From: a bacterium
Lineage (GTDB): Bacteria; Fidelibacterota; Marinisomatia; Marinisomatales; TCS55
Length of the DNA stretch: 64,000 nt
Direction: 5' to 3'
Assembly (NCBI GenBank): GCA_004321715.1
Contig: SGYN01000003.1
Span: 39,645 to 103,644, forward strand
The notes beneath the pieces were generated by a model, which saw only the letters and a program-made list of their open reading frames with translations, searched no databases and was not told where the DNA came from. The translations under genes and the position numbers were made by a program. This document shows positions 1 through 64,000 of the stretch, piece by piece; position 1 is the stretch's first letter, and each line of letters begins with the position of its first letter.

Positions 1-2205
1 AATCATAAAACTTTCCTGTGCTGTTAATTGCTGACGATAGGTTCCGTAGTTAAAATATAATTTGCTATTTACCGTTATTGGAAACGAAATACGAATCTTG
101 GGATTAATTGTGATTTGAGTTTCTGCATCACTTGCAGCTACATCAGAAAAGCGTTCATCGCCTATTTCCCCTTTTTCTTTAGCAGTCAAATCTCTTGCAT
201 AATCATCATAATCCCACCATTTAGTATTTGGGTTGTAATAATCCATGCTAAGACCCAAGGTTGCAATCATACCTTTAAATTCTAATTTATCTTCAGCATA
301 TAAGCCCGCTTGAGTTGGGGTTTTTTTCCATCTCTGCGAACCACGTTCGACGTGTACAATTACAGAGTCGCTTGAACCATAAGTCATATCATAATCATAT
401 AATGACACCCAGGCGCCAGCATTTACTTGATTTGTACTATTAAGCTGCGTTGTATAATCAAAATTAATATTTGTACTAGAAACCTTTGAATCGTCACGAC
501 CTCTAGCCCAATGTCCTCCAATGCGAGCACCACCACCAGGGTTGCTCATACCATCTGAAGTCCATCCCCAAGGAGAGTATACTAATGAATCAGCATTTAC
601 ACCGCCAGAGCCATACAGTTTTATTACAGCGCTAGGTATGTCACCTGCGCTATCTCCAGGACCAGGGTTTGATCCGAGCCTCCGTGAATTAGGCCCTGTT
701 TCAAATGTTTCTGAATTCATGGAAACACCAACGTTATAATATGTCTTCGCATTTACGGTATTTGTAAATGTTGCTCCCATAATTTGGGTATTATAATCTG
801 TAACAGCATAACGATCCCAAGACCAGATCACGCTTCTTCCAACATGATCACCGTTTTGATTAATAAGGGTTTCTGTTGGTGCTATTCCTTGGTTACTACT
901 AAATACTAAAGTTGAATTGGCTGAACCTCCACCCCAAGGGTATAAAGGCGTTCCTCCTCTTTGTGGGTACGGAACTGTTAACATAGACCAAGCATCATGC
1001 GCCATCCCAGTTTGCTCTGAAGATTTAACGAATGCCATTAATTTCATTGAAGAATTCAGGTCATACATTAACTTTGCGTGCATAGTGTTTTCTTTATAAG
1101 AAGAGCGCGCCTGTGGATAAAAATAAGGCTCTTGGTTGCTTAAATATGAAACAAGGAACCTCATACCTGTGCTACCTAAGGGCATTCCAAAAGTCATATC
1201 TATAGATTGAAAAGCATCTGTCACATCTGTGTTTTTACGATGATGCCAATTAAAAACATCTAGCCATTCAGATTTTGTTAACAATGTATCATTGCCTGTT
1301 GTTCCAGCCATATGAGCATCCCAGCCAGTAAAAGCAGGATATTGTGATTGCTGATATGCATCCCAAGCGCCACCATCTGTTCCTGTTGAATTCATACTAT
1401 CATCTGTATACGGTTTCCACCAATATGCGTCTTCATCTTTAACACTTTTACCAAAAGACATCGAACTTGCAGGAGTATTATTAATAATAACATCTAATAC
1501 CATGCGATCACGAGGATCTTTGGTTACAATATTTATCGCTCCACCTCTTGCGTTTCCTACAGATGAACCTAAACCCCCTGTTTGAATCTGTAGTTCATCA
1601 ACTGAGGTTAATGCAATAGCCGTTGAGGGCGTACCATCTCTTCCTCCTCGAGTACTTATACCATCAACAACAAATGCTGTTTCGTTGAGGCCAGAACCCC
1701 TAATAACCATTCCTGGCTCAACGCCAGCTTGTTGACTTATAAAGTCTCCAACAGATCTAACGGGTATATTTTCAATATCTCCACCGCTTACATTAATAAC
1801 TGTACCCGCAACGTCTGGTTGTACCAAGGGTCGTTCCGCGAGGACTTCAACCGCTTCTCCAGATACTGCTTCAACACCTGTAACAAAATTCACAGTAGTG
1901 GTTAAATCAATAAATACACGAACATCCAGCTCTACGGCTGTTTGGTAACCAATAATTTCTGCACGCATAGTATATGCGCCAGGGGAAACATTTAAAATAA
2001 AATACTCACCATTTTCATCTGTTGCCGCACCAAATCCTGTTCCATCAATAAGAACATTGGCCCCGATCAAAGCTTCGCCAGTAGCTTCATCCGTTACCGT
2101 CCCTCTAACTTTTCCTGATGTCTGGGCAATTAAATTGCTAGCTATAAAAATAGTACAAATTAAAGCAAGCATTGTGTTTTTTAAGTAATAATTACGATCC
2201 GTCAT
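1..2205 (-). CDS. TonB-dependent receptor, 3' end outside window
   Basis: Partial gene absent from the ORF track because no stop lies in the window. It reads open from ATG at 2205 to base 1, 735 codons. GGAGG lies a few bases before the ATG. The N-terminus is a signal peptide ending near 'ASNLIAQ'. Next is a carboxypeptidase-regulatory-like domain ('GTVTDEATGEALIGANV', about residues 25-110), then a TonB plug with 'VIRGSGLNETAFVVDGIS' and 'GGAINIVTKDPRD' near residues 160-240, then the start of an outer-membrane barrel rich in aromatic residues. Family knowledge makes it an energised outer-membrane importer. The substrate cannot be told from sequence. It is separated by 292 bases from the co-oriented inositol operon and may be independent of it. 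The missing part is the C-terminal barrel. Confidence 0.9.
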   Translation of the reverse strand, partial: MTDRNYYLKNTMLALICTIFIASNLIAQTSGKVRGTVTDEATGEALIGANVLIDGTGFGAATDENGEYFILNVSPGAYTMRAEIIGYQTAVELDVRVFIDLTTTVNFVTGVEAVSGEAVEVLAERPLVQPDVAGTVINVSGGDIENIPVRSVGDFISQQAGVEPGMVIRGSGLNETAFVVDGISTRGGRDGTPSTAIALTSVDELQIQTGGLGSSVGNARGGAINIVTKDPRDRMVLDVIINNTPASSMSFGKSVKDEDAYWWKPYTDDSMNSTGTDGGAWDAYQQSQYPAFTGWDAHMAGTTGNDTLLTKSEWLDVFNWHHRKNTDVTDAFQSIDMTFGMPLGSTGMRFLVSYLSNQEPYFYPQARSSYKENTMHAKLMYDLNSSMKLMAFVKSSEQTGMAHDAWSMLTVPYPQRGGTPLYPWGGGSANSTLVFSSNQGIAPTETLINQNGDHVGRSVIWSWDRYAVTDYNTQIMGATFTNTVNAKTYYNVGVSMNSETFETGPNSRRLGSNPGPGDSAGDIPSAVIKLYGSGGVNADSLVYSPWGWTSDGMSNPGGGARIGGHWARGRDDSKVSSTNINFDYTTQLNSTNQVNAGAWVSLYDYDMTYGSSDSVIVHVERGSQRWKKTPTQAGLYAEDKLEFKGMIATLGLSMDYYNPNTKWWDYDDYARDLTAKEKGEIGDERFSDVAASDAETQITINPKIRISFPITVNSKLYFNYGTYRQQLTAQESFMI

Positions 2206-2497
2206 TTTGTTGTCCTCCATGTAAAATCGTTTAATATTGTTTTTTAATTCTTATCACTCGAATGAGTGAGTTATCGAGCGCTTTGGCTTGGCTAACTACC
2301 ATCTGACAGTAAATGTGTAAACATTTTAATAAAGATACAAGAAAAATATCCTTACAATGCGATAGCATTTGGCTGTTTTTGTATGTTATAAAAATCGTTT
2401 TTTCTTATGTTAAATGCAGCTAAAGCAATTAATCAAACTTGCTATGAGCCAATATTTATTAATAGAAAATAACAGTTAATCCTTATGAATATATTAT
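2206..2497. other. Intergenic region with inverted repeat
   Basis: This 292-base AT-rich gap lies between the gntP-like gene and the TonB receptor, both on the minus strand, so it should contain the receptor's promoter. The clearest structure is the inverted repeat TCACTC-N4-GAGTGA at 2254-2269, about 50-65 bases upstream of the receptor ATG and a possible operator. I see no copy of the TTGTA..TACAA operator found at 15.2 kb. No convincing small ORF or RNA is visible. Confidence 0.4.
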
Positions 2498-3826
2498 CTA
2501 TGGTAAGAAAAACATAGATAGTAATTGAATTAAAATAATGGCCGTTGCGCCCTGTAATAAAGTTGTAACAGCATGACAGCGAATAGCAGTATTTGTGTCC
2601 ATATTAGAGAACTGCGCAACCACCCAAAAATAACTATCATTTAAGTGAGAAAATGTCATTGCCCCAGCACCAATTGAAAGAACAGCTATGACCTTTCCCA
2701 TTTCACTAGATAATCCTAAAGTATTAAGTAGCGGCAAAACCATTGCGGATGTTGTGATAATTGAGACCGTTGATGACCCTTGGGCTGTCTTTAACAATGC
2801 GGCAATTATAAAAGGCAAAAACAACCCTATTTCATAACCCATTAATATTTTACTAAGGTAATCTCCTAGTGATATGGATCTTAATATGTTTCCAAATGCT
2901 CCGCCTGCGCCAGTTATTAATATTATACTTCCTGCTGCTTTTAACCCATCAGAAAACCAATCATAATGATTTTCTAATGAATAATCTTTTGCTAAAAGTA
3001 TACTAATTATTACGCCTGATAAAATTGCAATAATAGGATGTCCAAAAAAGCTGATTAATATTTGAATTTGTATATTTTCAAAATTCGTTGTTGGATGATC
3101 CATTGCAGAATTGAGACTTATTAGAATTATAGGGATTATGATTGGAAGTAAAGCAGAAAATAAATTTGAAGATTGATTTTTATCTTTTTCTACGTTTATT
3201 TGATTTACTTCTGCATTTATGGAAAACTTAGAGCAATAATAAATTGACCATAACCACCCAACCAGGGAAACGGGGATTGCAATTAGAAACCCAAAAATTA
3301 AAACAAGTCCAATATCGGCACCCAGTATGGAGGCGGAAGCTAGCGGTCCCGGGGTAGGAGGCACAAACACATGGGCAGCATAAAGGCCAGCAGACAAGGA
3401 GGTTCCTAAAACAGCAAGCGATATTCCTGTTTTTCTATTTATCGCCTTATTTAGTGTAGATAGGATTACATATCCAGAATCACAAAATACAGGAATTGAA
3501 ACAAAGAACCCTGTGATATTCATTGCTAGAGGAGAATTGTCTTTTCCTATTGCTTTTAACGTTGATTCAGCAATTGATTTTGCACCGCCTGTTTTTTCTA
3601 AAAAAACACCAATAATTGAACCACAAGCAATTACAATGCCAATGTTTTTTAGGGTGTTTCCAAAACCCTCAGATAGGCTTATAATTATTTTCTCTGTATC
3701 TAACCCGCCTAATAAACCCATTGTTAGTGAAGCCAATATAAGAATTAGAAAAGGATGGATTTTGTATTTTGCGGTAGCAAATACAATAATTCCAATTGTT
3801 ATAAATAGATAGATAATAATTAACAT
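2498..3826 (-). CDS. GntP-family gluconate/hydroxy-acid:H+ symporter
   Basis: A 442-residue, almost entirely hydrophobic protein, the usual length for the GntP family. Family-typical stretches are 'GGLDTEKIIISLSEGFG', 'PVFCDSGYVIL' and 'HVFVPPTPGPLASA', followed by many membrane helices. GntP proteins import sugar acids such as gluconate, glycerate or D-serine with protons across the inner membrane. The substrate here is not determined by sequence. A glycerate kinase and a hydroxy-acid dehydrogenase in the same island make a short sugar acid or glycerate plausible (inference). It is the last gene of the minus-strand operon that begins at the regulator, 21 bases after the PfkB kinase. The ATG at 3826 gives a normal family N-terminus. 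Confidence 0.9.
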   Translation of the reverse strand: MLIIIYLFITIGIIVFATAKYKIHPFLILILASLTMGLLGGLDTEKIIISLSEGFGNTLKNIGIVIACGSIIGVFLEKTGGAKSIAESTLKAIGKDNSPLAMNITGFFVSIPVFCDSGYVILSTLNKAINRKTGISLAVLGTSLSAGLYAAHVFVPPTPGPLASASILGADIGLVLIFGFLIAIPVSLVGWLWSIYYCSKFSINAEVNQINVEKDKNQSSNLFSALLPIIIPIILISLNSAMDHPTTNFENIQIQILISFFGHPIIAILSGVIISILLAKDYSLENHYDWFSDGLKAAGSIILITGAGGAFGNILRSISLGDYLSKILMGYEIGLFLPFIIAALLKTAQGSSTVSIITTSAMVLPLLNTLGLSSEMGKVIAVLSIGAGAMTFSHLNDSYFWVVAQFSNMDTNTAIRCHAVTTLLQGATAIILIQLLSMFFLP

Positions 3827-3847
3827 AATATAGTTTTTGTAATATGG

Positions 3848-4723
3848 TTATTTATAATCATTGAAACGGCTTTCTATTTCCTGTTTGCTTCTAGTTAGTG
3901 GATTGTCCTGCTCCATTTTTAGGCTTGTTGCTGCTGCAGCCCATTTTGTGGAATCACCAGGACCTAGATTCCGCCGCATATATACGTAGCTTGCTCCACA
4001 GGTGTCTCCCCTTCCACTCCTGCCAATAATTTTATTTAGCTTAAATGGTTCAACAAAAATTTGATTTTTTGCATACACAAGAACACCATCTTTATGGGTG
4101 ATTATAACCTCTTTAGGTCCATAAGACTTTAGGATTTTTGCCGCGGAAACTAAATCTGATTCGCCCGTTAAAAATTTTGCCTCCACCCCATCTGCTTTTA
4201 AATAATGCGTTAGACTAAGTACTTCTTTTTTCTCTTCCCATTCACTATTAATCAGAACATTGTTTGTGTTCCGTGTTCTTATAAACCCTTGAAGGTCCAC
4301 CCCTATCAAAGAGCCTTTCTTTTTAAGATCATATAGAGTAGCAAGCTTAAATTCATCTCTCACAGACGCGTTGATTAAAAAGACTGTTGAATTAATATTC
4401 ATGAACTGTTCTGATGTGAAAGACCCTGCTGATTTAGGCATGATTAGCGATCTATCATCAAAATTATCACTGGGGTATATAAGTTTCATATGAGTTGAAT
4501 TATCAGTGTATGTGGGGAAGACATCAACCCCTATAGATACTAGCTTATCTACAACATGTTGGTCATTATTTTTCAAACGCGTTATTGCTGCTGTTTTTGC
4601 TCCTAAAGCAATAGCAGCATGCGCTCCATAGTTGAACCCTCCCCCATCAACATGTTTAGTCTCATCTGGGGTTACAATAGTATCTTTCGTATAATTCCCA
4701 ATTAAAGTTATATCATACGCCAT
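3848..4723 (-). CDS. PfkB-family sugar/inositol kinase
   Basis: A 291-residue ribokinase-fold (PfkB) kinase. The substrate-binding glycine pair is in 'HVDGGGFNYGAHAA' (about residues 24-37). The C-terminal anion-hole/catalytic motif is 'GRSGRGDTCGAS', with the base Asp at about residue 240. It is short for the family (usually 300-330). The segment 'GVDLQGFIRTRN' recalls the 'VDIQGFIR' stretch I associate with archaeal and plant myo-inositol 3-kinases, so inositol or an inositol catabolite is a possible substrate. In the standard iol pathway the missing step is 5-dehydro-2-deoxygluconate kinase (IolC), and this is the only PfkB gene in the island. Kinase activity is well supported; the substrate is inference. 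It lies between dctM and the gntP-like gene. Confidence 0.8.
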   Translation of the reverse strand: MAYDITLIGNYTKDTIVTPDETKHVDGGGFNYGAHAAIALGAKTAAITRLKNNDQHVVDKLVSIGVDVFPTYTDNSTHMKLIYPSDNFDDRSLIMPKSAGSFTSEQFMNINSTVFLINASVRDEFKLATLYDLKKKGSLIGVDLQGFIRTRNTNNVLINSEWEEKKEVLSLTHYLKADGVEAKFLTGESDLVSAAKILKSYGPKEVIITHKDGVLVYAKNQIFVEPFKLNKIIGRSGRGDTCGASYVYMRRNLGPGDSTKWAAAATSLKMEQDNPLTRSKQEIESRFNDYK

Positions 4724-4762
4724 GATTAATTTTCCATTTCTTGTATATAATTTTAATTTAAT

Positions 4763-6040
4763 TTAATTCATAATTATAGTTGGCAACCAAATAACAATAT
4801 TAGGAAATATAGCAACAAGAACCAGTGTGATAATATTCGCAACTAAAAAAGGGGCGGCTCCTTTAAATATTCTCCCAATACTCAATCCTGTAATAATAGA
4901 ACAAACATTAAGACAATTTCCAACTGGTGGCGTGCACGCTCCAACCGCCAAACCAATAACCAAAACAACGCCGAACAAGATTGGTGATATACCCATTTCA
5001 ATAATACTTGGCAAAAAGACAGGGGTAAGCAATAGTATCGCTGGGCTAACATCAATAAATGTCCCAGATATCAAAATTATAATAATAAATAAAAACAACA
5101 TTCCTGTTGGATGAAATCCAAGATCTGTGATGATTGCCGATAATCCATCCGGTATCCTTTCATAAGCTAATACCCATATAAAAATTTTTGAAAATGCTAT
5201 AATGATCATAATTTTTGCACTTGTCAAAACAGAGCTTTTTAATGCATTAAAGATTTTTTTTCTATTCAAACTCTTAATTAAAAACCCACCAATAATTAAC
5301 GAATAGAATACGCCTAAAGCGGCAGATTCAGTAGCAGTTGCTATACCAAAAATAACCGACCCAACAACAAAAAAAGGCATAAACAATATATAAGAATTTT
5401 TTGCCGTCATTATTAATATTTTGTTGAAAGAAAAATTTTTATCTTCCCTTGGATAAGAATTTTTTTTAGATAACCAGATCGTAATTAATAATTGAAAAGT
5501 TCCTACTAATATCCCCGGTATAACACCACCTAAAAACAATCGACCAACTGACTCTTGTGCTGTAACTGCAAATAAAACCATAGGAATGCTTGGAGGTATA
5601 ATCATACCCATTGTAGATGAAGCCACTGTAAGACCGGCTGCATAATCCTCAGGGTATCCTCGCTTTTTCATTTCTGGTATTAGAATAGACCCTATGGATG
5701 CCGTGTCTGAAACTGAAGATCCAGATATTCCTCCAAACAGCATACTAGAGATAACATTAACGAGGCCCAACCCTCCTCTGATTTTCCCAACAAAAATTAA
5801 ACAAAATTCAATCAATCTTGATGTGATCTTACTCTCATTCATAAGCTGGCCCATTAAAATAAAAAGCGGAAGGGCTATTAAGGTATATGAATCCATTCCC
5901 GCAAACAACATCTGGGGCATAACATTTAATAATTCGCTATTAAAAATTAGAAAGTAAATAGCGGTAGACAACCCAAGTGAGTACGCAATTGGTACCCCGA
6001 TTGCTAAAAAAATAAATAAACTAGAAATTAGTACTATCAT
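4763..6040 (-). CDS. dctM: TRAP transporter large permease subunit
   Basis: A 425-residue integral membrane protein of the DctM family, at the usual length. Family motifs are 'FAGMDSYTLIALPLFILMGQLM', the conserved block 'GGISGSSVSDTASIGSILIPEM' and 'PPVGNCLNVCSIITG' near the C-terminus. It forms the ion-coupled translocation channel of a tripartite (TRAP) importer for carboxylates or sugar acids in the inner membrane. It overlaps the small permease gene by 4 bases (ATGA), which indicates translational coupling. The order DctP-DctQ-DctM is complete. The ligand is not identifiable from sequence; location in an inositol/sugar-acid island suggests a polyol or sugar acid. Confidence 0.93.
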   Translation of the reverse strand: MIVLISSLFIFLAIGVPIAYSLGLSTAIYFLIFNSELLNVMPQMLFAGMDSYTLIALPLFILMGQLMNESKITSRLIEFCLIFVGKIRGGLGLVNVISSMLFGGISGSSVSDTASIGSILIPEMKKRGYPEDYAAGLTVASSTMGMIIPPSIPMVLFAVTAQESVGRLFLGGVIPGILVGTFQLLITIWLSKKNSYPREDKNFSFNKILIMTAKNSYILFMPFFVVGSVIFGIATATESAALGVFYSLIIGGFLIKSLNRKKIFNALKSSVLTSAKIMIIIAFSKIFIWVLAYERIPDGLSAIITDLGFHPTGMLFLFIIIILISGTFIDVSPAILLLTPVFLPSIIEMGISPILFGVVLVIGLAVGACTPPVGNCLNVCSIITGLSIGRIFKGAAPFLVANIITLVLVAIFPNIVIWLPTIIMN

Positions 6041-6525
6041 GATTTGTTAAATGGCTTTGTACTAGATATATCAATAACATCAATTAATGCTATTACACAG
6101 TATAAAAAACATAATACACAGCCTAGCGGAATGCTTACTATAGCGACTAAGCGCGGCAGTCCAGTAGCGGGCATAAGATAGCCACCTGTTTGACTAATCC
6201 ACTGTAAACAATAAATGAATAATAATATGTGTAATGTAAAAATGAAAATGATCTGTAATGTTTTTATTGCTCCCTGAAATTTATCAGGTAAGATATTTAC
6301 AAAAACATCAATGCCTATATGTTCATTCTTTCCAATAGATACCGCTGCACCTATTGAAGTGGTGTAAATGAATAAAATTGTTACAATTTCATTAGCGCCA
6401 GTTATGGATTGGTTCAAAATATATCTTAAAAAAACTAGAATAAGCGTAATAACAAATACTAAAAATAAAAATCCAGCCAGAATATTTTCTAAAAAACTGG
6501 TTATGGATCTAAACTTATTTTTTAT
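6037..6525 (-). CDS. dctQ: TRAP small permease subunit, probable AUA start
   Basis: DctQ-family four-helix protein with family features 'ANEIVTILFIYTTSIGAAVSIGKNEHIGIDVFV' split over helices 1-2 and a Gly/Pro-rich loop before helix 4. The ORF track starts at a TTG (6417) that would remove the first membrane helix. In the same frame the sequence continues upstream as 'SFLENILAGFLFLVF..LRYIL', the normal DctQ first helix, back to a stop at 6565-6567, yet this extension contains no ATG, GTG or TTG. The best-placed candidate is ATA at 6525, giving an N-terminus beginning KNKFRSITSFLEN after the initiator. No strong Shine-Dalgarno is visible there, so the exact start is uncertain. It lies 35 bases after dctP and overlaps dctM by 4. 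Confidence 0.75.
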   Translation of the reverse strand: MKNKFRSITSFLENILAGFLFLVFVITLILVFLRYILNQSITGANEIVTILFIYTTSIGAAVSIGKNEHIGIDVFVNILPDKFQGAIKTLQIIFIFTLHILLFIYCLQWISQTGGYLMPATGLPRLVAIVSIPLGCVLCFLYCVIALIDVIDISSTKPFNKS

Positions 6526-6560
6526 AAAACTAAGTATTAGATGTTTACCGAGCTTTGTGG

Positions 6561-7571
6561 TTACATATTAGTTTTTTTTGCAATATCCTGTGCCTTTTTT
6601 ATTTCTTCTAAAGTAAAGGTTCCTTTATTTATAAAGTAATTATATACTGGTTTAACGGCATCCCGAAAAGGGATTAATGCATCACCAGCGATGTGATTAA
6701 TTTCTAAATGGTTGGATAACTGCTCAAGGTATTCTGTTTCTTTTGATCTGTACATTTGATCGCTTTTTGACATTGCATCTTTTGCAACTCTGTCAAATAT
6801 TATTTTTAAATCAGGTGTCAGCGTATTATACCAGCTTAAGTTTACTATAAAGGGGTCTGGACCTGTTGCATAGTTAGTTACTGTAAGGTATTTAGATACT
6901 TCATACATTTTAAAATCCCAAATATTTGAAGGTGGATTATCTTGACCATCAATAACCCCCGTTTGCAATGCCTGGTATATATCTATTGCTGCTAACTCTT
7001 GTGGGTTTGCACCAAAAGCTTTAGCAGTTTGAATAAAAACCTCTTGCATTGGTACTCTCATTTTCAGTCCCTTAAAATCACTGGGATGTTTTATTGGTTT
7101 CTTATTGTTAGTGTGGGCGCGAAAACCTTGTGATATACCCGTTACAGGAATATGAAATCCATTTTTTTTTGCACCATTATTTATCTCATTCATAAATGAA
7201 CTGTTTACTAATCGCAATGCTTCTATCCAACCACTAGTTAAAAATGGTAAAGTCAGTAAATTATATTTAGGGTTGGCATCATTAAAAAAGCCTCCACGGG
7301 TTCCTTGTAATGCTCCTGTTGCAACCAAATCCATAAGCTCTCGCTCATTTCCGAGTATGCCGCTAAAAAATAATTCTACCCTGATCTTTCCATTTGTTTC
7401 TTTTTCAAGCTTGTCCTTAAAATAAACCATTGATTGACTTCGTATTGCGCTCTCCGGTTGTTCATTAGAGTACTTGAATACATATCCTTCTTGATTCGTT
7501 CTACAAGATCCAAATAGCATAAGAACGCTAATCAACAAAGGATATATGGTATGGAAAATATTTTTTAACAT
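6561..7571 (-). CDS. dctP: TRAP transporter substrate-binding lipoprotein
   Basis: A 336-residue extracytoplasmic solute receptor of the DctP family. It opens with a lipoprotein signal ending 'MLFGSC' (Cys about residue 23). The family core follows: 'ELFFSGILGNERELMDLVATG', 'GLKMRVPMQEVF', 'GANPQELAAIDIYQALQTGVIDGQDNP' and 'VSKYLTVTNYATGPDPFIVN'. The Arg of 'MRVP' is the usual carboxylate clamp, so the ligand probably carries a carboxylate. It captures substrate in the periplasm for the DctQM permease encoded just downstream. The gene lies 20 bases after the TIM-barrel isomerase gene in the same operon. Confidence 0.93.
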   Translation of the reverse strand: MLKNIFHTIYPLLISVLMLFGSCRTNQEGYVFKYSNEQPESAIRSQSMVYFKDKLEKETNGKIRVELFFSGILGNERELMDLVATGALQGTRGGFFNDANPKYNLLTLPFLTSGWIEALRLVNSSFMNEINNGAKKNGFHIPVTGISQGFRAHTNNKKPIKHPSDFKGLKMRVPMQEVFIQTAKAFGANPQELAAIDIYQALQTGVIDGQDNPPSNIWDFKMYEVSKYLTVTNYATGPDPFIVNLSWYNTLTPDLKIIFDRVAKDAMSKSDQMYRSKETEYLEQLSNHLEINHIAGDALIPFRDAVKPVYNYFINKGTFTLEEIKKAQDIAKKTNM

Positions 7572-7591
7572 AAAATTATTACTAACATTTT

Positions 7592-8458
7592 TTATGAATA
7601 TAGTTGTTTAAATTTTGCTATCGATGCCTTAAACCCATCTTCAAAATCTCCTTCTTTTGGTCGAAACACACTCTCTAGTGACATTGCCCCATCATAACCG
7701 ATGTCATTTAGCCTATCCGCTATTTTTTGAAGATGTGGCGCCATTTGCCCCTGACCAAGTGCGACGCATTTAATTTTTGCCTGATGAATAGAGACCTCAA
7801 CATCTTTCATATGCACATGCCCAAGATAGCCTCCCTCCATTGAATCCAGCGCATTATTACTTGGGTTTTCCCCGCAATAAAGTGTATTCGCAGGGTCCCA
7901 TAGAACTTTTAAATGTTTTGTGTCAAGATCGTCTATCAATTTTTTTCCTAGATAGCAAGATGTGATCATTGCATTATTTCCTGTTTCTACCACAAGCATA
8001 ATATCTAATTCTTTCGCTAGTTTAACAATGGGGCCCATTAATTCTACTAACTTATTCCAGGCTCCATCGCTTACGTTCCATTTTTCCGCACCATGCTCTC
8101 CAAACAAAACCATTTCTTTCCGAAAACTCATAATCCGCACCAAGGGTGAATCTAATTTATGAGCCATATCAATACACTCCTTAAGTTTTTCCATATGTTG
8201 GTTATATGTGCTATCGCCTATACTTACTTCATGCACACCAATACCAGCAAAATTATGACGCGATATACAGGATACATCCATATCATATTGTTTTAAAAGA
8301 TTTTCTACTTTTTGAATTTCACTCTTGTCTAGATCTCCAACCTCTTTATCCCATAAGAATTGTAGTTCAGCTTGATTTAAATTATTCTTATTCATTACTT
8401 GCAAAGCATGTTCAAAGTCAGTGCTTATTCCATCCGTTATCACACCTAGTTTCGCCAT
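7592..8458 (-). CDS. Sugar-phosphate isomerase/epimerase-like TIM barrel
   Basis: A 288-residue AP-endonuclease-2-type TIM barrel, the fold of xylose isomerase, IolE, IolI and hydroxypyruvate isomerase. Likely divalent-metal ligands are visible in order: Glu in 'LVVETGNNA', Asp in 'LWDPANTLY', His in 'GHVHMKDV' and Glu in 'MSLESVF'. It is probably a cytoplasmic isomerase or dehydratase for a keto-sugar or ketoinositol. Candidates from context are an IolI/IolH-like 2-keto-inositol isomerase, or an isomerase working with the adjacent hydroxy-acid dehydrogenase. Sequence alone does not choose. It sits 26 bases after the reductase and 20 bases before dctP. Confidence 0.8.
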   Translation of the reverse strand: MAKLGVITDGISTDFEHALQVMNKNNLNQAELQFLWDKEVGDLDKSEIQKVENLLKQYDMDVSCISRHNFAGIGVHEVSIGDSTYNQHMEKLKECIDMAHKLDSPLVRIMSFRKEMVLFGEHGAEKWNVSDGAWNKLVELMGPIVKLAKELDIMLVVETGNNAMITSCYLGKKLIDDLDTKHLKVLWDPANTLYCGENPSNNALDSMEGGYLGHVHMKDVEVSIHQAKIKCVALGQGQMAPHLQKIADRLNDIGYDGAMSLESVFRPKEGDFEDGFKASIAKFKQLYS

Positions 8459-8484
8459 AGTTATCGCTCCTAATTTTTGTATGT

Positions 8485-9378
8485 TTATTTATTGTTTTTC
8501 CATTCTACTTTTGTGTTAGACATTTTTTCTAATAGTTTTACTATAGACCAGTTGTCTCCTTCCGGGTACATTGAAATTCCAGCTTGAAACAGTTCAAAAG
8601 CTGCGCTAGTAGTAAACATTGGTACTCCATTCTTTTTAGCTAAATCCATACTAATCCCAAGATCTTTATACATAGTTGATATATGACTACCAGTATTTTC
8701 AAATTTTCTATCCATAATTAACTTAGCACAATTTTTAAATAAGGGGCTACTAACTCCGCTTGTACTAAATACATCATAAAGAACTTGTCCATCAATACCT
8801 GCTTTAGAACCCAAAACTAAAGATTCAAAAATTGCCGTAAACGTTGAACCAATAAACGATTGCAGCGCTGCCTTTACAGTTTGACCATCACCAATATTAA
8901 CACCTACATGAATTATGTTTTTTGAGATAGCCTCTAATATCTTTTTGCAATCTTGAAATACTTTATTATCTGCGGAAGTCATAAGTGTTAACGAGCCATC
9001 ATGGGCCCCCTGTAGCCCCCCGCTTACGGGGCTGTCTACTAAATCAATATTATATTCTTGAGCAATTCTATTTGCATCTATTACTTCTTCTGGCGTAATA
9101 GTTGCAGTTATAATTATAGTCCCTTTATCTTCTAATCCTGGAGATAGCTTAGTGATAACATCTTTTACTTGGTTACCATTCATAACCATTACAAATACTA
9201 CATCACTAAATTCCCCAACTTCTAAAACACTTTTTGCAGCCTTGCCTCCATGTGAAATTATTTCTTTTAAACATTCTTCTCTCAGGTCATAACCGATGGT
9301 TTTATACCCATTTTTTATTATGTTTTTAGCAATCCCCATCCCCATGTTCCCAAGGCCTATTATACCAATTTTTTGCAT
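8485..9378 (-). CDS. 3-hydroxyisobutyrate-dehydrogenase family reductase
   Basis: A 297-residue beta-hydroxy-acid dehydrogenase. The N-terminal NAD(P) Rossmann motif is 'IIGLGNMGMG' (residues 6-15). The substrate-binding signature is 'DSPVSGGLQGAHDGSLT' (about 115-131) and the catalytic Lys lies in 'GDGQTVKAALQ' (Lys169). In most relatives an Asn follows the Lys by four residues; here that position is Gln173. Relatives reduce tartronate semialdehyde or oxidise 3-hydroxyisobutyrate or threonate. In this island the pathway makes malonate semialdehyde, so a malonate-semialdehyde (3-hydroxypropionate) reductase role is an attractive inference. It is encoded between the ABC importer and the TIM-barrel isomerase. 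Confidence 0.85.
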   Translation of the reverse strand: MQKIGIIGLGNMGMGIAKNIIKNGYKTIGYDLREECLKEIISHGGKAAKSVLEVGEFSDVVFVMVMNGNQVKDVITKLSPGLEDKGTIIITATITPEEVIDANRIAQEYNIDLVDSPVSGGLQGAHDGSLTLMTSADNKVFQDCKKILEAISKNIIHVGVNIGDGQTVKAALQSFIGSTFTAIFESLVLGSKAGIDGQVLYDVFSTSGVSSPLFKNCAKLIMDRKFENTGSHISTMYKDLGISMDLAKKNGVPMFTTSAAFELFQAGISMYPEGDNWSIVKLLEKMSNTKVEWKNNK

Positions 9379-9414
9379 AGTATTAATCTTTCTAATTAAA
9401 TGATTATCTGATAT

Positions 9415-10152
9415 TTATTTTTCTAAAATAGTTCTTAATTTATTTGCTGATGTATCAGGTTTATCAAATTCCCCAACTAGTTCTCCATTTTTAATAATGA
9501 AAAATTTATCGCCGATCATAAATGCTTGATCTATATTATGTGAAACAAGAATCACATTAATATTTTTATTTTTTAATTGAATTATTTGTTCAACAACTTT
9601 ATTTGACTCTTTCACTCCAAGCGCAGATGTCGGCTCATCAAGAATAAGTATTTTAGCCCCAAAATATAAAGCTCTTGCAATAGCAAGAATCTGACGTTCC
9701 CCACCAGAAAGAGTTCCTGCTGATCTTTTTGGATTATCTATACTGATATCAAATTTTCTTAATTCTTTTTTTGTTGTATCTATTGCAAACTCTTTATCCA
9801 TCATATTAAGGTAATTGTTATGTATTGGTTCATTGCCTAAAAAGAAATTTCGATAAATATTCATAATAGGTATGATTGCTAAGTTTTGATAAACTGTTGA
9901 AATTCCTGCTTCAATTGCTTCCCGTGGATTTGAAAAACTAACTTCATCATCGTTGACTACATACTTCCCCTGATCCGCACGAAAAACTCCAGAAACAATA
10001 TTTACCAGGGTAGACTTTCCTGCGCCATTATCACCTAGAATACAATGGATTTTCCCTGAATTTGTAGACATTGAAATGTTTTTCAATGCATTTATATTTC
10101 CAAAGTTTTTATAAATATTTTTTAGAACTATTTGGTTATTATTAGTAAGCAT
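9415..10152 (-). CDS. Sugar ABC importer ATPase (single-domain RbsA/FrcA type)
   Basis: ATP-binding subunit with all motifs: Walker A 'GDNGAGKST', Q-loop 'TVYQNLA', signature 'LSGGERQ', Walker B 'ILILDEPTSAL' and switch His 'LVSHN'. At about 245 residues it has one ATPase domain, like FrcA, not the tandem pair of RbsA, so it must act as a homodimer. I chose the second ATG (10152), because the track start at 10173 lies well inside the permease gene; 10152 still overlaps the permease end by 11 bases. Together with the permease and binding protein upstream it forms a complete inner-membrane importer, most likely for inositol or a related polyol given the flanking iolG genes (inference). Confidence 0.9.
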   Translation of the reverse strand: MLTNNNQIVLKNIYKNFGNINALKNISMSTNSGKIHCILGDNGAGKSTLVNIVSGVFRADQGKYVVNDDEVSFSNPREAIEAGISTVYQNLAIIPIMNIYRNFFLGNEPIHNNYLNMMDKEFAIDTTKKELRKFDISIDNPKRSAGTLSGGERQILAIARALYFGAKILILDEPTSALGVKESNKVVEQIIQLKNKNINVILVSHNIDQAFMIGDKFFIIKNGELVGEFDKPDTSANKLRTILEK

Positions 10153-11131
10153 ATTTCTTTCTAAAAATGCCATTAACTAAAACTGCTGATATAAGCATAG
10201 CCCCCATAAAAACCTGAAACCAATCTGCGTCAGCACCAGCAAAAATGATTCCCTGTTTAACTATCCCAAAAATTAAAGCACCAATCATTGTCCCAAGGAT
10301 AGACCCATATCCTCCTGTTAATAGCGTTCCACCAATCACAACTGCTATAATAGCAATAAATTCTTTTTGCTCTCCTCTTAATACGTCGGCGCCACCAAAT
10401 GTTGTAATCTGTGTAATCGCAATAAACCAAGCGCAAAAAGCTGTTAGCATAAAAAGAGATGTCCTTACATTATGTACAGGTATGCCCATTAGTTCTGCGC
10501 TTTCCTTAGAAGCCCCCGTGGCAAATATCCAGTTCCCTACTTGACTATGTTTCAATAATAAATACCCAAAAACTCCAAAGAATAACCACCACAAAATTGA
10601 AATAGGAAAATCTGTGCCTGATATTGTAAAGCTATTACTAAAAATAGTGGACATAATACCGTACCCTTTTGATTCTTCTAGTCCACCAACCTGTGTTCTG
10701 CCAGTGATAATTTTAGATACCGCAATTGTAATTCCCCTAATAACAAATAAAGATCCAAGCGTTATAATGAAAGAAGGTAAACCGCTTTTAACTACGGTTA
10801 TACCATTACAATAACCAATGAAGAGCACTATGATCAAAGTCAAAATAGAGGCAAGGGGCATTCCTAAATTAGTTTCTGTAGTAAGTAATGTAACGGACAT
10901 GCCGGAAAACCCTATTAATGATCCTATTGAAAGATCAAATTCTCCACTTATCATTAACAAGGTGACGCCAATTGCAAGAATTCCAATCTCTGATGAAACC
11001 TGAAGATATGATTTGACCCCCTGTACTGATAAAAATCCACTATGCGCAAATATTGCAAAAAACCCCCAAACAAAAATGAGCCCTAAAAAAGCACCCGCCT
11101 CTGGTTTAGAAAGTATTTTTTTTATAGTAAT
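10142..11131 (-). CDS. Sugar ABC importer permease, probable AUU/AUA start
   Basis: RbsC/FrcC-type permease. The track ORF begins at TTG 10960 in the middle of a conserved segment. In the same frame the homologous N-terminus continues upstream ('GILAIGVTLLMISGEFDLS' preceded by a full first helix, 'LIFVWGFFAIFAHSGFLS'). That extension has no ATG, GTG or TTG before the in-frame stop. ATT at 11131 (or ATA at 11134) lies 8 (or 5) bases after an AAGGG Shine-Dalgarno-like sequence and overlaps the stop of the binding-protein gene, so AUU/AUA initiation is the best explanation. The protein would be about 329 residues, normal for the family, with 8-10 helices. It translocates a polyol or sugar. Confidence 0.82.
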   Translation of the reverse strand: MTIKKILSKPEAGAFLGLIFVWGFFAIFAHSGFLSVQGVKSYLQVSSEIGILAIGVTLLMISGEFDLSIGSLIGFSGMSVTLLTTETNLGMPLASILTLIIVLFIGYCNGITVVKSGLPSFIITLGSLFVIRGITIAVSKIITGRTQVGGLEESKGYGIMSTIFSNSFTISGTDFPISILWWLFFGVFGYLLLKHSQVGNWIFATGASKESAELMGIPVHNVRTSLFMLTAFCAWFIAITQITTFGGADVLRGEQKEFIAIIAVVIGGTLLTGGYGSILGTMIGALIFGIVKQGIIFAGADADWFQVFMGAMLISAVLVNGIFRKKYAY

Positions 11132-12105
11132 TATCGTGACCCTTTTTTACTTAGAGCTAAAACTTCTAGCGCATTATCAATATTAATTATGCTTGGCCCT
11201 GTCTCTAGCTTTTTGAAAGCAGGCGTGTTCTTATTGGTTATATATAGGTTCATTAAAACTACTGGTAGATAACCCTGCAAATATTGCTGTTGGTCTAAAG
11301 CAAAAATAATATGACCGCTTAAAATGCCATCAATGATCTGAGGGGTGAAATCGAACGTTGCGAGCTTAATTCTTTTTTGCATATCAATTTCTTTTAATAG
11401 TTTTGCTATTGGTATTGCTCCTAGTGGCCCCAACGCTAATACACCATCAATCTCTTTATTGTAACTAAGAAATGACCTAACCGTTTCTTGGGTCTCTGCT
11501 GGATCTGAGGCATCTATAGGTATTGTTTTAACGAGAACATTGTTTTCTTTTAATACTTTTCTAAATCCTTGTTCTCTTTGATCTAAGCTGATATTACCTA
11601 TTTCATGATTGATACATAGAGCGCTTTTTACATTATGTTTTAACATTTCTTGTCCTGCTTTCAATCCGGCTTCATATTCACTCTGACCTATATAGGTAAG
11701 TATATCGACCTCTTCCATAATTTTACTTCCGGCATTTATCACAATAATTGGAATATTGTTTTTTGATGCAGAGATAACGCTATTTTTAAGAGCTGGAATA
11801 TCTGGAACGGAAAGAATCAAGCCATCTGGATTTGTTGCAATAACAGCATCGATCATTCTTGACATTGTTATCATATCAAAATTTTGTGGAGATTGATATT
11901 GCAAGCTAATTCCAAGTTTTTCAGCGGCATCTTTTGCTCCATTTCGAACTACACTCCAAAAAGGATCAGTTGCCTGCCCATGGGTTATCATTTTTATCGT
12001 AATGTTTTTATCTGATATATTTTGATTACTATTTTCTGAACAACTAAAAAACGCACAGATGAGAAAAGGAAAAAATAGAAATCTAGTAATTTGTTTATGT
12101 ATCAT
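11131..12105 (-). CDS. Sugar/polyol ABC importer substrate-binding lipoprotein
   Basis: A 324-residue periplasmic binding protein of the RbsB/Peripla_BP_4 group. It carries a lipoprotein signal ending 'CAFFSC' (Cys about residue 22), then the paired alpha/beta lobes. Family segments are 'DPFWSVVRNGAKDAAEKLGI', 'NPDGLILSVPD' and 'ITYIGQ'-like 'LTYIGQSEYEAG'. It should deliver a monosaccharide or inositol to the permease. It is encoded 6 bases after iolG, next to its permease and ATPase, which favours an inositol ligand (inference). Membrane anchoring is usual for the many lipoproteins in this genome. Confidence 0.88.
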   Translation of the reverse strand: MIHKQITRFLFFPFLICAFFSCSENSNQNISDKNITIKMITHGQATDPFWSVVRNGAKDAAEKLGISLQYQSPQNFDMITMSRMIDAVIATNPDGLILSVPDIPALKNSVISASKNNIPIIVINAGSKIMEEVDILTYIGQSEYEAGLKAGQEMLKHNVKSALCINHEIGNISLDQREQGFRKVLKENNVLVKTIPIDASDPAETQETVRSFLSYNKEIDGVLALGPLGAIPIAKLLKEIDMQKRIKLATFDFTPQIIDGILSGHIIFALDQQQYLQGYLPVVLMNLYITNKNTPAFKKLETGPSIINIDNALEVLALSKKGSR

Positions 12106-12111
12106 TAATTT

Positions 12112-13104
12112 TTATACCATAATCTGTTTATTATTTAAAAGTGATTCTTTAGCAGCTAGTCCTGATTTTAGCGCATGCAGACTATCGTCAACATTAGCAT
12201 AATCAACTTTCTCCCCTTTTATTGACTTAATAAAGGTTCCCATTTCTTTTTTGTAAGACATCTCATATCGATCAATAAAAAAATTTTTCGGGTTAGCAGA
12301 TTCAAATCCTTTTTCTGTGCCTTTTTGCACCCCATGTAATAATTTATTCCCTACTTTTAATATCCCTTTTGAACCAAGAACCTCAGCTCTCTGGTCGTAT
12401 CCATACGGTGCTTTTCTTGAATTGATAATAGTGGCAAGAACTCCATTTTTAAGGCTCATATTTATAATTGCCGTATCAATATCATTAGCTTTTTCTATTT
12501 CAGGGTCAATAAAACAATTACCCCTTGCATATATTTCAGATATTTCTGAACCTGATAAATATTTGACCATATCAAAATCATGTATAGTCATATCCAAAAA
12601 CATCCCTCCTGATTGTTTAATATAACTTATAGGGGGTGGAGACGGGTCTCTTGAAATTATTTTTATGGTGTGAATATTACCAATGTCCCCAATTGATAAT
12701 GATTTTTTTAAATTAGAAAAATCTGGATCAAATCTTCTATTAAAACCAATATGAAGATTAAGGTCTTTATTATCCACCATTGTTTTAATATCCATAATTT
12801 CATTAACAGATAGCCCCAGTGGTTTTTCACAGAAAATATGTTTTACCTTTTGAGATATTTTTTTTATTTGATCAATGTGAAAATCGGAAGGTGAACAAAT
12901 AACTACACCATCAATATTTTGATTTTCGAAAATATCCTCAAGCTTTTTTGATAATTTTACTTTGATATCACCAAGCTGATTTTCCGAATGTAATATGGGG
13001 TCAATAATCATCTTCAATGTTGCGTCTTTTGCTGATATGATATTATCCGCGTGTATTTTTCCTATCCTACCAAAGCCAACTACTGCTAAATTTATTTTAT
13101 TCAT
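12112..13104 (-). CDS. iolG: Inositol 2-dehydrogenase (Gfo/Idh/MocA)
   Basis: A 330-residue oxidoreductase with N-terminal NAD Rossmann motif 'VVGFGRIGKIHADN', the family 'EKP' signature ('FCEKPLGLS', catalytic Lys about residue 95) and the catalytic Asp/His of 'DMTIHDFDMV'. The stretch 'PYGYDQRAEVLGSKGIL' is characteristic of IolG. It oxidises myo-inositol to 2-keto-myo-inositol (scyllo-inosose), the first step of inositol catabolism, in the cytoplasm. It overlaps the second iolG gene by 8 bases. IolE, IolD, IolB and IolA are encoded in the divergent operon. Confidence 0.9.
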   Translation of the reverse strand: MNKINLAVVGFGRIGKIHADNIISAKDATLKMIIDPILHSENQLGDIKVKLSKKLEDIFENQNIDGVVICSPSDFHIDQIKKISQKVKHIFCEKPLGLSVNEIMDIKTMVDNKDLNLHIGFNRRFDPDFSNLKKSLSIGDIGNIHTIKIISRDPSPPPISYIKQSGGMFLDMTIHDFDMVKYLSGSEISEIYARGNCFIDPEIEKANDIDTAIINMSLKNGVLATIINSRKAPYGYDQRAEVLGSKGILKVGNKLLHGVQKGTEKGFESANPKNFFIDRYEMSYKKEMGTFIKSIKGEKVDYANVDDSLHALKSGLAAKESLLNNKQIMV

Positions 13105-14107
13105 TTTTTACCATTTGTGAACTATTTGTCAGTAAAGACTTTTTACCAGCATCTGCTGCTCTTATCGCTGATAAAATATTTTCTGGTCCAACCTCAGGCT
13201 TTTTGTTGGATGAAATACACTTATAAAAATATTCAAGTTCATTCACATATGATTTTTTATATCTTTCAATAAAAGAGTCTTTAATTTTTGATCTCTGCGT
13301 ATTTTTTTGATTACTTAAGCAATATAAACTTTCTGTTTTATTCTCAACTAAGAGAATGCCCTTTGACCCAAATAGTTCAATTCTCTGATCATAACCATAG
13401 TGTGTTTGTCTTGAACTATCAATTAAACAGAGAATCCCGCTTTCAAGTTCAAGGGTAATTATCGCATTGTCAATATCACCAATATCTTTTAGTTCTGGCT
13501 CAATAAATACGGCCCCATTAACATATATTTCTTTAATCCTTTCTCCGGTTAAGAAGTGTAGCATATCAAAATCATGTATGCATAAATCAAAAAGCATTCC
13601 GCCAGAAGATTTCAAAAATTTCAGCTTAGGTATGGAGGAATCATGGTTTGTAATATGAATTGTGTGAATATCACCGATTATTGCAGCGCCCACCTTTTCT
13701 TTTACCAAAATAAAATCATCATCAAATCTTCTGTTAAACCCAACTTGGACATGTATTTTTTCATTATTAATTGTTTTGATTGTTTCTTCTATTTCTTTCT
13801 CTGAAAAAGAAATTGGTTTTTCACAAAAAACATGTTTTTTATTTTGAGCACACTGTTTAATTAATTCAACATGTGTTGGTGTTGGTGATGAAATAATTAT
13901 TGCATCAATAGACTTACTTGATATTAAATCATTGGCATTTTTAAATAAATCAACCTCACCTACTGATTTGATAAAGTCCATATTGGGGTCTGGATCTGCA
14001 ACACCTTTTAGATTAAGCATTGGAAGGCTATGGTATATATTTTTCGCGTGCATTTTTCCAATTCTACCAAGTCCAATAAGGCCAATATTAATAACTTTTT
14101 TTTTCAT
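13097..14107 (-). CDS. iolG: Second inositol dehydrogenase paralogue
   Basis: A 336-residue paralogue of the neighbouring IolG with the same layout: 'GLIGLGRIGKMHAKN', 'FCEKPISFS', 'FDLCIHDFDML' and 'HYGYDQRIELFGSKGIL'. The Lys, Asp and His expected for catalysis are kept. The two copies are clearly diverged, so they probably act on different inositol stereoisomers (scyllo-, D-chiro- or myo-inositol), as known for paired IolG enzymes in other bacteria; which is which cannot be read here. It overlaps the regulator gene by 4 bases (ATGA) and the other iolG by 8, so all three are translated as a coupled unit. Confidence 0.88.
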   Translation of the reverse strand: MKKKVINIGLIGLGRIGKMHAKNIYHSLPMLNLKGVADPDPNMDFIKSVGEVDLFKNANDLISSKSIDAIIISSPTPTHVELIKQCAQNKKHVFCEKPISFSEKEIEETIKTINNEKIHVQVGFNRRFDDDFILVKEKVGAAIIGDIHTIHITNHDSSIPKLKFLKSSGGMLFDLCIHDFDMLHFLTGERIKEIYVNGAVFIEPELKDIGDIDNAIITLELESGILCLIDSSRQTHYGYDQRIELFGSKGILLVENKTESLYCLSNQKNTQRSKIKDSFIERYKKSYVNELEYFYKCISSNKKPEVGPENILSAIRAADAGKKSLLTNSSQMVKNE

Positions 14108-15186
14108 TGGATTAATCTAACTGAGGATCTTTCAATTAAATTCGAGTTTAGTATAATATTTTTTACATTCATCTTTTCATTATTTATTCTGGATATAATC
14201 AGCTTCATGCTTTCTTGTCCCATTTCATAAATTGGCTGATGCATTGTTGTTAAAGAGATCGTTGTTAGGGGCATATTATCATAACCTACTAAGGAAAAAT
14301 CTTTAGGTACTTCTAAACCAAGATGTTTTGCTCCTGCATAAAATAATAAAGCAATTCTATCGTGTCCCGCATAGACTGCAGTAAACTTTTTTCTGTTTTT
14401 TAAAATTTTATGCACGTGGGTTAGGTATCTATTAACATCAAATGCTTTATCATCTAGAATGGTTATTGATGAGTCTTGATTTACATTAATCTCTTTCATC
14501 TTAGATATAAAACCATCATATCTTAATCTTTCTGTACTATATAATTTGTTGCTTAAAAATGCAATTTTTTCATGACCATTATCAATAAGGTGTTGTGTTA
14601 TTTTGCGTGATCCCTCAAAGTTATTTGTTGTAACAAAATCTAAATTTGAATCCTGGATTCCTCGATCGGCCAAGACAACAGGTATATTTTTTCTTTTTAG
14701 TTTATTAATCACTTCAAGGTTTTGTTTGTCCGTTGCTGCTACAGGGATATATATTATCCCGCTGACTGAAAGTTTAATTAATCTTTCAACATGATATGTT
14801 GCCTGACTCAATTTATCATCCGTATTACATAAAATTAGGCTAATATCATTTTGGTTTGCTTCATCTTCTGCTCCCCTAGCAAGGATTGCGGCATAACCAG
14901 ACCTAATATCAGGTATTAATATTCCAATAGTTGGAATATTTAATAAGTTTCGTTTATTTTTTTTTACGAAAGATCCTACTCGTTTCTTTCTAATAATATA
15001 ACCATCATGCTCAAGGTTTTTTAATGCTTGTCTTACGGTGGCTCTGGATATCCCACTCATTTGCACTAACTCATTTTCTGTTGGTATTTTATCATTAGTA
15101 GCATAGTACCCTTGTTCAATTTTATCCTGTAACCAGGATTGTAATTGGAAATATTTTGGTATAGAACTTTTGTTATTTATAATCAT
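14104..15186 (-). CDS. GntR/LacI hybrid transcriptional regulator (AraR type)
   Basis: A 360-residue regulator with an N-terminal GntR winged helix ('PTENELVQMSGISRATVRQAL', residues about 8-75, cut here across helices) and a C-terminal LacI/periplasmic-binding-type sensor ('IGILIPDIRSGYAAILARGAE' to 'VGYDNMPLTTISLTTM'). This architecture is that of AraR, a ligand-released repressor. The two palindromes between this gene and the divergent TonB receptor closely resemble the AraR operator core (TTGTACGTACAA), supporting the assignment. One operator is only about 20 bases upstream of its own start, implying autoregulation. The likely inducer is inositol or a catabolite (inference). First gene of the minus-strand operon. 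Confidence 0.9.
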   Translation of the reverse strand: MIINNKSSIPKYFQLQSWLQDKIEQGYYATNDKIPTENELVQMSGISRATVRQALKNLEHDGYIIRKKRVGSFVKKNKRNLLNIPTIGILIPDIRSGYAAILARGAEDEANQNDISLILCNTDDKLSQATYHVERLIKLSVSGIIYIPVAATDKQNLEVINKLKRKNIPVVLADRGIQDSNLDFVTTNNFEGSRKITQHLIDNGHEKIAFLSNKLYSTERLRYDGFISKMKEINVNQDSSITILDDKAFDVNRYLTHVHKILKNRKKFTAVYAGHDRIALLFYAGAKHLGLEVPKDFSLVGYDNMPLTTISLTTMHQPIYEMGQESMKLIISRINNEKMNVKNIILNSNLIERSSVRLIQ

Positions 15187-15196
15187 TATTTGTCTA

Positions 15197-15214
15197 TAAT
15201 TGTACGTACAATTA
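15197..15214. promoter_or_regulatory. Operator 1, perfect 18-bp palindrome
   Basis: TAATTGTACGTACAATTA is an exact palindrome centred between 15205 and 15206, 11 bases upstream of the regulator ATG. It matches the AraR-type operator core TTGTACGTACAA. Position suggests it blocks transcription or early elongation of the regulator-led minus-strand operon. Confidence 0.8.
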
Positions 15215-15264
15215 ATTAGATTTCTATTTTAATGATTAACAAATTATTAATAAATATTTGAAAC

Positions 15265-15293
15265 TTGCATATAAAAAAACTTTCAGCTATAAT
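15265..15293 (+). promoter_or_regulatory. Sigma70-like promoter of the TonB/phytase/iol operon
   Basis: TTGCAT (15265-15270), a 17-base spacer and a perfect TATAAT (15288-15293) face the TonB receptor ATG at 15329. The -10 hexamer forms the first bases of operator 2, so repressor binding would directly occlude RNA polymerase. Confidence 0.7.
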
Positions 15294-15309
15294 TGTATAT
15301 ACAATTATA
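15288..15309. promoter_or_regulatory. Operator 2, perfect 22-bp palindrome
   Basis: The core AATTGTATATACAATT sits inside a 22-base exact palindrome (flanked by TAT/ATA) centred between 15298 and 15299. It shares the TTGTA..TACAA half-sites of operator 1. Centre-to-centre distance to operator 1 is 93 bases, close to nine helical turns, which would allow a repressor-mediated loop. It overlaps the -10 box of the divergent operon. Confidence 0.8.
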
Positions 15310-15328
15310 ATAACTCTAGGAGGTAATA

Positions 15329-18220
15329 ATGTTTTTTAAACAAGTATCAGTAACAGTTATTTCGTTATTATTTATTAATATAGTATTCGCCGGTGATGTT
15401 AGCGGGCGTGTTTCAGATTCTAGCTCGGGTGACTTTTTGCCAGGTGCGAATGTGGTTCTAGAAGGTACAAATTATGGAGTGTCTTCAGATAGATCTGGGA
15501 TGTTTAAAGTAAACAACGTTCCTGAAGGTAGCTACACATTAAAAGTGACCTATATTGGCTATGGCGATTATACAGAAACTATAACAGTTGGCTCTGAATC
15601 TATGATGATCAATGTATCTCTTAGTGTTGATTATGTTGCAATGGAGGCTATTAATGTTACGGGTCTTTCACAGGGACAAGCAAAGGCTTTAAGTCAACAA
15701 CGTAGTGCAGGAAATATTAAAAATGTAGTTTCTAGAGATCAGATGGAAAAATTTCCTGATCAAAATGTAGCAGATGTTCTGCAAAGACTTCCAGGAATTG
15801 CCCTTGAGAGTGATCATGGTGAGGGTAGATACGTTCAAATTAGAGGTGCTGAAGCAACATTGAACACAACAACTATAAACGGTGTGAAAGTGCCTAGCCC
15901 AGAAGATGTAAGAAAAATTTCATTAGACATTATCCCTAGTTACTCTCTTGGGTCTGTTGAGGTAACTAAAGCAATTACTCCAGATATGGATGCTGACGCA
16001 ATTGGGGGGCATGTAAATCTAATAACAAAAAATGCTTTTGATTATGATGGGCAATTTATTGAAGCAAAAGTTGCTGGTGGACATAGACCTCTTTACGGAA
16101 AAAATGGAAGTATGGGGGCGTTTACGTATGGAAATCAATTCATGAATGGGAAGCTTGGTTTACTTGTATCTTCAAGCTATGAGTTCAATGATATGAAAAC
16201 CGATAATATTGAATTAGAGTGGGATGATAAGTATGAATGGGTAAGCGATGTTGTTGATAGCCAAGAAGACGAAACTTACGTTGTAGAAGAAGCCGACGGG
16301 ATTATTCTAACTGATATGCAACTAAAAAATTATGCTCTAAGTAGAGAAAGAGTTGGGTTAACTACAGGGCTTGACTACAAGCTTGGAGAAAATTCAAAAT
16401 TATATTTGAACCTTATAACAAACACCTATACTGATAAAGAAAATAGAAATAGACTTCGGTATAGATTTGACAAGTCTATTGATGAAGAAACGCCTGGTTC
16501 TGGTTACGATCCATCGGATGGTATGAGTGTAAATCTTGCGAGGATATATAGAGAATTAAAAAGTAGATCATCAATATCCAAAATTAATAGTTATTCTCTT
16601 GGGGGTGAACATGGCTTAGGTATGCTAAGTATGGACTGGTCTTTTACCAAATCATACGCAGAAGAACTTAGAGACCCCTCTGTAAATGCTGAGTTTGTGG
16701 TTAAAGATATTAACTGGGACTATGAATACAGCGATTCAAACCATCCTCAGGTTTCTAACTTTACTGATGAAGATGGCGCAACCTTCGATCAACATGATTT
16801 ATCAAAATATGAATTAGATGCTATTGAGATTGAAGGGGATTACATACCTAGCGCTAAAAACCCAAACGGAAATCTGGTTTCTGGTGATGATCAAGTTATA
16901 GCATTTAATGCTTCTATGCCCCTTGCTTTAGGCGTAGCTAACGGTGAAATAAAAGTTGGTGCAAAATTATCTGCTAAAGAAAAAAAATCAGATAAGTCTG
17001 GTGGAGAAGTTTGGGAATGGGATGGTGATGATGACCTAATAATGCAAGGTTTTAATATGAATATTGAAGGTGATAATTATATGGATGGTAACTATGTGCA
17101 TACCCATGGATTAGATGTCAAAAAAGTACGGGATCACATGAGTGCGAATATTGGGTCGTATGAAATTTTACCTCTTTATGAAGATGCTATACTAGAGACA
17201 TGGGATGCGACCGAAGATGTTTCTGCATTCTATGGTATGGCCGATATGAAAATGGGTAAAATTAATTTTATAGGTGGCGCCAGAATGGAAAAAACATCGA
17301 CTGTTTATAATTCTTGGGCTGGTTCTGTAGAAGATGCTGAAGATGGTGAGCTAAGTATAGATGAAAGTCTTGCTGCATATTTTACCGCTCAAAAAGTATC
17401 GAAAGAATATACAAATGTACTTCCAATGGCACACGTTCGGTACGCGGTTAATGATAGAGCACAGGTTCGAGCTGCCTATACAGAAACTATTGCAAGAGCA
17501 GACTTTGCTTCGCTGGTTCCCTTTATTGCAACTGATGGAGATGATGCAGAAGCAGGAAACCCTGAACTCGAATCTGCGCACTCAAGCAATATTGACCTTA
17601 TGTTTGAGTATTATCCAAAGGGTCTAGGAATATTTTCCTTTGGCTATTTTAGCAAAACAATTGATAACTATATTTATACAGCTGTACTTAAAGATGCTAC
17701 AATTCGTGGTGGTTCTAAAGTATACGATGAAGTTGTTATGCCAGTTAACGGAAATGAAGCGACTCTAAGTGGTTGGGAAATGAACTTTGTAAAGAATCTA
17801 GATTTTTTACCTGGACCATTAAGAAACGTCTCACTTTATTTTAATTATACTTCAACTACTTCAGAAGCTGACTACGGTTCAGAGCGAGAAAAAACAACCT
17901 TCCCCGGACAAGCTGAAGCCACAGGAAACCTAAGCTTTGCCTATGAAACCAGCAAGCTAACTGCAAGGTTTTCACAAGCTATTGCTGACCAGTATATAGT
18001 TGAGGTTGGTGAAGATGCAGATGAAGATATTTATTATAATCCGGCAAACCGTTTAGATTTCTCCATGGGCTATAATCTTAGTAGCAAGCTTACTATTTTC
18101 GCAGATGTACTAAATATTACAAACGTCCCTCACGTCTATTTCATGGGTGATGCAAGTAAGCCTGTTGAAAAAGAAGTTTATGGAGCAACAGCAAAAGTTG
18201 GGATGAGCTATAGATTCTAA
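15329..18220 (+). CDS. TonB-dependent receptor, putative phytate/inositol-phosphate importer
   Basis: A 963-residue outer-membrane receptor with a strong AGGAGG site before ATG. Order of parts: signal peptide (1-21, ending 'VFA'), carboxypeptidase-regulatory-like domain ('GRVSDSSSGDFLPGANVVL', about 24-105), plug with 'FPDQNVADVLQRLPGIA' (about 140-160) and 'GGHVNLITKNAF', then a 22-strand-type barrel ending in 'MSYRF', the usual C-terminal aromatic signature. The plug resembles the large Xanthomonas/Caulobacter-type receptors for complex organic ligands. The phytase and inositol genes directly downstream, and the shared operator, make phytate or lower inositol phosphates the likely ligand (inference). 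A strong stem-loop follows the stop. Confidence 0.92.
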   Translation: MFFKQVSVTVISLLFINIVFAGDVSGRVSDSSSGDFLPGANVVLEGTNYGVSSDRSGMFKVNNVPEGSYTLKVTYIGYGDYTETITVGSESMMINVSLSVDYVAMEAINVTGLSQGQAKALSQQRSAGNIKNVVSRDQMEKFPDQNVADVLQRLPGIALESDHGEGRYVQIRGAEATLNTTTINGVKVPSPEDVRKISLDIIPSYSLGSVEVTKAITPDMDADAIGGHVNLITKNAFDYDGQFIEAKVAGGHRPLYGKNGSMGAFTYGNQFMNGKLGLLVSSSYEFNDMKTDNIELEWDDKYEWVSDVVDSQEDETYVVEEADGIILTDMQLKNYALSRERVGLTTGLDYKLGENSKLYLNLITNTYTDKENRNRLRYRFDKSIDEETPGSGYDPSDGMSVNLARIYRELKSRSSISKINSYSLGGEHGLGMLSMDWSFTKSYAEELRDPSVNAEFVVKDINWDYEYSDSNHPQVSNFTDEDGATFDQHDLSKYELDAIEIEGDYIPSAKNPNGNLVSGDDQVIAFNASMPLALGVANGEIKVGAKLSAKEKKSDKSGGEVWEWDGDDDLIMQGFNMNIEGDNYMDGNYVHTHGLDVKKVRDHMSANIGSYEILPLYEDAILETWDATEDVSAFYGMADMKMGKINFIGGARMEKTSTVYNSWAGSVEDAEDGELSIDESLAAYFTAQKVSKEYTNVLPMAHVRYAVNDRAQVRAAYTETIARADFASLVPFIATDGDDAEAGNPELESAHSSNIDLMFEYYPKGLGIFSFGYFSKTIDNYIYTAVLKDATIRGGSKVYDEVVMPVNGNEATLSGWEMNFVKNLDFLPGPLRNVSLYFNYTSTTSEADYGSEREKTTFPGQAEATGNLSFAYETSKLTARFSQAIADQYIVEVGEDADEDIYYNPANRLDFSMGYNLSSKLTIFADVLNITNVPHVYFMGDASKPVEKEVYGATAKVGMSYRF

Positions 18221-18237
18221 TTTTGGCAGTAAAATTG

Positions 18238-18275
18238 ATATAAATATGGGCCTCTTTTGAGACCCATATTTATAT
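18238..18275 (+). terminator. Strong stem-loop after TonB receptor
   Basis: A 17-bp stem with one mismatch and a TTTT loop: ATATAAATATGGGCCTC pairs with GAGACCCATATTTATAT, 17 bases after the receptor stop. No clean U-run follows (TATAATAAG), so it may be a leaky terminator or an RNA-processing/stabilising hairpin that sets the receptor above the downstream enzymes. Confidence 0.65.
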
Positions 18276-18376
18276 AATAAGTTTTATAAAACGAACCACG
18301 TTTTTATATCAAATAACATGTATCGTTAAATAACTCAGTTGTCTAATAATAATTTTAATTTGAGAGGTTGTCTTAA

Positions 18377-19471
18377 GTGAAAACGAACTTTATAACAATT
18401 TTATTTTTTTCAATTTTTATTTTTGTTGCATTAAAATGTGAAAAAAAACATAATACTCTTGAGCCCGATGGAGCAGTATCGGCAATATTTGAAACAGAGC
18501 CCGTTGGTTCGTCTGAAGACACGGCTGATGATCCATGTGTTTGGGTACACCCTACGGATCCATCTTTATCTATTATTATTGGTACAGATAAAGATGAAAA
18601 CTCTCCCGGGTTAAGGGTTTATGATATGAGTGGCAAGCAAATTTATTTTACGACAAATGAAAAAGCAAATAATGTTGATATAAGATATGGTATGGTGCTA
18701 GCTGGAAAAAAAACAGACATTATCACAGCAGGTCTAAGAGTCTCTAATACCTTAGGAGTATATAAAGTAAATCCTGAAAGCAGGACTTTAACTTCTATTT
18801 CAGCAAGAGCAATAAAGCTTGGTATTGAGGTGTATGGATCTTGTATGTATAAGGATGTTTCCACAAATATATTCTATGCAATTGTAAATGATAAAAAAGG
18901 TAACGTTGAACAATATAAATTGTTTGATAATGGTTCAGGGTTAGTTGATGCAGAGTTGGTTAGAACGCTTAAGCTGGGTGGTCAACTTGAAGGTTGTGTT
19001 GCTGATGATATTTTGGGCAACCTGTATATTGGAGAAGAAGAACACGGTATTTGGAAATATGATGCATCGCCAAGTGGGTCAGATAATGGTATTCTTATTG
19101 ATACGATGGGTCCACATATTGCACCAGATGTTGAGGGGCTAACCATTTACTATGCCAATGAATCTTCTGGGTATCTTATTGCCTCAAGCCAAGGTGATGA
19201 TACTTATGTTATTTACACTAGAGAAGGGCAAAATAAATTTATTGGTAGGTTCTCTGTTGTAGATAACAACACTATTGATGGCACAAGCAGTACTGATGGA
19301 ATTGATGTTTGCAATATGAGCCTTGGAGGGCAATTATCAAATGGGGCTTTTATTGTTCAAGATGATGTTAATGATATTGGAAATCAAAATTTTAAAATAA
19401 TATCATGGAATGATATTGCGTCCTTATTTAATCCGCCCCTAGCAGTAAATAATGAGTGGGATATACGATAA
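18377..19471 (+). CDS. Beta-propeller 3-phytase
   Basis: A 364-residue beta-propeller phytase. Family motifs in order: 'DDPCVWVHPTDPS', 'GTDKDENSPGLRVYDMSG', 'NNVDIRYG', 'LEGCVADDILGNLYIGEEE', 'DVEGLTIYY' and 'STDGIDVCN'. The acidic residues are those that bind calcium and the phosphate groups. It removes phosphates from phytate (inositol hexakisphosphate), yielding lower inositol phosphates. Start is GTG at 18377, preceded by GAGAGG. The N-terminus is an export signal ending 'FVALKCEKK'; the Lys before Cys makes it a poor lipobox, so lipoprotein status is unclear. It follows its probable TonB receptor and precedes iolD by 22 bases, linking phytate hydrolysis to inositol breakdown. Confidence 0.92.
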   Translation: MKTNFITILFFSIFIFVALKCEKKHNTLEPDGAVSAIFETEPVGSSEDTADDPCVWVHPTDPSLSIIIGTDKDENSPGLRVYDMSGKQIYFTTNEKANNVDIRYGMVLAGKKTDIITAGLRVSNTLGVYKVNPESRTLTSISARAIKLGIEVYGSCMYKDVSTNIFYAIVNDKKGNVEQYKLFDNGSGLVDAELVRTLKLGGQLEGCVADDILGNLYIGEEEHGIWKYDASPSGSDNGILIDTMGPHIAPDVEGLTIYYANESSGYLIASSQGDDTYVIYTREGQNKFIGRFSVVDNNTIDGTSSTDGIDVCNMSLGGQLSNGAFIVQDDVNDIGNQNFKIISWNDIASLFNPPLAVNNEWDIR

Positions 19472-19493
19472 TTAAACGCGGAAAACTGATCAA

Positions 19494-21350
19494 ATGAAAC
19501 TAACAATGGCACAAGCAGTTATTCGTTATTTAAATAACCAGTATATTCAAAGAGATGAAAAAGAAAACAAATTCATTGCTGGTGTCTGGGGTATCTTTGG
19601 CCATGGTAATGTGGCAGGAATTGGCGAAGCGTTAGAGCAGGATAAAAACTTAAAGCATTTTCTACCGAGAAATGAACAGGCAATGGTTCATTCTGCTGTT
19701 GCATATGCAAAGCAAAATAAGCGGATGCAAACTTATGCATGCACAAGTTCTATTGGCCCCGGAGCAACAAATATGATAACCGCAGCCGCAGGAGCAACAA
19801 TTAATAGATTGCCAGTTTTGCTGCTACCTGGAGATATTTTTAGCAGGAGAAATGTTGGCCCTGTATTACAACAGCTCGAATATAATAGATCTCCAGACGT
19901 ATCAGTTAATGATTGTTTTAAGCCTGTAAGTGTTTTTTGGGACAGAATAAATAGACCAGAGCAGATTCTTTTTTCTTTACCTGAGGCGTTTAGAATTTTA
20001 ACTGACCCGGTAGCCACTGGTGCGGTAACCTTATCTCTTCCACAAGATGTTCAGGCGGAAGCATATGATTATCCAGATCATTTTTTTGATAAAAGAATCT
20101 GGGATGTTCCAAGAAACGCGCCTTCTGAAAAAACTATAATTGCAGCAGCAAATATTATTAAAAATTCTTCTAGACCAGTAATAATTGCAGGTGGTGGTGT
20201 TTTGTTTTCCGATGCTGAGAAATCTTTAGCTAAAGTTTGTAACCACACAGGAATTCCTGTTGTAGAGACACAAGCCGGGAAGGGCGCTATACCATGGGAT
20301 CATGACCAGTGTCTTGGCGCTATCGGTGTTACAGGAACAAGTGCAGCCAATATTATTTCTCGTGATGCTGATCTAATCATTTGTATAGGAACAAGGCTAT
20401 CGGATTTTACAACTGCATCTAAAACTCTTTTTCAAAACCCTGATGTTACTTTTCTTAGTATCAATGTATCGCCATTTGATGCCCATAAACATTCTTCTGT
20501 TTCAATAACAGGAGATGCAAGAGAATGTCTTGAAAAACTTTGCGATATATTAGACGCAGGTGGATTTAATATAGCAGATAATTATAAAAATGTAATTAAG
20601 GATCAAAAAGCAAAATGGGATCAAGAAGTAGATAGAATATTTAACTTAAATAATAAACCTGCTATTAGCCAGGGTGAGGTTATTGGAATTCTTTCGAACG
20701 CTATGAATAAAGAGGATACCGTTGTGTGTGCCGCAGGAAGCCTTCCTGGAGATATGCATAAACTTTGGAGAACTGTAAATGGGGATCAATATCATATGGA
20801 GTATGGTTACTCATGCATGGGCTATGAAATTGCTGGTGGACTAGGGATTCGAATGGCAAAAAACAAAGGGGATGTTTTTGTTATGGTTGGTGATGGATCT
20901 TATCTGATGATGAACTCAGAAATCGTAACATCAATACAAGAAAATCAAAAACTCATAATTATCTTGATTAATAATCATGGTTTTGGAAGTATAAATAATT
21001 TATCCCTAAGCCTTGGCAGCCATGGTTTTGGTAACCAATACAGGAAAAGGGAACATCAGACAGGCGCATATACTGGAGATAAATTACCCGTAGATTATGC
21101 AATGCATGCAAGGTCTATGGGCATTAATGGAATAAAAGCACAAACAAAACAAGAGTTTGAATCCGCTCTCAACAAAGCAAAAAAACATGAAGTTTCAACA
21201 TTAATAGAAGTATTGGTTGACCTAAGTATTTCTGTCCCTGGTTATGAAGCATGGTGGGATGTGCCAGTAGCTGAGGTATCCCAATCAAATAAAGTTGTTA
21301 AAGTAAGAAAAGATTATGATCAACAAATTAAACAAGAACGAGATTATTAG
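19494..21350 (+). CDS. iolD: 3D-trihydroxycyclohexane-1,2-dione hydrolase
   Basis: A 618-residue thiamine-diphosphate enzyme with strong IolD similarity: 'GVWGIFGHGNVAGIGEAL', activating Glu in 'PRNEQAMVHSAVA' (Glu61), 'TSSIGPGATNM', and ThDP/metal segment 'GDGSYLMMNSEIVTS' with 'NNHGFGS'. It opens the ring of 3D-(3,5/4)-trihydroxycyclohexane-1,2-dione to 5-deoxy-glucuronate (third step of inositol catabolism, EC 3.7.1.22) in the cytoplasm. Length is normal for IolD. The ATG follows the phytase by 22 bases. The last 35 bases overlap iolE. Confidence 0.95.
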   Translation: MKLTMAQAVIRYLNNQYIQRDEKENKFIAGVWGIFGHGNVAGIGEALEQDKNLKHFLPRNEQAMVHSAVAYAKQNKRMQTYACTSSIGPGATNMITAAAGATINRLPVLLLPGDIFSRRNVGPVLQQLEYNRSPDVSVNDCFKPVSVFWDRINRPEQILFSLPEAFRILTDPVATGAVTLSLPQDVQAEAYDYPDHFFDKRIWDVPRNAPSEKTIIAAANIIKNSSRPVIIAGGGVLFSDAEKSLAKVCNHTGIPVVETQAGKGAIPWDHDQCLGAIGVTGTSAANIISRDADLIICIGTRLSDFTTASKTLFQNPDVTFLSINVSPFDAHKHSSVSITGDARECLEKLCDILDAGGFNIADNYKNVIKDQKAKWDQEVDRIFNLNNKPAISQGEVIGILSNAMNKEDTVVCAAGSLPGDMHKLWRTVNGDQYHMEYGYSCMGYEIAGGLGIRMAKNKGDVFVMVGDGSYLMMNSEIVTSIQENQKLIIILINNHGFGSINNLSLSLGSHGFGNQYRKREHQTGAYTGDKLPVDYAMHARSMGINGIKAQTKQEFESALNKAKKHEVSTLIEVLVDLSISVPGYEAWWDVPVAEVSQSNKVVKVRKDYDQQIKQERDY

Positions 21351-22242
21351 TTCAGGGGATCGTGGGGTTCGTTTTGGCATTGCTCCAATTAATTGGAGCA
21401 ATGATGACATGACAGAATTGGGCGGTCATTATACTTTAGATACAATGCTATCTGAGATGTCTGCGGCTGGTTATGTAGGAACTGAGATAGGAAACAAGTT
21501 TCCTAAAGATTCATTTGGTATTAAAAAAGCACTAACTAATTTTAATTTAGAGCTTGCTTCTTCATGGCACTCTACTTTTTTTTTATCAAACAATATTGAT
21601 TATGAACTTGAAAAAATAAAACATAAATCTATAATGTTACTTGAGGCTGGTGCAAAAATTATAAATCTTGCAGAATGCACTGCTTCTATTCACAGCAAAA
21701 TAAACGCCCCTCTTTCCTTAAAACCTGTATGTGATGAAAAAAACTGGAAGATTCTTACAGAATCTTTGAATCAAGCTGGAGAAATTTGCAATGAAGAAGG
21801 TATTAGTATGGCCTTTCATCATCATATGGGGACATATATTCAAAGTAAAAATGAATTAAATAGATTGTTATCTGATACAGACCCAAAACTTGTTAATCTT
21901 TGTGCAGATACGGGGCATCTATATTTTGCTGGAATTGATCCTATAAATTTCTTCAAAGAAAATATGAACCGAATCAAACACATACACTTTAAAGATCTTA
22001 GAAGTAATATTTTCAACAAAATAAATTTTGATGAAACTTCTTTTTTAAATGCTGTTTTAGAAGGAGTATTTACTGTCCCAGGCGATGGCTGTATAGATTT
22101 TAATTCTATAAGTAAAGTAATTATTGAATCCGATTATAATGGGTGGGTAATTGTTGAAGCTGAGCAAAACCCTGACATCGCAAATCCTTTTGAATACGCA
22201 AGAAAATCAAAACAATATCTTAATAATATTTGGGGTAATTAA
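21316..22242 (+). CDS. iolE: Inosose dehydratase
   Basis: A 308-residue TIM-barrel protein with the IolE signature 'FGIAPINWSNDDMTELGGHY' and 'MLSEMSAAGYVGTEIGNKFP'. Likely metal ligands lie in 'MAFHHHMGTY', 'CADTGHLYFAG', 'HIHFKDLR' and 'VIVEAEQ'. It dehydrates 2-keto-myo-inositol to 3D-(3,5/4)-trihydroxycyclohexane-1,2-dione (EC 4.2.1.44), feeding IolD. The ATG at 21316 lies inside iolD (35-base overlap), so translation is probably coupled. The first 17 residues, before the conserved region, are encoded entirely in or near the overlap. Confidence 0.94.
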   Translation: MINKLNKNEIISSGDRGVRFGIAPINWSNDDMTELGGHYTLDTMLSEMSAAGYVGTEIGNKFPKDSFGIKKALTNFNLELASSWHSTFFLSNNIDYELEKIKHKSIMLLEAGAKIINLAECTASIHSKINAPLSLKPVCDEKNWKILTESLNQAGEICNEEGISMAFHHHMGTYIQSKNELNRLLSDTDPKLVNLCADTGHLYFAGIDPINFFKENMNRIKHIHFKDLRSNIFNKINFDETSFLNAVLEGVFTVPGDGCIDFNSISKVIIESDYNGWVIVEAEQNPDIANPFEYARKSKQYLNNIWGN

Positions 22243-22244
22243 TA

Positions 22245-23303
22245 ATGACGCAAAAAAGCATAATGCAGCAAACAGCCGAATTTGGTTCTGATTGGTGGAA
22301 TGATTCTAATGATCATTTGGAGCTTCAACATGCCTATAAAGAAGGTGCCGTAGGAGCAACTTCAAATCCTGTTATTACGCTCAATAGCGTTAAAAGCCAT
22401 CCAAATATATGGATTCCAGAGATTGATGAAATAATTATAAAGAACCCCACTGCTAGTGAAGATGAAATTGTATGGGTATTAATTGATAAAGTTGGAATAA
22501 AAGCTGCAAATATATTACTCCCTGTATATAAAAATACAAACGGGCAAAAAGGGAAACTGTCTTTACAGGTAAGTCCTAAATATTATCGAAATGCTGATGC
22601 GATGGTTGAGCAAGGAAAATACCTGGCTTCTCTAGCTACCAATATTGCTGTAAAATGCCCAGCTCTTCCTGCTGGAATTATGGCAATGGAAGAATTAACA
22701 GCAATGGGGGTCTCGGTAAATGCAACAGTTTCATTTACTGTTCCTCAGGCTGTTCAAGTTGCTGAAGCTATTGAGCGCGGCCTTGCTAAAGCAGAAAAAG
22801 ATGGAATTAACACAGAAAATATAACGCCCTATATTACTATTATGGTTGGCAGAATTGATGACCACTTAAAAAGGCAACAAAAAGAACATAACATTGATTT
22901 TGATCCAGATCTAATAAATTGGGCTTCGATTGCTATTTTTAAAAATGCTTATTCAATATTTAAAAAGAAGGCTTACAAGTCTAAGCTTTTAGCTGCAGCC
23001 TTTCGCTGTGATTTGCACTGGAAAGAAATTGTTGGTGGAGATGTAATAATTAGTATGCCATACGAATGGTGGAATAGGTTTAATGAGTCAGGCATTGAAG
23101 TAATCGAAAGAATAAATAATCCTGTAGATCCTGAAATTGTGCGTGCCTTGAAGGAGAAATTTGTTGATTTTAACCGTGCTTATAATGAGGATGGAATGAC
23201 GGTTGATGAATTTGAATCTTTTGGCGCAACAATACATACCATGAATACTTTTTTCGATGGCTATGATGAGTTTGTTAAATTAATTCGCAGGCGTATGATT
23301 TAA
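22245..23303 (+). CDS. Transaldolase-family aldolase
   Basis: A 352-residue class I (Schiff-base) aldolase of the transaldolase family. The N-terminal 'GATSNPVITLNSV' matches the transaldolase 'TSNPSI' region. The catalytic Lys is in 'NIAVKCPALPAG' (Lys137), followed by 'VSVNATVSFTVPQAVQVAEA' and 'ITIMVGRIDDH', all conserved family blocks. No IolJ aldolase is present anywhere in the window, while all other iol steps are, and this gene sits between iolE and iolB. I infer that it may cleave 2-deoxy-5-keto-gluconate 6-phosphate to dihydroxyacetone phosphate and malonate semialdehyde. A plain transaldolase is the alternative. It starts 2 bases after iolE. Confidence 0.82.
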   Translation: MTQKSIMQQTAEFGSDWWNDSNDHLELQHAYKEGAVGATSNPVITLNSVKSHPNIWIPEIDEIIIKNPTASEDEIVWVLIDKVGIKAANILLPVYKNTNGQKGKLSLQVSPKYYRNADAMVEQGKYLASLATNIAVKCPALPAGIMAMEELTAMGVSVNATVSFTVPQAVQVAEAIERGLAKAEKDGINTENITPYITIMVGRIDDHLKRQQKEHNIDFDPDLINWASIAIFKNAYSIFKKKAYKSKLLAAAFRCDLHWKEIVGGDVIISMPYEWWNRFNESGIEVIERINNPVDPEIVRALKEKFVDFNRAYNEDGMTVDEFESFGATIHTMNTFFDGYDEFVKLIRRRMI

Positions 23304-23318
23304 AATTCGGAGTTAACT

Positions 23319-24083
23319 ATGAGCTTAATTAAACCATTCAGAGGTGGATTTAAAAATGGTATTAATACCTACAAAGACACATATGATCAAACAGGAATAG
23401 ATTTTGACATATTAATTATGGAAAAAGATGAAACCTTTTCAATATGTGAGGCAAAAAATGAGATTGCAGTTATTATAATTCAAGGTAAAGGTGTCTTTCA
23501 TTTTCAAAATGAAGATTCGTATTTCGATCGCGAAAACTGGATTGAGAATGATCCGACAATTGTTCACATGGGTCCAGGTGAAAAAGTTAAAATAAGCGCA
23601 AAAAGACAAAGCAGGGTTGCAATTGTAAAAACAGAAAATCCAAATCAATTCAGTGGAAGTATCTATACAACAGATAAAATAGATACTGAACATAGAGGTA
23701 AAGATCAATTAGATGACACTTGCTATAGATTAGTTCGCCTAGCTTTTGATGATACTATAGCACCTAAAGAGTCAAAATTAGTTATAGGAGAAGTTCTAAA
23801 TTTTCCTGGTAAGTGGAGCAGCTATCCCCCGCACTATCATCCGCAGCCGGAAATATATTACTATGAAATATCTCCATCATGGGGGTATGGACATGGCGAG
23901 CTTGGTGATAATGTGTATAAAATTAAGAATGGTGATGTATTAGCAATAACAAATGGCAAAACACACAGCCAAACATCTGCTCCTGGTTTTCATATGTATT
24001 ATCTTTGGGCAATTAGACATGGTGATAAAAAAAGATATGATGGATTTACCTATATTAAACCATTTGAAAACATGCTGGAGTAA
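23319..24083 (+). CDS. iolB: 5-deoxy-glucuronate isomerase
   Basis: A 254-residue bicupin of the KduI/IolB family. The hallmark 'FPGKWSSYPPHYHPQPEIYYYE' region (here quoted in part as 'YPPHYHPQPEIYYYE') provides the His/Glu metal-binding cluster of the C-terminal cupin, with 'GKTHSQTSAPGFHMYYLW' completing it. It isomerises 5-deoxy-D-glucuronate to 2-deoxy-5-keto-D-gluconate in the cytoplasm. It starts 15 bases after the transaldolase gene with a GGAG-like site before ATG. Length is slightly below the usual 265-275 residues. Confidence 0.94.
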   Translation: MSLIKPFRGGFKNGINTYKDTYDQTGIDFDILIMEKDETFSICEAKNEIAVIIIQGKGVFHFQNEDSYFDRENWIENDPTIVHMGPGEKVKISAKRQSRVAIVKTENPNQFSGSIYTTDKIDTEHRGKDQLDDTCYRLVRLAFDDTIAPKESKLVIGEVLNFPGKWSSYPPHYHPQPEIYYYEISPSWGYGHGELGDNVYKIKNGDVLAITNGKTHSQTSAPGFHMYYLWAIRHGDKKRYDGFTYIKPFENMLE

Positions 24084-24087
24084 AAAG

Positions 24088-25506
24088 TTGAAAACCAACA
24101 TTATATATGTAATTATTTTTTTATTGATTGACAATGTGAGCTCGACAGAAATTGATTATTACTGGTCTGGGGCTGTTACCATAAACACTGGTGTGGTTTC
24201 TGTTGCAACTGATTCTGAAGCAGAAGTCAAAGTTCAGTACAGTGATACAAAAGATTTTAGTAAAAATAATTTATTTTCTAAATTATTCAAAACTAATAGC
24301 GAATCTGATTATTTTACTAAGGTGAAGCTAGAAAACCTAAAACCTAAAACAATTTATTATTATAGGTTTGTTGTTGATGGTATTATAGATAAAAAGCAAG
24401 TTGGAAAATTTAACACACACGGGCCTGGTTCTTTCTCTTATAAAATTGCTCTAGCGACGTGTGCTACAACTGGGTCTAATAGTCCAGTCTTTGATAGAAT
24501 TCGAGAAGAGGATCCTTTGTTTTATTTAATGCTCGGAGACTTTCATTATGGGAATATATATAGAGATTGTGAAGATAATTTTTTAACGTATTTTCGAGCA
24601 ACTCTTGGTTCCAAAAAACAGTCTAAATTATATCAGAACACAGCGATAGCATATATGTGGGACGATCATGATTTTGGCCCTAACAATAGTTCTGGTATTT
24701 CTCCAAATAAAGATGGGCGGGCGGCTTGTCGCCCAGAAGCTTATAAAGCGTACAAGAATTATGTGCCTCATTATGCCCTGGCTTTTAAAGAAGAAGGTGA
24801 AGTTATTTCTCAATCTTTTAATGTCGGTAGGGTAAAGTTTTTATTAACAGATTTAAGATCTCAAAAAAGACGGCCGCTTTTTAATGGGGATTGTTCAAAC
24901 CCAAAGTCTTCAAACTGTAAAAAAGTAAAACAGGGGTCTAACTTTGGAACTGAAGAACATCTTAGATGGTTTAAAAATCAATTATTAGATGCAAAAAATA
25001 ATAATCATGCTGTTGTTTGGCACTCAAGCTTCCCTTATTTAAGTTTGCCAGATTTGAGTTGGTTTAATTGCGACGAAGAAAATACAATTAAAACTGATAC
25101 TGGATATGAGTGTGATGATCATGATAATTGGGGTTGGTATCCAGAAGAAAGAACAGCGATTGCAAACTTTATAAAAGAGCATCAAATACAATTGTGCATC
25201 GTTAGTGGAGATGCGCATATGAGCGCAATTGATGATGGTTCTAATAGTGATTATGCTTCTGGTGGAGGAGCCCCAATACCAATTTTTCATGCTGGGCCCT
25301 TAGATAGAAAGCCGAGTATCAAAGGCGGGCCTTATTCACATGGCGTTAGTGGGCTCCGAGGGCAATATGGAATTATGAAAATTATCGATAGCGGGAGTAA
25401 AGATCTGTGCGTGGAATGGAAAGTAAAAGACTATAAGGGTGAATTTGTTCGCAAAAGCAATGGGGATCTACTCGAGCATTCATTCTGTTTTCAGTTAGAT
25501 AATTAA
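24088..25506 (+). CDS. PhoD-like exported phosphatase/phosphodiesterase
   Basis: PhoD-family metallophosphoesterase, about 472 residues. The track start (23953) lies deep in iolB and would spoil the export signal. TTG at 24088 follows GGAG by 7 bases and gives a good signal peptide, 'MKTNIIYVIIFLLIDNVSS'. After an N-terminal beta-sandwich ('YYYRFVVDG'), the metallophosphatase core shows 'ALATCATTGS', 'LMLGDFHYGN', 'MWDDHDFGPNN', 'VVWHSSFPY' and 'IVSGDAHMSAID'. These are the expected Fe/Ca-binding residues. PhoD enzymes cleave phosphomono- and phosphodiesters outside the cytoplasm. In this operon it may strip remaining phosphates from lower inositol phosphates or glycerophospho-compounds (inference). 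Its stop overlaps the next ATG by one base. Confidence 0.9.
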   Translation: MKTNIIYVIIFLLIDNVSSTEIDYYWSGAVTINTGVVSVATDSEAEVKVQYSDTKDFSKNNLFSKLFKTNSESDYFTKVKLENLKPKTIYYYRFVVDGIIDKKQVGKFNTHGPGSFSYKIALATCATTGSNSPVFDRIREEDPLFYLMLGDFHYGNIYRDCEDNFLTYFRATLGSKKQSKLYQNTAIAYMWDDHDFGPNNSSGISPNKDGRAACRPEAYKAYKNYVPHYALAFKEEGEVISQSFNVGRVKFLLTDLRSQKRRPLFNGDCSNPKSSNCKKVKQGSNFGTEEHLRWFKNQLLDAKNNNHAVVWHSSFPYLSLPDLSWFNCDEENTIKTDTGYECDDHDNWGWYPEERTAIANFIKEHQIQLCIVSGDAHMSAIDDGSNSDYASGGGAPIPIFHAGPLDRKPSIKGGPYSHGVSGLRGQYGIMKIIDSGSKDLCVEWKVKDYKGEFVRKSNGDLLEHSFCFQLDN

Positions 25507-26852
25507 TGTATGTAAAAATACTTAATTTTTTTAAGGCGGGCTCAGATCAGCCCCCTTTAGTTGATGAAAATCAGATAAACAAAAAATATTCTAAATATCG
25601 TAAAGAAGTTCTCGCTTCTATTATAGTTTTATATGGATTTGGTTATACTTGTAGGCTTGCACTATCTGTTGTTAAAAAACCACTTATTGATAATGGTATT
25701 TTTTCTATTATTGATCTTGGGCTAGTTGGCTCTGCTTATTTCTATGGGTATGCCCTGGGAAAATTTATTAATGGGTTTTTAGCTGACTATGCTAATATAA
25801 AAAAGTTTTTTACTTTTGGTTTAATTATATCAGGTGCAATAAATATTTCCATGGGTTTAAACCAGTCTTTACCCTTATGGATTGTATTCTGGTTTTTAAA
25901 TGGCTGGGTTCAAGGAATAGGTGCACCTTCATGTGCAATAGCTCTTACAAATTGGTTTAGTCCGAAAGAAAGAGGGTGGTATTATGGTTTGTGGAGCACA
26001 GCGCACTCTATTGGTGAAGGTCTTACTTTTATTGTTACAGCAGCTTTAGTTGATTATCTATCTTGGCATGCAGGATTTATTGGACCTGGAATCTCTTTAA
26101 TATTGATAACTGCTGTGGGGTATAGGTTTTTACAAGATAGCCCTAGTAGCTTGGGCCTTCCAAGCATTAGCGTTTGGAAAAAAGAGATTGATATAAAAAA
26201 GCTTTCAAATAACTTCAGTGAGGTATTAAAAAATCAATTAAAAATTATTAAATATCCATCTATTTGGATTTTGGGACTAGCAAGTTCAACTATGTATATC
26301 ACTAGATATGCAATAAATAGTTGGGGTATTTTATATTTACAAGAGGCTAGGGGCTATTCTTTGATTGAGGCTGGGGGCTTGGTTGGGTTAAACACTTTTA
26401 CTGGTATTATTGGATGTATTGCATATGGTTTTATATCAGATAAATATTTTAATGCTCGAAGACCTCCTGTTACGTTGATGTTTGGTGTCGCTGAAATCAT
26501 ATCATTGTTTTTAATTTTTTTTGGTCCACAATCAACATTCATATTAACGATCGCCTTTATTATTTATGGATTTACATTAAGCGGGTTGCTTGCGGTTTTG
26601 GGCGGTTTATTTGCTATAGACATAGCTCCCAAAAATATATCTGGCGCCGCTATGGGGTTTATTGGATTGTTTAGTTACATAGGCGCGGGAATACAAGAAA
26701 AGATTAGCAGTGTTTTAATAAAAACATCGCAGTCAGATTTAACTTTAGAGACAATATATAATTTTGATAGCGTAATAATATTTTGGATTTCCGCGTCAAT
26801 TGTATCTTTTTTTCTAGCTTTATCCCTTTGGAATTACAAGACTAAGGATTAA
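25506..26852 (+). CDS. OPA-family organophosphate transporter (GlpT/UhpT-like MFS)
   Basis: A 448-residue, 12-helix major facilitator. It resembles the organophosphate:phosphate antiporters: 'FGYTCRLALSVVKKPLI' in helix 1, 'NGWVQGIGAPSCAIALTNWF' and 'SPKERGWYYGLWSTAHSIGEG' around helices 4-5, and 'YITRYAINSWGILYL' in helix 7. The Arg in helix 1 and the Arg in helix 7 match the two phosphate-binding arginines of GlpT. It therefore probably imports a phosphorylated compound, such as glycerol-3-phosphate or an inositol monophosphate, in exchange for phosphate. ATG overlaps the phosphatase stop (TAATG). Neighbours on both sides are phosphoesterases. Confidence 0.87.
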   Translation: MYVKILNFFKAGSDQPPLVDENQINKKYSKYRKEVLASIIVLYGFGYTCRLALSVVKKPLIDNGIFSIIDLGLVGSAYFYGYALGKFINGFLADYANIKKFFTFGLIISGAINISMGLNQSLPLWIVFWFLNGWVQGIGAPSCAIALTNWFSPKERGWYYGLWSTAHSIGEGLTFIVTAALVDYLSWHAGFIGPGISLILITAVGYRFLQDSPSSLGLPSISVWKKEIDIKKLSNNFSEVLKNQLKIIKYPSIWILGLASSTMYITRYAINSWGILYLQEARGYSLIEAGGLVGLNTFTGIIGCIAYGFISDKYFNARRPPVTLMFGVAEIISLFLIFFGPQSTFILTIAFIIYGFTLSGLLAVLGGLFAIDIAPKNISGAAMGFIGLFSYIGAGIQEKISSVLIKTSQSDLTLETIYNFDSVIIFWISASIVSFFLALSLWNYKTKD

Positions 26853-26854
26853 TT

Positions 26855-27655
26855 ATTTATTTTATTAGTTCACCTGCTTTAATAATTTTTATTTTAGCTT
26901 ATGTTAATATAGCTATTTCTTCAGATGCTATTATTGGAGCACACTCTCACAATGATTATAAAAATGAAACGCCTTTATTTGCGGCATTAGATCAAAAAAT
27001 TAAAAGCATTGAGGTGGATATTTTTTTGTCAAAGTCAAATCTATATGTTGGACATCATTGGTTAGATTTAAAAAATGATAAGACAATTCAGAAAATGTAT
27101 TTGGACCCTCTGTGGAAAATTTATTTAGATAATAAATCTATATATGGCAATTCGACACTATATCTTCTTGTAGATGTAAAAACCTCGGCATTAAAAACAT
27201 ATAAATTATTAGAGGATATTTTAAATAAATATAAACCTATGTTGACACATGTTAGCTTAGACTCCTTGTATATAGGACCTGTAACAATTATTTTATCTGG
27301 TAATAGACCGCCGATAAACTATTTTGATGATTACCACGAATATAGAAATGTTTTTATAGATGGTAGGATTAATGATATTGGAAGAATGGTATCTGAAAAA
27401 ATTATGCCCTTAATTAGTTCTGATTGGGGAGATAGCTTTGAATGGGATGGTAAAGGTATAATGTCGGAAGACGAAAAAAAGATACTTCGAGAATTAGTAA
27501 TTAAAATTCATAATGAAAAAAAAGAAATTAGATTTTGGGGGGCGCCTGATAACCAAAACACCTGGAAGGCATTGCTTTCTGCTGGTGTCGATTTAATTAA
27601 TACAGATAATATTGAAGAATGTAGAAATTTTATTATACAACAAGGTAAATATTAA
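26855..27655 (+). CDS. Exported GDPD/PI-PLC-like phosphodiesterase, probable AUU start
   Basis: TIM-barrel phosphodiesterase. The track ORF (GTG 27014) removes the catalytic N-terminus. Upstream in frame are 'GAHSHNDYKNETPLFAAL' (first catalytic His) and 'SIEVDIFL..LYVGHH' (Glu/Asp metal site and second His), the family core, preceded by a hydrophobic signal segment 'SSPALIIFILAYVNIAISS'. This frame has no ATG, GTG or TTG back to the stop at 26843. ATT at 26855 follows AAGGA by 6 bases and lies 2 bases after the transporter stop, so AUU is the likely start (266 residues). Relatives hydrolyse glycerophosphodiesters or phosphoinositides. Here it could release inositol, inositol phosphate or glycerol-3-phosphate from glycerophosphoinositol (inference). 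Confidence 0.83.
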   Translation: MYFISSPALIIFILAYVNIAISSDAIIGAHSHNDYKNETPLFAALDQKIKSIEVDIFLSKSNLYVGHHWLDLKNDKTIQKMYLDPLWKIYLDNKSIYGNSTLYLLVDVKTSALKTYKLLEDILNKYKPMLTHVSLDSLYIGPVTIILSGNRPPINYFDDYHEYRNVFIDGRINDIGRMVSEKIMPLISSDWGDSFEWDGKGIMSEDEKKILRELVIKIHNEKKEIRFWGAPDNQNTWKALLSAGVDLINTDNIEECRNFIIQQGKY

Positions 27656-27671
27656 ATAAGGATGATATAAA

Positions 27672-29153
27672 ATGAGCATAATAAAATTCCAAGATTTCCA
27701 AAGCTGTGGAAACTGGATAAACAATGAAACTAAAAAAGACGAAACTCCAGATAGAATAAAAATAATCTCGCCATATTTTGATAAGCAAATTGCTACAGTT
27801 CCTAATTCTGATACTGAGGATGTTAATCAAGCCGTTGAAGCTGCAAGCAGTGCTTTTCTTAATTGGTCTAGAACTAATATTCGCGATAGAGCTCAGATTA
27901 TGTTTCGATTTAAATCAATTATTGAGAGCGATATTCACAACCTTTCATCTATTATTGCTTTAGATAATGGTAAAACAATTGATGATGCTCTGGCGAGCAT
28001 CAAAAGAGGTATAGAGGTAATTGACTTTGCTATCTCTTTGCCAAACATTTTAAAAGGAGAATCATCAGAGGTTAGTCCTGGCATTAATTGCGTTATGACT
28101 CATGAGCCAATTGGTGTTGTAGCGGGCATAACCCCATTTAATTTTCCTGTGATGGTCCCCTTGTGGATGATTCCTTTGGCTATTACAGCAGGAAATACTT
28201 TTATATTAAAACCATCTGAACAAACCCCTCTTGCATCTATAAAGCTTGCAGAATATTTAGAAAAAGCGGGCACACCTAAAGGGGTTTTTAATATTGTTCA
28301 TGGATCAAAAAAAGCAGTCGAAGCTATATGCGATCATCCTCAAATTAAAGCTATTGCATTCGTTGGTTCTTCAAAAGTCGCTGAAATTGTTTATACTCGA
28401 TCAACACAAAAAAAGAAACGATCTATTTGTCTTGGTGGAGCAAAAAACCATATGATTGTTGTTCCTGATGCTGACGTTGAGTCTACCGCTAAAGGGTTGC
28501 TGGCAAGTTCAATGGGCAGCGCCGGACAGCGCTGTATGGCAGCCAGTGTTGCTGTCGGCGTTTCAGATATTGATCATATTATTAGTCAATTAGTTAAAGA
28601 AGCCAAAGAGTATAAGCTTGGTGTAGATATGGGCACAATTATAAGCAAAGTTTCTTTAGATAGAATAACCAATTATATAAATGACGCAGAAAAAATAGGG
28701 GCAAAAATTTTGTTTGATGGAAGAAAAGTATCCATTCCATCTGATTATGAATCTGGCTATTGGATTGGGCCAACAATATTGGATTGTGTTGATCCGAAGT
28801 GGGCATGTGCAACCGAAGAAATATTTGGACCTGTTTTATCAATTATTAGAGCTGAAACCGTAGAAGAGGCAATGATGATTGAAAACAATTCTCAATTTGG
28901 AAATGCTGCATCTGTATTTACTACTTCTGGTGATATAGCAAAAATTGTATCTGATAGCGCATCGTCGGGTATGGTTGGAATTAATATTGGGGTTCCAGTA
29001 CCTAGAGATCCTTTTAGTTTTGGCGGGTGGAATGAATCAAAATATGGGCATGGAGATATTACTGGTATAAGTGGCGTAAACTTTTGGACAAATCTTAAAA
29101 AAACTACTTCACGATGGCCCGAATCATCAGAGGAGTGGAAGAAGTACTTTTAA
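27672..29153 (+). CDS. iolA: Methylmalonate/malonate semialdehyde dehydrogenase (CoA-acylating)
   Basis: A 493-residue aldehyde dehydrogenase of the MmsA/IolA branch. Evidence is 'GVVAGITPFNFPVMVPLWM', the branch-specific 'LGGAKNHMIVVPDAD' (Asn where ordinary ALDHs have Glu), catalytic Cys in 'AGQRCMAASVAVG', and 'SFGGWNESKYGHGDITG'. It converts malonate semialdehyde to acetyl-CoA and CO2, the last step of inositol catabolism; methylmalonate semialdehyde from valine is the alternative substrate. An AGGATG-type site precedes the ATG. Its stop overlaps the convergent glycerate-kinase stop by 4 bases, leaving no room for a separate terminator. Confidence 0.94.
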   Translation: MSIIKFQDFQSCGNWINNETKKDETPDRIKIISPYFDKQIATVPNSDTEDVNQAVEAASSAFLNWSRTNIRDRAQIMFRFKSIIESDIHNLSSIIALDNGKTIDDALASIKRGIEVIDFAISLPNILKGESSEVSPGINCVMTHEPIGVVAGITPFNFPVMVPLWMIPLAITAGNTFILKPSEQTPLASIKLAEYLEKAGTPKGVFNIVHGSKKAVEAICDHPQIKAIAFVGSSKVAEIVYTRSTQKKKRSICLGGAKNHMIVVPDADVESTAKGLLASSMGSAGQRCMAASVAVGVSDIDHIISQLVKEAKEYKLGVDMGTIISKVSLDRITNYINDAEKIGAKILFDGRKVSIPSDYESGYWIGPTILDCVDPKWACATEEIFGPVLSIIRAETVEEAMMIENNSQFGNAASVFTTSGDIAKIVSDSASSGMVGINIGVPVPRDPFSFGGWNESKYGHGDITGISGVNFWTNLKKTTSRWPESSEEWKKYF

Positions 29154-30289
29154 ATTAATAAAGAAGTCATTTCTTTTTTTATAGATATGTCTAGGTTTTT
29201 AGATGCATTTTTAATTGCTGTATTTAATTTCATATTATTAGGGGTTATTTGTTTTGCAATAGTTATTCCTGGAAGTTTTCGAGCTGATAAATTATCATTT
29301 ATTTTTCCAGCAAATGCGATAATCGGTATTGAAGCATTGAGTCCCATCGCGCCTAAATGCCATATTAGTTTTCCATTTATCGTTTGCTTATCAATACACC
29401 CCTCACCAGTGATTATCCAATCATAGTTACCATGTTTTATCTTTTTTTCTAAATCTAATATTTTTGATAATAGAGGAAACCCCTCTTCAAATGTAGCGTT
29501 CAAAAAACTAAAAGCAATAAATCCTATACCCCCAGCTGCACCAGCTCCTTTATTATTTATATAATTTTTTGAGGTTATGCTTACAACAGCTTTTGAAAAA
29601 TGAAGAATCTTTTTCTCTAGAAACTCCATGATTAATTCTGTTGCACCCTTTTGTTTACCAAAATAATACGTAGCACCCTTAGGTCCAGTCAGCGGATTAG
29701 TAACATCGCATGCAATAACAAAATCTATTTTATTTATGACATCATAGTTGGGGCAATTTTCAATTTTTTTTATTTTATCTAGATTTTTTACATTTGCATT
29801 TAATTGGTTATTATTTGAATCATAAAAAGTAAATCCAAGAGCATCAAGGATTCCAATTCCAACATCATTTGTTGCGCTTCCTCCAATAAATAAAATGATT
29901 TTTTTCATTCCATCAGAAATAACTTTTTTAATTAATTGTCCGGTTCCATAACTAGTAGTTTTTAATGGATTTCTTAATTTTTTTGGGACTAACTGCATTC
30001 CTGATGCTTCTGCTAATTCTATTATTCCTGTTTTAGTTTTTCTGTTTATACAATATCTGGCCTCAATATCTTTTCCTAGAGGGCTTTTTACAATAGTACT
30101 TTTAAAAGTATAATCTTTAATCATTTTAAACGACTCAAGCGACCCTTCCCCTCCATCGCCCATAGGAATACAATCAACAACTGTACTAGGATTTATTTTT
30201 AATATTGAACTTTTTGCTACACTGCAAAAGTCTTTAGAGCTGATACTATCTTTAAAAGAATCTGGTATTACTAAAATTTTTTTTGGCAT
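29150..30289 (-). CDS. Glycerate 2-kinase (GarK/GlxK family)
   Basis: A 379-residue type I glycerate kinase, full length. Signatures: 'LVIPDSFKDSISSKDF', 'IPMGDGGEGSLE', 'FIGGSATNDVGIGILDALG', 'DVTNPLTGPKGATYYFGKQKG', 'GAGAAGGIGF' and 'WIITGEGCIDKQTINGK'. It phosphorylates D-glycerate to 2-phosphoglycerate, entering glycolysis. It is on the opposite strand, convergent with iolA, and transcribed from the 104-base gap shared with the next plus-strand gene. It fits the tartronate-semialdehyde-type reductase and GntP permease in the island as a route for glycerate-level intermediates (inference). Confidence 0.92.
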   Translation of the reverse strand: MPKKILVIPDSFKDSISSKDFCSVAKSSILKINPSTVVDCIPMGDGGEGSLESFKMIKDYTFKSTIVKSPLGKDIEARYCINRKTKTGIIELAEASGMQLVPKKLRNPLKTTSYGTGQLIKKVISDGMKKIILFIGGSATNDVGIGILDALGFTFYDSNNNQLNANVKNLDKIKKIENCPNYDVINKIDFVIACDVTNPLTGPKGATYYFGKQKGATELIMEFLEKKILHFSKAVVSITSKNYINNKGAGAAGGIGFIAFSFLNATFEEGFPLLSKILDLEKKIKHGNYDWIITGEGCIDKQTINGKLIWHLGAMGLNASIPIIAFAGKINDNLSARKLPGITIAKQITPNNMKLNTAIKNASKNLDISIKKEMTSLLI

Positions 30290-30393
30290 TGTTGTTAGTT
30301 TATAAAGCTTTATTCAATTTAATATTTTATAATGTTCCAAGCACCAGATAGGTTTGTACTTATGTTAAAATTCTTTTGGATAAATTTTTACAA

Positions 30394-32112
30394 ATGAATA
30401 GGTCTTTATATATACTACTATTTTATATGCAATTATTTTTTTCTTGTGATAATAAAAAATCGATAGGAAATAATTATTTAACAAAAAAAACTTCTGCAAT
30501 TTCAAACATAGAATTTTCCGATGTTACTACGTATGCTGGTTTGGAAAATTTTATTCATGACAATGGTTCATTCGGAAAAATGTGGTTTCCTGAACAAATG
30601 GGTTCTGGTGGCGGATTTATCGACTATAATAACGATGGGTGGTTAGATATTTTATTAATAGGTGGCGGAGCCTGGAAAGACTATACTAATCGAGAAGTGC
30701 AAACACTATGGCTGTATAAAAACAATACAAATGGAACGTTTTCTGATGTGACAGCCGAAACAAGACTTGATAAAATTAATACATATGGATTGGGCATTAC
30801 TGCTGCAGACTATGATAATGATGGTGATCAAGATATTTTCCTTACAACGCTAGATAGAAATATTTTATTAAATAATAACGAAGGCTCATTTGTAAACGTT
30901 TCAAATAATGTTGGTTTAGGAAACGCGCTTGATTGGAGTAGCTCAGCTGTTTTTTTCGATGCGGATAATGATGGGTGGCTTGATTTGTATGTTGGTAATT
31001 ATGCTATCTGGTCTCCTTTAAGTGATCTTTGGTGCTCATTGGATAATAAAACAAAGGTATACTGTCCTCCGGAAATGTATACTGGCCTTCCAAGCAAATT
31101 TTATCATAATAATCGTGATGGCACATTTAGTGATTATACAAAAAAAGCAGGGTTTTTACCTGCCCCAGGAAAGTCTTTGGGTGCAGTTTTGATGGATTAT
31201 AACAATGATGGGGCATTGGATCTCGCTATTGCAAATGATGGAGAACGTGATTTATTATATAAAAATAATGGGAATGGAATCTTTGATGAAATAGGAACAG
31301 AGCTTGGTATGGCATATGGTGAAAATGGTGAGGCCCGTGCTGGGATGGGTATTGATGCGGGCGTAGTTGATAGTAGTGGGAACTCTACAATATTTATTGG
31401 GAATTTTTCTAATGAAATGGTTGGCGTTTACAGTTATTCTAGTGAAGGGTGGTTTAATGATCGCTCTGCTCTATCAAAAATAGGAAGGCCAAGTTTTCTT
31501 TCTTTAACTTTTGGACTAATACTTTTTGATGTGGATATGGATAGCGATCTAGACTTATTTATTGGCAATGGGCATGTATACCCTGAGCGGACTAAAAATC
31601 AAGATGGAATTTCATACAAACAAGCATCCCAGCTATTTTTAAATAATGGTAATGGTCTTTTTGCAATAGCAAATGAGAAGGTTTCTGGTGTATTAAATAA
31701 TCAAATGGTTGTTCGGGGTGTTGCTGTTGGAGATTACGATAAAGATGGGGATCTTGATTTGCTACTTACAGAAAATAATGGACCTGCACATCTTTGGAGA
31801 AATGATACAAAGAAAAAAAACTATCTTCGTGTTGATCTTATAGGTACAGATAGCAATAAGGACGGTATTGGCTCAAAAGTGCTTTTATATATTGAAGGAT
31901 ATAAAATGGAACGTTTAATTCGCACAGGATCCAGCTACCTTTCTCAATCCGAGCTAACGGCAACGTTTGGCCTGGGTGATCATCAAAAAGTTGACTCTCT
32001 ATTTATTTTTTGGCCTAACGGTAATAAAGAAGTTTTTTATGATATTGAAATCAATAAAGAAATATTAATAAAAGAAAACTCAGGTGAAGTTGAATATTTT
32101 ATAAAAAAATAA
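30394..32112 (+). CDS. CRTAC1-like FG-GAP/VCBS + ASPIC/UnbV lipoprotein
   Basis: About 572 residues from ATG 30394; the track's TTG start (30376) would add six residues before the signal and is less likely. The lipoprotein signal ends 'MQLFFSC'. Seven or so FG-GAP/VCBS blades follow, each with a DxDxDG-type calcium loop ('DYNNDGWLD', 'DYDNDGDQD', 'DADNDGWLD', 'DYDKDGDLD'). The C-terminal ASPIC/UnbV domain is 'KVLLYIEGYKMERLIRTGSSYLSQSE' (quoted over two stretches) and 'TFGLGDHQKVDSLFIFWPNG'. Such proteins are surface or periplasmic calcium-stabilised propellers of unknown function. It is closely related to the gene at 38302. A PQQ-propeller remnant follows. Confidence 0.88.
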   Translation: MNRSLYILLFYMQLFFSCDNKKSIGNNYLTKKTSAISNIEFSDVTTYAGLENFIHDNGSFGKMWFPEQMGSGGGFIDYNNDGWLDILLIGGGAWKDYTNREVQTLWLYKNNTNGTFSDVTAETRLDKINTYGLGITAADYDNDGDQDIFLTTLDRNILLNNNEGSFVNVSNNVGLGNALDWSSSAVFFDADNDGWLDLYVGNYAIWSPLSDLWCSLDNKTKVYCPPEMYTGLPSKFYHNNRDGTFSDYTKKAGFLPAPGKSLGAVLMDYNNDGALDLAIANDGERDLLYKNNGNGIFDEIGTELGMAYGENGEARAGMGIDAGVVDSSGNSTIFIGNFSNEMVGVYSYSSEGWFNDRSALSKIGRPSFLSLTFGLILFDVDMDSDLDLFIGNGHVYPERTKNQDGISYKQASQLFLNNGNGLFAIANEKVSGVLNNQMVVRGVAVGDYDKDGDLDLLLTENNGPAHLWRNDTKKKNYLRVDLIGTDSNKDGIGSKVLLYIEGYKMERLIRTGSSYLSQSELTATFGLGDHQKVDSLFIFWPNGNKEVFYDIEINKEILIKENSGEVEYFIKK

Positions 32113-32121
32113 AGTAATGAG

Positions 32122-32309
32122 AATATAAGAGCATTTGACAAGGATTTCGGAAAAGAGCTTTGGAAATACAAACTTCCTGCTGGCGACTATGCTACTCCTA
32201 GTGTAAATCATGTAAATATAAACAATATATAGTTATTGCATGTGGTGGTGGAAAAATGGGGACAAACCCTGTGGAATATCATCTATCTTTTGGTTTACCT
32301 TCAAACTAA
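32122..32309 (+). pseudogene. Fragment of a PQQ-dependent dehydrogenase C-terminus
   Basis: Two consecutive reading frames spell the C-terminus of quinoprotein (PQQ) dehydrogenases: 'IRAFDKDFGKELWKYKLP' with 'GDYATPSVNHV', then after an in-frame TAG and a frame change near 32228, 'IVIACGGGKMGTNP' and 'LSFGLPSN' with a stop at 32309. Only the last 60 or so residues remain, with no start, signal or blades upstream. It is therefore a decayed remnant, not a gene. It lies between the CRTAC1-like gene and the end of the convergent 1175-residue gene, with 4 bases overlapping the latter's stop region. Confidence 0.75.
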
Positions 32310-35300
32310 TTCTTTGCAATATAGTTGCGTATTTCATTTTTAAATGAATCAATCGTAATAATTCTGGTATTATAATTTTTCATATATTCATCATGATCTT
32401 TAGTCTTGGGGTGTAAATCTTTTTTATCCGGCGGGTAGAATAACATTCCATGAAACGGCAACGGCGTAGCAGTCTGCCCTTCGGCCGTATTCAAATCCCC
32501 ATCTTTTAACCATCCATCATTATAAAATAAAAAATCTCTTGACCAACGATTCGGTGTTTTTAGCAAATTAGATTCAAGAAATTTTAAGGAAATTTCATCT
32601 CCAGCGTTCATGATTACATATTTGTTATCTGATTTTAATAATAAGGATAAAACATCTCCATATTTTGTATAGTTTCCTGTAAGATCTCGCCATTTTTGAT
32701 TAGATGTGGTGTTATAATAATCTGGTATATGTGGACTGCTAAAGTTTTTTCTAGAGGTTCTTGAAAAACCTCTAAAGTGAAGGTTCGCATAGATTGGGCT
32801 CAGCTCTCTGGTGCGTATATTCTTATTGTTTACATCGCTAGATATAAAAATGTTATCCCAATAAATTTGCATATTGGTTTGTATTCGTATTCTATAATCA
32901 TTAGAAAGAAATTTGTCCGTTAGGTTAAAAACCATGGTTTTATTTTTACCTTTTGGGAAACCAATTTTATTAAAAACGTTTTCCCATTCTCCTTCTTGAT
33001 TTACTACTTGTAAATTGGGAAATTTCAAAGTTGTACTGCTAGACTGGGAAATATTCACATTGATACTAGCATCGGTTGGAAACAACCAACCCTTCATAAA
33101 TAAATATATTGAATCAAGGTTACTTAAATTCCCGAAATCCAAAATCATATCGTGTTCTTCAGTTATCCCTTGATAATCAGATGGTGTTATATGGTTTGCG
33201 TATTGTCCATCATCCAATAATAATGCACCACGAAGATCGTTTCCTAAATTATCAATAGCATTATTAGGAAGTATCTTATTGCTCACACTATAAATACGAA
33301 ATGGGGGGTACGGTGGTGGAATAAATGTCTCATTTATATATATATCAACGCTGTCGGGGTGATCTATTACCATTAATTTTATATTATCAAGGTATGGTGT
33401 CTCCCACAACTCAGTCGTAAAGTTAAACTCATAATTACCATTTCTTGATTCCACTATTTCTCCAGGAACTTTTAAATACTCATCGGTTGAGTTTGGGAAA
33501 GCAAATAGTTTTTCTCCAGCCATAATCCCCAATGGCATTCCCAATGCGCTAGGCCATAATACATCAGTAACAAAATCGAACTTTGATCCGTTCCAGGCAA
33601 ATAAATATGGACAAGATCCTTTTAATATTTGTGTTTCAACTATTGTTTGATTCTTCTGGGGGTTTAAATGGTTTTGAGGAACTCCATTGCTCCACAAAAC
33701 CCTAACAACATCTCCTTGGTTTCTCTCTCCTAATCCAAAATGAGTTACTGATTTATTTACAGAACGCATTTGATATAAATCACCTGCTTTCAGTTCTAAT
33801 TTAGATCCTATACCAAAGTAATTATTTTTGCTGCTTCCCGCTCTCAAACCAGCAAGCCTAATCTTTAAATGGTTATTAATATTCCCTCCATCATTTCTTA
33901 AAAGAAAAGAACCATCACTATGATGAACAACGAGATCTAGATCTCCATCACTATCCACATCCATTGTTAATATAAAATCGACTGCTGACTTTATTGGTGG
34001 TAATGAATTTGATACATTGCTAAAGCCTTCTAACCTGTCATTGCGCAATATGAGTAATCCGCTATTATTCATACTACCTTTGGGGGCACCAATAATGATA
34101 AGATCCAAATAGCCATCATTATCCAAATCTGCAAACTCTGCTTGTTTTGCTGAAAAATCTTTTAACTCGGGATTTAAGTTTAGCTGGTTATCAAAAACAA
34201 ATGTACCATTGCCTTTGTTTTTATATAATGAGTGATTGCCATTTAAATCACAAATATAAATATCTAAATACCCATCGTTGTTATAATCTGCAGTTGTTAT
34301 GCTGCTCGGGCTGCCTTTGTGTTTTATACCGGACTTTTTAGTAAGATCCTTAAAATAACCCTGTCTTAAATTATCATAATAAATCACGGAACTGTTTTCA
34401 TTAAGTACTACCATATCTACATCACCATCATCATCAAAATCTCCAAATACTTGATCCAGGGTGTTTTCTTCATTTAATATTATATCAGAAACACTAGAAA
34501 TGTCTGTAAACGTTCCATCTGAATTATTTCTGAATAATTGATTGTTCCCATTTCGTGATACATAAATATCTAAATCTCCTTCAAGGTCAAAATCAAATAA
34601 ACCTAATTTGTTTATAGGGTTATTAATAAATAAATCTGAAGGTTGTGTCATGTCAACAAATTCAGCGAGCCCATTGTTTTTATATAGTTTTACCCCAAAT
34701 GAGCTGCTAATCATAATATCAAGATACCCATCATTATCATAATCATGGCTGATTGCAAAATGATCTTGCCCTGAATGACTTATGCCTGATCGGCCTTCCT
34801 TCTCTTTAAACACTCCGTTTTGATTTATTAATATTATTTGATTGCTTGATTCGTCTTGCTTCTTCATCGAGATAAATAAATCATCATCTCCATCCATATC
34901 ATAATCACCATTAATCAATACTTGAATATTATCTAGACCGTTAAGACCTGATTTATTAGTAATATCTACAAAACTTACACTTCTAAAGGTCTTGTCATTA
35001 TTATCAAAAGTTGGTGGTTGCAAATTAATGAAACCGCTAATTGGTGATCCTGCAATTGGACCAGGGCCCCCTCTAAGCTCTTGTGCCCCAGATTTATAAT
35101 ACGTTGTTGATTTAAGTAGATTGTGGAAAATTAAAGATTGGACCCTTGATTTGCTGCTATCATTATTACGCAATGACCGAATTGATTCATTTAAGTACGT
35201 ATTTGCTTCTTTTGGTATAGCAGGTAAAATCTGTCTAACCCTTTCTAATAAATAAAGGGCTTGCTCTAAGTGGTTATTTTTTATTGATATATCGATAACT

Positions 35301-35833
35301 TTTAAATGCGCAGCAAGATTTGAAGGTAAAACCTGAAGCGCTTGTAATAATAATTCTTCTGCTTTAATTAGATCTTGTATCGCTGAGGGCTTTCTATAAA
35401 ACTCAGACAGTTGATATAGTGATAACACATGATCTGCTGTATTGTCTATTATTAAATGTAGTCTTTCTTGGGCTGCTTTATTTCTGTCTGATAATTCATA
35501 CATTTTTGCAACCATAAATACTATGTCACTATTTCTTTGGCTTAATTCTTCAGCTTCTAATAAATACATTTCTGCTGAGTCGAGCTTATTGGGCAGTTGC
35601 AAATAAGACCAGCCAAGATTTGCGTACCCCGATGCCTCAAAAGGGGCAATATCTATAAATGATTTGAACTGCTGCGCTGCATCTAAATATTGCTCTTCCT
35701 CAATATACGCTAGCCCTTTATTGCGGTATGATAAGAGTTGTTGATATTGGTCTTTATCTAGCTGATGCTTATCTGTACAACCTGAAAAACAAAAAATTAT
35801 AATGAATATAATAGGTGTGATAAGGTTTTTCAT
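32306..35833 (-). CDS. TPR + FG-GAP/VCBS + ASPIC fusion lipoprotein with novel C-terminus
   Basis: A 1175-residue lipoprotein ('FCFSGC', Cys about 19). Residues about 30-240 are TPR-like helical repeats ('LAYIEEEQYLDAAQQFKSFI', 'AAHLKVIDISIKNNHLEQAL'). Residues about 285-640 are FG-GAP/VCBS repeats with calcium loops ('DYDMDGDDD', 'DYDNDGYLD', 'DFDDDGDVD', 'DVDSDGDLD'). An ASPIC/UnbV domain follows at about 655-735 ('THFGLGERNQGDVVRVLWSNG'). The last 430 residues begin 'GSCPYLFAWNGSKFDFVTDV' and contain beta-rich segments such as 'NMQIYWDNIFI'. I recognise this tail as recurring in large ASPIC proteins, but know no function. The TPR and propeller parts are separate genes at 37108/38302 and 39965/42228. 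Transcribed alone from the gap before 36021. Confidence 0.87.
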   Translation of the reverse strand: MKNLITPIIFIIIFCFSGCTDKHQLDKDQYQQLLSYRNKGLAYIEEEQYLDAAQQFKSFIDIAPFEASGYANLGWSYLQLPNKLDSAEMYLLEAEELSQRNSDIVFMVAKMYELSDRNKAAQERLHLIIDNTADHVLSLYQLSEFYRKPSAIQDLIKAEELLLQALQVLPSNLAAHLKVIDISIKNNHLEQALYLLERVRQILPAIPKEANTYLNESIRSLRNNDSSKSRVQSLIFHNLLKSTTYYKSGAQELRGGPGPIAGSPISGFINLQPPTFDNNDKTFRSVSFVDITNKSGLNGLDNIQVLINGDYDMDGDDDLFISMKKQDESSNQIILINQNGVFKEKEGRSGISHSGQDHFAISHDYDNDGYLDIMISSSFGVKLYKNNGLAEFVDMTQPSDLFINNPINKLGLFDFDLEGDLDIYVSRNGNNQLFRNNSDGTFTDISSVSDIILNEENTLDQVFGDFDDDGDVDMVVLNENSSVIYYDNLRQGYFKDLTKKSGIKHKGSPSSITTADYNNDGYLDIYICDLNGNHSLYKNKGNGTFVFDNQLNLNPELKDFSAKQAEFADLDNDGYLDLIIIGAPKGSMNNSGLLILRNDRLEGFSNVSNSLPPIKSAVDFILTMDVDSDGDLDLVVHHSDGSFLLRNDGGNINNHLKIRLAGLRAGSSKNNYFGIGSKLELKAGDLYQMRSVNKSVTHFGLGERNQGDVVRVLWSNGVPQNHLNPQKNQTIVETQILKGSCPYLFAWNGSKFDFVTDVLWPSALGMPLGIMAGEKLFAFPNSTDEYLKVPGEIVESRNGNYEFNFTTELWETPYLDNIKLMVIDHPDSVDIYINETFIPPPYPPFRIYSVSNKILPNNAIDNLGNDLRGALLLDDGQYANHITPSDYQGITEEHDMILDFGNLSNLDSIYLFMKGWLFPTDASINVNISQSSSTTLKFPNLQVVNQEGEWENVFNKIGFPKGKNKTMVFNLTDKFLSNDYRIRIQTNMQIYWDNIFISSDVNNKNIRTRELSPIYANLHFRGFSRTSRKNFSSPHIPDYYNTTSNQKWRDLTGNYTKYGDVLSLLLKSDNKYVIMNAGDEISLKFLESNLLKTPNRWSRDFLFYNDGWLKDGDLNTAEGQTATPLPFHGMLFYPPDKKDLHPKTKDHDEYMKNYNTRIITIDSFKNEIRNYIAKN

Positions 35834-36020
35834 TGCTTATGAATTAATTAATAATATTGTTAATCAATAATAATATAAATATTAGGTATATATATATCCT
35901 ATTGCGAATTGTGTAAATATTATTGAGCATCCTGTAATTTCAGTATAGATTTGTATATAATTCAAATTAGATGAATTAAAAATATGAAAAAACTTTACTA
36001 TAATGAATAAAGGAGACGTT

Positions 36021-36971
36021 ATGGAAACCAGACGTGAATTTCTTAAAAAATCAGTAGCTATTGCTAGTGGTGTAAGTGTAATAGGGTTGGGTGCTTCTTC
36101 TCTTTCATCTTGTACGGCGAGTAATGCGCCATTATTTAAAATTTCATTAGCAGAGTGGTCACTAAACAAAGGTATTCGTTCTGGTGAAATTCCCCATATA
36201 GATTTTGCAAAAATTGCTAAAAGAAATTTTGGGATAGACGCTGTAGAGTATGTTAATCAATTGTTTGCAGATAAAAGCGGTGGTACTGGTGAATATATAA
36301 AAGAAATGAAAAATATTGCTGACTCGGAAGGGGTAAAAAGTTTATTAATAATGTGCGATGGAGAAGGTTATTTAGGTGATCCTAATAGTTCAGAAAGAAC
36401 CAAGGCAGTTGAAAACCATTATAGATGGGTTGAGGCGGCAAAATACCTTGGTTGTCATTCTATTAGAGTTAATGCTCAAAGTAAAGGTGAATACGATGAG
36501 CAGATGAATCTTGCGGCTGATGGATTGAGCCGACTTACAGAATATGGCGCTAAAAATAATATTAATATTATTGTTGAAAACCATGGTGGTCTTTCTAGCA
36601 ATGGTAAGTGGCTTTCCGGAGTAATGGATATGGTTAATCATCCACATTGTGGTACACTTCCCGATTTTGGAAACTTTTACTTAGGGACATGGGATGATAA
36701 AGGCAAAGAGTGGTACGATAGATATGTTGGTGTACAAGAACTAATGCCATACGCTAAAGCAGTTAGTGCAAAAAGTCATGAGTTTGATGATAGTGGAAAT
36801 GAAAAAGATACGGACTATTATAAAATGATGAAGATTGTACTTGACGCTGGTTACCGTGGTTATGTGGGAATCGAATATGAAGGTCCTGAATTAAGTGAAA
36901 TGGATGGCATAACCACTACAAAAAAATTATTGGAAAAGGTTCGATCAGAACTAACTGGGGATTATAGCTAA
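36021..36971 (+). CDS. Secreted TIM-barrel sugar-phosphate isomerase/epimerase-like protein
   Basis: The start is ATG 36021, 6 bases after AAAGGAG; the track's 36003 ATG lacks a site. The 316-residue protein begins '[17 protein letters not shown]', a Tat-like signal, followed by 'LSSCTAS', a possible lipobox. The rest is an AP-endonuclease-2 TIM barrel. Probable metal ligands are Glu in 'IIVENHGG', Asp in '[10 protein letters not shown]', His in 'AKSHEFD' and Glu in '[10 protein letters not shown]'. Relatives include inosose dehydratase, xylose isomerase and many exported 'sugar phosphate isomerase' proteins of unknown substrate common in Planctomycetes and Bacteroidetes. The gene stands alone. 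Confidence 0.82.
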
Positions 36972-37107
36972 CGCTCCGGCTATAATTTTAAATACCAGTT
37001 TTCTTAAAAACCCATTAGGTTGAACTTTGATAAATCATCTATTGGTGCCTAGGTCTCATAAACCATTATTCTTCAAAATAATTATAAAAAAAACTTAAGT
37101 TGACAAA

Positions 37108-38301
37108 ATGATCCTGAGGAAATCTTTTTTTAACACATCTTTATTAACAATTATGATATTTGCTTCATGCGAAAGCAATAATATGTCAGATCCAGAAATC
37201 GCAAGATTGATTTTTCAGGCTGAAAGCGCATTTAGAAGTGGATACTATAATGCAGCGCTTTCCATAGCTGATAGTGTTATATCTCGAAAGCCAGATACGC
37301 CTGATATACATTTTCTTAGAGGAAGGGTTTTAACCAAGCTATCAAGACTCGTTGATGCCGAAAAGGCTTATCATGTGGTGCTTTCATTAGATAATAAATA
37401 CCAAGGCGCCTGGTTCAATGTGGGGACAAACTATTTGAGGCAGAATAAAATACCTCAAGCTATATATAGCTATTTTAATGAAATGGAAAAACACCCTTCT
37501 GCTCAATCGATGGTTCAAATAGGAAAGGGTTATTCTGATTTAGGAAAACCCGATAGCGCGTTAATTGCCTTTGAAAAAGCAATCCGTATTAACAAAGATT
37601 TTGCACCTGCATATATGAGACTAAGCCACCTTAAAAAAGATGCTGGGGAAATTAATGAAGCTATAGCATATGCAAAAAAAGGCATGCAAATAGATCCTGA
37701 TAATATTGATTATAAATATTTTATGGGTTCTCTTCTATTGTTAAACGGTGAACCAAAATTATCCATACCATTTTTTAATGAAGTTGTTGATGATAAACCT
37801 TGGCATTATTGGGCTCATCATAATTTGGGTCAAGCTTTATTTCGCGTAGGCAAGAAAACAAAAAGTGAATATTATATTTCAAGAGCCAAGGATCTCCAAA
37901 AAGGTATACAAGAAATAGAAAACTGGCGCAATCTTGCCAACATGAACCCAGATCAATTCATGCTATGGATTAACCTAGGAAATTCATTAAATGCTATGGG
38001 AAGAATAAATGAAGCTAGAGATGCTTTTTTAGTGGGACTATCAATAAAACCAATGAATATAGCTGTACAAAATAATATAGCTAATTTAAGCCTGGTGTTA
38101 GGAGATACTGTAGATGCTGTTATTCGATATCAAACTATTCTATCTCTAGACTCTACCATAATAGACGTTTGGCAAAATCTAGGTGTTGTGTATGCAAGCT
38201 CGGGTAGAATCAATGAAGCGCGGAATTCATGGAGAAGAGCCCTTAAGTATGAACCTAACAACAATACAATTATTGAATATTTAAAAACTGTAAATGAATA
38301 A
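37108..38301 (+). CDS. TPR lipoprotein, partner of CRTAC1-like protein
   Basis: A 397-residue lipoprotein ('MIFASCESN', Cys about 21) made almost entirely of tetratricopeptide repeats, about nine copies: 'DIHFLRGRVLTKLSRLVDAE', 'APAYMRLSHLKKDAGEINEA', 'MLWINLGNSLNAMGRINEAR', 'DVWQNLGVVYASSGRINEAR'. The conserved W-x-N-L-G pattern is typical. TPR arrays bind other proteins; here the likely partner is the CRTAC1-like product of the next gene, whose ATG follows the stop directly. Paralogue of the gene at 39965 and of the N-terminal part of the 1175-residue protein. First gene of a seven-gene plus-strand run to 45853. Confidence 0.87.
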   Translation: MILRKSFFNTSLLTIMIFASCESNNMSDPEIARLIFQAESAFRSGYYNAALSIADSVISRKPDTPDIHFLRGRVLTKLSRLVDAEKAYHVVLSLDNKYQGAWFNVGTNYLRQNKIPQAIYSYFNEMEKHPSAQSMVQIGKGYSDLGKPDSALIAFEKAIRINKDFAPAYMRLSHLKKDAGEINEAIAYAKKGMQIDPDNIDYKYFMGSLLLLNGEPKLSIPFFNEVVDDKPWHYWAHHNLGQALFRVGKKTKSEYYISRAKDLQKGIQEIENWRNLANMNPDQFMLWINLGNSLNAMGRINEARDAFLVGLSIKPMNIAVQNNIANLSLVLGDTVDAVIRYQTILSLDSTIIDVWQNLGVVYASSGRINEARNSWRRALKYEPNNNTIIEYLKTVNE

Positions 38302-39975
38302 ATGTTCAACCCCTTTATTATAAAACTATTTATCATAATTACATTATTATTATCATGTGAACATTCCTTAACAGATTCTAGCAAAAAATCTCTTCTTAGT
38401 TTTACAGATGTTACCAAAAAAGCTGGACTAGCTAATTTTAAACATGTTTCCGGATCAATTGGGAATAAATGGTTTCCAGAATCAATGGGGTCTGGATGCG
38501 GGTTTATTGATTATAATTCTGATGGGTGGGTTGATATTCTTCTTGTGGGTGGTGGAAGTTGGGAAAACGAAGCAGACCCACCTTCACCTTCATTGTTTTT
38601 GTATAAAAATAACAAGGACGGAACATTTAAAGATGTGACGGATGAAAGTGGGCTGGGAGAAATATATACGTATGGTTTTGGGGTTTGTGTTGCAGATTAT
38701 GACAATGATGATGATCATGATTTTTTCTTTACAACAATATGGAATAACTATTTATTTAGAAATGATAGCGGGGTTTTTGTTAATGTGAGTAATAGCAGTG
38801 GGCTCGGAAATGATTCTCTGTGGAGTACTACATCAATTTTTTTTGATGCAAATAAAGATGGTTTTGTTGACTTGTTTGTGGGAAGCTATGTTGATTGGAG
38901 CCCCGCGAATGATATTTGGTGTACTTTAGATGGAAGTACAAAAAACTACTGTACTCCGGAACTATATAATGGCGTTGCTAGTCAGTTTTATCAAAACAAT
39001 GGAGACGGAACTTTTAGCAATACAACTGAAGCTGCTGGTTTCCTTCCCTCGCCTGGTAAAATGTTAGGAGCCGCGGAGTTAGATTTTAATAATGACGGTT
39101 GGCCAGATTTAGCTGTCGCTAGCGATACACAAAGAGATCTTTTATACCAAAATAATGGAGATGGAACTTTTAATGAAATTGGGGCAATAAGCGGGGTTGC
39201 TTATGATGAAAATGGTAGAGCAAGAGCTGGAATGGGAATCGATGTTGGTGTAATTGATAAATCCGGAAAAGAAACAATTTTTGTAGGAAACTTTTCCAAA
39301 GAAATGATAAGTGTGTTTAGGCATTCCAGCGGACAGTTTTTTGAAGACATATCTGCTATATCAAAGGTTGGGCGCCCAAGCCTCATGACCTTAACGTTTG
39401 GATTGTTTCTTTTAGATATTGATCTTGATGGTGATTTAGACTTGTATACTGCAAATGGCCATGTTCAAATAGGAATTGAAGAAACGCAAGATGGTATTTT
39501 TTATCGAGAACCTAGCCATTTGTTTCTTAATGATGGGAACGGTATTTTTAATGATATTGTTCCTTTAATAGGCGGACCTCTTTCTAAACCGATAGTTGGA
39601 AGAGGGGCTGCATATGCTGATTACGATAATAATGGAACGTTAGATATTTTAGTGACTGAAAATAATGGCCCAGCTTATCTTATAAGAAATAATAATCTGA
39701 ACAATTATTTGAGAGTTAAAATTAAATCAATAAATAGCAATCGAGACGGTATAGGTACAAAACTAATTGCAACAACTAAAGATAATAGGATGATTAGAAG
39801 GGTCAAAACAGGATCAAGCTTTATGTCACACTCTGAAGCTACTATAACGTTTGGTCTTGGAAAACATCAAATGGTTGATAGCTTATATGTATATTGGCCA
39901 AATAATAAAATAGACATATTTCTTGATATTCAATCTTCACAAGAAATACTATTAATTGAGAATAATGCAAATTAA
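38302..39975 (+). CDS. CRTAC1-like FG-GAP/VCBS + ASPIC/UnbV lipoprotein
   Basis: A 557-residue lipoprotein ('ITLLLSCEHS', Cys about 18). It matches the 30394 protein almost block for block ('NKWFPESMGSG', 'DIWCTLDGSTKNYCTPELY', 'GFLPSPGKMLGAAELD', 'ARAGMGIDVGV'), so the two are recent paralogues. Calcium loops include 'DYNSDGWVD', 'DANKDGFVD', 'DFNNDGWPD' and 'DIDLDGDLD'. The ASPIC/UnbV end is 'SHSEATITFGLGKHQMVDSL'. No base separates it from the TPR gene before it, and the next TPR gene begins 11 bases inside its end, so the three are translationally linked. Function unknown; probably an extracytoplasmic binding or scaffold protein. Confidence 0.88.
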   Translation: MFNPFIIKLFIIITLLLSCEHSLTDSSKKSLLSFTDVTKKAGLANFKHVSGSIGNKWFPESMGSGCGFIDYNSDGWVDILLVGGGSWENEADPPSPSLFLYKNNKDGTFKDVTDESGLGEIYTYGFGVCVADYDNDDDHDFFFTTIWNNYLFRNDSGVFVNVSNSSGLGNDSLWSTTSIFFDANKDGFVDLFVGSYVDWSPANDIWCTLDGSTKNYCTPELYNGVASQFYQNNGDGTFSNTTEAAGFLPSPGKMLGAAELDFNNDGWPDLAVASDTQRDLLYQNNGDGTFNEIGAISGVAYDENGRARAGMGIDVGVIDKSGKETIFVGNFSKEMISVFRHSSGQFFEDISAISKVGRPSLMTLTFGLFLLDIDLDGDLDLYTANGHVQIGIEETQDGIFYREPSHLFLNDGNGIFNDIVPLIGGPLSKPIVGRGAAYADYDNNGTLDILVTENNGPAYLIRNNNLNNYLRVKIKSINSNRDGIGTKLIATTKDNRMIRRVKTGSSFMSHSEATITFGLGKHQMVDSLYVYWPNNKIDIFLDIQSSQEILLIENNAN

Positions 39976-41179
39976 TTATTCAATTAAAACCCTTCTGGCT
40001 TTATTGCTTATATGCTCTTGCTCAAAAGAAGAAAACAAGATTTCTTATAACATTAAAAAAAGAAATCCTATGGTGAATTATTTTTTGATGCAGGGCAATC
40101 TGTTTTTAAAAAAACATGATTTTAAAAAAGCTTTGGCTCTAGCTGACAGCGCGGAATCATATGACTTAAATAAAGATGATGTATATTTTTTTAAAGGAAG
40201 GGTTTTTTCAGAACTTGGAAGGTTTGCAAAAGCTGATAAAGCTTATAATAATACAATAAAAATAAATCCCAATTATATTGGCGCTTGGAACAATTTAGGC
40301 AACAATGCTTTTAGGCAACAAAATTTTAGTCAAGCGGTTAAATACTATAAAAAAGAATTAAATCAAAATAAAACAAGCATCCCGTTCAGGGCATTAGGTA
40401 GGGCATATGTAGAGCTAGGAAAAACCGATAGTGCGAGAATTTGTTTTCAACACGCAGTAGAGCTCGATAATAATTATGCATCTGCCTATTTAAACCTTGG
40501 GCAACTTGAACAAGATGAAGGAAATTTAAATAAGGCACTTCAACTGGTAAGTAGAGCATATGCATTGGAACCAGGCAATGTAGAATATCAGTATGTCTAT
40601 AGCACTATTCTTGTACAAATGGATCGGGGCAAAGAAGCGATATACAGTCTTCGAGAAATAATAAAAAAATGGCCTTGGCATCATGGCGCACATTATAATC
40701 TTGGAAGAGCCCTAATTCAATCAGGGCAAAAAAAAGATGGTCAAGAATATTTAGATAAATCTGAAATCGTACGTGCGGCACAAGCAAAAATAGATCACTT
40801 GGAAAACACCATACGGGCCCTTCCTGATGATCCTTATTCCTATGCTGCCCTAGCATTTGCGCTTAGAAAAGTGGGGCGGTTTAATGATGCAATGCATTCA
40901 TATAAAGTTGCATTGTTTCTTGATCCAAATAATTATGATATATGGAATAATGTAGCAAATCTATATTTATTACAAAAGGATACTACAAAAGCATTAAACA
41001 CTTATAATTACATTGTTGAAAAAAGCCCAGAGTTAATTGATACATGGTTAAACATGGGCGTTGTATACGCATTATCCAATCAAAAAGATAATGCAATATA
41101 TGCTTGGGAGCGCGTTCTGGGGTATCAGCCAAATAATCTTTCCGCAATTAAGTATTTAAATAAAATTAAAAATAATTAA
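39965..41179 (+). CDS. TPR lipoprotein, second copy
   Basis: A 404-residue TPR lipoprotein from ATG 39965; the track's TTG 39956 is less likely. The signal ends 'LLLICSCSKEE'. Repeats: 'DDVYFFKGRVFSELGRFAKAD', 'IGAWNNLGNNAFRQQNFSQA', 'ASAYLNLGQLEQDEGNLNKA', 'DTWLNMGVVYALSNQKDNA'. The repeat order and the central 'WPWHHGAHYNLGRAL' closely follow the 37108 protein ('KPWHYWAHHNLGQAL'), so it is a diverged duplicate. It overlaps the preceding CRTAC1-like gene by 11 bases. The next propeller gene is 42228, with a metallophosphatase-like gene in between. Confidence 0.87.
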   Translation: MQINYSIKTLLALLLICSCSKEENKISYNIKKRNPMVNYFLMQGNLFLKKHDFKKALALADSAESYDLNKDDVYFFKGRVFSELGRFAKADKAYNNTIKINPNYIGAWNNLGNNAFRQQNFSQAVKYYKKELNQNKTSIPFRALGRAYVELGKTDSARICFQHAVELDNNYASAYLNLGQLEQDEGNLNKALQLVSRAYALEPGNVEYQYVYSTILVQMDRGKEAIYSLREIIKKWPWHHGAHYNLGRALIQSGQKKDGQEYLDKSEIVRAAQAKIDHLENTIRALPDDPYSYAALAFALRKVGRFNDAMHSYKVALFLDPNNYDIWNNVANLYLLQKDTTKALNTYNYIVEKSPELIDTWLNMGVVYALSNQKDNAIYAWERVLGYQPNNLSAIKYLNKIKNN

Positions 41180-41203
41180 AAAATTTTATTCTGATTTATG
41201 CAT

Positions 41204-42256
41204 ATGAAAACAATCTATTTGTTTGCAATCACAGTAATTATATCTTTTTCTTGTGATAGAAATAGTGTCATACAAGGAAATTTTTCATTTCTTGTAACTG
41301 GAAATGTGCAAGGTGAGTTATATCCTAAAAAAATGCGTAGAGGGAGCTTGGGCGGAATAGCCAGGCGGTCTACTTTTATAAATGAAGAAAAAAAGAATAT
41401 GAATCCAATAATTCTTGATGCTGGAAATTTATTTGCTGGAGACTCTAGTGGTGTGGCGCTAGTTAAAAGTTATAATGCAATGGGTTATGATGCTCTCAAC
41501 GTTGGAGTAGAAGATTTATCTATTAAGAACGACTTAAAGAAAATGAAAAGACTTGCCAATTTTCCGTTTATCTCTGCAAACATAATAGATAAAAAATCTG
41601 GAAAACTCGCATTTAAACCATATGTAATCATTGAAAGAAACGGGTTTAAGGTTGGAATAGTTGGTTTGTCTAATAATAGAAATATTAATTCAGATTATAC
41701 AATTAATGATCCTGTTGTGATTGGTAAAAAGATATTAAAAACATTAGCAAGAAAAACCAGATATCAAGTTGTAATGTTTAACGGCGCGTATGATCAAAGC
41801 ATACAATTGCAAAAAGAACTATTAGAAGCTGATTTTATATTTGTTAGCGGACATAAAGAGATACCAAGAAAAACAAGTGTTTATGATGGTGGGGCTTTTA
41901 TATACAGTGTGGGTGAATATGGACAATCAATTGTATCAACTAAAATTAGCATCGCTCATGTTGATTCCTCATTAAAAGATATAAGCATGTTGCTTGAGCG
42001 TGAAAAATTTATTGATGAGACCTTAGATCTTCTTCATGGTGGGTCTTCTGTAAGTGTAGAAAAAATGTATTCAGGCAATTACGATATGACGCAGCGAATT
42101 AAACAAATTAAACTTGAACTACAATCAGCTAGAGATGAGCTGGAAAAAACCGTTAACTCGGTTGAGTTTGATTTTATTCCTTTATCAGATTTTATAAAAG
42201 ATGATGAAAAAATTAATTCAATTATAAATGAGGAAAATGTTGAGCTTAACAAGTAA
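41204..42256 (+). CDS. 5'-nucleotidase-like metallophosphatase, probably inactive
   Basis: About 350 residues; lipoprotein signal ends 'VIISFSCDRN'. I prefer the second ATG (41204) over 41198, though neither has a clear ribosome site. The fold is that of the UshA/5'-nucleotidase N-terminal domain: 'VTGNVQGELYP', 'GSLGGIARRSTFI', 'NPIILDAGNLFAGD', 'YNAMGYDALNVGVEDL'. The usual metal ligands D-x-H, DAG-D and GN-H-E-FD appear as N-x-Q, DAG-N and V-x-D/E, so the dinuclear site seems lost. It may be a binding or structural protein. The C-terminal 60 residues form a probable coiled coil ('IKQIKLELQSARDELEKTV'). It overlaps the next gene by 29 bases. Confidence 0.75.
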   Translation: MKTIYLFAITVIISFSCDRNSVIQGNFSFLVTGNVQGELYPKKMRRGSLGGIARRSTFINEEKKNMNPIILDAGNLFAGDSSGVALVKSYNAMGYDALNVGVEDLSIKNDLKKMKRLANFPFISANIIDKKSGKLAFKPYVIIERNGFKVGIVGLSNNRNINSDYTINDPVVIGKKILKTLARKTRYQVVMFNGAYDQSIQLQKELLEADFIFVSGHKEIPRKTSVYDGGAFIYSVGEYGQSIVSTKISIAHVDSSLKDISMLLEREKFIDETLDLLHGGSSVSVEKMYSGNYDMTQRIKQIKLELQSARDELEKTVNSVEFDFIPLSDFIKDDEKINSIINEENVELNK

Positions 42257-44120
42257 ATTATTTCCATATAGCGCTATGGCTGAAGAAAAAACAATTGCTT
42301 GTTATGTGTATTTTTTATTCATAACCATCTCAAGTGTAATAAATAATAATATTGCATTTGCTCAGCAAAACACATCAATAAAATTAAAAGACTTAGCTAG
42401 TTCATCGGGAATTGATTTTATTCATTATGCTCCAAGACCCCGGTGGTGTGAAATTGGCCCTACAGTAGTTGGCGCAGCAACAAATGAGGGTTTAAATCTA
42501 GTTTTTGAACAGGAAAAGGAATATTGGAAATCAAATGGGCGTCTTATGACCATGGATGAGTTTGCTAATATCCACTTAATAAAAATGAATGGCTCTGGTG
42601 CGGCTTGGATTGATTATGATAGGGATGGTGATTGGGATCTTTATTTAGTTAATTGTCAAGGAGATGCAAGTGTCACTAATGCCATGTATGAAAACATAGG
42701 TAGTGGCGTGTTCACAAAAGTAAATAAATCTGGAGCTGAAGATGACGGGGAAGGAATGGCCGTTTCTTCAGCCGATTATAATAACGATGGGTTTCCTGAT
42801 CTGTTTGTTACTAATTATGGAAATTTTAAACTATATAAAAATAATAAAAACAAGACTTTTTCAGATGCTACTCAAGAAGCTTTTAGTAGTACAATTAAAG
42901 ATAAATGGTATGGTGGATCAGCTTGGGGGGATTACGATAACGATGGCGACTTAGATTTATATGTTACAGGGTATGTTGATTTTTCTAGAAGGCCAAAATT
43001 TACTAGTTTACGCTTTCCTATGGATTTCGGCGGCACACCAAACACATTATACAGAAATAATGGTGATGGCTCTTTTACTGACGTTACTACAACAACCGGG
43101 GTTTTGGATGATGCATCAAGAAAATCAATGCAGGTAGTATTTAATGATTTTAATGATGATCGTTTGCCTGATCTTTTTGTAACAAACGATACAGATGCAA
43201 ATGGTTTTTATTTAAATAAAGGCGATGGAACATTCAAGCAGTTTTCAGGTCCTAGTGGCCTAAGCACAACCGATGGAAGCATGGGTATAGCTTTAGGAGA
43301 CGTTAACAAAGACGGCTTAACAGATGTGGTATATACTAACTATGCGGCTGAAGTAAATACATTAGCAATGCTGCTGGATAACAAGTCAAGCAATGATGGA
43401 AAATTGAATAATGCCGTTTTTGTTCAAGATTTTGAGTCTCCACTTTTGCATAAGTTAACATGGCCAAAAGTTAGTTGGGCTCCAGGACTATATGATTTAG
43501 ATAATGATAAAGATTTGGATCTTTTTTTTGCCAATGGTCATTTAAACTCGGTTAGCGGTGATAACAGACAATCAAATCAACTTTTTGAAAATGATGGTAC
43601 CGGACGATTTAAAGATATTACAGAAAGTTCTGGCGTCTTAAGCGCAGGAAACCGTATTCACCGATCCGCAATATATGCAGATTATGATAATGATGGTATG
43701 GTTGATATGTTTGTTACAGTTAATGGACAACAAGTAGAAGATGGATCTGGAAATAATATATTTGATAAACACCAAGGAAAAGGCGTTTTGTTTCATAATG
43801 AAACCAAAAATAACAACCATTGGATTAAAGTGAGGCTGGAGGGCGTTACATCAAATAAAGACGCCTTTGGATCGCAGGTTATCATCCATACAGCAAGCGG
43901 TGTATACTCTCAATCGCTAGTCTCTGGTCAAGGATATTTTTCATCCCATGCAAAAGAATTATATTTTGGTCTGGGGACAGAAGATAAAATTGATAAAATA
44001 GAAATTAAATGGCCAAGTGGCGTTAATCAGTTTTTTAATAATATTTCTACAAAACAAACAATATATGTTATTGAAAACGGAAAATTATATCAAAACACTT
44101 TGGTCTTAAGCAATCAATGA
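42228..44120 (+). CDS. CRTAC1-like FG-GAP/VCBS + ASPIC/UnbV protein, third copy
   Basis: A 630-residue protein with seven FG-GAP/VCBS blades ('DYDRDGDWD', 'DYNNDGFPD', 'DYDNDGDLD', 'DFNDDRLPD', 'DLDNDKDLD', 'DYDNDGMVD') and a C-terminal ASPIC/UnbV domain ('YFSSHAKELYFGLGTEDKID', 'IEIKWPSG'). It is more distant from 30394 and 38302 than they are from each other, and has a longer N-terminal region ('PRPRWCEIGPTVVGAA'). The signal region is 'YVYFLFITISSVINNNIAFA'. ATGs at 42228, 42237 and 42276 are all possible; GAGG lies just before 42237. No lipobox, so it is probably periplasmic or secreted. Overlaps the preceding gene by up to 29 bases. Confidence 0.85.
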   Translation: MRKMLSLTSKLFPYSAMAEEKTIACYVYFLFITISSVINNNIAFAQQNTSIKLKDLASSSGIDFIHYAPRPRWCEIGPTVVGAATNEGLNLVFEQEKEYWKSNGRLMTMDEFANIHLIKMNGSGAAWIDYDRDGDWDLYLVNCQGDASVTNAMYENIGSGVFTKVNKSGAEDDGEGMAVSSADYNNDGFPDLFVTNYGNFKLYKNNKNKTFSDATQEAFSSTIKDKWYGGSAWGDYDNDGDLDLYVTGYVDFSRRPKFTSLRFPMDFGGTPNTLYRNNGDGSFTDVTTTTGVLDDASRKSMQVVFNDFNDDRLPDLFVTNDTDANGFYLNKGDGTFKQFSGPSGLSTTDGSMGIALGDVNKDGLTDVVYTNYAAEVNTLAMLLDNKSSNDGKLNNAVFVQDFESPLLHKLTWPKVSWAPGLYDLDNDKDLDLFFANGHLNSVSGDNRQSNQLFENDGTGRFKDITESSGVLSAGNRIHRSAIYADYDNDGMVDMFVTVNGQQVEDGSGNNIFDKHQGKGVLFHNETKNNNHWIKVRLEGVTSNKDAFGSQVIIHTASGVYSQSLVSGQGYFSSHAKELYFGLGTEDKIDKIEIKWPSGVNQFFNNISTKQTIYVIENGKLYQNTLVLSNQ

Positions 44121-44151
44121 CATCTTTAATATTCTTGTTATCTGATAATTT

Positions 44152-44991
44152 TTGTTTACATATATAAAAGGTTCAGCTTTATTGATTTTCATAGCTGCAA
44201 CTTGTGTAACAGCGCAAGTTAGGCAGCAAGTATCTATGGAGCTATCTATGAGCTTTGATGTTCCATATGTTGGTCCTATCAAAAAATTAGACACATTTAT
44301 TTTTGGTCCTAATATTTCACATCACACAGAAAAAACAGAGGCAAAAAGATTTTATGCAAAAATGTTGGTTAATGATTCCAAAGGGAAAATAATTGATGCA
44401 AACAACAAACTGTACATCAAATATAATATTGAAAATAAAGAATACTGGGAAATACCATTTGAAAAAGCATTATATAAAAAAGACTCTACTAAAACAAAAA
44501 AAAGTTCTAAAAGGAAAAATTCGAGATGGTCAATGCCCTTTGGTGATGATGAAAGCCCTATAGATAGTGTTTATAGAACAAAACAGAATGGTGGGCTACT
44601 TCTGGGGGTCGAAAGCATGAAATGGAAAACAACTTTTACGGACTCTTCTGGGGGTGTCTTAATTATAGAAGAATGGGAAACTCCCCAGCTGCCAGCATTA
44701 AGGCTTGCAGATTCATTAAATAAATCATTACAGATGTATCTTGGCAGACCAGATACAATGATAGCAACGTTTGGTGGTGGGTTTTCAAATATGATGCTGA
44801 AATCCAAAAACATCAAGCATCAGCTGCCTCCTATTAATGGTGAAATAATTAAAGCTATAATTCAAACTTTTGAAGAAGGTGAATTAACCCCAACTTTCGT
44901 AATGGAGCTCGAGATAACGGAGCTTAATATTGAGCCTTTAAATAAAGATAGCTTTCGTGTTCCAAAGCTGTATACTATAATTGATCAATAG
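44152..44991 (+). CDS. Exported protein of unknown function
   Basis: A 279-residue protein I do not recognise. TTG at 44152 is the only usual start after the in-frame stop that gives the signal peptide 'LLIFIAATCVTAQ'; no ribosome-binding site is obvious. The mature part begins with beta-rich 'VSMELSMSFDVPYVGPIKK', contains a basic patch 'TKKSSKRKN' around residue 115, and ends with an amphipathic region 'TPTFVMELEITELNIEPLN'. Segments such as 'IIEEWETPQLPALRLADSL' suggest a periplasmic beta-barrel or lipid-binding fold of the DUF4412 sort, but this is a weak impression. It lies 31 bases after a CRTAC1-like gene and overlaps the EamA transporter by 11 bases. Confidence 0.65.
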   Translation: MFTYIKGSALLIFIAATCVTAQVRQQVSMELSMSFDVPYVGPIKKLDTFIFGPNISHHTEKTEAKRFYAKMLVNDSKGKIIDANNKLYIKYNIENKEYWEIPFEKALYKKDSTKTKKSSKRKNSRWSMPFGDDESPIDSVYRTKQNGGLLLGVESMKWKTTFTDSSGGVLIIEEWETPQLPALRLADSLNKSLQMYLGRPDTMIATFGGGFSNMMLKSKNIKHQLPPINGEIIKAIIQTFEEGELTPTFVMELEITELNIEPLNKDSFRVPKLYTIIDQ

Positions 44992-45853
44992 CGTGCTAAA
45001 CAAGCAGATTTACCCACTACTTATCGTTGGTTTAATAGCGATATCTACATCCCCGGTTATTGCGAAACTATTACCCAATGTCCCTGCTGCTGTAATAGCC
45101 TTTTGGAGAATGGCAATTGCGAGCGCAGTTTTATGGATCTACGCTGGGGTTTTTTCACATAGTTCGAAAAGCTCTAATAATACAAAATTAGTATATTTAG
45201 CAGGAGCATCTCTAGCGATGCATTTTATCTTTTGGTTTGGAGCCTTGAAACTAACTTCTATAGCAAACACAACTGTTTTAGGAATAGTTGCACCTGCGTT
45301 TACGCTATTAATTGAGAGACTGATTTATGGTAAAAGAATAAATACTCTTAGCGCCATATCCTTAATAATAATTTTTATTGGATGTACAGTTGTTCAGGGA
45401 AGTAATTTAGGAAAATTTAGCGGTGAAGGACTTGGCAATGCTATGGCTATTATATCTGCAGTATTTTTGGGTATAGTATTTCTGATTGGTTCAAAAGCCA
45501 GACAAGATATCGGAGTTCTTCCTTACACAAAAAATTTATTTACTGTATCGGCTGTTGTGCTTCTGATTTCTTCTTTATCGTTAAATAATTCCATATTCAA
45601 CTATAGTATAGAAAATTATTTTTGGTTATTTATGTTGGGAATTATTCCTACGTTGATAGGTCATACCATATTTAGCTACTCAATAAAATATGTTTCTCCC
45701 ACAATCTTAGCATCCATACCCCTTGGTGAGCCTATAATCGCTTCTATTCTTGCCTTTGTTTTGTTTAATGAAGGTATTACTTCCCATGTTTTTATTGGTG
45801 GAATAATTATAGCAGCGGGGTTGCTTTTATTGATCAAGAATAATACAAATTAA
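44981..45853 (+). CDS. EamA/DMT-family transporter
   Basis: A 290-residue protein with ten predicted helices in two EamA repeats. First half: 'ISTSPVIAKLLPNVPAAVIAFWRM' and 'ANTTVLGIVAPAFTLLIERL'; second half: 'SPTILASIPLGEPIIASILAF', the typical 'P..A.....E' signature. Members export or exchange small metabolites such as amino acids or nucleotides; the substrate here is unknown. Start is TTG 44981 or GTG 44993, both overlapping or abutting the preceding stop. It ends the plus-strand run and converges on the plsC-like gene with a 16-base gap. Confidence 0.85.
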   Translation: MINSVLNKQIYPLLIVGLIAISTSPVIAKLLPNVPAAVIAFWRMAIASAVLWIYAGVFSHSSKSSNNTKLVYLAGASLAMHFIFWFGALKLTSIANTTVLGIVAPAFTLLIERLIYGKRINTLSAISLIIIFIGCTVVQGSNLGKFSGEGLGNAMAIISAVFLGIVFLIGSKARQDIGVLPYTKNLFTVSAVVLLISSLSLNNSIFNYSIENYFWLFMLGIIPTLIGHTIFSYSIKYVSPTILASIPLGEPIIASILAFVLFNEGITSHVFIGGIIIAAGLLLLIKNNTN

Positions 45854-45869
45854 TTGATATAGAATTAAA

Positions 45870-46559
45870 TCATTTTGTGTCATTCGCGTATTCGCCATGA
45901 AACTTTCTTGGTAGCAGTGCTGCTATATTCCGCATGATATCATCACCAATTTCAGCTAATTGGTTTTGGCGGTTGATTCGGTCAGATGGAAGATCACGTG
46001 AAATAGAAAATGGAATTCCAACTTTGACTTTCACCTGAGGTCTTATACCTTTAAACCACTTGTGCCATATATCTTTATCCAAGCCAACAACGCTCATGGG
46101 CAGTATTTTGCAATCAGATTTTAATGAAAGATATGTAACCCCTTTTTTTGGCTTTCGCAGCGCGGGCCCTGTAGTTGCTTCTGGGAATATTCCTAATATT
46201 TCACCATTTCGCAAAGCTTGAACTGCTATCTTAATTGTTGATGGAGCTAGCTTCTGTCTGTTGGTTGGAATAAAACCATAAAGTTTACCTGCAACTATGA
46301 CATCCCATTTAATATCTTGGTCGCTTGCTGCGAGAAAGCTTATAGGCTTTCGTATTGCATATGCCACAAGTGCTGGGTCAAATATATGGAAATGATTTAT
46401 TGCTATAATATATGGACCGTTTTTAGGAATATTATTTCTTCCATATACTCTGGGCTTTAATAAAACGGTGCATAGCAAAAGATTCAAATAACTTGATAGA
46501 TACCGAACCCATTTTGGTAATAATTTGTAAGAATCCAGCTTCGTTCGTACAGAACTCAT
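45870..46559 (-). CDS. plsC: 1-acyl-sn-glycerol-3-phosphate acyltransferase
   Basis: A 229-residue LPLAT-family acyltransferase. The catalytic NH(X)4D motif is 'NHFHIFD' (Asn55-Asp61). Motif II is 'FIPTNRQ' and motif III is 'IFPEATTGP' (about residues 122-130), where the more common 'FPEGTRS' is altered. A hydrophobic segment near residues 20-35 would tether it to the inner membrane. It transfers an acyl chain to lysophosphatidate in phospholipid synthesis. It is the last gene of a minus-strand run after ssb, 26 bases away. Confidence 0.87.
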   Translation of the reverse strand: MSSVRTKLDSYKLLPKWVRYLSSYLNLLLCTVLLKPRVYGRNNIPKNGPYIIAINHFHIFDPALVAYAIRKPISFLAASDQDIKWDVIVAGKLYGFIPTNRQKLAPSTIKIAVQALRNGEILGIFPEATTGPALRKPKKGVTYLSLKSDCKILPMSVVGLDKDIWHKWFKGIRPQVKVKVGIPFSISRDLPSDRINRQNQLAEIGDDIMRNIAALLPRKFHGEYANDTK

Positions 46560-46585
46560 TACAATATTATATAACTAATTATTTA

Positions 46586-46984
46586 TTAAAACGGTAAGTC
46601 ATCATCGTTTGATGGTGGCGAAGATTGGCTGCCTCCGCTTTCCGTGTTGCGACGCCCTAGCGTTGTAAAGGCATTTCCGACCACTTCTGTTGAATATCTT
46701 TTCATCCCTTCTTTGTCTTCCCAGGACCGTGTTTGCAGCCTGCCCTCCACATACACCATTTGCCCTTTTTTTACATACTCTCCAGCAAACTCTGCCTGCT
46801 TCCCAAACAATACGCATCGATGCCACTCTGTGTGGTCCTCCCAATTACCCTCGGTATTTTTTCTAGATTCATTGGTTGCCACGCTAAATGTTGCAACAGC
46901 GGTACCACCTGGGGTAAATCTGCTTTCAGGATCTCCCCCTAAGTGGCCAACTAGTATAACTTTATTTACACTCCCTTTTTGCAT
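46586..46984 (-). CDS. ssb: Single-stranded DNA-binding protein
   Basis: A 132-residue SSB with an N-terminal OB fold ('VNKVILVGHLGGDPESRFTP', 'GTAVATFSVATNES', 'EDHTEWHRCVLFGKQAEFA', 'KKGQMVYVEGRLQTRSW') and the acidic C-terminal tail 'DDDLPF' that recruits replication and repair partners. The linker is short (about 20 residues), so the protein is smaller than typical SSBs of 160-180. An AAGGAG site sits 6 bases before the ATG. It follows the cotH-like gene by 12 bases. The plus-strand and second minus-strand track ORFs here are shadows. Confidence 0.95.
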   Translation of the reverse strand: MQKGSVNKVILVGHLGGDPESRFTPGGTAVATFSVATNESRKNTEGNWEDHTEWHRCVLFGKQAEFAGEYVKKGQMVYVEGRLQTRSWEDKEGMKRYSTEVVGNAFTTLGRRNTESGGSQSSPPSNDDDLPF

Positions 46985-46996
46985 GTGTTCTCCTTA

Positions 46997-49255
46997 TTAT
47001 TTTACTAAAATTACTTTTCTTGCCTCTTTATAATCATCCCAAATGTAGTTCACATTTTCCTGTTGATTATATATAAAATTGTTTGCTTGTAATAGCACTA
47101 TATACGTGCCACTAGAAACAACCTTTCCATATTTATCTAACCCATCCCAAGATATTGAATGGGTACCAGCACGGCTCTTCCCGTTAAATAGTGTGTTGAT
47201 ATGAAGGCCTTTAATATTAAAAATATTTAATGTAATTCTTGAATCCAGGGGCATGTTATACTTTATTGATACAGATTGGTTAAAGGGGTTTGGATATAAA
47301 GGATTCATAGAAAATTTTTCGGGAATTAAGCTCATTTCTGTTTGTGTGGATAATAACTCATTATCCATCCATTCCATTCTCGTTATAATCCAGCTTCTTA
47401 GATAGTCTATTTCATCTTGATATGTTTGACCAATGTAATAGTTAGGCCAAACGTATTCTCCCAACGTTGGCCAACGTTCGAAATTTCTTTCTGCAGCTTC
47501 ACCTATATGAGCTTGCAAAGAGTCTATTAGTAAATGTACTGAGGCATTAGAAAGAGAATTGTTTCTTAGGTTGTTCCATCGTTGCTGTACTGACCATCGA
47601 AAACTTTGATCTGTCCAAATAATACCCCACCAATATGGAATACTAAAATCGTCAAGAGGTAAATCTGCTTCTACTTGCCAGCCTTCTGGCTCCCAGCCAT
47701 TATAATAGTCCGCATTTCCAAACCCAAGGTTAAAATCCCAAATGGGCCCTGCAACTAATTGGCCACTTTCGCTATCTTTATCCTTATGTAAAAAACTGCT
47801 CAGCCTGTAACCGTCGACATTTTTTGTTATTTCTTGCATAATAAAAAAATCAACAAAGGACCCCCAATCAATAATGCTGGGGTATCCTGTTTCTGGATTT
47901 GCAAAGTCTTCGCTTAAAACTATCTGTTCAAAGGTATCCATATAGTTCATTATATATTGCTGTTGTTCATAGACAATTTCATCTGGTTTAGGATAATGGT
48001 ATTGATAATAGAAACCCCCATATGAATCCAATGGTGGCTCAGAGTGCCAACCCCCAATATTTTCTCCATCCCACTTATCAACCTTAATTATGTATCCACC
48101 GGTTATATCATCCCCTGAAACCTCTTCTACCTCTAGTTTAGAAATATTTACTCTATTATTATCCCTCTTTATTTTTTCAAACATCACATACAGTCCTCTA
48201 TAGTCACCATTAACCACCAATTCAAAATAATGTGACCTTGATGCATATTTTCCCGCCTCTCTGGCCATTGTGTAAATGATTGCATTGCGCATTAGTGATT
48301 TATCTGTGTACGGTGCATTAAATATCCAATCATTCTCTTCAGGCATACCAAAAAGAGAAACGTTGTTATTTTCACCCACGCTATCTCTTGTTTCAACCGC
48401 AAACTGTTTCTTTGGAAACCACGTTGTTGAAGATCCGCGTATCTCAATTCCAATAAAACCGTCATAGTGATTATATGGGTCTGATAGATAGTTTATTACT
48501 CCTGGGCCATTATCAATAATTCCCATGTGGGCTGTGAGTTTTTCTTCATTAGGTATTTCTTGGCCGTTGGTATTCACTACTATTATTGGGAGATGCGATG
48601 AAGAAAAATCTGTCGGAATGTAAAACCATTCTGGTGTCTCTCCATAGTATGACAACCCTTCACTTAGTTTAAATGATAAATAAAATAAACTAGACATGTC
48701 AGAAGAAGTTGTGTTGACATTGTGTACCTGTACGGCTAAAACGTTTTCTCCTGTGGATAGAACATCTTCAAAATCGCTAGGATATAAAACAAACGCTTCT
48801 GGTGCTTGCCCTTGGTACATTACTGCCTCGTGGTCTGTTTCGGTAGTTTGTTCATATGTAACCTGTGATCCTGGCTCACCCATATTCGCAGATCGTAAAA
48901 CTTCAGTTCCATTTATGTATGCTATAAATCCATCATCATAATCTGCGTGTATGGCTAAAGATAGTATTTCATCCAGAGATATGACGTTAAAATTTTTACG
49001 GAAAAACACTGATAATGTATTAGTTATAATTGTGTTATCATCGCCATCTGCATACCCAAAGCCTCCTTGCCCTGTATTCCAATTGCTTGAATCAAAGTTT
49101 AACTGATTCCAATTTTCTGGTGGAGATGTTGTTCCGACAAAATAACTCCATGTGTCTTCTGCATATATTGCTGTCTCCCATTGTGGTTGCGCTAGTAAAA
49201 TTGAAACACTTAATGTTAGCAACAAAAACATGGTGTGTAGTTTATGAATCATCAA
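46997..49255 (-). CDS. CotH-kinase-like secreted protein with sorting tail
   Basis: A 752-residue exported protein (signal ends 'SILLAQ'). Residues about 25-205 resemble a beta-sandwich ('FFRKNFNV', 'HADYDDGFIAYING'). Residues about 215-570 are a CotH-type protein-kinase-like domain with 'GIEIRGSSTTWFPKKQF', 'NGDYRGLYVMFEKIKRD' and 'VAGPIWDFNLGFGNADYY'. The last 90 residues are a FlgD-like sorting domain: 'NPLYPNPFNQSVSIKY' through 'SSGTYIVLLQA', ending 'RKVILVK'. CotH in Bacillus phosphorylates spore-coat proteins; in Bacteroidetes-like organisms the role is unknown. The tail suggests surface export by a type IX-like route. Preceded by the nitrilase gene, 47 bases upstream. Confidence 0.85.
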   Translation of the reverse strand: MMIHKLHTMFLLLTLSVSILLAQPQWETAIYAEDTWSYFVGTTSPPENWNQLNFDSSNWNTGQGGFGYADGDDNTIITNTLSVFFRKNFNVISLDEILSLAIHADYDDGFIAYINGTEVLRSANMGEPGSQVTYEQTTETDHEAVMYQGQAPEAFVLYPSDFEDVLSTGENVLAVQVHNVNTTSSDMSSLFYLSFKLSEGLSYYGETPEWFYIPTDFSSSHLPIIVVNTNGQEIPNEEKLTAHMGIIDNGPGVINYLSDPYNHYDGFIGIEIRGSSTTWFPKKQFAVETRDSVGENNNVSLFGMPEENDWIFNAPYTDKSLMRNAIIYTMAREAGKYASRSHYFELVVNGDYRGLYVMFEKIKRDNNRVNISKLEVEEVSGDDITGGYIIKVDKWDGENIGGWHSEPPLDSYGGFYYQYHYPKPDEIVYEQQQYIMNYMDTFEQIVLSEDFANPETGYPSIIDWGSFVDFFIMQEITKNVDGYRLSSFLHKDKDSESGQLVAGPIWDFNLGFGNADYYNGWEPEGWQVEADLPLDDFSIPYWWGIIWTDQSFRWSVQQRWNNLRNNSLSNASVHLLIDSLQAHIGEAAERNFERWPTLGEYVWPNYYIGQTYQDEIDYLRSWIITRMEWMDNELLSTQTEMSLIPEKFSMNPLYPNPFNQSVSIKYNMPLDSRITLNIFNIKGLHINTLFNGKSRAGTHSISWDGLDKYGKVVSSGTYIVLLQANNFIYNQQENVNYIWDDYKEARKVILVK

Positions 49256-49302
49256 AGATAAAGCTGATACTTGCTCAATGTTTTTAATAACACTTACAAA
49301 AC

Positions 49303-50124
49303 TTACTTTTTATACACTGAAAACGTTTGGGGGTTATCTTTAAACGCCTCCAGAGGTCTTGTAACACCAGCAACGCCTATCTCTCTGATTTTTCTTACAT
49401 GTTCAAAGTCAATCACACATGTTTGTATACAAGGCCCCTCTCCATTGCTTTGTAACACCACTCCTTCTGGATCAATTATTTGAGAGCCCCCCACCCCGCC
49501 ATATCCAACACCGTTACAAGACACAACATAACTCTGCTGAGTAATAGCTGTTGCTTGTGATATTATCTGTTCTTGCTTTCTGTCTCCTGTAGTTGTCATT
49601 GTTGGGACAATAATAAGTTCTGCGTTCAAATGAATGAGATCTCTTGCTACTTCTGGAAACCATATATCATAACAAATCATTATACCTATGTTCCCTATTC
49701 CATCTAGGCTAAAAACAAAAGGGGATGAACCGCAAGTTGTTTTTTCATATGGTCTCCATGGGTATCGTTTTCTATACAAACCCTCCATTTCTCCTTTTGG
49801 AGAAAAAACGACTGATGTATTATAAATATTTTGATCTGATAATTCATACATGCTGCCTGGTATTATCCATAAGTTATACTGTTTTGCCCATGATGAAAAA
49901 ATATCTGTTAATGGCCCTGGAATTTCTTGAGCATCTTTTTTCATTTCTTTGCCAATGTTCATAGCACACAATTCTGGGTATACAACCATGTCAATTTGGG
50001 GAAATGTTTTTTGTATGTGCTGTAAGTATTGCTCCATCGTCTTAAGATTTTCATCTTGGCTCTGCGTCATGTGCATCTGAACGGATGCAATGTTTAAACT
50101 CGTTTTTACTCTCTTATTATTCAT
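49303..50124 (-). CDS. Carbon-nitrogen hydrolase (nitrilase superfamily)
   Basis: A 273-residue cytoplasmic amidase with the superfamily triad: Glu51 in 'VVYPELCAM', Lys119 in 'GLYRKRYPW' and Cys151 in 'IMICYDIWFPE'. A further 'VSCNGVGYGGVGGSQIIDP' gives the last conserved segment. It hydrolyses an amide or carbamoyl bond; the closest impressions are aliphatic amidase or N-carbamoyl/omega-amidase types, but the substrate is unknown. It begins 6 bases after the end of the oligopeptide ABC ATPase gene, so it probably acts on a compound brought in by that importer (inference). Confidence 0.87.
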   Translation of the reverse strand: MNNKRVKTSLNIASVQMHMTQSQDENLKTMEQYLQHIQKTFPQIDMVVYPELCAMNIGKEMKKDAQEIPGPLTDIFSSWAKQYNLWIIPGSMYELSDQNIYNTSVVFSPKGEMEGLYRKRYPWRPYEKTTCGSSPFVFSLDGIGNIGIMICYDIWFPEVARDLIHLNAELIIVPTMTTTGDRKQEQIISQATAITQQSYVVSCNGVGYGGVGGSQIIDPEGVVLQSNGEGPCIQTCVIDFEHVRKIREIGVAGVTRPLEAFKDNPQTFSVYKK

Positions 50125-50130
50125 TATACA

Positions 50131-51687
50131 TTATGACACAATATTATACTCTGCCGTAATTAAGCTTTTTGTGTATCGGCGTTTTGGGTGGTTAAGAATA
50201 GTATATGGGTCTTCTTCCTCTATTATTTCTCCTTTATATAATACAGCTAATCGATCCACAGTTTCCATAACGATTCTAATATCGTGTGAAATTAATAAAA
50301 TTGTAAGGTTGTCATCCTTTATTAAGAATTGTAATAAATCAAGGATTGTCTGTTGAGATTTTATATCTAAAGCAGACGTTGGTTCATCTAAAATTAACAA
50401 GGAAGGGTTTTGTATTAGGGCTCTTGCAATGGAAACACGTTGACGCTGCCCACCGGAGAGCGTGTGCGGATATCTGCTTAATAAATTGGTGCTTAGTTCA
50501 ACTTTTTCAATACAATTATTTAACTTATCATTCATGCCGGATAAATCAAGACCCCCAGAAATTTCCATTGGCTCCATTAATATTTCAACAATTGTCATGC
50601 GCGGGTTTAGAGAGCCTAATGAATCTTGAAAAACTGCACTTAGGCGCCTGTTTGGCTTATTGTGGATCGTCATGTTTCCATTTTCATCAAGAACAGAAAC
50701 CTCTCCCTTATCTTGATGAATAATTTGCAGCAATATTTTTGCTAACGTGGACTTTCCGCTTCCAGATTCACCAATAATTCCAAGGATTTCATTTTTATAT
50801 ATATCAAGATTTATATTTTTTAATACGTTCTTTTGTTTACTTGAATGAGCATAGCTCTTATATAAATTATTTATAGAGCAAATGGTAAGTTTTTTATCTT
50901 CATCATTAGAATTGTTTGGTTTAATTAACTTGAGACTCCGAATTAATGATTTAGAATAACTGTTTTTTGGTTTATTAAACAGTATATCGGTTTCGGAAAA
51001 CTCAACAATACTTCCAGCTTTCATTACGGCTGTTTTATCACAGTATTTCTTTATTGATAGCAGATCGTGTGAGATCAGCAGCGTGCTTATATTGTTTTGT
51101 ACTCGCAACTCGTTAATCAAGTGAAGGATTTCTTCGCGCAGGTTTGCGTCTAGGGCTGTTGTAGCCTCATCGGCAATTAATAGTTTGGGTTTAATAGACA
51201 TTGCTATTGCAATCATTGCTCGTTGCATCTGTCCACCTGAAATTTGATGTGGGTACCGATTTAAAATATCAGTTTCTTTCTTTAGATATACACGTTCTAA
51301 CCATTGTTTTGCTATTATCAAAGATTCTTCTTTTGTTACACCAAACCGTTTCATAACAATCAATGAAAATTGTTTTCCAATAGTTTGTATTGGGTTTAGG
51401 GAAAGCATTGGGTTTTGAAAGACCATAGAAACTTCGCGTCCTTTTAATCTGCTTCTATTATTTGTCATGTCTTTGTTCTTAAAAAATATTTTTCCAGTTA
51501 TGACACAACCTAAAACCGGAAGCTGATCTAGAATAGTCCAGGCTAACATGGTTTTTCCACTTCCTGTTTCACCTATAAGGCCGACGGCTTCACCCGATTC
51601 AATCTCCAGATTAATTGAATCAAGAAATGTTGTTTCAATATTTTGATTATATGATTTTAAACTAACGTTTTGTAGTGATAATAACAT
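50131..51687 (-). CDS. Dipeptide/oligopeptide-type ABC importer, fused double ATPase
   Basis: About 518 residues with two complete ATPase domains, equivalent to a DppD-DppF fusion as in GsiA/YejF. Domain 1: 'GETGSGKT', 'ISGGQMQR', 'LLIADEATTALD'. Domain 2: 'GESGSGKST', 'LSGGQRQR', 'LLILDEPTSALD'. Both switch His residues are present ('LLISHDLLS', 'LLISHDIRI'). I prefer ATG 51687 to the track's TTG 51702, which overlaps dppC. It powers the permeases encoded upstream. The operon order is binding protein, permease, permease, ATPase, amidase. Confidence 0.92.
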   Translation of the reverse strand: MLLSLQNVSLKSYNQNIETTFLDSINLEIESGEAVGLIGETGSGKTMLAWTILDQLPVLGCVITGKIFFKNKDMTNNRSRLKGREVSMVFQNPMLSLNPIQTIGKQFSLIVMKRFGVTKEESLIIAKQWLERVYLKKETDILNRYPHQISGGQMQRAMIAIAMSIKPKLLIADEATTALDANLREEILHLINELRVQNNISTLLISHDLLSIKKYCDKTAVMKAGSIVEFSETDILFNKPKNSYSKSLIRSLKLIKPNNSNDEDKKLTICSINNLYKSYAHSSKQKNVLKNINLDIYKNEILGIIGESGSGKSTLAKILLQIIHQDKGEVSVLDENGNMTIHNKPNRRLSAVFQDSLGSLNPRMTIVEILMEPMEISGGLDLSGMNDKLNNCIEKVELSTNLLSRYPHTLSGGQRQRVSIARALIQNPSLLILDEPTSALDIKSQQTILDLLQFLIKDDNLTILLISHDIRIVMETVDRLAVLYKGEIIEEEDPYTILNHPKRRYTKSLITAEYNIVS

Positions 51688-51688
51688 C

Positions 51689-52531
51689 TTAGTTGTTTTC
51701 AATTTTTGGGTTTAGATAATCTCGCAAATCATCGCCAATTATATTAAAACAAAGAACTGTAAGTAGAATGAAAACCCCAGGAAAGACAACCACCCACCAA
51801 TGATAAAGAAATTGTGCTCGCGATGCTGTTATTAACAATCCCCATTCGGGCAAAGGTGGCTCTGCCCCTAGGCCTATAAAAGATAATCCGGCAACAGTCA
51901 AAATAGCATACCCAGCATCAATACTTCCCTGAACAATTACTGGGCTAATGCTGTTTGGTAAAATATGTTTTGTTACGATATGGAATAATGATCCGCCCAT
52001 ACTTTTTGATATCAGAACATAGTCGGAAGATTTTATTGTTATTGCCTGTGCGCGGGCAATTCTTACATACCAAGGAAACCAAGATATAGAAATTCCAACA
52101 ATTACACTGTTTAATGACCCCCCTAATGCAACAGCAATTACGATTGGTAAAACCAAAGGAGGAAACGAAAGAAACGCATCACATATTCGCATAATAACTT
52201 CATCTACTCTTTTTTCAGAAACGCCCGCAACAAGACCTAAGGGCACCCCAAGTGCAATTGACATGAAGACCACGCTGATGGCAACTCGAATGGATACTAG
52301 CCCTCCCCGGAGGGTTAATGTAAACATGTCTCTACCAGCGGCATCTGTTCCAAAAAAATGAGATAATGATGGCGCTTGGTTGTTTATTTCAAGATGCACT
52401 GCGCCCCTTAAATCATCGGAATAGGGAGATAAAAAAGGGATGAGCACAGCGAATAGAATGACTGTGGATAAAAACAATATAGAAACTATCGTAGTGTTTT
52501 TATGCTGAGCAAATATGAAAAAACTCTTCAT
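51689..52531 (-). CDS. Dipeptide-type ABC permease, DppC-like
   Basis: About 280 residues, six helices, with the DppC N-terminal pattern 'HFFGTDAAGRDMFTLTLRGG' and the EAA loop 'SKSMGGSLFHIVTKHILPN' before 'FIGLGAEPPLPEWG'. ATG 52531 (4 bases after dppB) is preferred over the track's TTG 52555, which lies inside dppB. It forms half of the inner-membrane channel of a peptide, nickel or opine-type importer. Confidence 0.92.
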   Translation of the reverse strand: MKSFFIFAQHKNTTIVSILFLSTVILFAVLIPFLSPYSDDLRGAVHLEINNQAPSLSHFFGTDAAGRDMFTLTLRGGLVSIRVAISVVFMSIALGVPLGLVAGVSEKRVDEVIMRICDAFLSFPPLVLPIVIAVALGGSLNSVIVGISISWFPWYVRIARAQAITIKSSDYVLISKSMGGSLFHIVTKHILPNSISPVIVQGSIDAGYAILTVAGLSFIGLGAEPPLPEWGLLITASRAQFLYHWWVVVFPGVFILLTVLCFNIIGDDLRDYLNPKIENN

Positions 52532-52535
52532 GTTA

Positions 52536-53546
52536 TCATATCGTTCTAGGGTCAATAATTAGATATAGCATATCAATCAAAAAATTTATCAACACATAAC
52601 TAATGGAATAAATTAATGTTAATCCAACGATTGCTGGAAAATCCCCTGTTAATATAGATAAAACACCAAATTGACCAAGGCCTGGCCAATCAAATATTGA
52701 TTCAATAAGGAATGTGCCACCAAGCATCATTCCATAGCTTAAACCCACAATAGTTGAAACAGGAACAAGCGTGTTCTTATACGCAGAGCCCACCACCGCC
52801 TGCTGTGGAGTAAAACCAAAGGATAATAATGTAGTAAAAAAGGGCTCTTTCATTGTATCTGCTAAAGAGGATTTAGATATTCTAATGATGATACCCATTA
52901 CCGCCACACTCATTGTTATCGCGGGTAAAAATATATAATGAAGAGCATTAATAAATAAAGTCCATTCGCCCGAAATAAGTGTATCAAACAATATAAAACC
53001 TGTGTGTATAATTAAATCAGCATTCATATATATATCGGTTGAAAATCTTCCTTGAAGAGGGAACCAACCAATCCAAGCAAAGAAAACAATTTGAAGAATC
53101 ATTCCTAACCAAAACACAGGTATAGCAAGACCCACATAGCCTAATCCTCGTATCAATATATCTAGGGTTGTGTTATTTTTTAATGCAGCAATTAATCCTA
53201 AAGGAAAAGCAATTAAAACAGAAAAAAACATGGAAACGCTGACTAGTTCAAATGTTGCAAAAAAACGGCTTGATAGCTCTGTTGTTATTGGCTGTTTTGT
53301 CCGCAATGATACCCCCAAATCACCCTGCAAAATATTTGTTATATAGTTAATATATTGTGTGCCCAAAGATTTATCCAGATTTAGATCTTTCCTCGCAACT
53401 TCTAATTGTTCTTCTGTTGGGTGTGACCCAACCCATAATGCGGTTGGGTCTCCAGGAAGCCAGTGAGCAATGAAAAAAGTGATTGTTGCTACAACAAAAA
53501 TCACCCCCGCCATCATAAGCAATCGTTGAAGAAAATATTTAATCAT
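52536..53546 (-). CDS. Dipeptide-type ABC permease, DppB-like
   Basis: A 336-residue permease with the DppB hallmarks: N-terminal helix 'FIAHWLPGDPTALWVG', 'LGTQYINYITNILQGDLGVS', 'SLADTMKEPFFTTLLSFG' (EAA loop) and 'LIESIFDWPGLGQFGVLSIL'. It overlaps the binding-protein gene by 8 bases. It pairs with the DppC-like permease encoded next. Confidence 0.93.
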   Translation of the reverse strand: MIKYFLQRLLMMAGVIFVVATITFFIAHWLPGDPTALWVGSHPTEEQLEVARKDLNLDKSLGTQYINYITNILQGDLGVSLRTKQPITTELSSRFFATFELVSVSMFFSVLIAFPLGLIAALKNNTTLDILIRGLGYVGLAIPVFWLGMILQIVFFAWIGWFPLQGRFSTDIYMNADLIIHTGFILFDTLISGEWTLFINALHYIFLPAITMSVAVMGIIIRISKSSLADTMKEPFFTTLLSFGFTPQQAVVGSAYKNTLVPVSTIVGLSYGMMLGGTFLIESIFDWPGLGQFGVLSILTGDFPAIVGLTLIYSISYVLINFLIDMLYLIIDPRTI

Positions 53547-55089
53547 TTTCTCTTTGCAGATTATAGACTAGAAGGGTGGAGTATGCTGGGTTTGCCCTAA
53601 GTCCCTGGATGTCTGATCTAGAAACCGATTGAACGCTCAAGTCTGATGCGGGAATAACCACACAATCATCAATTAGTTTTTCTTGAATTGCTTTATAGTG
53701 CTTTTTTGCTATTTGCGGGTTTGTCGCCTCCTGTTCCCAGGCTATGGCTATTAATGAGTCCACTTCTGGGTTGCTATAATAAGATAAATTAAATAACGGG
53801 TTTTGCTGCGTTTCATATAAACCAAAGAACCAATCTGATGGGGATGCATATGTTGGCCACCATGCCATAGATATAATATTTGGCGCAGTTTGTAAATTTT
53901 TTGCTTTTTCCCAATTTGTTGACCACAACCCTGGTTTAAGTTTTGTGTTTATACCAACTTTTCTCAAATTATCAAACATGGTTAGTGCGGTCAATCGATA
54001 CTCTTCAGAAGTAGAAACATAGGAAAGGTCAATGTTGATCTCTTTGTTTGATAAACCTGATTGTTTTATGTATTTATTAGACTTTTCTAAGTCAAAGCTT
54101 ATGAGATTATCCGGGGCAACAAATAAAGGGGTGTTTGATGGAATCAGTCCAGTTGGCTCACGGCCTAAGTCACGATAGATATATTGATTGATTTTTTTTC
54201 GATCAAAAGCAGCCGCAATTGCTCTTCGAATAAAGACATTATCGGTAGGGTGCTTCTTCGTATTTAATAAATAAAAATGATTAATCCATGCTGGGAAAAA
54301 AGAAACGCGAACACCGTCTGTCTCCTTTAGTTTTTTTAGGAGCTGATTTGGTATGAGAACGGCATAATCTGCCAGTCCGCTTTCAATCATTTGTAATCTT
54401 GTAGAAGATTCAGATACAACTCGAATTTGTATCGTTTCAAAATAATGTGTCTGCTCCCACCCTCTCCAATATTTATTGTTTCGAGCAAGTTCAATCTGAT
54501 GGTTTCTCTGCCAGCTCTTAAATTTATAGGGGCCGGTTCCTGCAACGTATCCTCTTGAAATTGAATCGCCAGACATGTTTTTTGTAGCCGGCGAATACAT
54601 CCACGCGCCATATTGAGAGCTTACAATTCTATCTAAAGGAACTGCTTTATCTAAGATAAATGTAACGCGATGCTCCTCGTCAACGCGTACTTCCTTTACA
54701 TTTGACCATATATAACTTGCGCCCAGATAGCGTGATTTGTTTCTATCTACTACATACTTTACTGCATCTGCATTAAAGCGTTGACCATCATGAAAATAAA
54801 CATTTTTTCTTAATTCAAATGTCCAAAGAAGACCATCATCTGATTTTGTGTAAGATGTTGCAAGACCCGGTGTCATCTTATGCTCCTCTCCAGAAGCATC
54901 CATCCAAAGCAATGGTTCGTACATGTTTGACATGGGTAATACTTCTAAAGAATATGCTGTTGCAGGATCCCAATCCGTCACATCATCATATGTTGCAATA
55001 ACAAACACATCTCTATTTTTTTTAATTTCTGATGTGCATGACATATTAAAGATCAAGGAGAAAAACATTAAGTACTTGATCCAAATCAT
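53539..55089 (-). CDS. Dipeptide-type ABC importer substrate-binding lipoprotein
   Basis: A 516-residue SBP_bac_5 protein, anchored by the lipoprotein signal 'FSLIFNMSCTS' (Cys about 18). Family segments: 'VTDWDPATAYSLEVLPMSNM', 'WTFELRKNVYFHDGQRFNAD', 'GTGPYKFKSWQRNH' and 'RRAIAAAFDRKKINQ'-like 'IRRAIAAAFDRKKIN'. ATG 55089 is preferred over TTG 55092. Ligands of this family range from peptides and nickel to glutathione and opines; not decidable here, although the linked amidase suggests an amide-bearing compound. First gene of the importer operon. Confidence 0.92.
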   Translation of the reverse strand: MIWIKYLMFFSLIFNMSCTSEIKKNRDVFVIATYDDVTDWDPATAYSLEVLPMSNMYEPLLWMDASGEEHKMTPGLATSYTKSDDGLLWTFELRKNVYFHDGQRFNADAVKYVVDRNKSRYLGASYIWSNVKEVRVDEEHRVTFILDKAVPLDRIVSSQYGAWMYSPATKNMSGDSISRGYVAGTGPYKFKSWQRNHQIELARNNKYWRGWEQTHYFETIQIRVVSESSTRLQMIESGLADYAVLIPNQLLKKLKETDGVRVSFFPAWINHFYLLNTKKHPTDNVFIRRAIAAAFDRKKINQYIYRDLGREPTGLIPSNTPLFVAPDNLISFDLEKSNKYIKQSGLSNKEINIDLSYVSTSEEYRLTALTMFDNLRKVGINTKLKPGLWSTNWEKAKNLQTAPNIISMAWWPTYASPSDWFFGLYETQQNPLFNLSYYSNPEVDSLIAIAWEQEATNPQIAKKHYKAIQEKLIDDCVVIPASDLSVQSVSRSDIQGLRANPAYSTLLVYNLQREND

Positions 55090-55149
55090 CAATCTGTTCC
55101 AAAGATTAATTGAATAGTACCTATAAAAAACATAGCTGCTGATAAAATA

Positions 55150-56826
55150 TTAACGGTTAAGAATCATCTTTTGTGTTAATATATCGCTTTCGCTTGTTAA
55201 GCGACAAAAATAGATACCACTTGGAGCTATGGCTCCTGAGTTATCTACTCCTGTCCATTGAACGTTGTGGCTTCCTGCTCGTTGTAACCCCTTATGTATT
55301 GTAAATACTTCTTTTCCCAATAAATCATATATGGCCAAATAAATATTTTCTGTTTTACTCAGCGAATAATGAAACTGGGTTTGTGGGTTAAAAGGATTTG
55401 GGTAGTTTTGGTCTAAGGAAGCTGATGTCGGGATAACGGCTTTTATATTATCTATTGCAAGCTCAGAAGATCCATCGTGCTCCAAAAAGTAAATGTGCGG
55501 CTTATCGGAACCAAGTCCTGCAGAAGTAAATATAATATCTCCTTGATTATCATTGTCAATATCTCCTGCAAATAATTTAGCTACTCGAACCTTGCCTTGG
55601 TCTGTGCCGCTTGTAAAATCATCCGTGGTGTCATCCATAAAAATTATATGTTCTATAAAGCTTGAATCGGATAGGGGATTGTCTCCAACAAACTCCCAGT
55701 CGTAAACAGCTTCATTATAATGACCTGCTAAGTATAGATTTGGTTTTCCATCCATATCTGCATCACCTGTGTTTATTTGCCTTAACCCACCTTGGTAGTG
55801 TTTAAAATAATGAAAGTTCGAAAATGTAAGTTGGCTAACGTTGTCATTTCCTTCAATAGCATAAAAATAACCAGGGGTTAATAGTTCTCCTGTTAGTGAG
55901 TTTGTACCAGATGTAACAGCGTATAGTTCATTTGTGTTATTTCCATCAAGATTTGCCATAATAATACTTTGATTTCCTCTTTCATTTACTTCGTTACTCA
56001 CGTAGAAATCCGTTTGATACGCATATAGGTCTTCCGAACCAATGTTTTCATAAACGATTAAACGATAATACTCATAGGCTATGGTATAAATTTCCATGAG
56101 TCCGTCTTGATCTAAATCGTTTACATAAATATTATACCCGCTCCAGTTTGTTGTTATTGGATCTGTATATTCTATATGCCATATGGCGGAATCTAGGTTG
56201 CTGTTTTCCAACTCAAATATCATAAAATGACTGCTACCTGTAGTTCCCCATGGTCCATTCATTATTGATACGATAACTTCCTGGTTTGCGTCACCATCTA
56301 ATTCCGCTGCCACTATCTGCCCGGCTTCCCAAACGCTGTCCAACCCCATGTCCCATGTGGCTGTAGGCATATACGGAAACAAAAGAGAATCCGCATTCCA
56401 TTCAAAAATTTGCAACCCTTGACCGCCGGAAACGCCTGGCTCAGTATCGGCTAACACTAGAATTTCTGGGTTACTGTCTCCATCCACATCCCCAACTGTG
56501 ACGCTAGAATAATTATCAAAGGAACAACTTAGATCACCAAAATAATAGTACCACTGTAACGCAATGGTATCATCTTCTGTCGCTTCAAAATGATACACGC
56601 CATTGCAAAAGGTTCCTGTATAGCTGCTAGTTACTATAAAATCACCAAACCCATCGTTATCAAAATCGTATGGCCCAACCATACTCCAGGGGGGGCCATC
56701 TGGGTGTATGCCGCCGCTGCCCCATGGCAAATCGGTCCACTTTACCGAAAAAGCGCTGTCTATTTCCGCTCCGGTAATTATTGTAAAGCTTAAACAAGTT
56801 ATGATTGTATTAATATATATTCTCAT
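55150..56826 (-). CDS. Secreted FG-GAP/VCBS protein with sorting tail
   Basis: A 558-residue exported protein (signal ends 'IITGAEIDS'). The body contains FG-GAP/VCBS propeller repeats with calcium loops 'DFDNDGFGD', 'DVDGDSNPE', 'DLDQDGLME', 'DADMDGKPN' and 'DIDNDNQGD'. The last 85 residues form a FlgD-like sorting domain with 'NYPNPFNPQTQFHY' and 'ITLAIYDLLGKEVF'-type strands, ending 'TQKMILNR'. Unlike the CRTAC1-like proteins it has no ASPIC/UnbV domain. It probably reaches the cell surface through a type IX-like system. Function unknown. Confidence 0.83.
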   Translation of the reverse strand: MRIYINTIITCLSFTIITGAEIDSAFSVKWTDLPWGSGGIHPDGPPWSMVGPYDFDNDGFGDFIVTSSYTGTFCNGVYHFEATEDDTIALQWYYYFGDLSCSFDNYSSVTVGDVDGDSNPEILVLADTEPGVSGGQGLQIFEWNADSLLFPYMPTATWDMGLDSVWEAGQIVAAELDGDANQEVIVSIMNGPWGTTGSSHFMIFELENSNLDSAIWHIEYTDPITTNWSGYNIYVNDLDQDGLMEIYTIAYEYYRLIVYENIGSEDLYAYQTDFYVSNEVNERGNQSIIMANLDGNNTNELYAVTSGTNSLTGELLTPGYFYAIEGNDNVSQLTFSNFHYFKHYQGGLRQINTGDADMDGKPNLYLAGHYNEAVYDWEFVGDNPLSDSSFIEHIIFMDDTTDDFTSGTDQGKVRVAKLFAGDIDNDNQGDIIFTSAGLGSDKPHIYFLEHDGSSELAIDNIKAVIPTSASLDQNYPNPFNPQTQFHYSLSKTENIYLAIYDLLGKEVFTIHKGLQRAGSHNVQWTGVDNSGAIAPSGIYFCRLTSESDILTQKMILNR

Positions 56827-56908
56827 CGAGCTACCCCTCTAAAATGTTAAGAAAATATCAGGTTTATACTATTCGTGCTTTTAATTTACATTATCCAATT
56901 AATTAATC

Positions 56909-58336
56909 ATGAATATAGTTAAACACCCAAATTTATTATTCGCAATAATCTTCTCTGCAACAATTGTTGCTCAAAGCCCTTTTTTGGAGTCGTTACCGTA
57001 CGCACCTCCTGATTTTCAACAATATCCAATAAGGCATCACACGGATCATAATTACCCAACACAAACCCCTAATGGGGTCAATGCAAGATTTGATGGACGT
57101 ATTTTTACAAACAACATTGTGGCCTTCGATTGCCCTGCCGGTGTTTCTTGTTATGATGGTCATGCGGGAAATGATTATCATATGCCAATGAATACGCCAA
57201 TCCTAGCAGCAGCTGATGGCTATGTCGTATGGTCTTCATTTTCTCCTGGGGCGGACCCCTGCCCAGGAGGTATATCTCCTAATGGTGACACTGGTATTAT
57301 CATTATTTATCACTACAATGATTACTTTACTTGTTATCTTCACCTGAACCCTCCATTAAATGTTTTGGTTGGGGAAACAGTTGCGGCAGGAGATACTATT
57401 GGATTTAATGGGATGACCGGTTGTGCAACCTCCCCTCATTTGCATTTTGAAGTAAGAAAAGAAAATTACTTCTTTGATCAACAGCTGCCTTGGGTTGTTG
57501 ACCCTTATGGATGGTGGGGCGATTACGAAGATCCAATTCGTAGCTTGCGAGGCTTTGAAAATGAATGGCTATGGAAATCGGGGTGGATTATCGATGATGG
57601 GGATGTTGCCTTTCAACGGTTTCATGGGCCAAACTGGAGCTACCTAGATATTGGGTATAATGATGATTCGTGGACTGTTCCAATTTCTTCTGATGAAGAA
57701 AACAGCGCACATTATGCTATATGGGTTCCGGAACTTGTAGATAGCGGTGAGTATAATATTGATGTGTTTATTCCAAATATTTCTGATTTAACAACTGCGG
57801 CACAATATGAAATTATTATAAAGGATAGCTCTGGTATAAATACTAAAAACATTGTAACCGTTGACCAAACAAGTAGTTCGGGTGGTTTCACAACCATTGC
57901 GACACTAGATCTTCCGGCTGGTTCAAACTGTGCTGTTATTCTTCGGGATGTGGTGGGCCCTCAGTCAACGGGGCTATATGTATCTTTTGATGCTGTTCGT
58001 TTTATAAACAATCAACAGCTGGAAATCAATAATGAAAGTAGTTCGTCAATCATTCCTAATAGCCTTGTTGTATATCCGTCTTATCCAAACCCTTTTAATT
58101 CTAACACTACAATTCTCTATGAAGTTTTTGATCAAAACGTAATAGAGATGTCTATTTTTGATATATCGGGTAATCATGTTAATACCCTAATAAATGAATT
58201 GAAACCTCCTGGAAAACATTCTTTTTCATGGAATGGCGAGGATAACAATAATCAGATTGTTCCATCTGGTTTATACTATTGTGTTGTTACAGCAAGCGGG
58301 TTCCGAGACGTCCAGAAAATTATTTTATTGAAATAA
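56909..58336 (+). CDS. Secreted M23-type peptidase with golvesin-like and sorting domains
   Basis: A 475-residue exported protein (signal ends 'ATIVAQ'). The M23/LytM peptidase domain (about residues 45-215) retains the zinc ligands His and Asp in 'GHAGNDYHMP' and His-x-His in 'SPHLHFEVRK'. Residues about 230-375 form a beta-sandwich ending 'SFDAVRFI', typical of the golvesin/xanthan-lyase C-terminal type. The tail 'SYPNPFNSNTTILY' to 'VQKIILLK' is a FlgD-like sorting domain. M23 enzymes cut peptidoglycan cross-bridges or other Gly-rich peptides; export suggests action on walls of other cells or on surface proteins. Converges on the GH5 gene with 4 bases between stops. Confidence 0.88.
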   Translation: MNIVKHPNLLFAIIFSATIVAQSPFLESLPYAPPDFQQYPIRHHTDHNYPTQTPNGVNARFDGRIFTNNIVAFDCPAGVSCYDGHAGNDYHMPMNTPILAAADGYVVWSSFSPGADPCPGGISPNGDTGIIIIYHYNDYFTCYLHLNPPLNVLVGETVAAGDTIGFNGMTGCATSPHLHFEVRKENYFFDQQLPWVVDPYGWWGDYEDPIRSLRGFENEWLWKSGWIIDDGDVAFQRFHGPNWSYLDIGYNDDSWTVPISSDEENSAHYAIWVPELVDSGEYNIDVFIPNISDLTTAAQYEIIIKDSSGINTKNIVTVDQTSSSGGFTTIATLDLPAGSNCAVILRDVVGPQSTGLYVSFDAVRFINNQQLEINNESSSSIIPNSLVVYPSYPNPFNSNTTILYEVFDQNVIEMSIFDISGNHVNTLINELKPPGKHSFSWNGEDNNNQIVPSGLYYCVVTASGFRDVQKIILLK

Positions 58337-58340
58337 CGCT

Positions 58341-60338
58341 TTATTTTATCAATAGCATTTTTCCAGATCTTGTTAATAAATCTGTTTTTAATTGATAGAT
58401 GTAAACACCAGAGCTTGCAGCTTTATATTTATAATCATTTCCATTCCAAGATACTTCCATTTTCCCTGGTGGAAAATTTCCATTAATTAATTGTTTTACA
58501 AGCTGCCCTCTATAATTATAAATCGCTAGGGTTCCTTTTGTTTCTTCAGGGATGCTTAGATATATTATTGTTTCAAATGCAAATGGGTTTGGGTAATTGC
58601 CATAGTTTTCATCTTCTGTCTGGGGTTTACCCAAAAATGTAAAATGTATGTCCTTAATGTTAAATTCTTCATCAATCACATTTAGCTGCAATGTGCTCTT
58701 TCCTTGTTCAATATAGTGCTCTGCTACAGTTACATCTTGCCAGGATCGCCATCCGCCAGTGTTTGGAACAGTAACAATTTCTCCTATCCTTGAATTATCA
58801 TATAACAGCTCGAGCTCTCCTCCGTACACGTTGGAAGCTATTCGTATACTAATTTTATACATGCCAGTCGAATCTGCGTGAACTGTATATTTTGTCCATT
58901 CATTATCCATTGTCCAGCCAATAGCGTATTCCGATCCAACATTGTCACTGGTTTTTAAAATATCTACCCCATCGTTTCGGTATGTCCACCCTGAATTCCA
59001 CGCTTTGGAATCCCCACTAAATTTATTGGCATCTTCAAATATTTCATCTTGATATGCTACTCCATTCATTCCAATATCAAAATCTGTTGCTGACACCATT
59101 CCTGGTAAACGGTGTTCCGTAAAAGGTTTTGATGTAGAAGAGAAATCGGGGTCATTAAATGCAGCCAACAAACCAGCGTTAGGAACACAATTTTCAAACT
59201 TATACGCTTCCGCCAACTGCTGTAGTCCAGACTGTGCTTTTTCTACTGATGGTTTTGGACCCAGATTGCTCCAGTGTTTAAGAATAGATGTAAAATCTTC
59301 TGGGGGCTCAATTCCCATCAAAGTAGAAATACTTCCGTTGTGTTTAAAATTCCACCAACTCCAACCAATATTGTTGTCTTCAAATAATTTAATTTTATGA
59401 TATGCCCAATGGTTTGAGTTTTCTCCTACCTCTCCAACCCATAGGGGAACATTGTAGGCTGCGCTCATGTTTGTATATTGACTAACCCAAGCAGTTTGCG
59501 TGCTGGGACCAATATAATGGTGAAAACTATATGACATATTATCATCAAAAGGAGGAGTTAGATTTGCAAAGTCATTTGCATACCAATTGCCTTCGATGAA
59601 AATGATGTGATTTTGATCAACAGATCGTATGGAGTCAACTATCTCAATGTAATATTCTCTAAAATCTAGAGAAGTAAAGTCTGCTTCAAGAACTGGTTCA
59701 TTTAATAAATCATAGCCCCCTATCCATTGAGACTCAGAATAATAATCTGCAATGTATTTCCAAATAGCTACGGTCCAATCCCGGTTATATTTGTGTACCC
59801 ACAGACCGGCCTCATCTCCGTTACCATCAGAAAAATCATTTCTGTTTTGACCGCCAGGGGCACAATGCATATCCAAAATAAGATAAATTCCATTATTAGA
59901 ACACCACTCAAGGACTGGGTCAATAATATCAAAACCATCATTGATAAACGTATTGGTGTCAGTAGAAAAAAATTTGTAGTGAAAGGGAACGCGTAATGAA
60001 TTAAACCCCCATTCAGATAGCTGTACGATATCTTCTTCCGTAATATATGTTGAATAATAGTTTTGATAAAAAGCGCTCGTTGCGCTATCGCCCACCAAAC
60101 TTATTATTTGATTCTCTATTTCCGTTGTGGACCCATAAAAGCCGCTTGTGTTCCACATATACCCTTCTTGTACAAGCCAACCACCCAGCCCAAAACCTCG
60201 AAGCTGAACCGTGTCTCCACTAGTGCTTACAAATACCCGACCGGATGTTGCTAGATATGCATATATAAAGTTGGGCGCACAAAGCGAAAACAGAAATATA
60301 GTTGTATATATGTAAGGGCGATAAATGCACTTTTTCAT
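58341..60338 (-). CDS. Secreted GH5 glycoside hydrolase with CBM-like and sorting domains
   Basis: A 665-residue exported protein (signal ends 'NFIYAY'). The GH5 catalytic barrel (about residues 30-370) has 'LRGFGLGGWLVQEGYMW', 'WGFNSLRVPFHY', 'DMHCAPGGQN', the acid/base Glu in 'YDLLNEPVLE' and the nucleophile Glu in 'PLWVGEVGENS'. The layout resembles exo-beta-1,3-glucanase/cellulase-type GH5. Residues about 425-575 are a CBM6-like beta-sandwich ('WTKYTVHADSTGMYKISIRI'). The C-terminus 'NYPNPFAFETIIYL' to 'SGKMLLIK' is a sorting domain. A 12-bp inverted repeat brackets its start codon. Substrate is a beta-glucan by inference. Confidence 0.88.
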   Translation of the reverse strand: MKKCIYRPYIYTTIFLFSLCAPNFIYAYLATSGRVFVSTSGDTVQLRGFGLGGWLVQEGYMWNTSGFYGSTTEIENQIISLVGDSATSAFYQNYYSTYITEEDIVQLSEWGFNSLRVPFHYKFFSTDTNTFINDGFDIIDPVLEWCSNNGIYLILDMHCAPGGQNRNDFSDGNGDEAGLWVHKYNRDWTVAIWKYIADYYSESQWIGGYDLLNEPVLEADFTSLDFREYYIEIVDSIRSVDQNHIIFIEGNWYANDFANLTPPFDDNMSYSFHHYIGPSTQTAWVSQYTNMSAAYNVPLWVGEVGENSNHWAYHKIKLFEDNNIGWSWWNFKHNGSISTLMGIEPPEDFTSILKHWSNLGPKPSVEKAQSGLQQLAEAYKFENCVPNAGLLAAFNDPDFSSTSKPFTEHRLPGMVSATDFDIGMNGVAYQDEIFEDANKFSGDSKAWNSGWTYRNDGVDILKTSDNVGSEYAIGWTMDNEWTKYTVHADSTGMYKISIRIASNVYGGELELLYDNSRIGEIVTVPNTGGWRSWQDVTVAEHYIEQGKSTLQLNVIDEEFNIKDIHFTFLGKPQTEDENYGNYPNPFAFETIIYLSIPEETKGTLAIYNYRGQLVKQLINGNFPPGKMEVSWNGNDYKYKAASSGVYIYQLKTDLLTRSGKMLLIK

Positions 60339-60358
60339 AATAAATAATTTATCGCCCT
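60315..60358 (-). promoter_or_regulatory. Stem-loop enclosing the GH5 start codon
   Basis: Exact 12-base arms AGGGCGATAAAT (60315-60326) and ATTTATCGCCCT (60347-60358) with a 20-base loop. In the mRNA the ATG (60338-60336) lies in the loop, and the arms cover the leader and codons 4-8. No good Shine-Dalgarno lies outside it. It may control translation, or act as a processing hairpin between this gene and the upstream FN3 gene. Confidence 0.6.
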
Positions 60359-60368
60359 AATATATAAT

Positions 60369-63300
60369 CTACTTCATTAATATCATTTTTTTAATGGATG
60401 TATAGCTCCCAGCATTTATTTTACAAATATATACACCAGAGGAAACGGCTGAACCCATATCGTTTGTGCCGTTCCACTGCAATGAATAAAACCCAGGCTG
60501 ATGTACGTTGTTGGTTAGGGTTTTCACCTTTTGTCCCAATAAGCTATACACAGAAATCATAACATTCGATGTGTTTGGAATATCATATCGAATACTTGTA
60601 ACTGGGTTAAAAGGGTTGGGGTAGTTTTGATGCATTGCAAACTCGATTGGCAATATAGCCTCATCTTGAGCGCTTAGCTCTTCGGGGAAATTTGTTTCCC
60701 AAAACGCGTGCATCTCACCAGCAACATATTCTAATTCATAAATACTACTTGCAGCAAGGGCAGCTATACCAAACGTTATGGAGTCACCATATGCAATGTC
60801 TACCGGACCCACACCAACATAATTGGACACATCCGCATTGAAAACAGATTCATCATTAACGCCGGCTGTCATATGGGACCATTTTTCTTCATTAGAATAC
60901 AAGTAAACACCATCGCTATTGTTGTTTAAAGAGTTAATGTTCACACCCAAACCTTGGTTCAGCATGATTAACCCTGCAAAATGAGATGGGTTTCCTTCTT
61001 GGTCTTGAGCATATACCATTCTATAGTCAGGGCTATAGTGAGAGCTATTGCTTTGATGGTCTGCTATATCCCAATCAAAAAACAGCCCTGCATAGAAACC
61101 AGTTAAATCCGTATTGCCCTCATTCACTATTGTATAATGAAAAATGGCTCCGTTTCTTAATTCAAATGAATCATCAGCGAAGCTTCGTTGTTCAATGCGA
61201 ACACCCAGAGGGTTTTCCGCATCGCTGTCGCGAAGCGACACCACACCAACTTCATTGGCAAGTGCGTGCGCGGTGTCTACATAAAGATACGTGCCTTCTG
61301 TTTCAACAAAATCTTCATCTTGTGTCCAGCCATCTGTATCGTTGCGTATACAATCCGAGATATGATCGACTCCGGTTCCCAACATCAACCCTGCTTCATA
61401 TAAGTAATTATTATTTACATATAGAAAACCAAGACCTACTGAGTCAATGTCCAGTGAGTCTGGTGAAGTTCGGGCGTTGGTATACCCAATGTTTCCTTCA
61501 TTTGTGATTGTTGATTGTAGAATCTCAGTGTTGTGGTCTCTGCTCACTGCATAAGGAATAACACATACAGCATCAGATTGTGGAGATTCGCCCTGTAAAT
61601 ATACCGTAGACATGGTAATACAATGCTCTTCCCCGTTTTCTAACCCATCGATAACTACGTGAGTTGCGCTATCAGCAACAAATGCGGCGCTATCGCCATT
61701 TACATAAAAATGATAACCTAAAAACGAACCACAATCGTCATCTATGTTTTCCTGTAAATCGGCTTCTGATCTAGTGATTTCCGTTTCTATTGGGCGCTTA
61801 TCGTTTAAGCTCACACCTGCATTTATTAATGCATTATACGGAGCTTCCCATGAAACCAACACTTCATTATCTCCAGGTTCTGCATCTACACTATCCGGAA
61901 GACACAACTGAGGGGTTATTCTTGAAATACATATTGTATCCGTGTGCGCCGATTCCCCTTCAACATATAATGATGTAACATAAAAACAATACTCTGTATC
62001 ATACGATAGGTTTGATATCTCATATTCTGAACTCAATAACGTATCAATAGGAACATTGTCTTGGTATACTGTGTACCCTAAAAACGAACCACAAAAATCC
62101 CCTGAAAAGGGAGACCAGTCTAAATACACATTGTCGTAGTCGGAATCTGCTATAAAATAATTTGGTGGGCAAAATGCGGGCGTGATAAGCGATGTGCATA
62201 TGGTATCAGATAAAGAAGAGCTTCCTTGCGTATACCTTGCCATTACATTATAGCAATACTCTTGATCCCATACGGCGTCAAGTATACTAAACGCATGATC
62301 CATTGTTGTTCCAATAGAATCTCCATCTTCCAAGATAGTGTATCCAAGCAAGGCGCCACAATCTTCACCACTGTCTGCTCGTAGAGCTAGGTTGTAGTTA
62401 AAACCGGCATCTACCTGAACGACATTATCGAATGTTTGTGACAAAGCTACACCCCAGTCGTCTGGTCCCCACGCAATAACGGTTCCATCGCTCTTCAGAG
62501 CGATATTGTGATAATATCCTGCGGAAATACCTATAACATCTGATAAATCATCAGGAGGAATAAGAGAGTTTCCAGATAAATTAAAACCCCATACAGCAAC
62601 CGTCCCATCGCTTAGAAGAGCAAGGTTATGATCTCTTCCAGCAGATATAGCGACTACGTTTGTTAAACTATTAGCAATTGAATCTTGCTCTACGCCCCAA
62701 TCATGTGCGCCCCAATCCATAACCGTGCCATCCGCTAATAAAACCAAAGAGTGTACATAGCCAGCAGATACAGCAACCACACCTTCTAAGCTGTCTGGTA
62801 CGTCTGTCTGACCGTTAAAATTATATCCCCAAGCAACAACCGTGCTATCTTCTAATAATGCTAAAGAATGTCTCCATCCAGCAGAAATGGCAACAACGCT
62901 ATCCAATCCGGCTGGTGGGTCTGATTGCCCATCTGCGCTTTGACCATACCCAAAAACAGTTCCATCCGATCGGAGTGCTATTGTAAAATTTAACCCCGCT
63001 GCAACTTGAACCACATCGTGGTTAATCTCAGCCCCTGGCTGTAACCAATTACCTACAGGGTGAATGCTTACCGTGCTGTCGCTATGTAAATAGGCAATGT
63101 GCGATTCGCCAGCAGCAACGCTTTGAACTCCAACAAATTCTGGTAGCGGGTTGAAGCTCCATGGGGCGCCCCATTGTTCTACATATCCATTGGAAAACGG
63201 TGGAGACCAAAGAAGCTCAATCGTGGAATACGTATGAATACTGCTAAAATTCTCTGGTGGACACAACAGGAACTCAACAGGGCTGGTACAAGATGTATCG

Positions 63301-64000
63301 GAAGGGGTAGAATGCGAGGTTTCTAAAAGAACGCCTGAGGAATCAAACTCTCTAAATTCCGCGGTAGCATAAAAACAATATTCCTGTCCAATGGTCAAGT
63401 TGCTCACTAGGAATTCTCTATCCGCGGTATATGCAATTGTATCGCCATCCATAAAAACATAATACTTCCACGCAGAGCTACAGTCGTCCTCTGTTCGTTG
63501 ATTTAATTCTATACTTACTTCATGTTTTTGCGATTCATGTTCTTCTTGTTCGCCGCTTAAAACACTGTTTTTATATTCTGCGACATCTGCACTACTAACA
63601 CCTGGCCCTGGAACCGCAGGGGTAATAAAGCGCTGGCCGTCTCCATAGGTTACGGTTAAGGTTGGGGGGTTGGGTTCAGACCAACCATGAAGAGATATAT
63701 AATATTCCCCGTTTTCAACAAAATCATAATCTACGATTCCAATGGTAAACCAGTTAGATGTGTCGGCAGCGTTGGCAATATCTTCGAATACAGTTCCGAT
63801 TAATGGATACGAATAGGAACCTGCGGAAAAACTAGCTGCCTCCAGAAAGGCTCCATAGTTGTCAGCATTTTCTCCCCACCCCTCGATTATATCTGCATAT
63901 AAATCTTGCGCATCTGTAGTAAGCGGGTTAGAAGAAACCTTTGTTACGTTCCAATACGGCCAATTGGTCTCATATACATAAAAATTGAACTCTACCGATA
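60369..64000 (-). CDS. Large secreted FN3 protein with inserted RCC1 array, 5' end outside window
   Basis: The track begins at an internal ATG (63452), but the frame stays open to the window edge, so the gene is 5'-partial with about 1210 residues visible. The upstream part contains 'HGWSEPNPPTLTVTYGDG', a beta-sandwich. Then come four or five fibronectin-III-like repeats, each with conserved Cys: 'CPPxNF', 'DDCGSFLGY', 'EYCFYV' and 'DTICIS'. Seven RCC1-type repeats ('SAGWRHSLAL', 'SAGYVHSLVL', 'SAGYYHNIAL') interrupt one FN3 domain. After a further beta-rich region ('GNTDLTGFYAGLFFDWDIAD') the protein ends in a FlgD-like sorting domain 'NYPNPFNPVTSIRY' to 'IKKMILMK'. Likely a cell-surface adhesin or scaffold. 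Confidence 0.87.
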   Translation of the reverse strand, partial: SVEFNFYVYETNWPYWNVTKVSSNPLTTDAQDLYADIIEGWGENADNYGAFLEAASFSAGSYSYPLIGTVFEDIANAADTSNWFTIGIVDYDFVENGEYYISLHGWSEPNPPTLTVTYGDGQRFITPAVPGPGVSSADVAEYKNSVLSGEQEEHESQKHEVSIELNQRTEDDCSSAWKYYVFMDGDTIAYTADREFLVSNLTIGQEYCFYATAEFREFDSSGVLLETSHSTPSDTSCTSPVEFLLCPPENFSSIHTYSTIELLWSPPFSNGYVEQWGAPWSFNPLPEFVGVQSVAAGESHIAYLHSDSTVSIHPVGNWLQPGAEINHDVVQVAAGLNFTIALRSDGTVFGYGQSADGQSDPPAGLDSVVAISAGWRHSLALLEDSTVVAWGYNFNGQTDVPDSLEGVVAVSAGYVHSLVLLADGTVMDWGAHDWGVEQDSIANSLTNVVAISAGRDHNLALLSDGTVAVWGFNLSGNSLIPPDDLSDVIGISAGYYHNIALKSDGTVIAWGPDDWGVALSQTFDNVVQVDAGFNYNLALRADSGEDCGALLGYTILEDGDSIGTTMDHAFSILDAVWDQEYCYNVMARYTQGSSSLSDTICTSLITPAFCPPNYFIADSDYDNVYLDWSPFSGDFCGSFLGYTVYQDNVPIDTLLSSEYEISNLSYDTEYCFYVTSLYVEGESAHTDTICISRITPQLCLPDSVDAEPGDNEVLVSWEAPYNALINAGVSLNDKRPIETEITRSEADLQENIDDDCGSFLGYHFYVNGDSAAFVADSATHVVIDGLENGEEHCITMSTVYLQGESPQSDAVCVIPYAVSRDHNTEILQSTITNEGNIGYTNARTSPDSLDIDSVGLGFLYVNNNYLYEAGLMLGTGVDHISDCIRNDTDGWTQDEDFVETEGTYLYVDTAHALANEVGVVSLRDSDAENPLGVRIEQRSFADDSFELRNGAIFHYTIVNEGNTDLTGFYAGLFFDWDIADHQSNSSHYSPDYRMVYAQDQEGNPSHFAGLIMLNQGLGVNINSLNNNSDGVYLYSNEEKWSHMTAGVNDESVFNADVSNYVGVGPVDIAYGDSITFGIAALAASSIYELEYVAGEMHAFWETNFPEELSAQDEAILPIEFAMHQNYPNPFNPVTSIRYDIPNTSNVMISVYSLLGQKVKTLTNNVHQPGFYSLQWNGTNDMGSAVSSGVYICKINAGSYTSIKKMILMK
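61717..62094 (-). repeat. Duplicated FN3 segments with identical DNA block
   Basis: CCTAAAAACGAACCACAA occurs at 61717-61734 and again at 62077-62094, encoding the 'CGSFLG' strand of two neighbouring FN3 repeats. DNA-level identity suggests fairly recent duplication or gene conversion between repeats. Confidence 0.6.
62367..63197 (-). repeat. Seven-copy RCC1 repeat array inside an FN3 domain
   Basis: Repeat unit of about 40 residues (120 bases) with the core '(S/A)AGxxHxLAL..DGTVxxWG'. Seven copies are countable between the FN3 strand 'ELLWSPPFSNG' and the strand 'EDCGALLGYTIL', which are adjacent in the other FN3 repeats. Seven is the number of blades in a closed RCC1 propeller. Confidence 0.75.

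Follow-up and report, generated by a model that had tools for sequence, protein, structure and literature searches.

The window, meaning the whole 64,000-nucleotide stretch that was analysed, comes from a bacterium of the phylum Fidelibacterota/Marinimicrobia and carries a set of inositol catabolism genes. Two of these, iolD (19494..21350, +), encoding the diketo-inositol (THcHDO) hydrolase, and iolE (21316..22242, +), encoding inosose dehydratase, exceed their equivalog cut-offs (TIGR04377, 926 bits, cut-off 715, and TIGR04379, 375 bits, cut-off 290, respectively). TAL (22245..23303, +), a proposed 2-deoxy-5-keto-gluconate aldolase, lies 2 bp downstream of iolE as an intact open reading frame of 352 aa with an ATG start. 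It is followed after 15 bp by an iolB-like 5-deoxy-glucuronate isomerase gene (23319..24083, +), which belongs to the KduI/IolB family by Pfam (PF04962, 160 bits) and falls under the NCBIfam IolB equivalog cut-off (TIGR04378, 88 bits against 205). Further downstream is an iolA-like gene for a CoA-acylating (methyl)malonate-semialdehyde dehydrogenase (27672..29153, +; TIGR01722, 514 bits, cut-off 448.5), adjoined by a glycerate kinase gene (29150-30289, -). Inositol catabolic clusters have been defined by an IolBCDE core (PMC9430895), and with at least three of iolB, iolC, iolD and iolE lying together as the criterion, the window contains such a cluster, iolD and iolE being above cut-off and iolB assigned at family level.

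The reverse strand encodes two copies of the inositol 2-dehydrogenase IolG (12112..13104 and 13097..14107; TIGR04380, 389 and 364 bits, cut-off 355), a GntR-type regulator with a LacI-like sensor domain (14104..15186; PF00392, PF13377), and an ABC sugar importer (9415..12105). The importer consists of an ATPase (9415-10173), a permease (10142-10960), and a binding protein (11131-12105), with the roles of these ORFs assigned by inspection, and its homologues adjoin TAL at locus L043. After the iolG and importer genes, the 2498-9378 region (-) encodes GntP-type and TRAP transporters, an isomerase of the AP-endonuclease-2 fold, and a dehydrogenase of the threonate/hydroxyisobutyrate type. The forward strand additionally carries an MFS transporter of the GlpT/UhpC type (25506..26852; PF07690, UhpC-like 263 bits) and a protein that matches GDPD_2 weakly (27014-27655), a 36% identical homologue of which is encoded near TAL in L043.

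The iol genes are flanked by genes for a TonB-dependent receptor and a phytase (together 15329-19471, +) and for a PhoD-like phosphatase (23953..25506, +), the latter assigned from PF09423 and its relatives. The listed start of the phosphatase overlaps iolB, and its homologues, of about 475 aa, begin further downstream. The phytase (18377..19471, +; PF02333, 345.6 bits) is the likely source of inositol, and the receptor, phytase, and phosphatase together suggest a phytate-to-inositol locus.

A distinct subfamily of transaldolase-fold proteins

TAL belongs to the Pfam family TAL_FSA (PF00923, E=4e-41, 141.7 bits, gathering score 27) and carries this domain only, with no domain of the class II FBA family that includes IolJ (PF01116). 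No NCBIfam transaldolase or FSA equivalog is reached at cut-off, the best score being 112 bits against 367 and that for the FSA equivalog 44 bits against 246. When TAL is aligned with TalB and FsaA of E. coli and with ordinary transaldolases from the same phylum, Lys137 coincides with the Schiff-base Lys of the two E. coli enzymes, and this residue is invariant in 15 TAL proteins. The initial annotation of a transaldolase-fold protein with its Schiff-base Lys intact, tightly spaced between iolE and iolB, is thus confirmed. Asp20, Asn41, Asn159, Thr161, and Arg203 are also kept in the alignment, the dihydroxyacetone (DHA)-binding residues being D20, N41, N159, and T161.

Three catalytic positions set TAL apart. 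At position 108, all iol-linked members and FsaA have Gln, whereas TalB (E96) and ordinary homologues have Glu; position 198 is Thr in TAL members and Ser in transaldolases. From work on FSA and TalB, the Glu/Gln site at position 108 is taken here to be the one that separates aldolase from transaldolase, with Gln as the fructose-6-phosphate-aldolase state. Position 200 is Met in TAL members, Phe in transaldolases (TalB Phe178), and Tyr in FsaA (Tyr131). The F178Y exchange turns TalB into an aldolase (PMC3962226). By these residues Gln108 suggests an aldolase mode of action for TAL, yet residue 200, a Met, corresponds to neither the transaldolase Phe nor the FSA Tyr.

An AlphaFold model of TAL (pLDDT 94) finds its top structural matches among type III transaldolases, including those of Corynebacterium (3r5e) and Neisseria (3clm), with TM-scores of about 0.82-0.85. 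Among the matches are PDB entries in which the position equivalent to 108 has been mutated (TalB E96Q, Neisseria E93Q). Type III transaldolases share with TAL the fold, length, Schiff-base Lys, and DHA-binding residues, but identity is only about 21%, Gln108, Met200, and Thr198 replace Glu, Phe, and Ser, and TAL is found in iol operons. FsaA has the acid-base Gln, the Schiff-base Lys, and an equivalent of Arg203 in common with TAL; however, it is 220 aa long, carries Tyr131 in place of Met200, and has no iol linkage. TAL proteins are therefore a distinct subfamily, defined by Gln108, Met200, and Thr198.

Distribution of TAL and absence of IolC and IolJ

The gene order iolD-iolE-TAL-iolB is conserved across the phylum. 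A protein search found six relatives with TAL beside iol genes, and 14 loci were located in named genomes; a search of a phage collection returned nothing. Counting TAL as a strong match (E below 1e-180) and true IolD as an equivalog-level match or a contig-end fragment of one, 14 of 245 phylum genomes carry both, one carries only TAL, two only IolD, and 228 neither (15 with TAL and 16 with true IolD in total). The link between TAL and IolD is far beyond chance (Fisher p about 8e-20, with genomes treated as independent though they are related). In G031, TAL is present on a contig that ends there, and in G152 the contig stops inside iolD. TAL is missing from G203, a 95% complete genome that does encode IolD and IolE. 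In G205 about 17 kb separate TAL from iolD, and TAL there adjoins genes for a GlpT-type MFS transporter and an ABC importer. A 350-aa ORF that follows iolE in G203 and G205 was considered as an aldolase and rejected, as it has no Pfam match.

These data bear on whether TAL is an ordinary pentose-phosphate transaldolase that lies in the operon by chance. Its fold and family would allow this, and TAL is the only PF00923 match in the seven genomes searched for this domain. However, it falls under every transaldolase equivalog cut-off and is not widespread in the phylum but occurs almost exclusively in genomes that encode IolD. Four TAL-bearing genomes (G206, G207, G208, and G210) have an additional, separate hit of the small TalC type, and all TAL members show the Glu to Gln, Phe to Met, and Ser to Thr changes at catalytic positions. 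Given the co-occurrence with IolD, the separate TalC-type genes, and the changed catalytic residues, a housekeeping transaldolase is set aside as very improbable.

According to the initial annotation, every canonical step of the pathway except IolJ had a candidate gene in the window. This premise is wrong, as neither the window nor the organism's own genome, which is 67% complete, yielded an IolC. A Pfam search of this genome gave two PfkB hits, by inspection an RfaE-like protein and another sugar kinase, neither of which reaches the IolC cut-off. Across 19 distinct TAL-bearing genomes, most of which are incomplete MAGs, no intact IolC was found; these are the 15 of the phylum and the genomes of loci L037, L044, L045, and L046, some loci being the same contig. 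The sole match above cut-off (313 bits; L047:1-930, G006:C157) is a 262-aa fragment of an IolC-DUF2090-type fusion family of 586 positions, is separated from the contig end by about 150 bp, and has a higher G+C content than most of its contig. It was judged a chimera, and is probably the product of chimeric assembly. An iolJ elsewhere in the genome, which the initial annotation would have counted against its reading, was not found either: no class II FBA/IolJ-type protein (PF01116) turned up in the own genome (G000) or in five of six relatives, making six of seven TAL-bearing genomes.

A PfkB-family kinase is nevertheless encoded in the window (3848..4723, -). Considered as a diverged IolC it was rejected, as its nearest relative is Thermotoga TM0415 (E about 1e-35 to 1e-37) and it has the GRGD and QGxxR motifs, retaining the inositol-binding QGxxR and the Arg in GRGD. 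Replacement of GAGD by GRGD suggests PPi dependence. TM0415 itself is a PPi-dependent kinase that phosphorylates myo-inositol (PMC5931981). Kinases of this type are linked to iol genes in many Fidelibacterota, in several relatives with the kinase gene upstream of iolG-iolD, and an intermediate of the pathway could be their substrate.

This raises the alternative that a kinase, for example the TM0415-type protein, makes the 6-phosphate and that TAL splits this into DHAP and malonate semialdehyde, in which case IolJ alone would be replaced. The linkage of the kinase gene to iol genes in the window and in relatives agrees with this, as does the view of the TM0415 authors that the true acceptor may be another pathway intermediate (PMC5931981). 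However, the kinase groups with TM0415 rather than IolC and keeps the inositol-binding motif, and the clusters at L044, L045, and L046 have no kinase. TAL also keeps the transaldolase residues around the pocket for the DHA hydroxymethyl group, and transaldolases are not known to take DHAP as a donor. Cleavage of the 6-phosphate is accordingly regarded as unlikely.

Outside the phylum, L045 and L046, labelled Bacteriovoracaceae, encode an AP-endonuclease-2-fold protein, an inositol monophosphatase, IolG, IolB, IolD, IolE, TAL, an ABC importer, and an IolA-like protein. L044, labelled Gammaproteobacteria, has the order MFS sugar transporter-IolG-TAL-IolB-IolD-IolE-IolA. Neither a kinase nor a second aldolase is encoded in these three clusters, L044 starting near a contig end. 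L037 is also labelled Gammaproteobacteria but falls inside the marine Fidelibacterota clade in the sequence tree, and so looks mislabelled. The IolB proteins of TAL clusters form a divergent subfamily, with 35-54% identity between lineages of the group. Those of the window (23319-24083), L044 (3943-4800), and L045 (6439-7251) are 21-26% identical to the IolB of Clavibacter, which is accompanied by IolC.

Clavibacter plasmid pCI3 carries a 45% identical relative of TAL with the same signature inside an iol cluster in which a complete IolC is also encoded, along with an aldolase whose annotation is deoxyribose-phosphate aldolase. As this relative sits beside iolC, replacement of IolC and IolJ is not universal, and the Clavibacter protein may serve a second route or a different substrate. 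Shinella plasmids (L103, L104) carry a 30% identical relative with the same Gln/Met/Thr residues at a non-iol locus, which shows that the signature also occurs outside inositol clusters. Its neighbours are genes of a 2-oxoacid dehydrogenase complex and a triose-phosphate isomerase-like gene.

These relatives, and the possibility that the divergent IolB yields a different intermediate, favour a reading in which TAL acts on another inositol-derived ketose, be it a different product of IolB or an intermediate that derives from a different stereoisomer of inositol. Against this, both IolD and IolE score as standard equivalogs and the pathway continues with IolA, so that malonate semialdehyde is the implied product. 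In L044, no candidate other than TAL is present for the C-C cleavage step that comes after IolB. It is doubtful, therefore, that another ketose is the substrate.

A putative kinase-free pathway

From the gene, its operon, subfamily, and active-site residues, the absence of intact IolC, and the co-occurrence with IolD, we infer the substrate, the reaction, and the fate of the DHA unit. It is judged somewhat more probable than not that TAL cleaves unphosphorylated 2-deoxy-5-keto-gluconate, one enzyme standing in for both IolC and IolJ and performing the C-C cleavage of a kinase-free inositol pathway. In this scheme, IolG, IolE, IolD, and IolB would convert inositol to 2-deoxy-5-keto-D-gluconate. 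Lys137 would form a Schiff base with the C5 ketone of the free acid, the C3-C4 bond would be split, and the resulting malonate semialdehyde would pass to IolA.

In its ketone, hydroxymethyl, and C3/C4 hydroxyls, 2-deoxy-5-keto-D-gluconate shows the same ketose pattern as D-fructose. A Schiff-base enzyme of the DHA type should therefore cleave it between C3 and C4, yielding malonate semialdehyde plus a DHA unit. By established stereochemistry, C3 and C4 of the acid correspond to C4 and C3 of fructose (3S,4R). The phosphate added by IolC would go on the hydroxymethyl end, at the very site where TAL_FSA enzymes hold a DHA unit that bears no phosphate. That IolC is lost while the DHA pocket is kept is therefore consistent with free-acid cleavage, and judged from its residues this pocket appears to fit the free acid better than the 6-phosphate. 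The (3S,4R) configuration is the one made by TAL_FSA-type enzymes (PMC3962226).

Of the initial proposal that a class I enzyme replaces IolJ, the part supported at the genomic level is that the aldolase slot is filled, with TAL linked to IolD and no class II enzyme found in six of seven genomes. The part that is not supported is the restriction to IolJ, as IolC is gone too and the free acid would be the better-fitting substrate.

The DHA unit may be released or may be transferred to an aldehyde phosphate such as glyceraldehyde-3-phosphate, which would give fructose-6-phosphate. Gln108 favours release. The DHA kinase DhaK (PF02733) was absent from the 15 genomes searched for it, which led to its rejection as the missing next enzyme and leaves released DHA without a known sink, favouring hand-over to glyceraldehyde-3-phosphate.

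Relation to known systems

A class I substitute for IolJ is not new in principle, as DUF2090 fused to IolC is a published example (PMC9007349). IolJ (class II) and IolC-DUF2090 (class I), both DKGP aldolases, occupy the same pathway slot as TAL, but they belong to unrelated subfamilies, need IolC, and act on the 6-phosphate. The closer analogue is the sulfofructose transaldolase SqvA/SftT (sulfo-TAL), which cleaves an unphosphorylated anionic ketose without a kinase (PMC9594981). SqvA/SftT differs in its sulfosugar substrate, its subfamily, and its product, 3-sulfolactaldehyde. No publication that ties a transaldolase to the iol pathway, or has one replace IolC and IolJ, was found in the open-access literature searched.

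In one study, eight of 15 inositol users lacked both IolJ and DUF2090 (PMC9007349), a gap that further types of aldolase would help to fill. The core genes used in surveys include IolC (PMC9430895), hence organisms with the TAL variant can be overlooked or counted as having an incomplete pathway. The balance tips slightly towards a non-phosphorylated inositol pathway present in several bacterial phyla, in which a TAL with Gln108, Met200, and Thr198 replaces IolC and IolJ and is paired with a divergent IolB. If this is true, uncultured marine bacteria would possess an inositol route that needs no kinase and skips an ATP-using step, a parallel to the sulfo-TAL pathway, and in the window its genes lie with a phytase gene.
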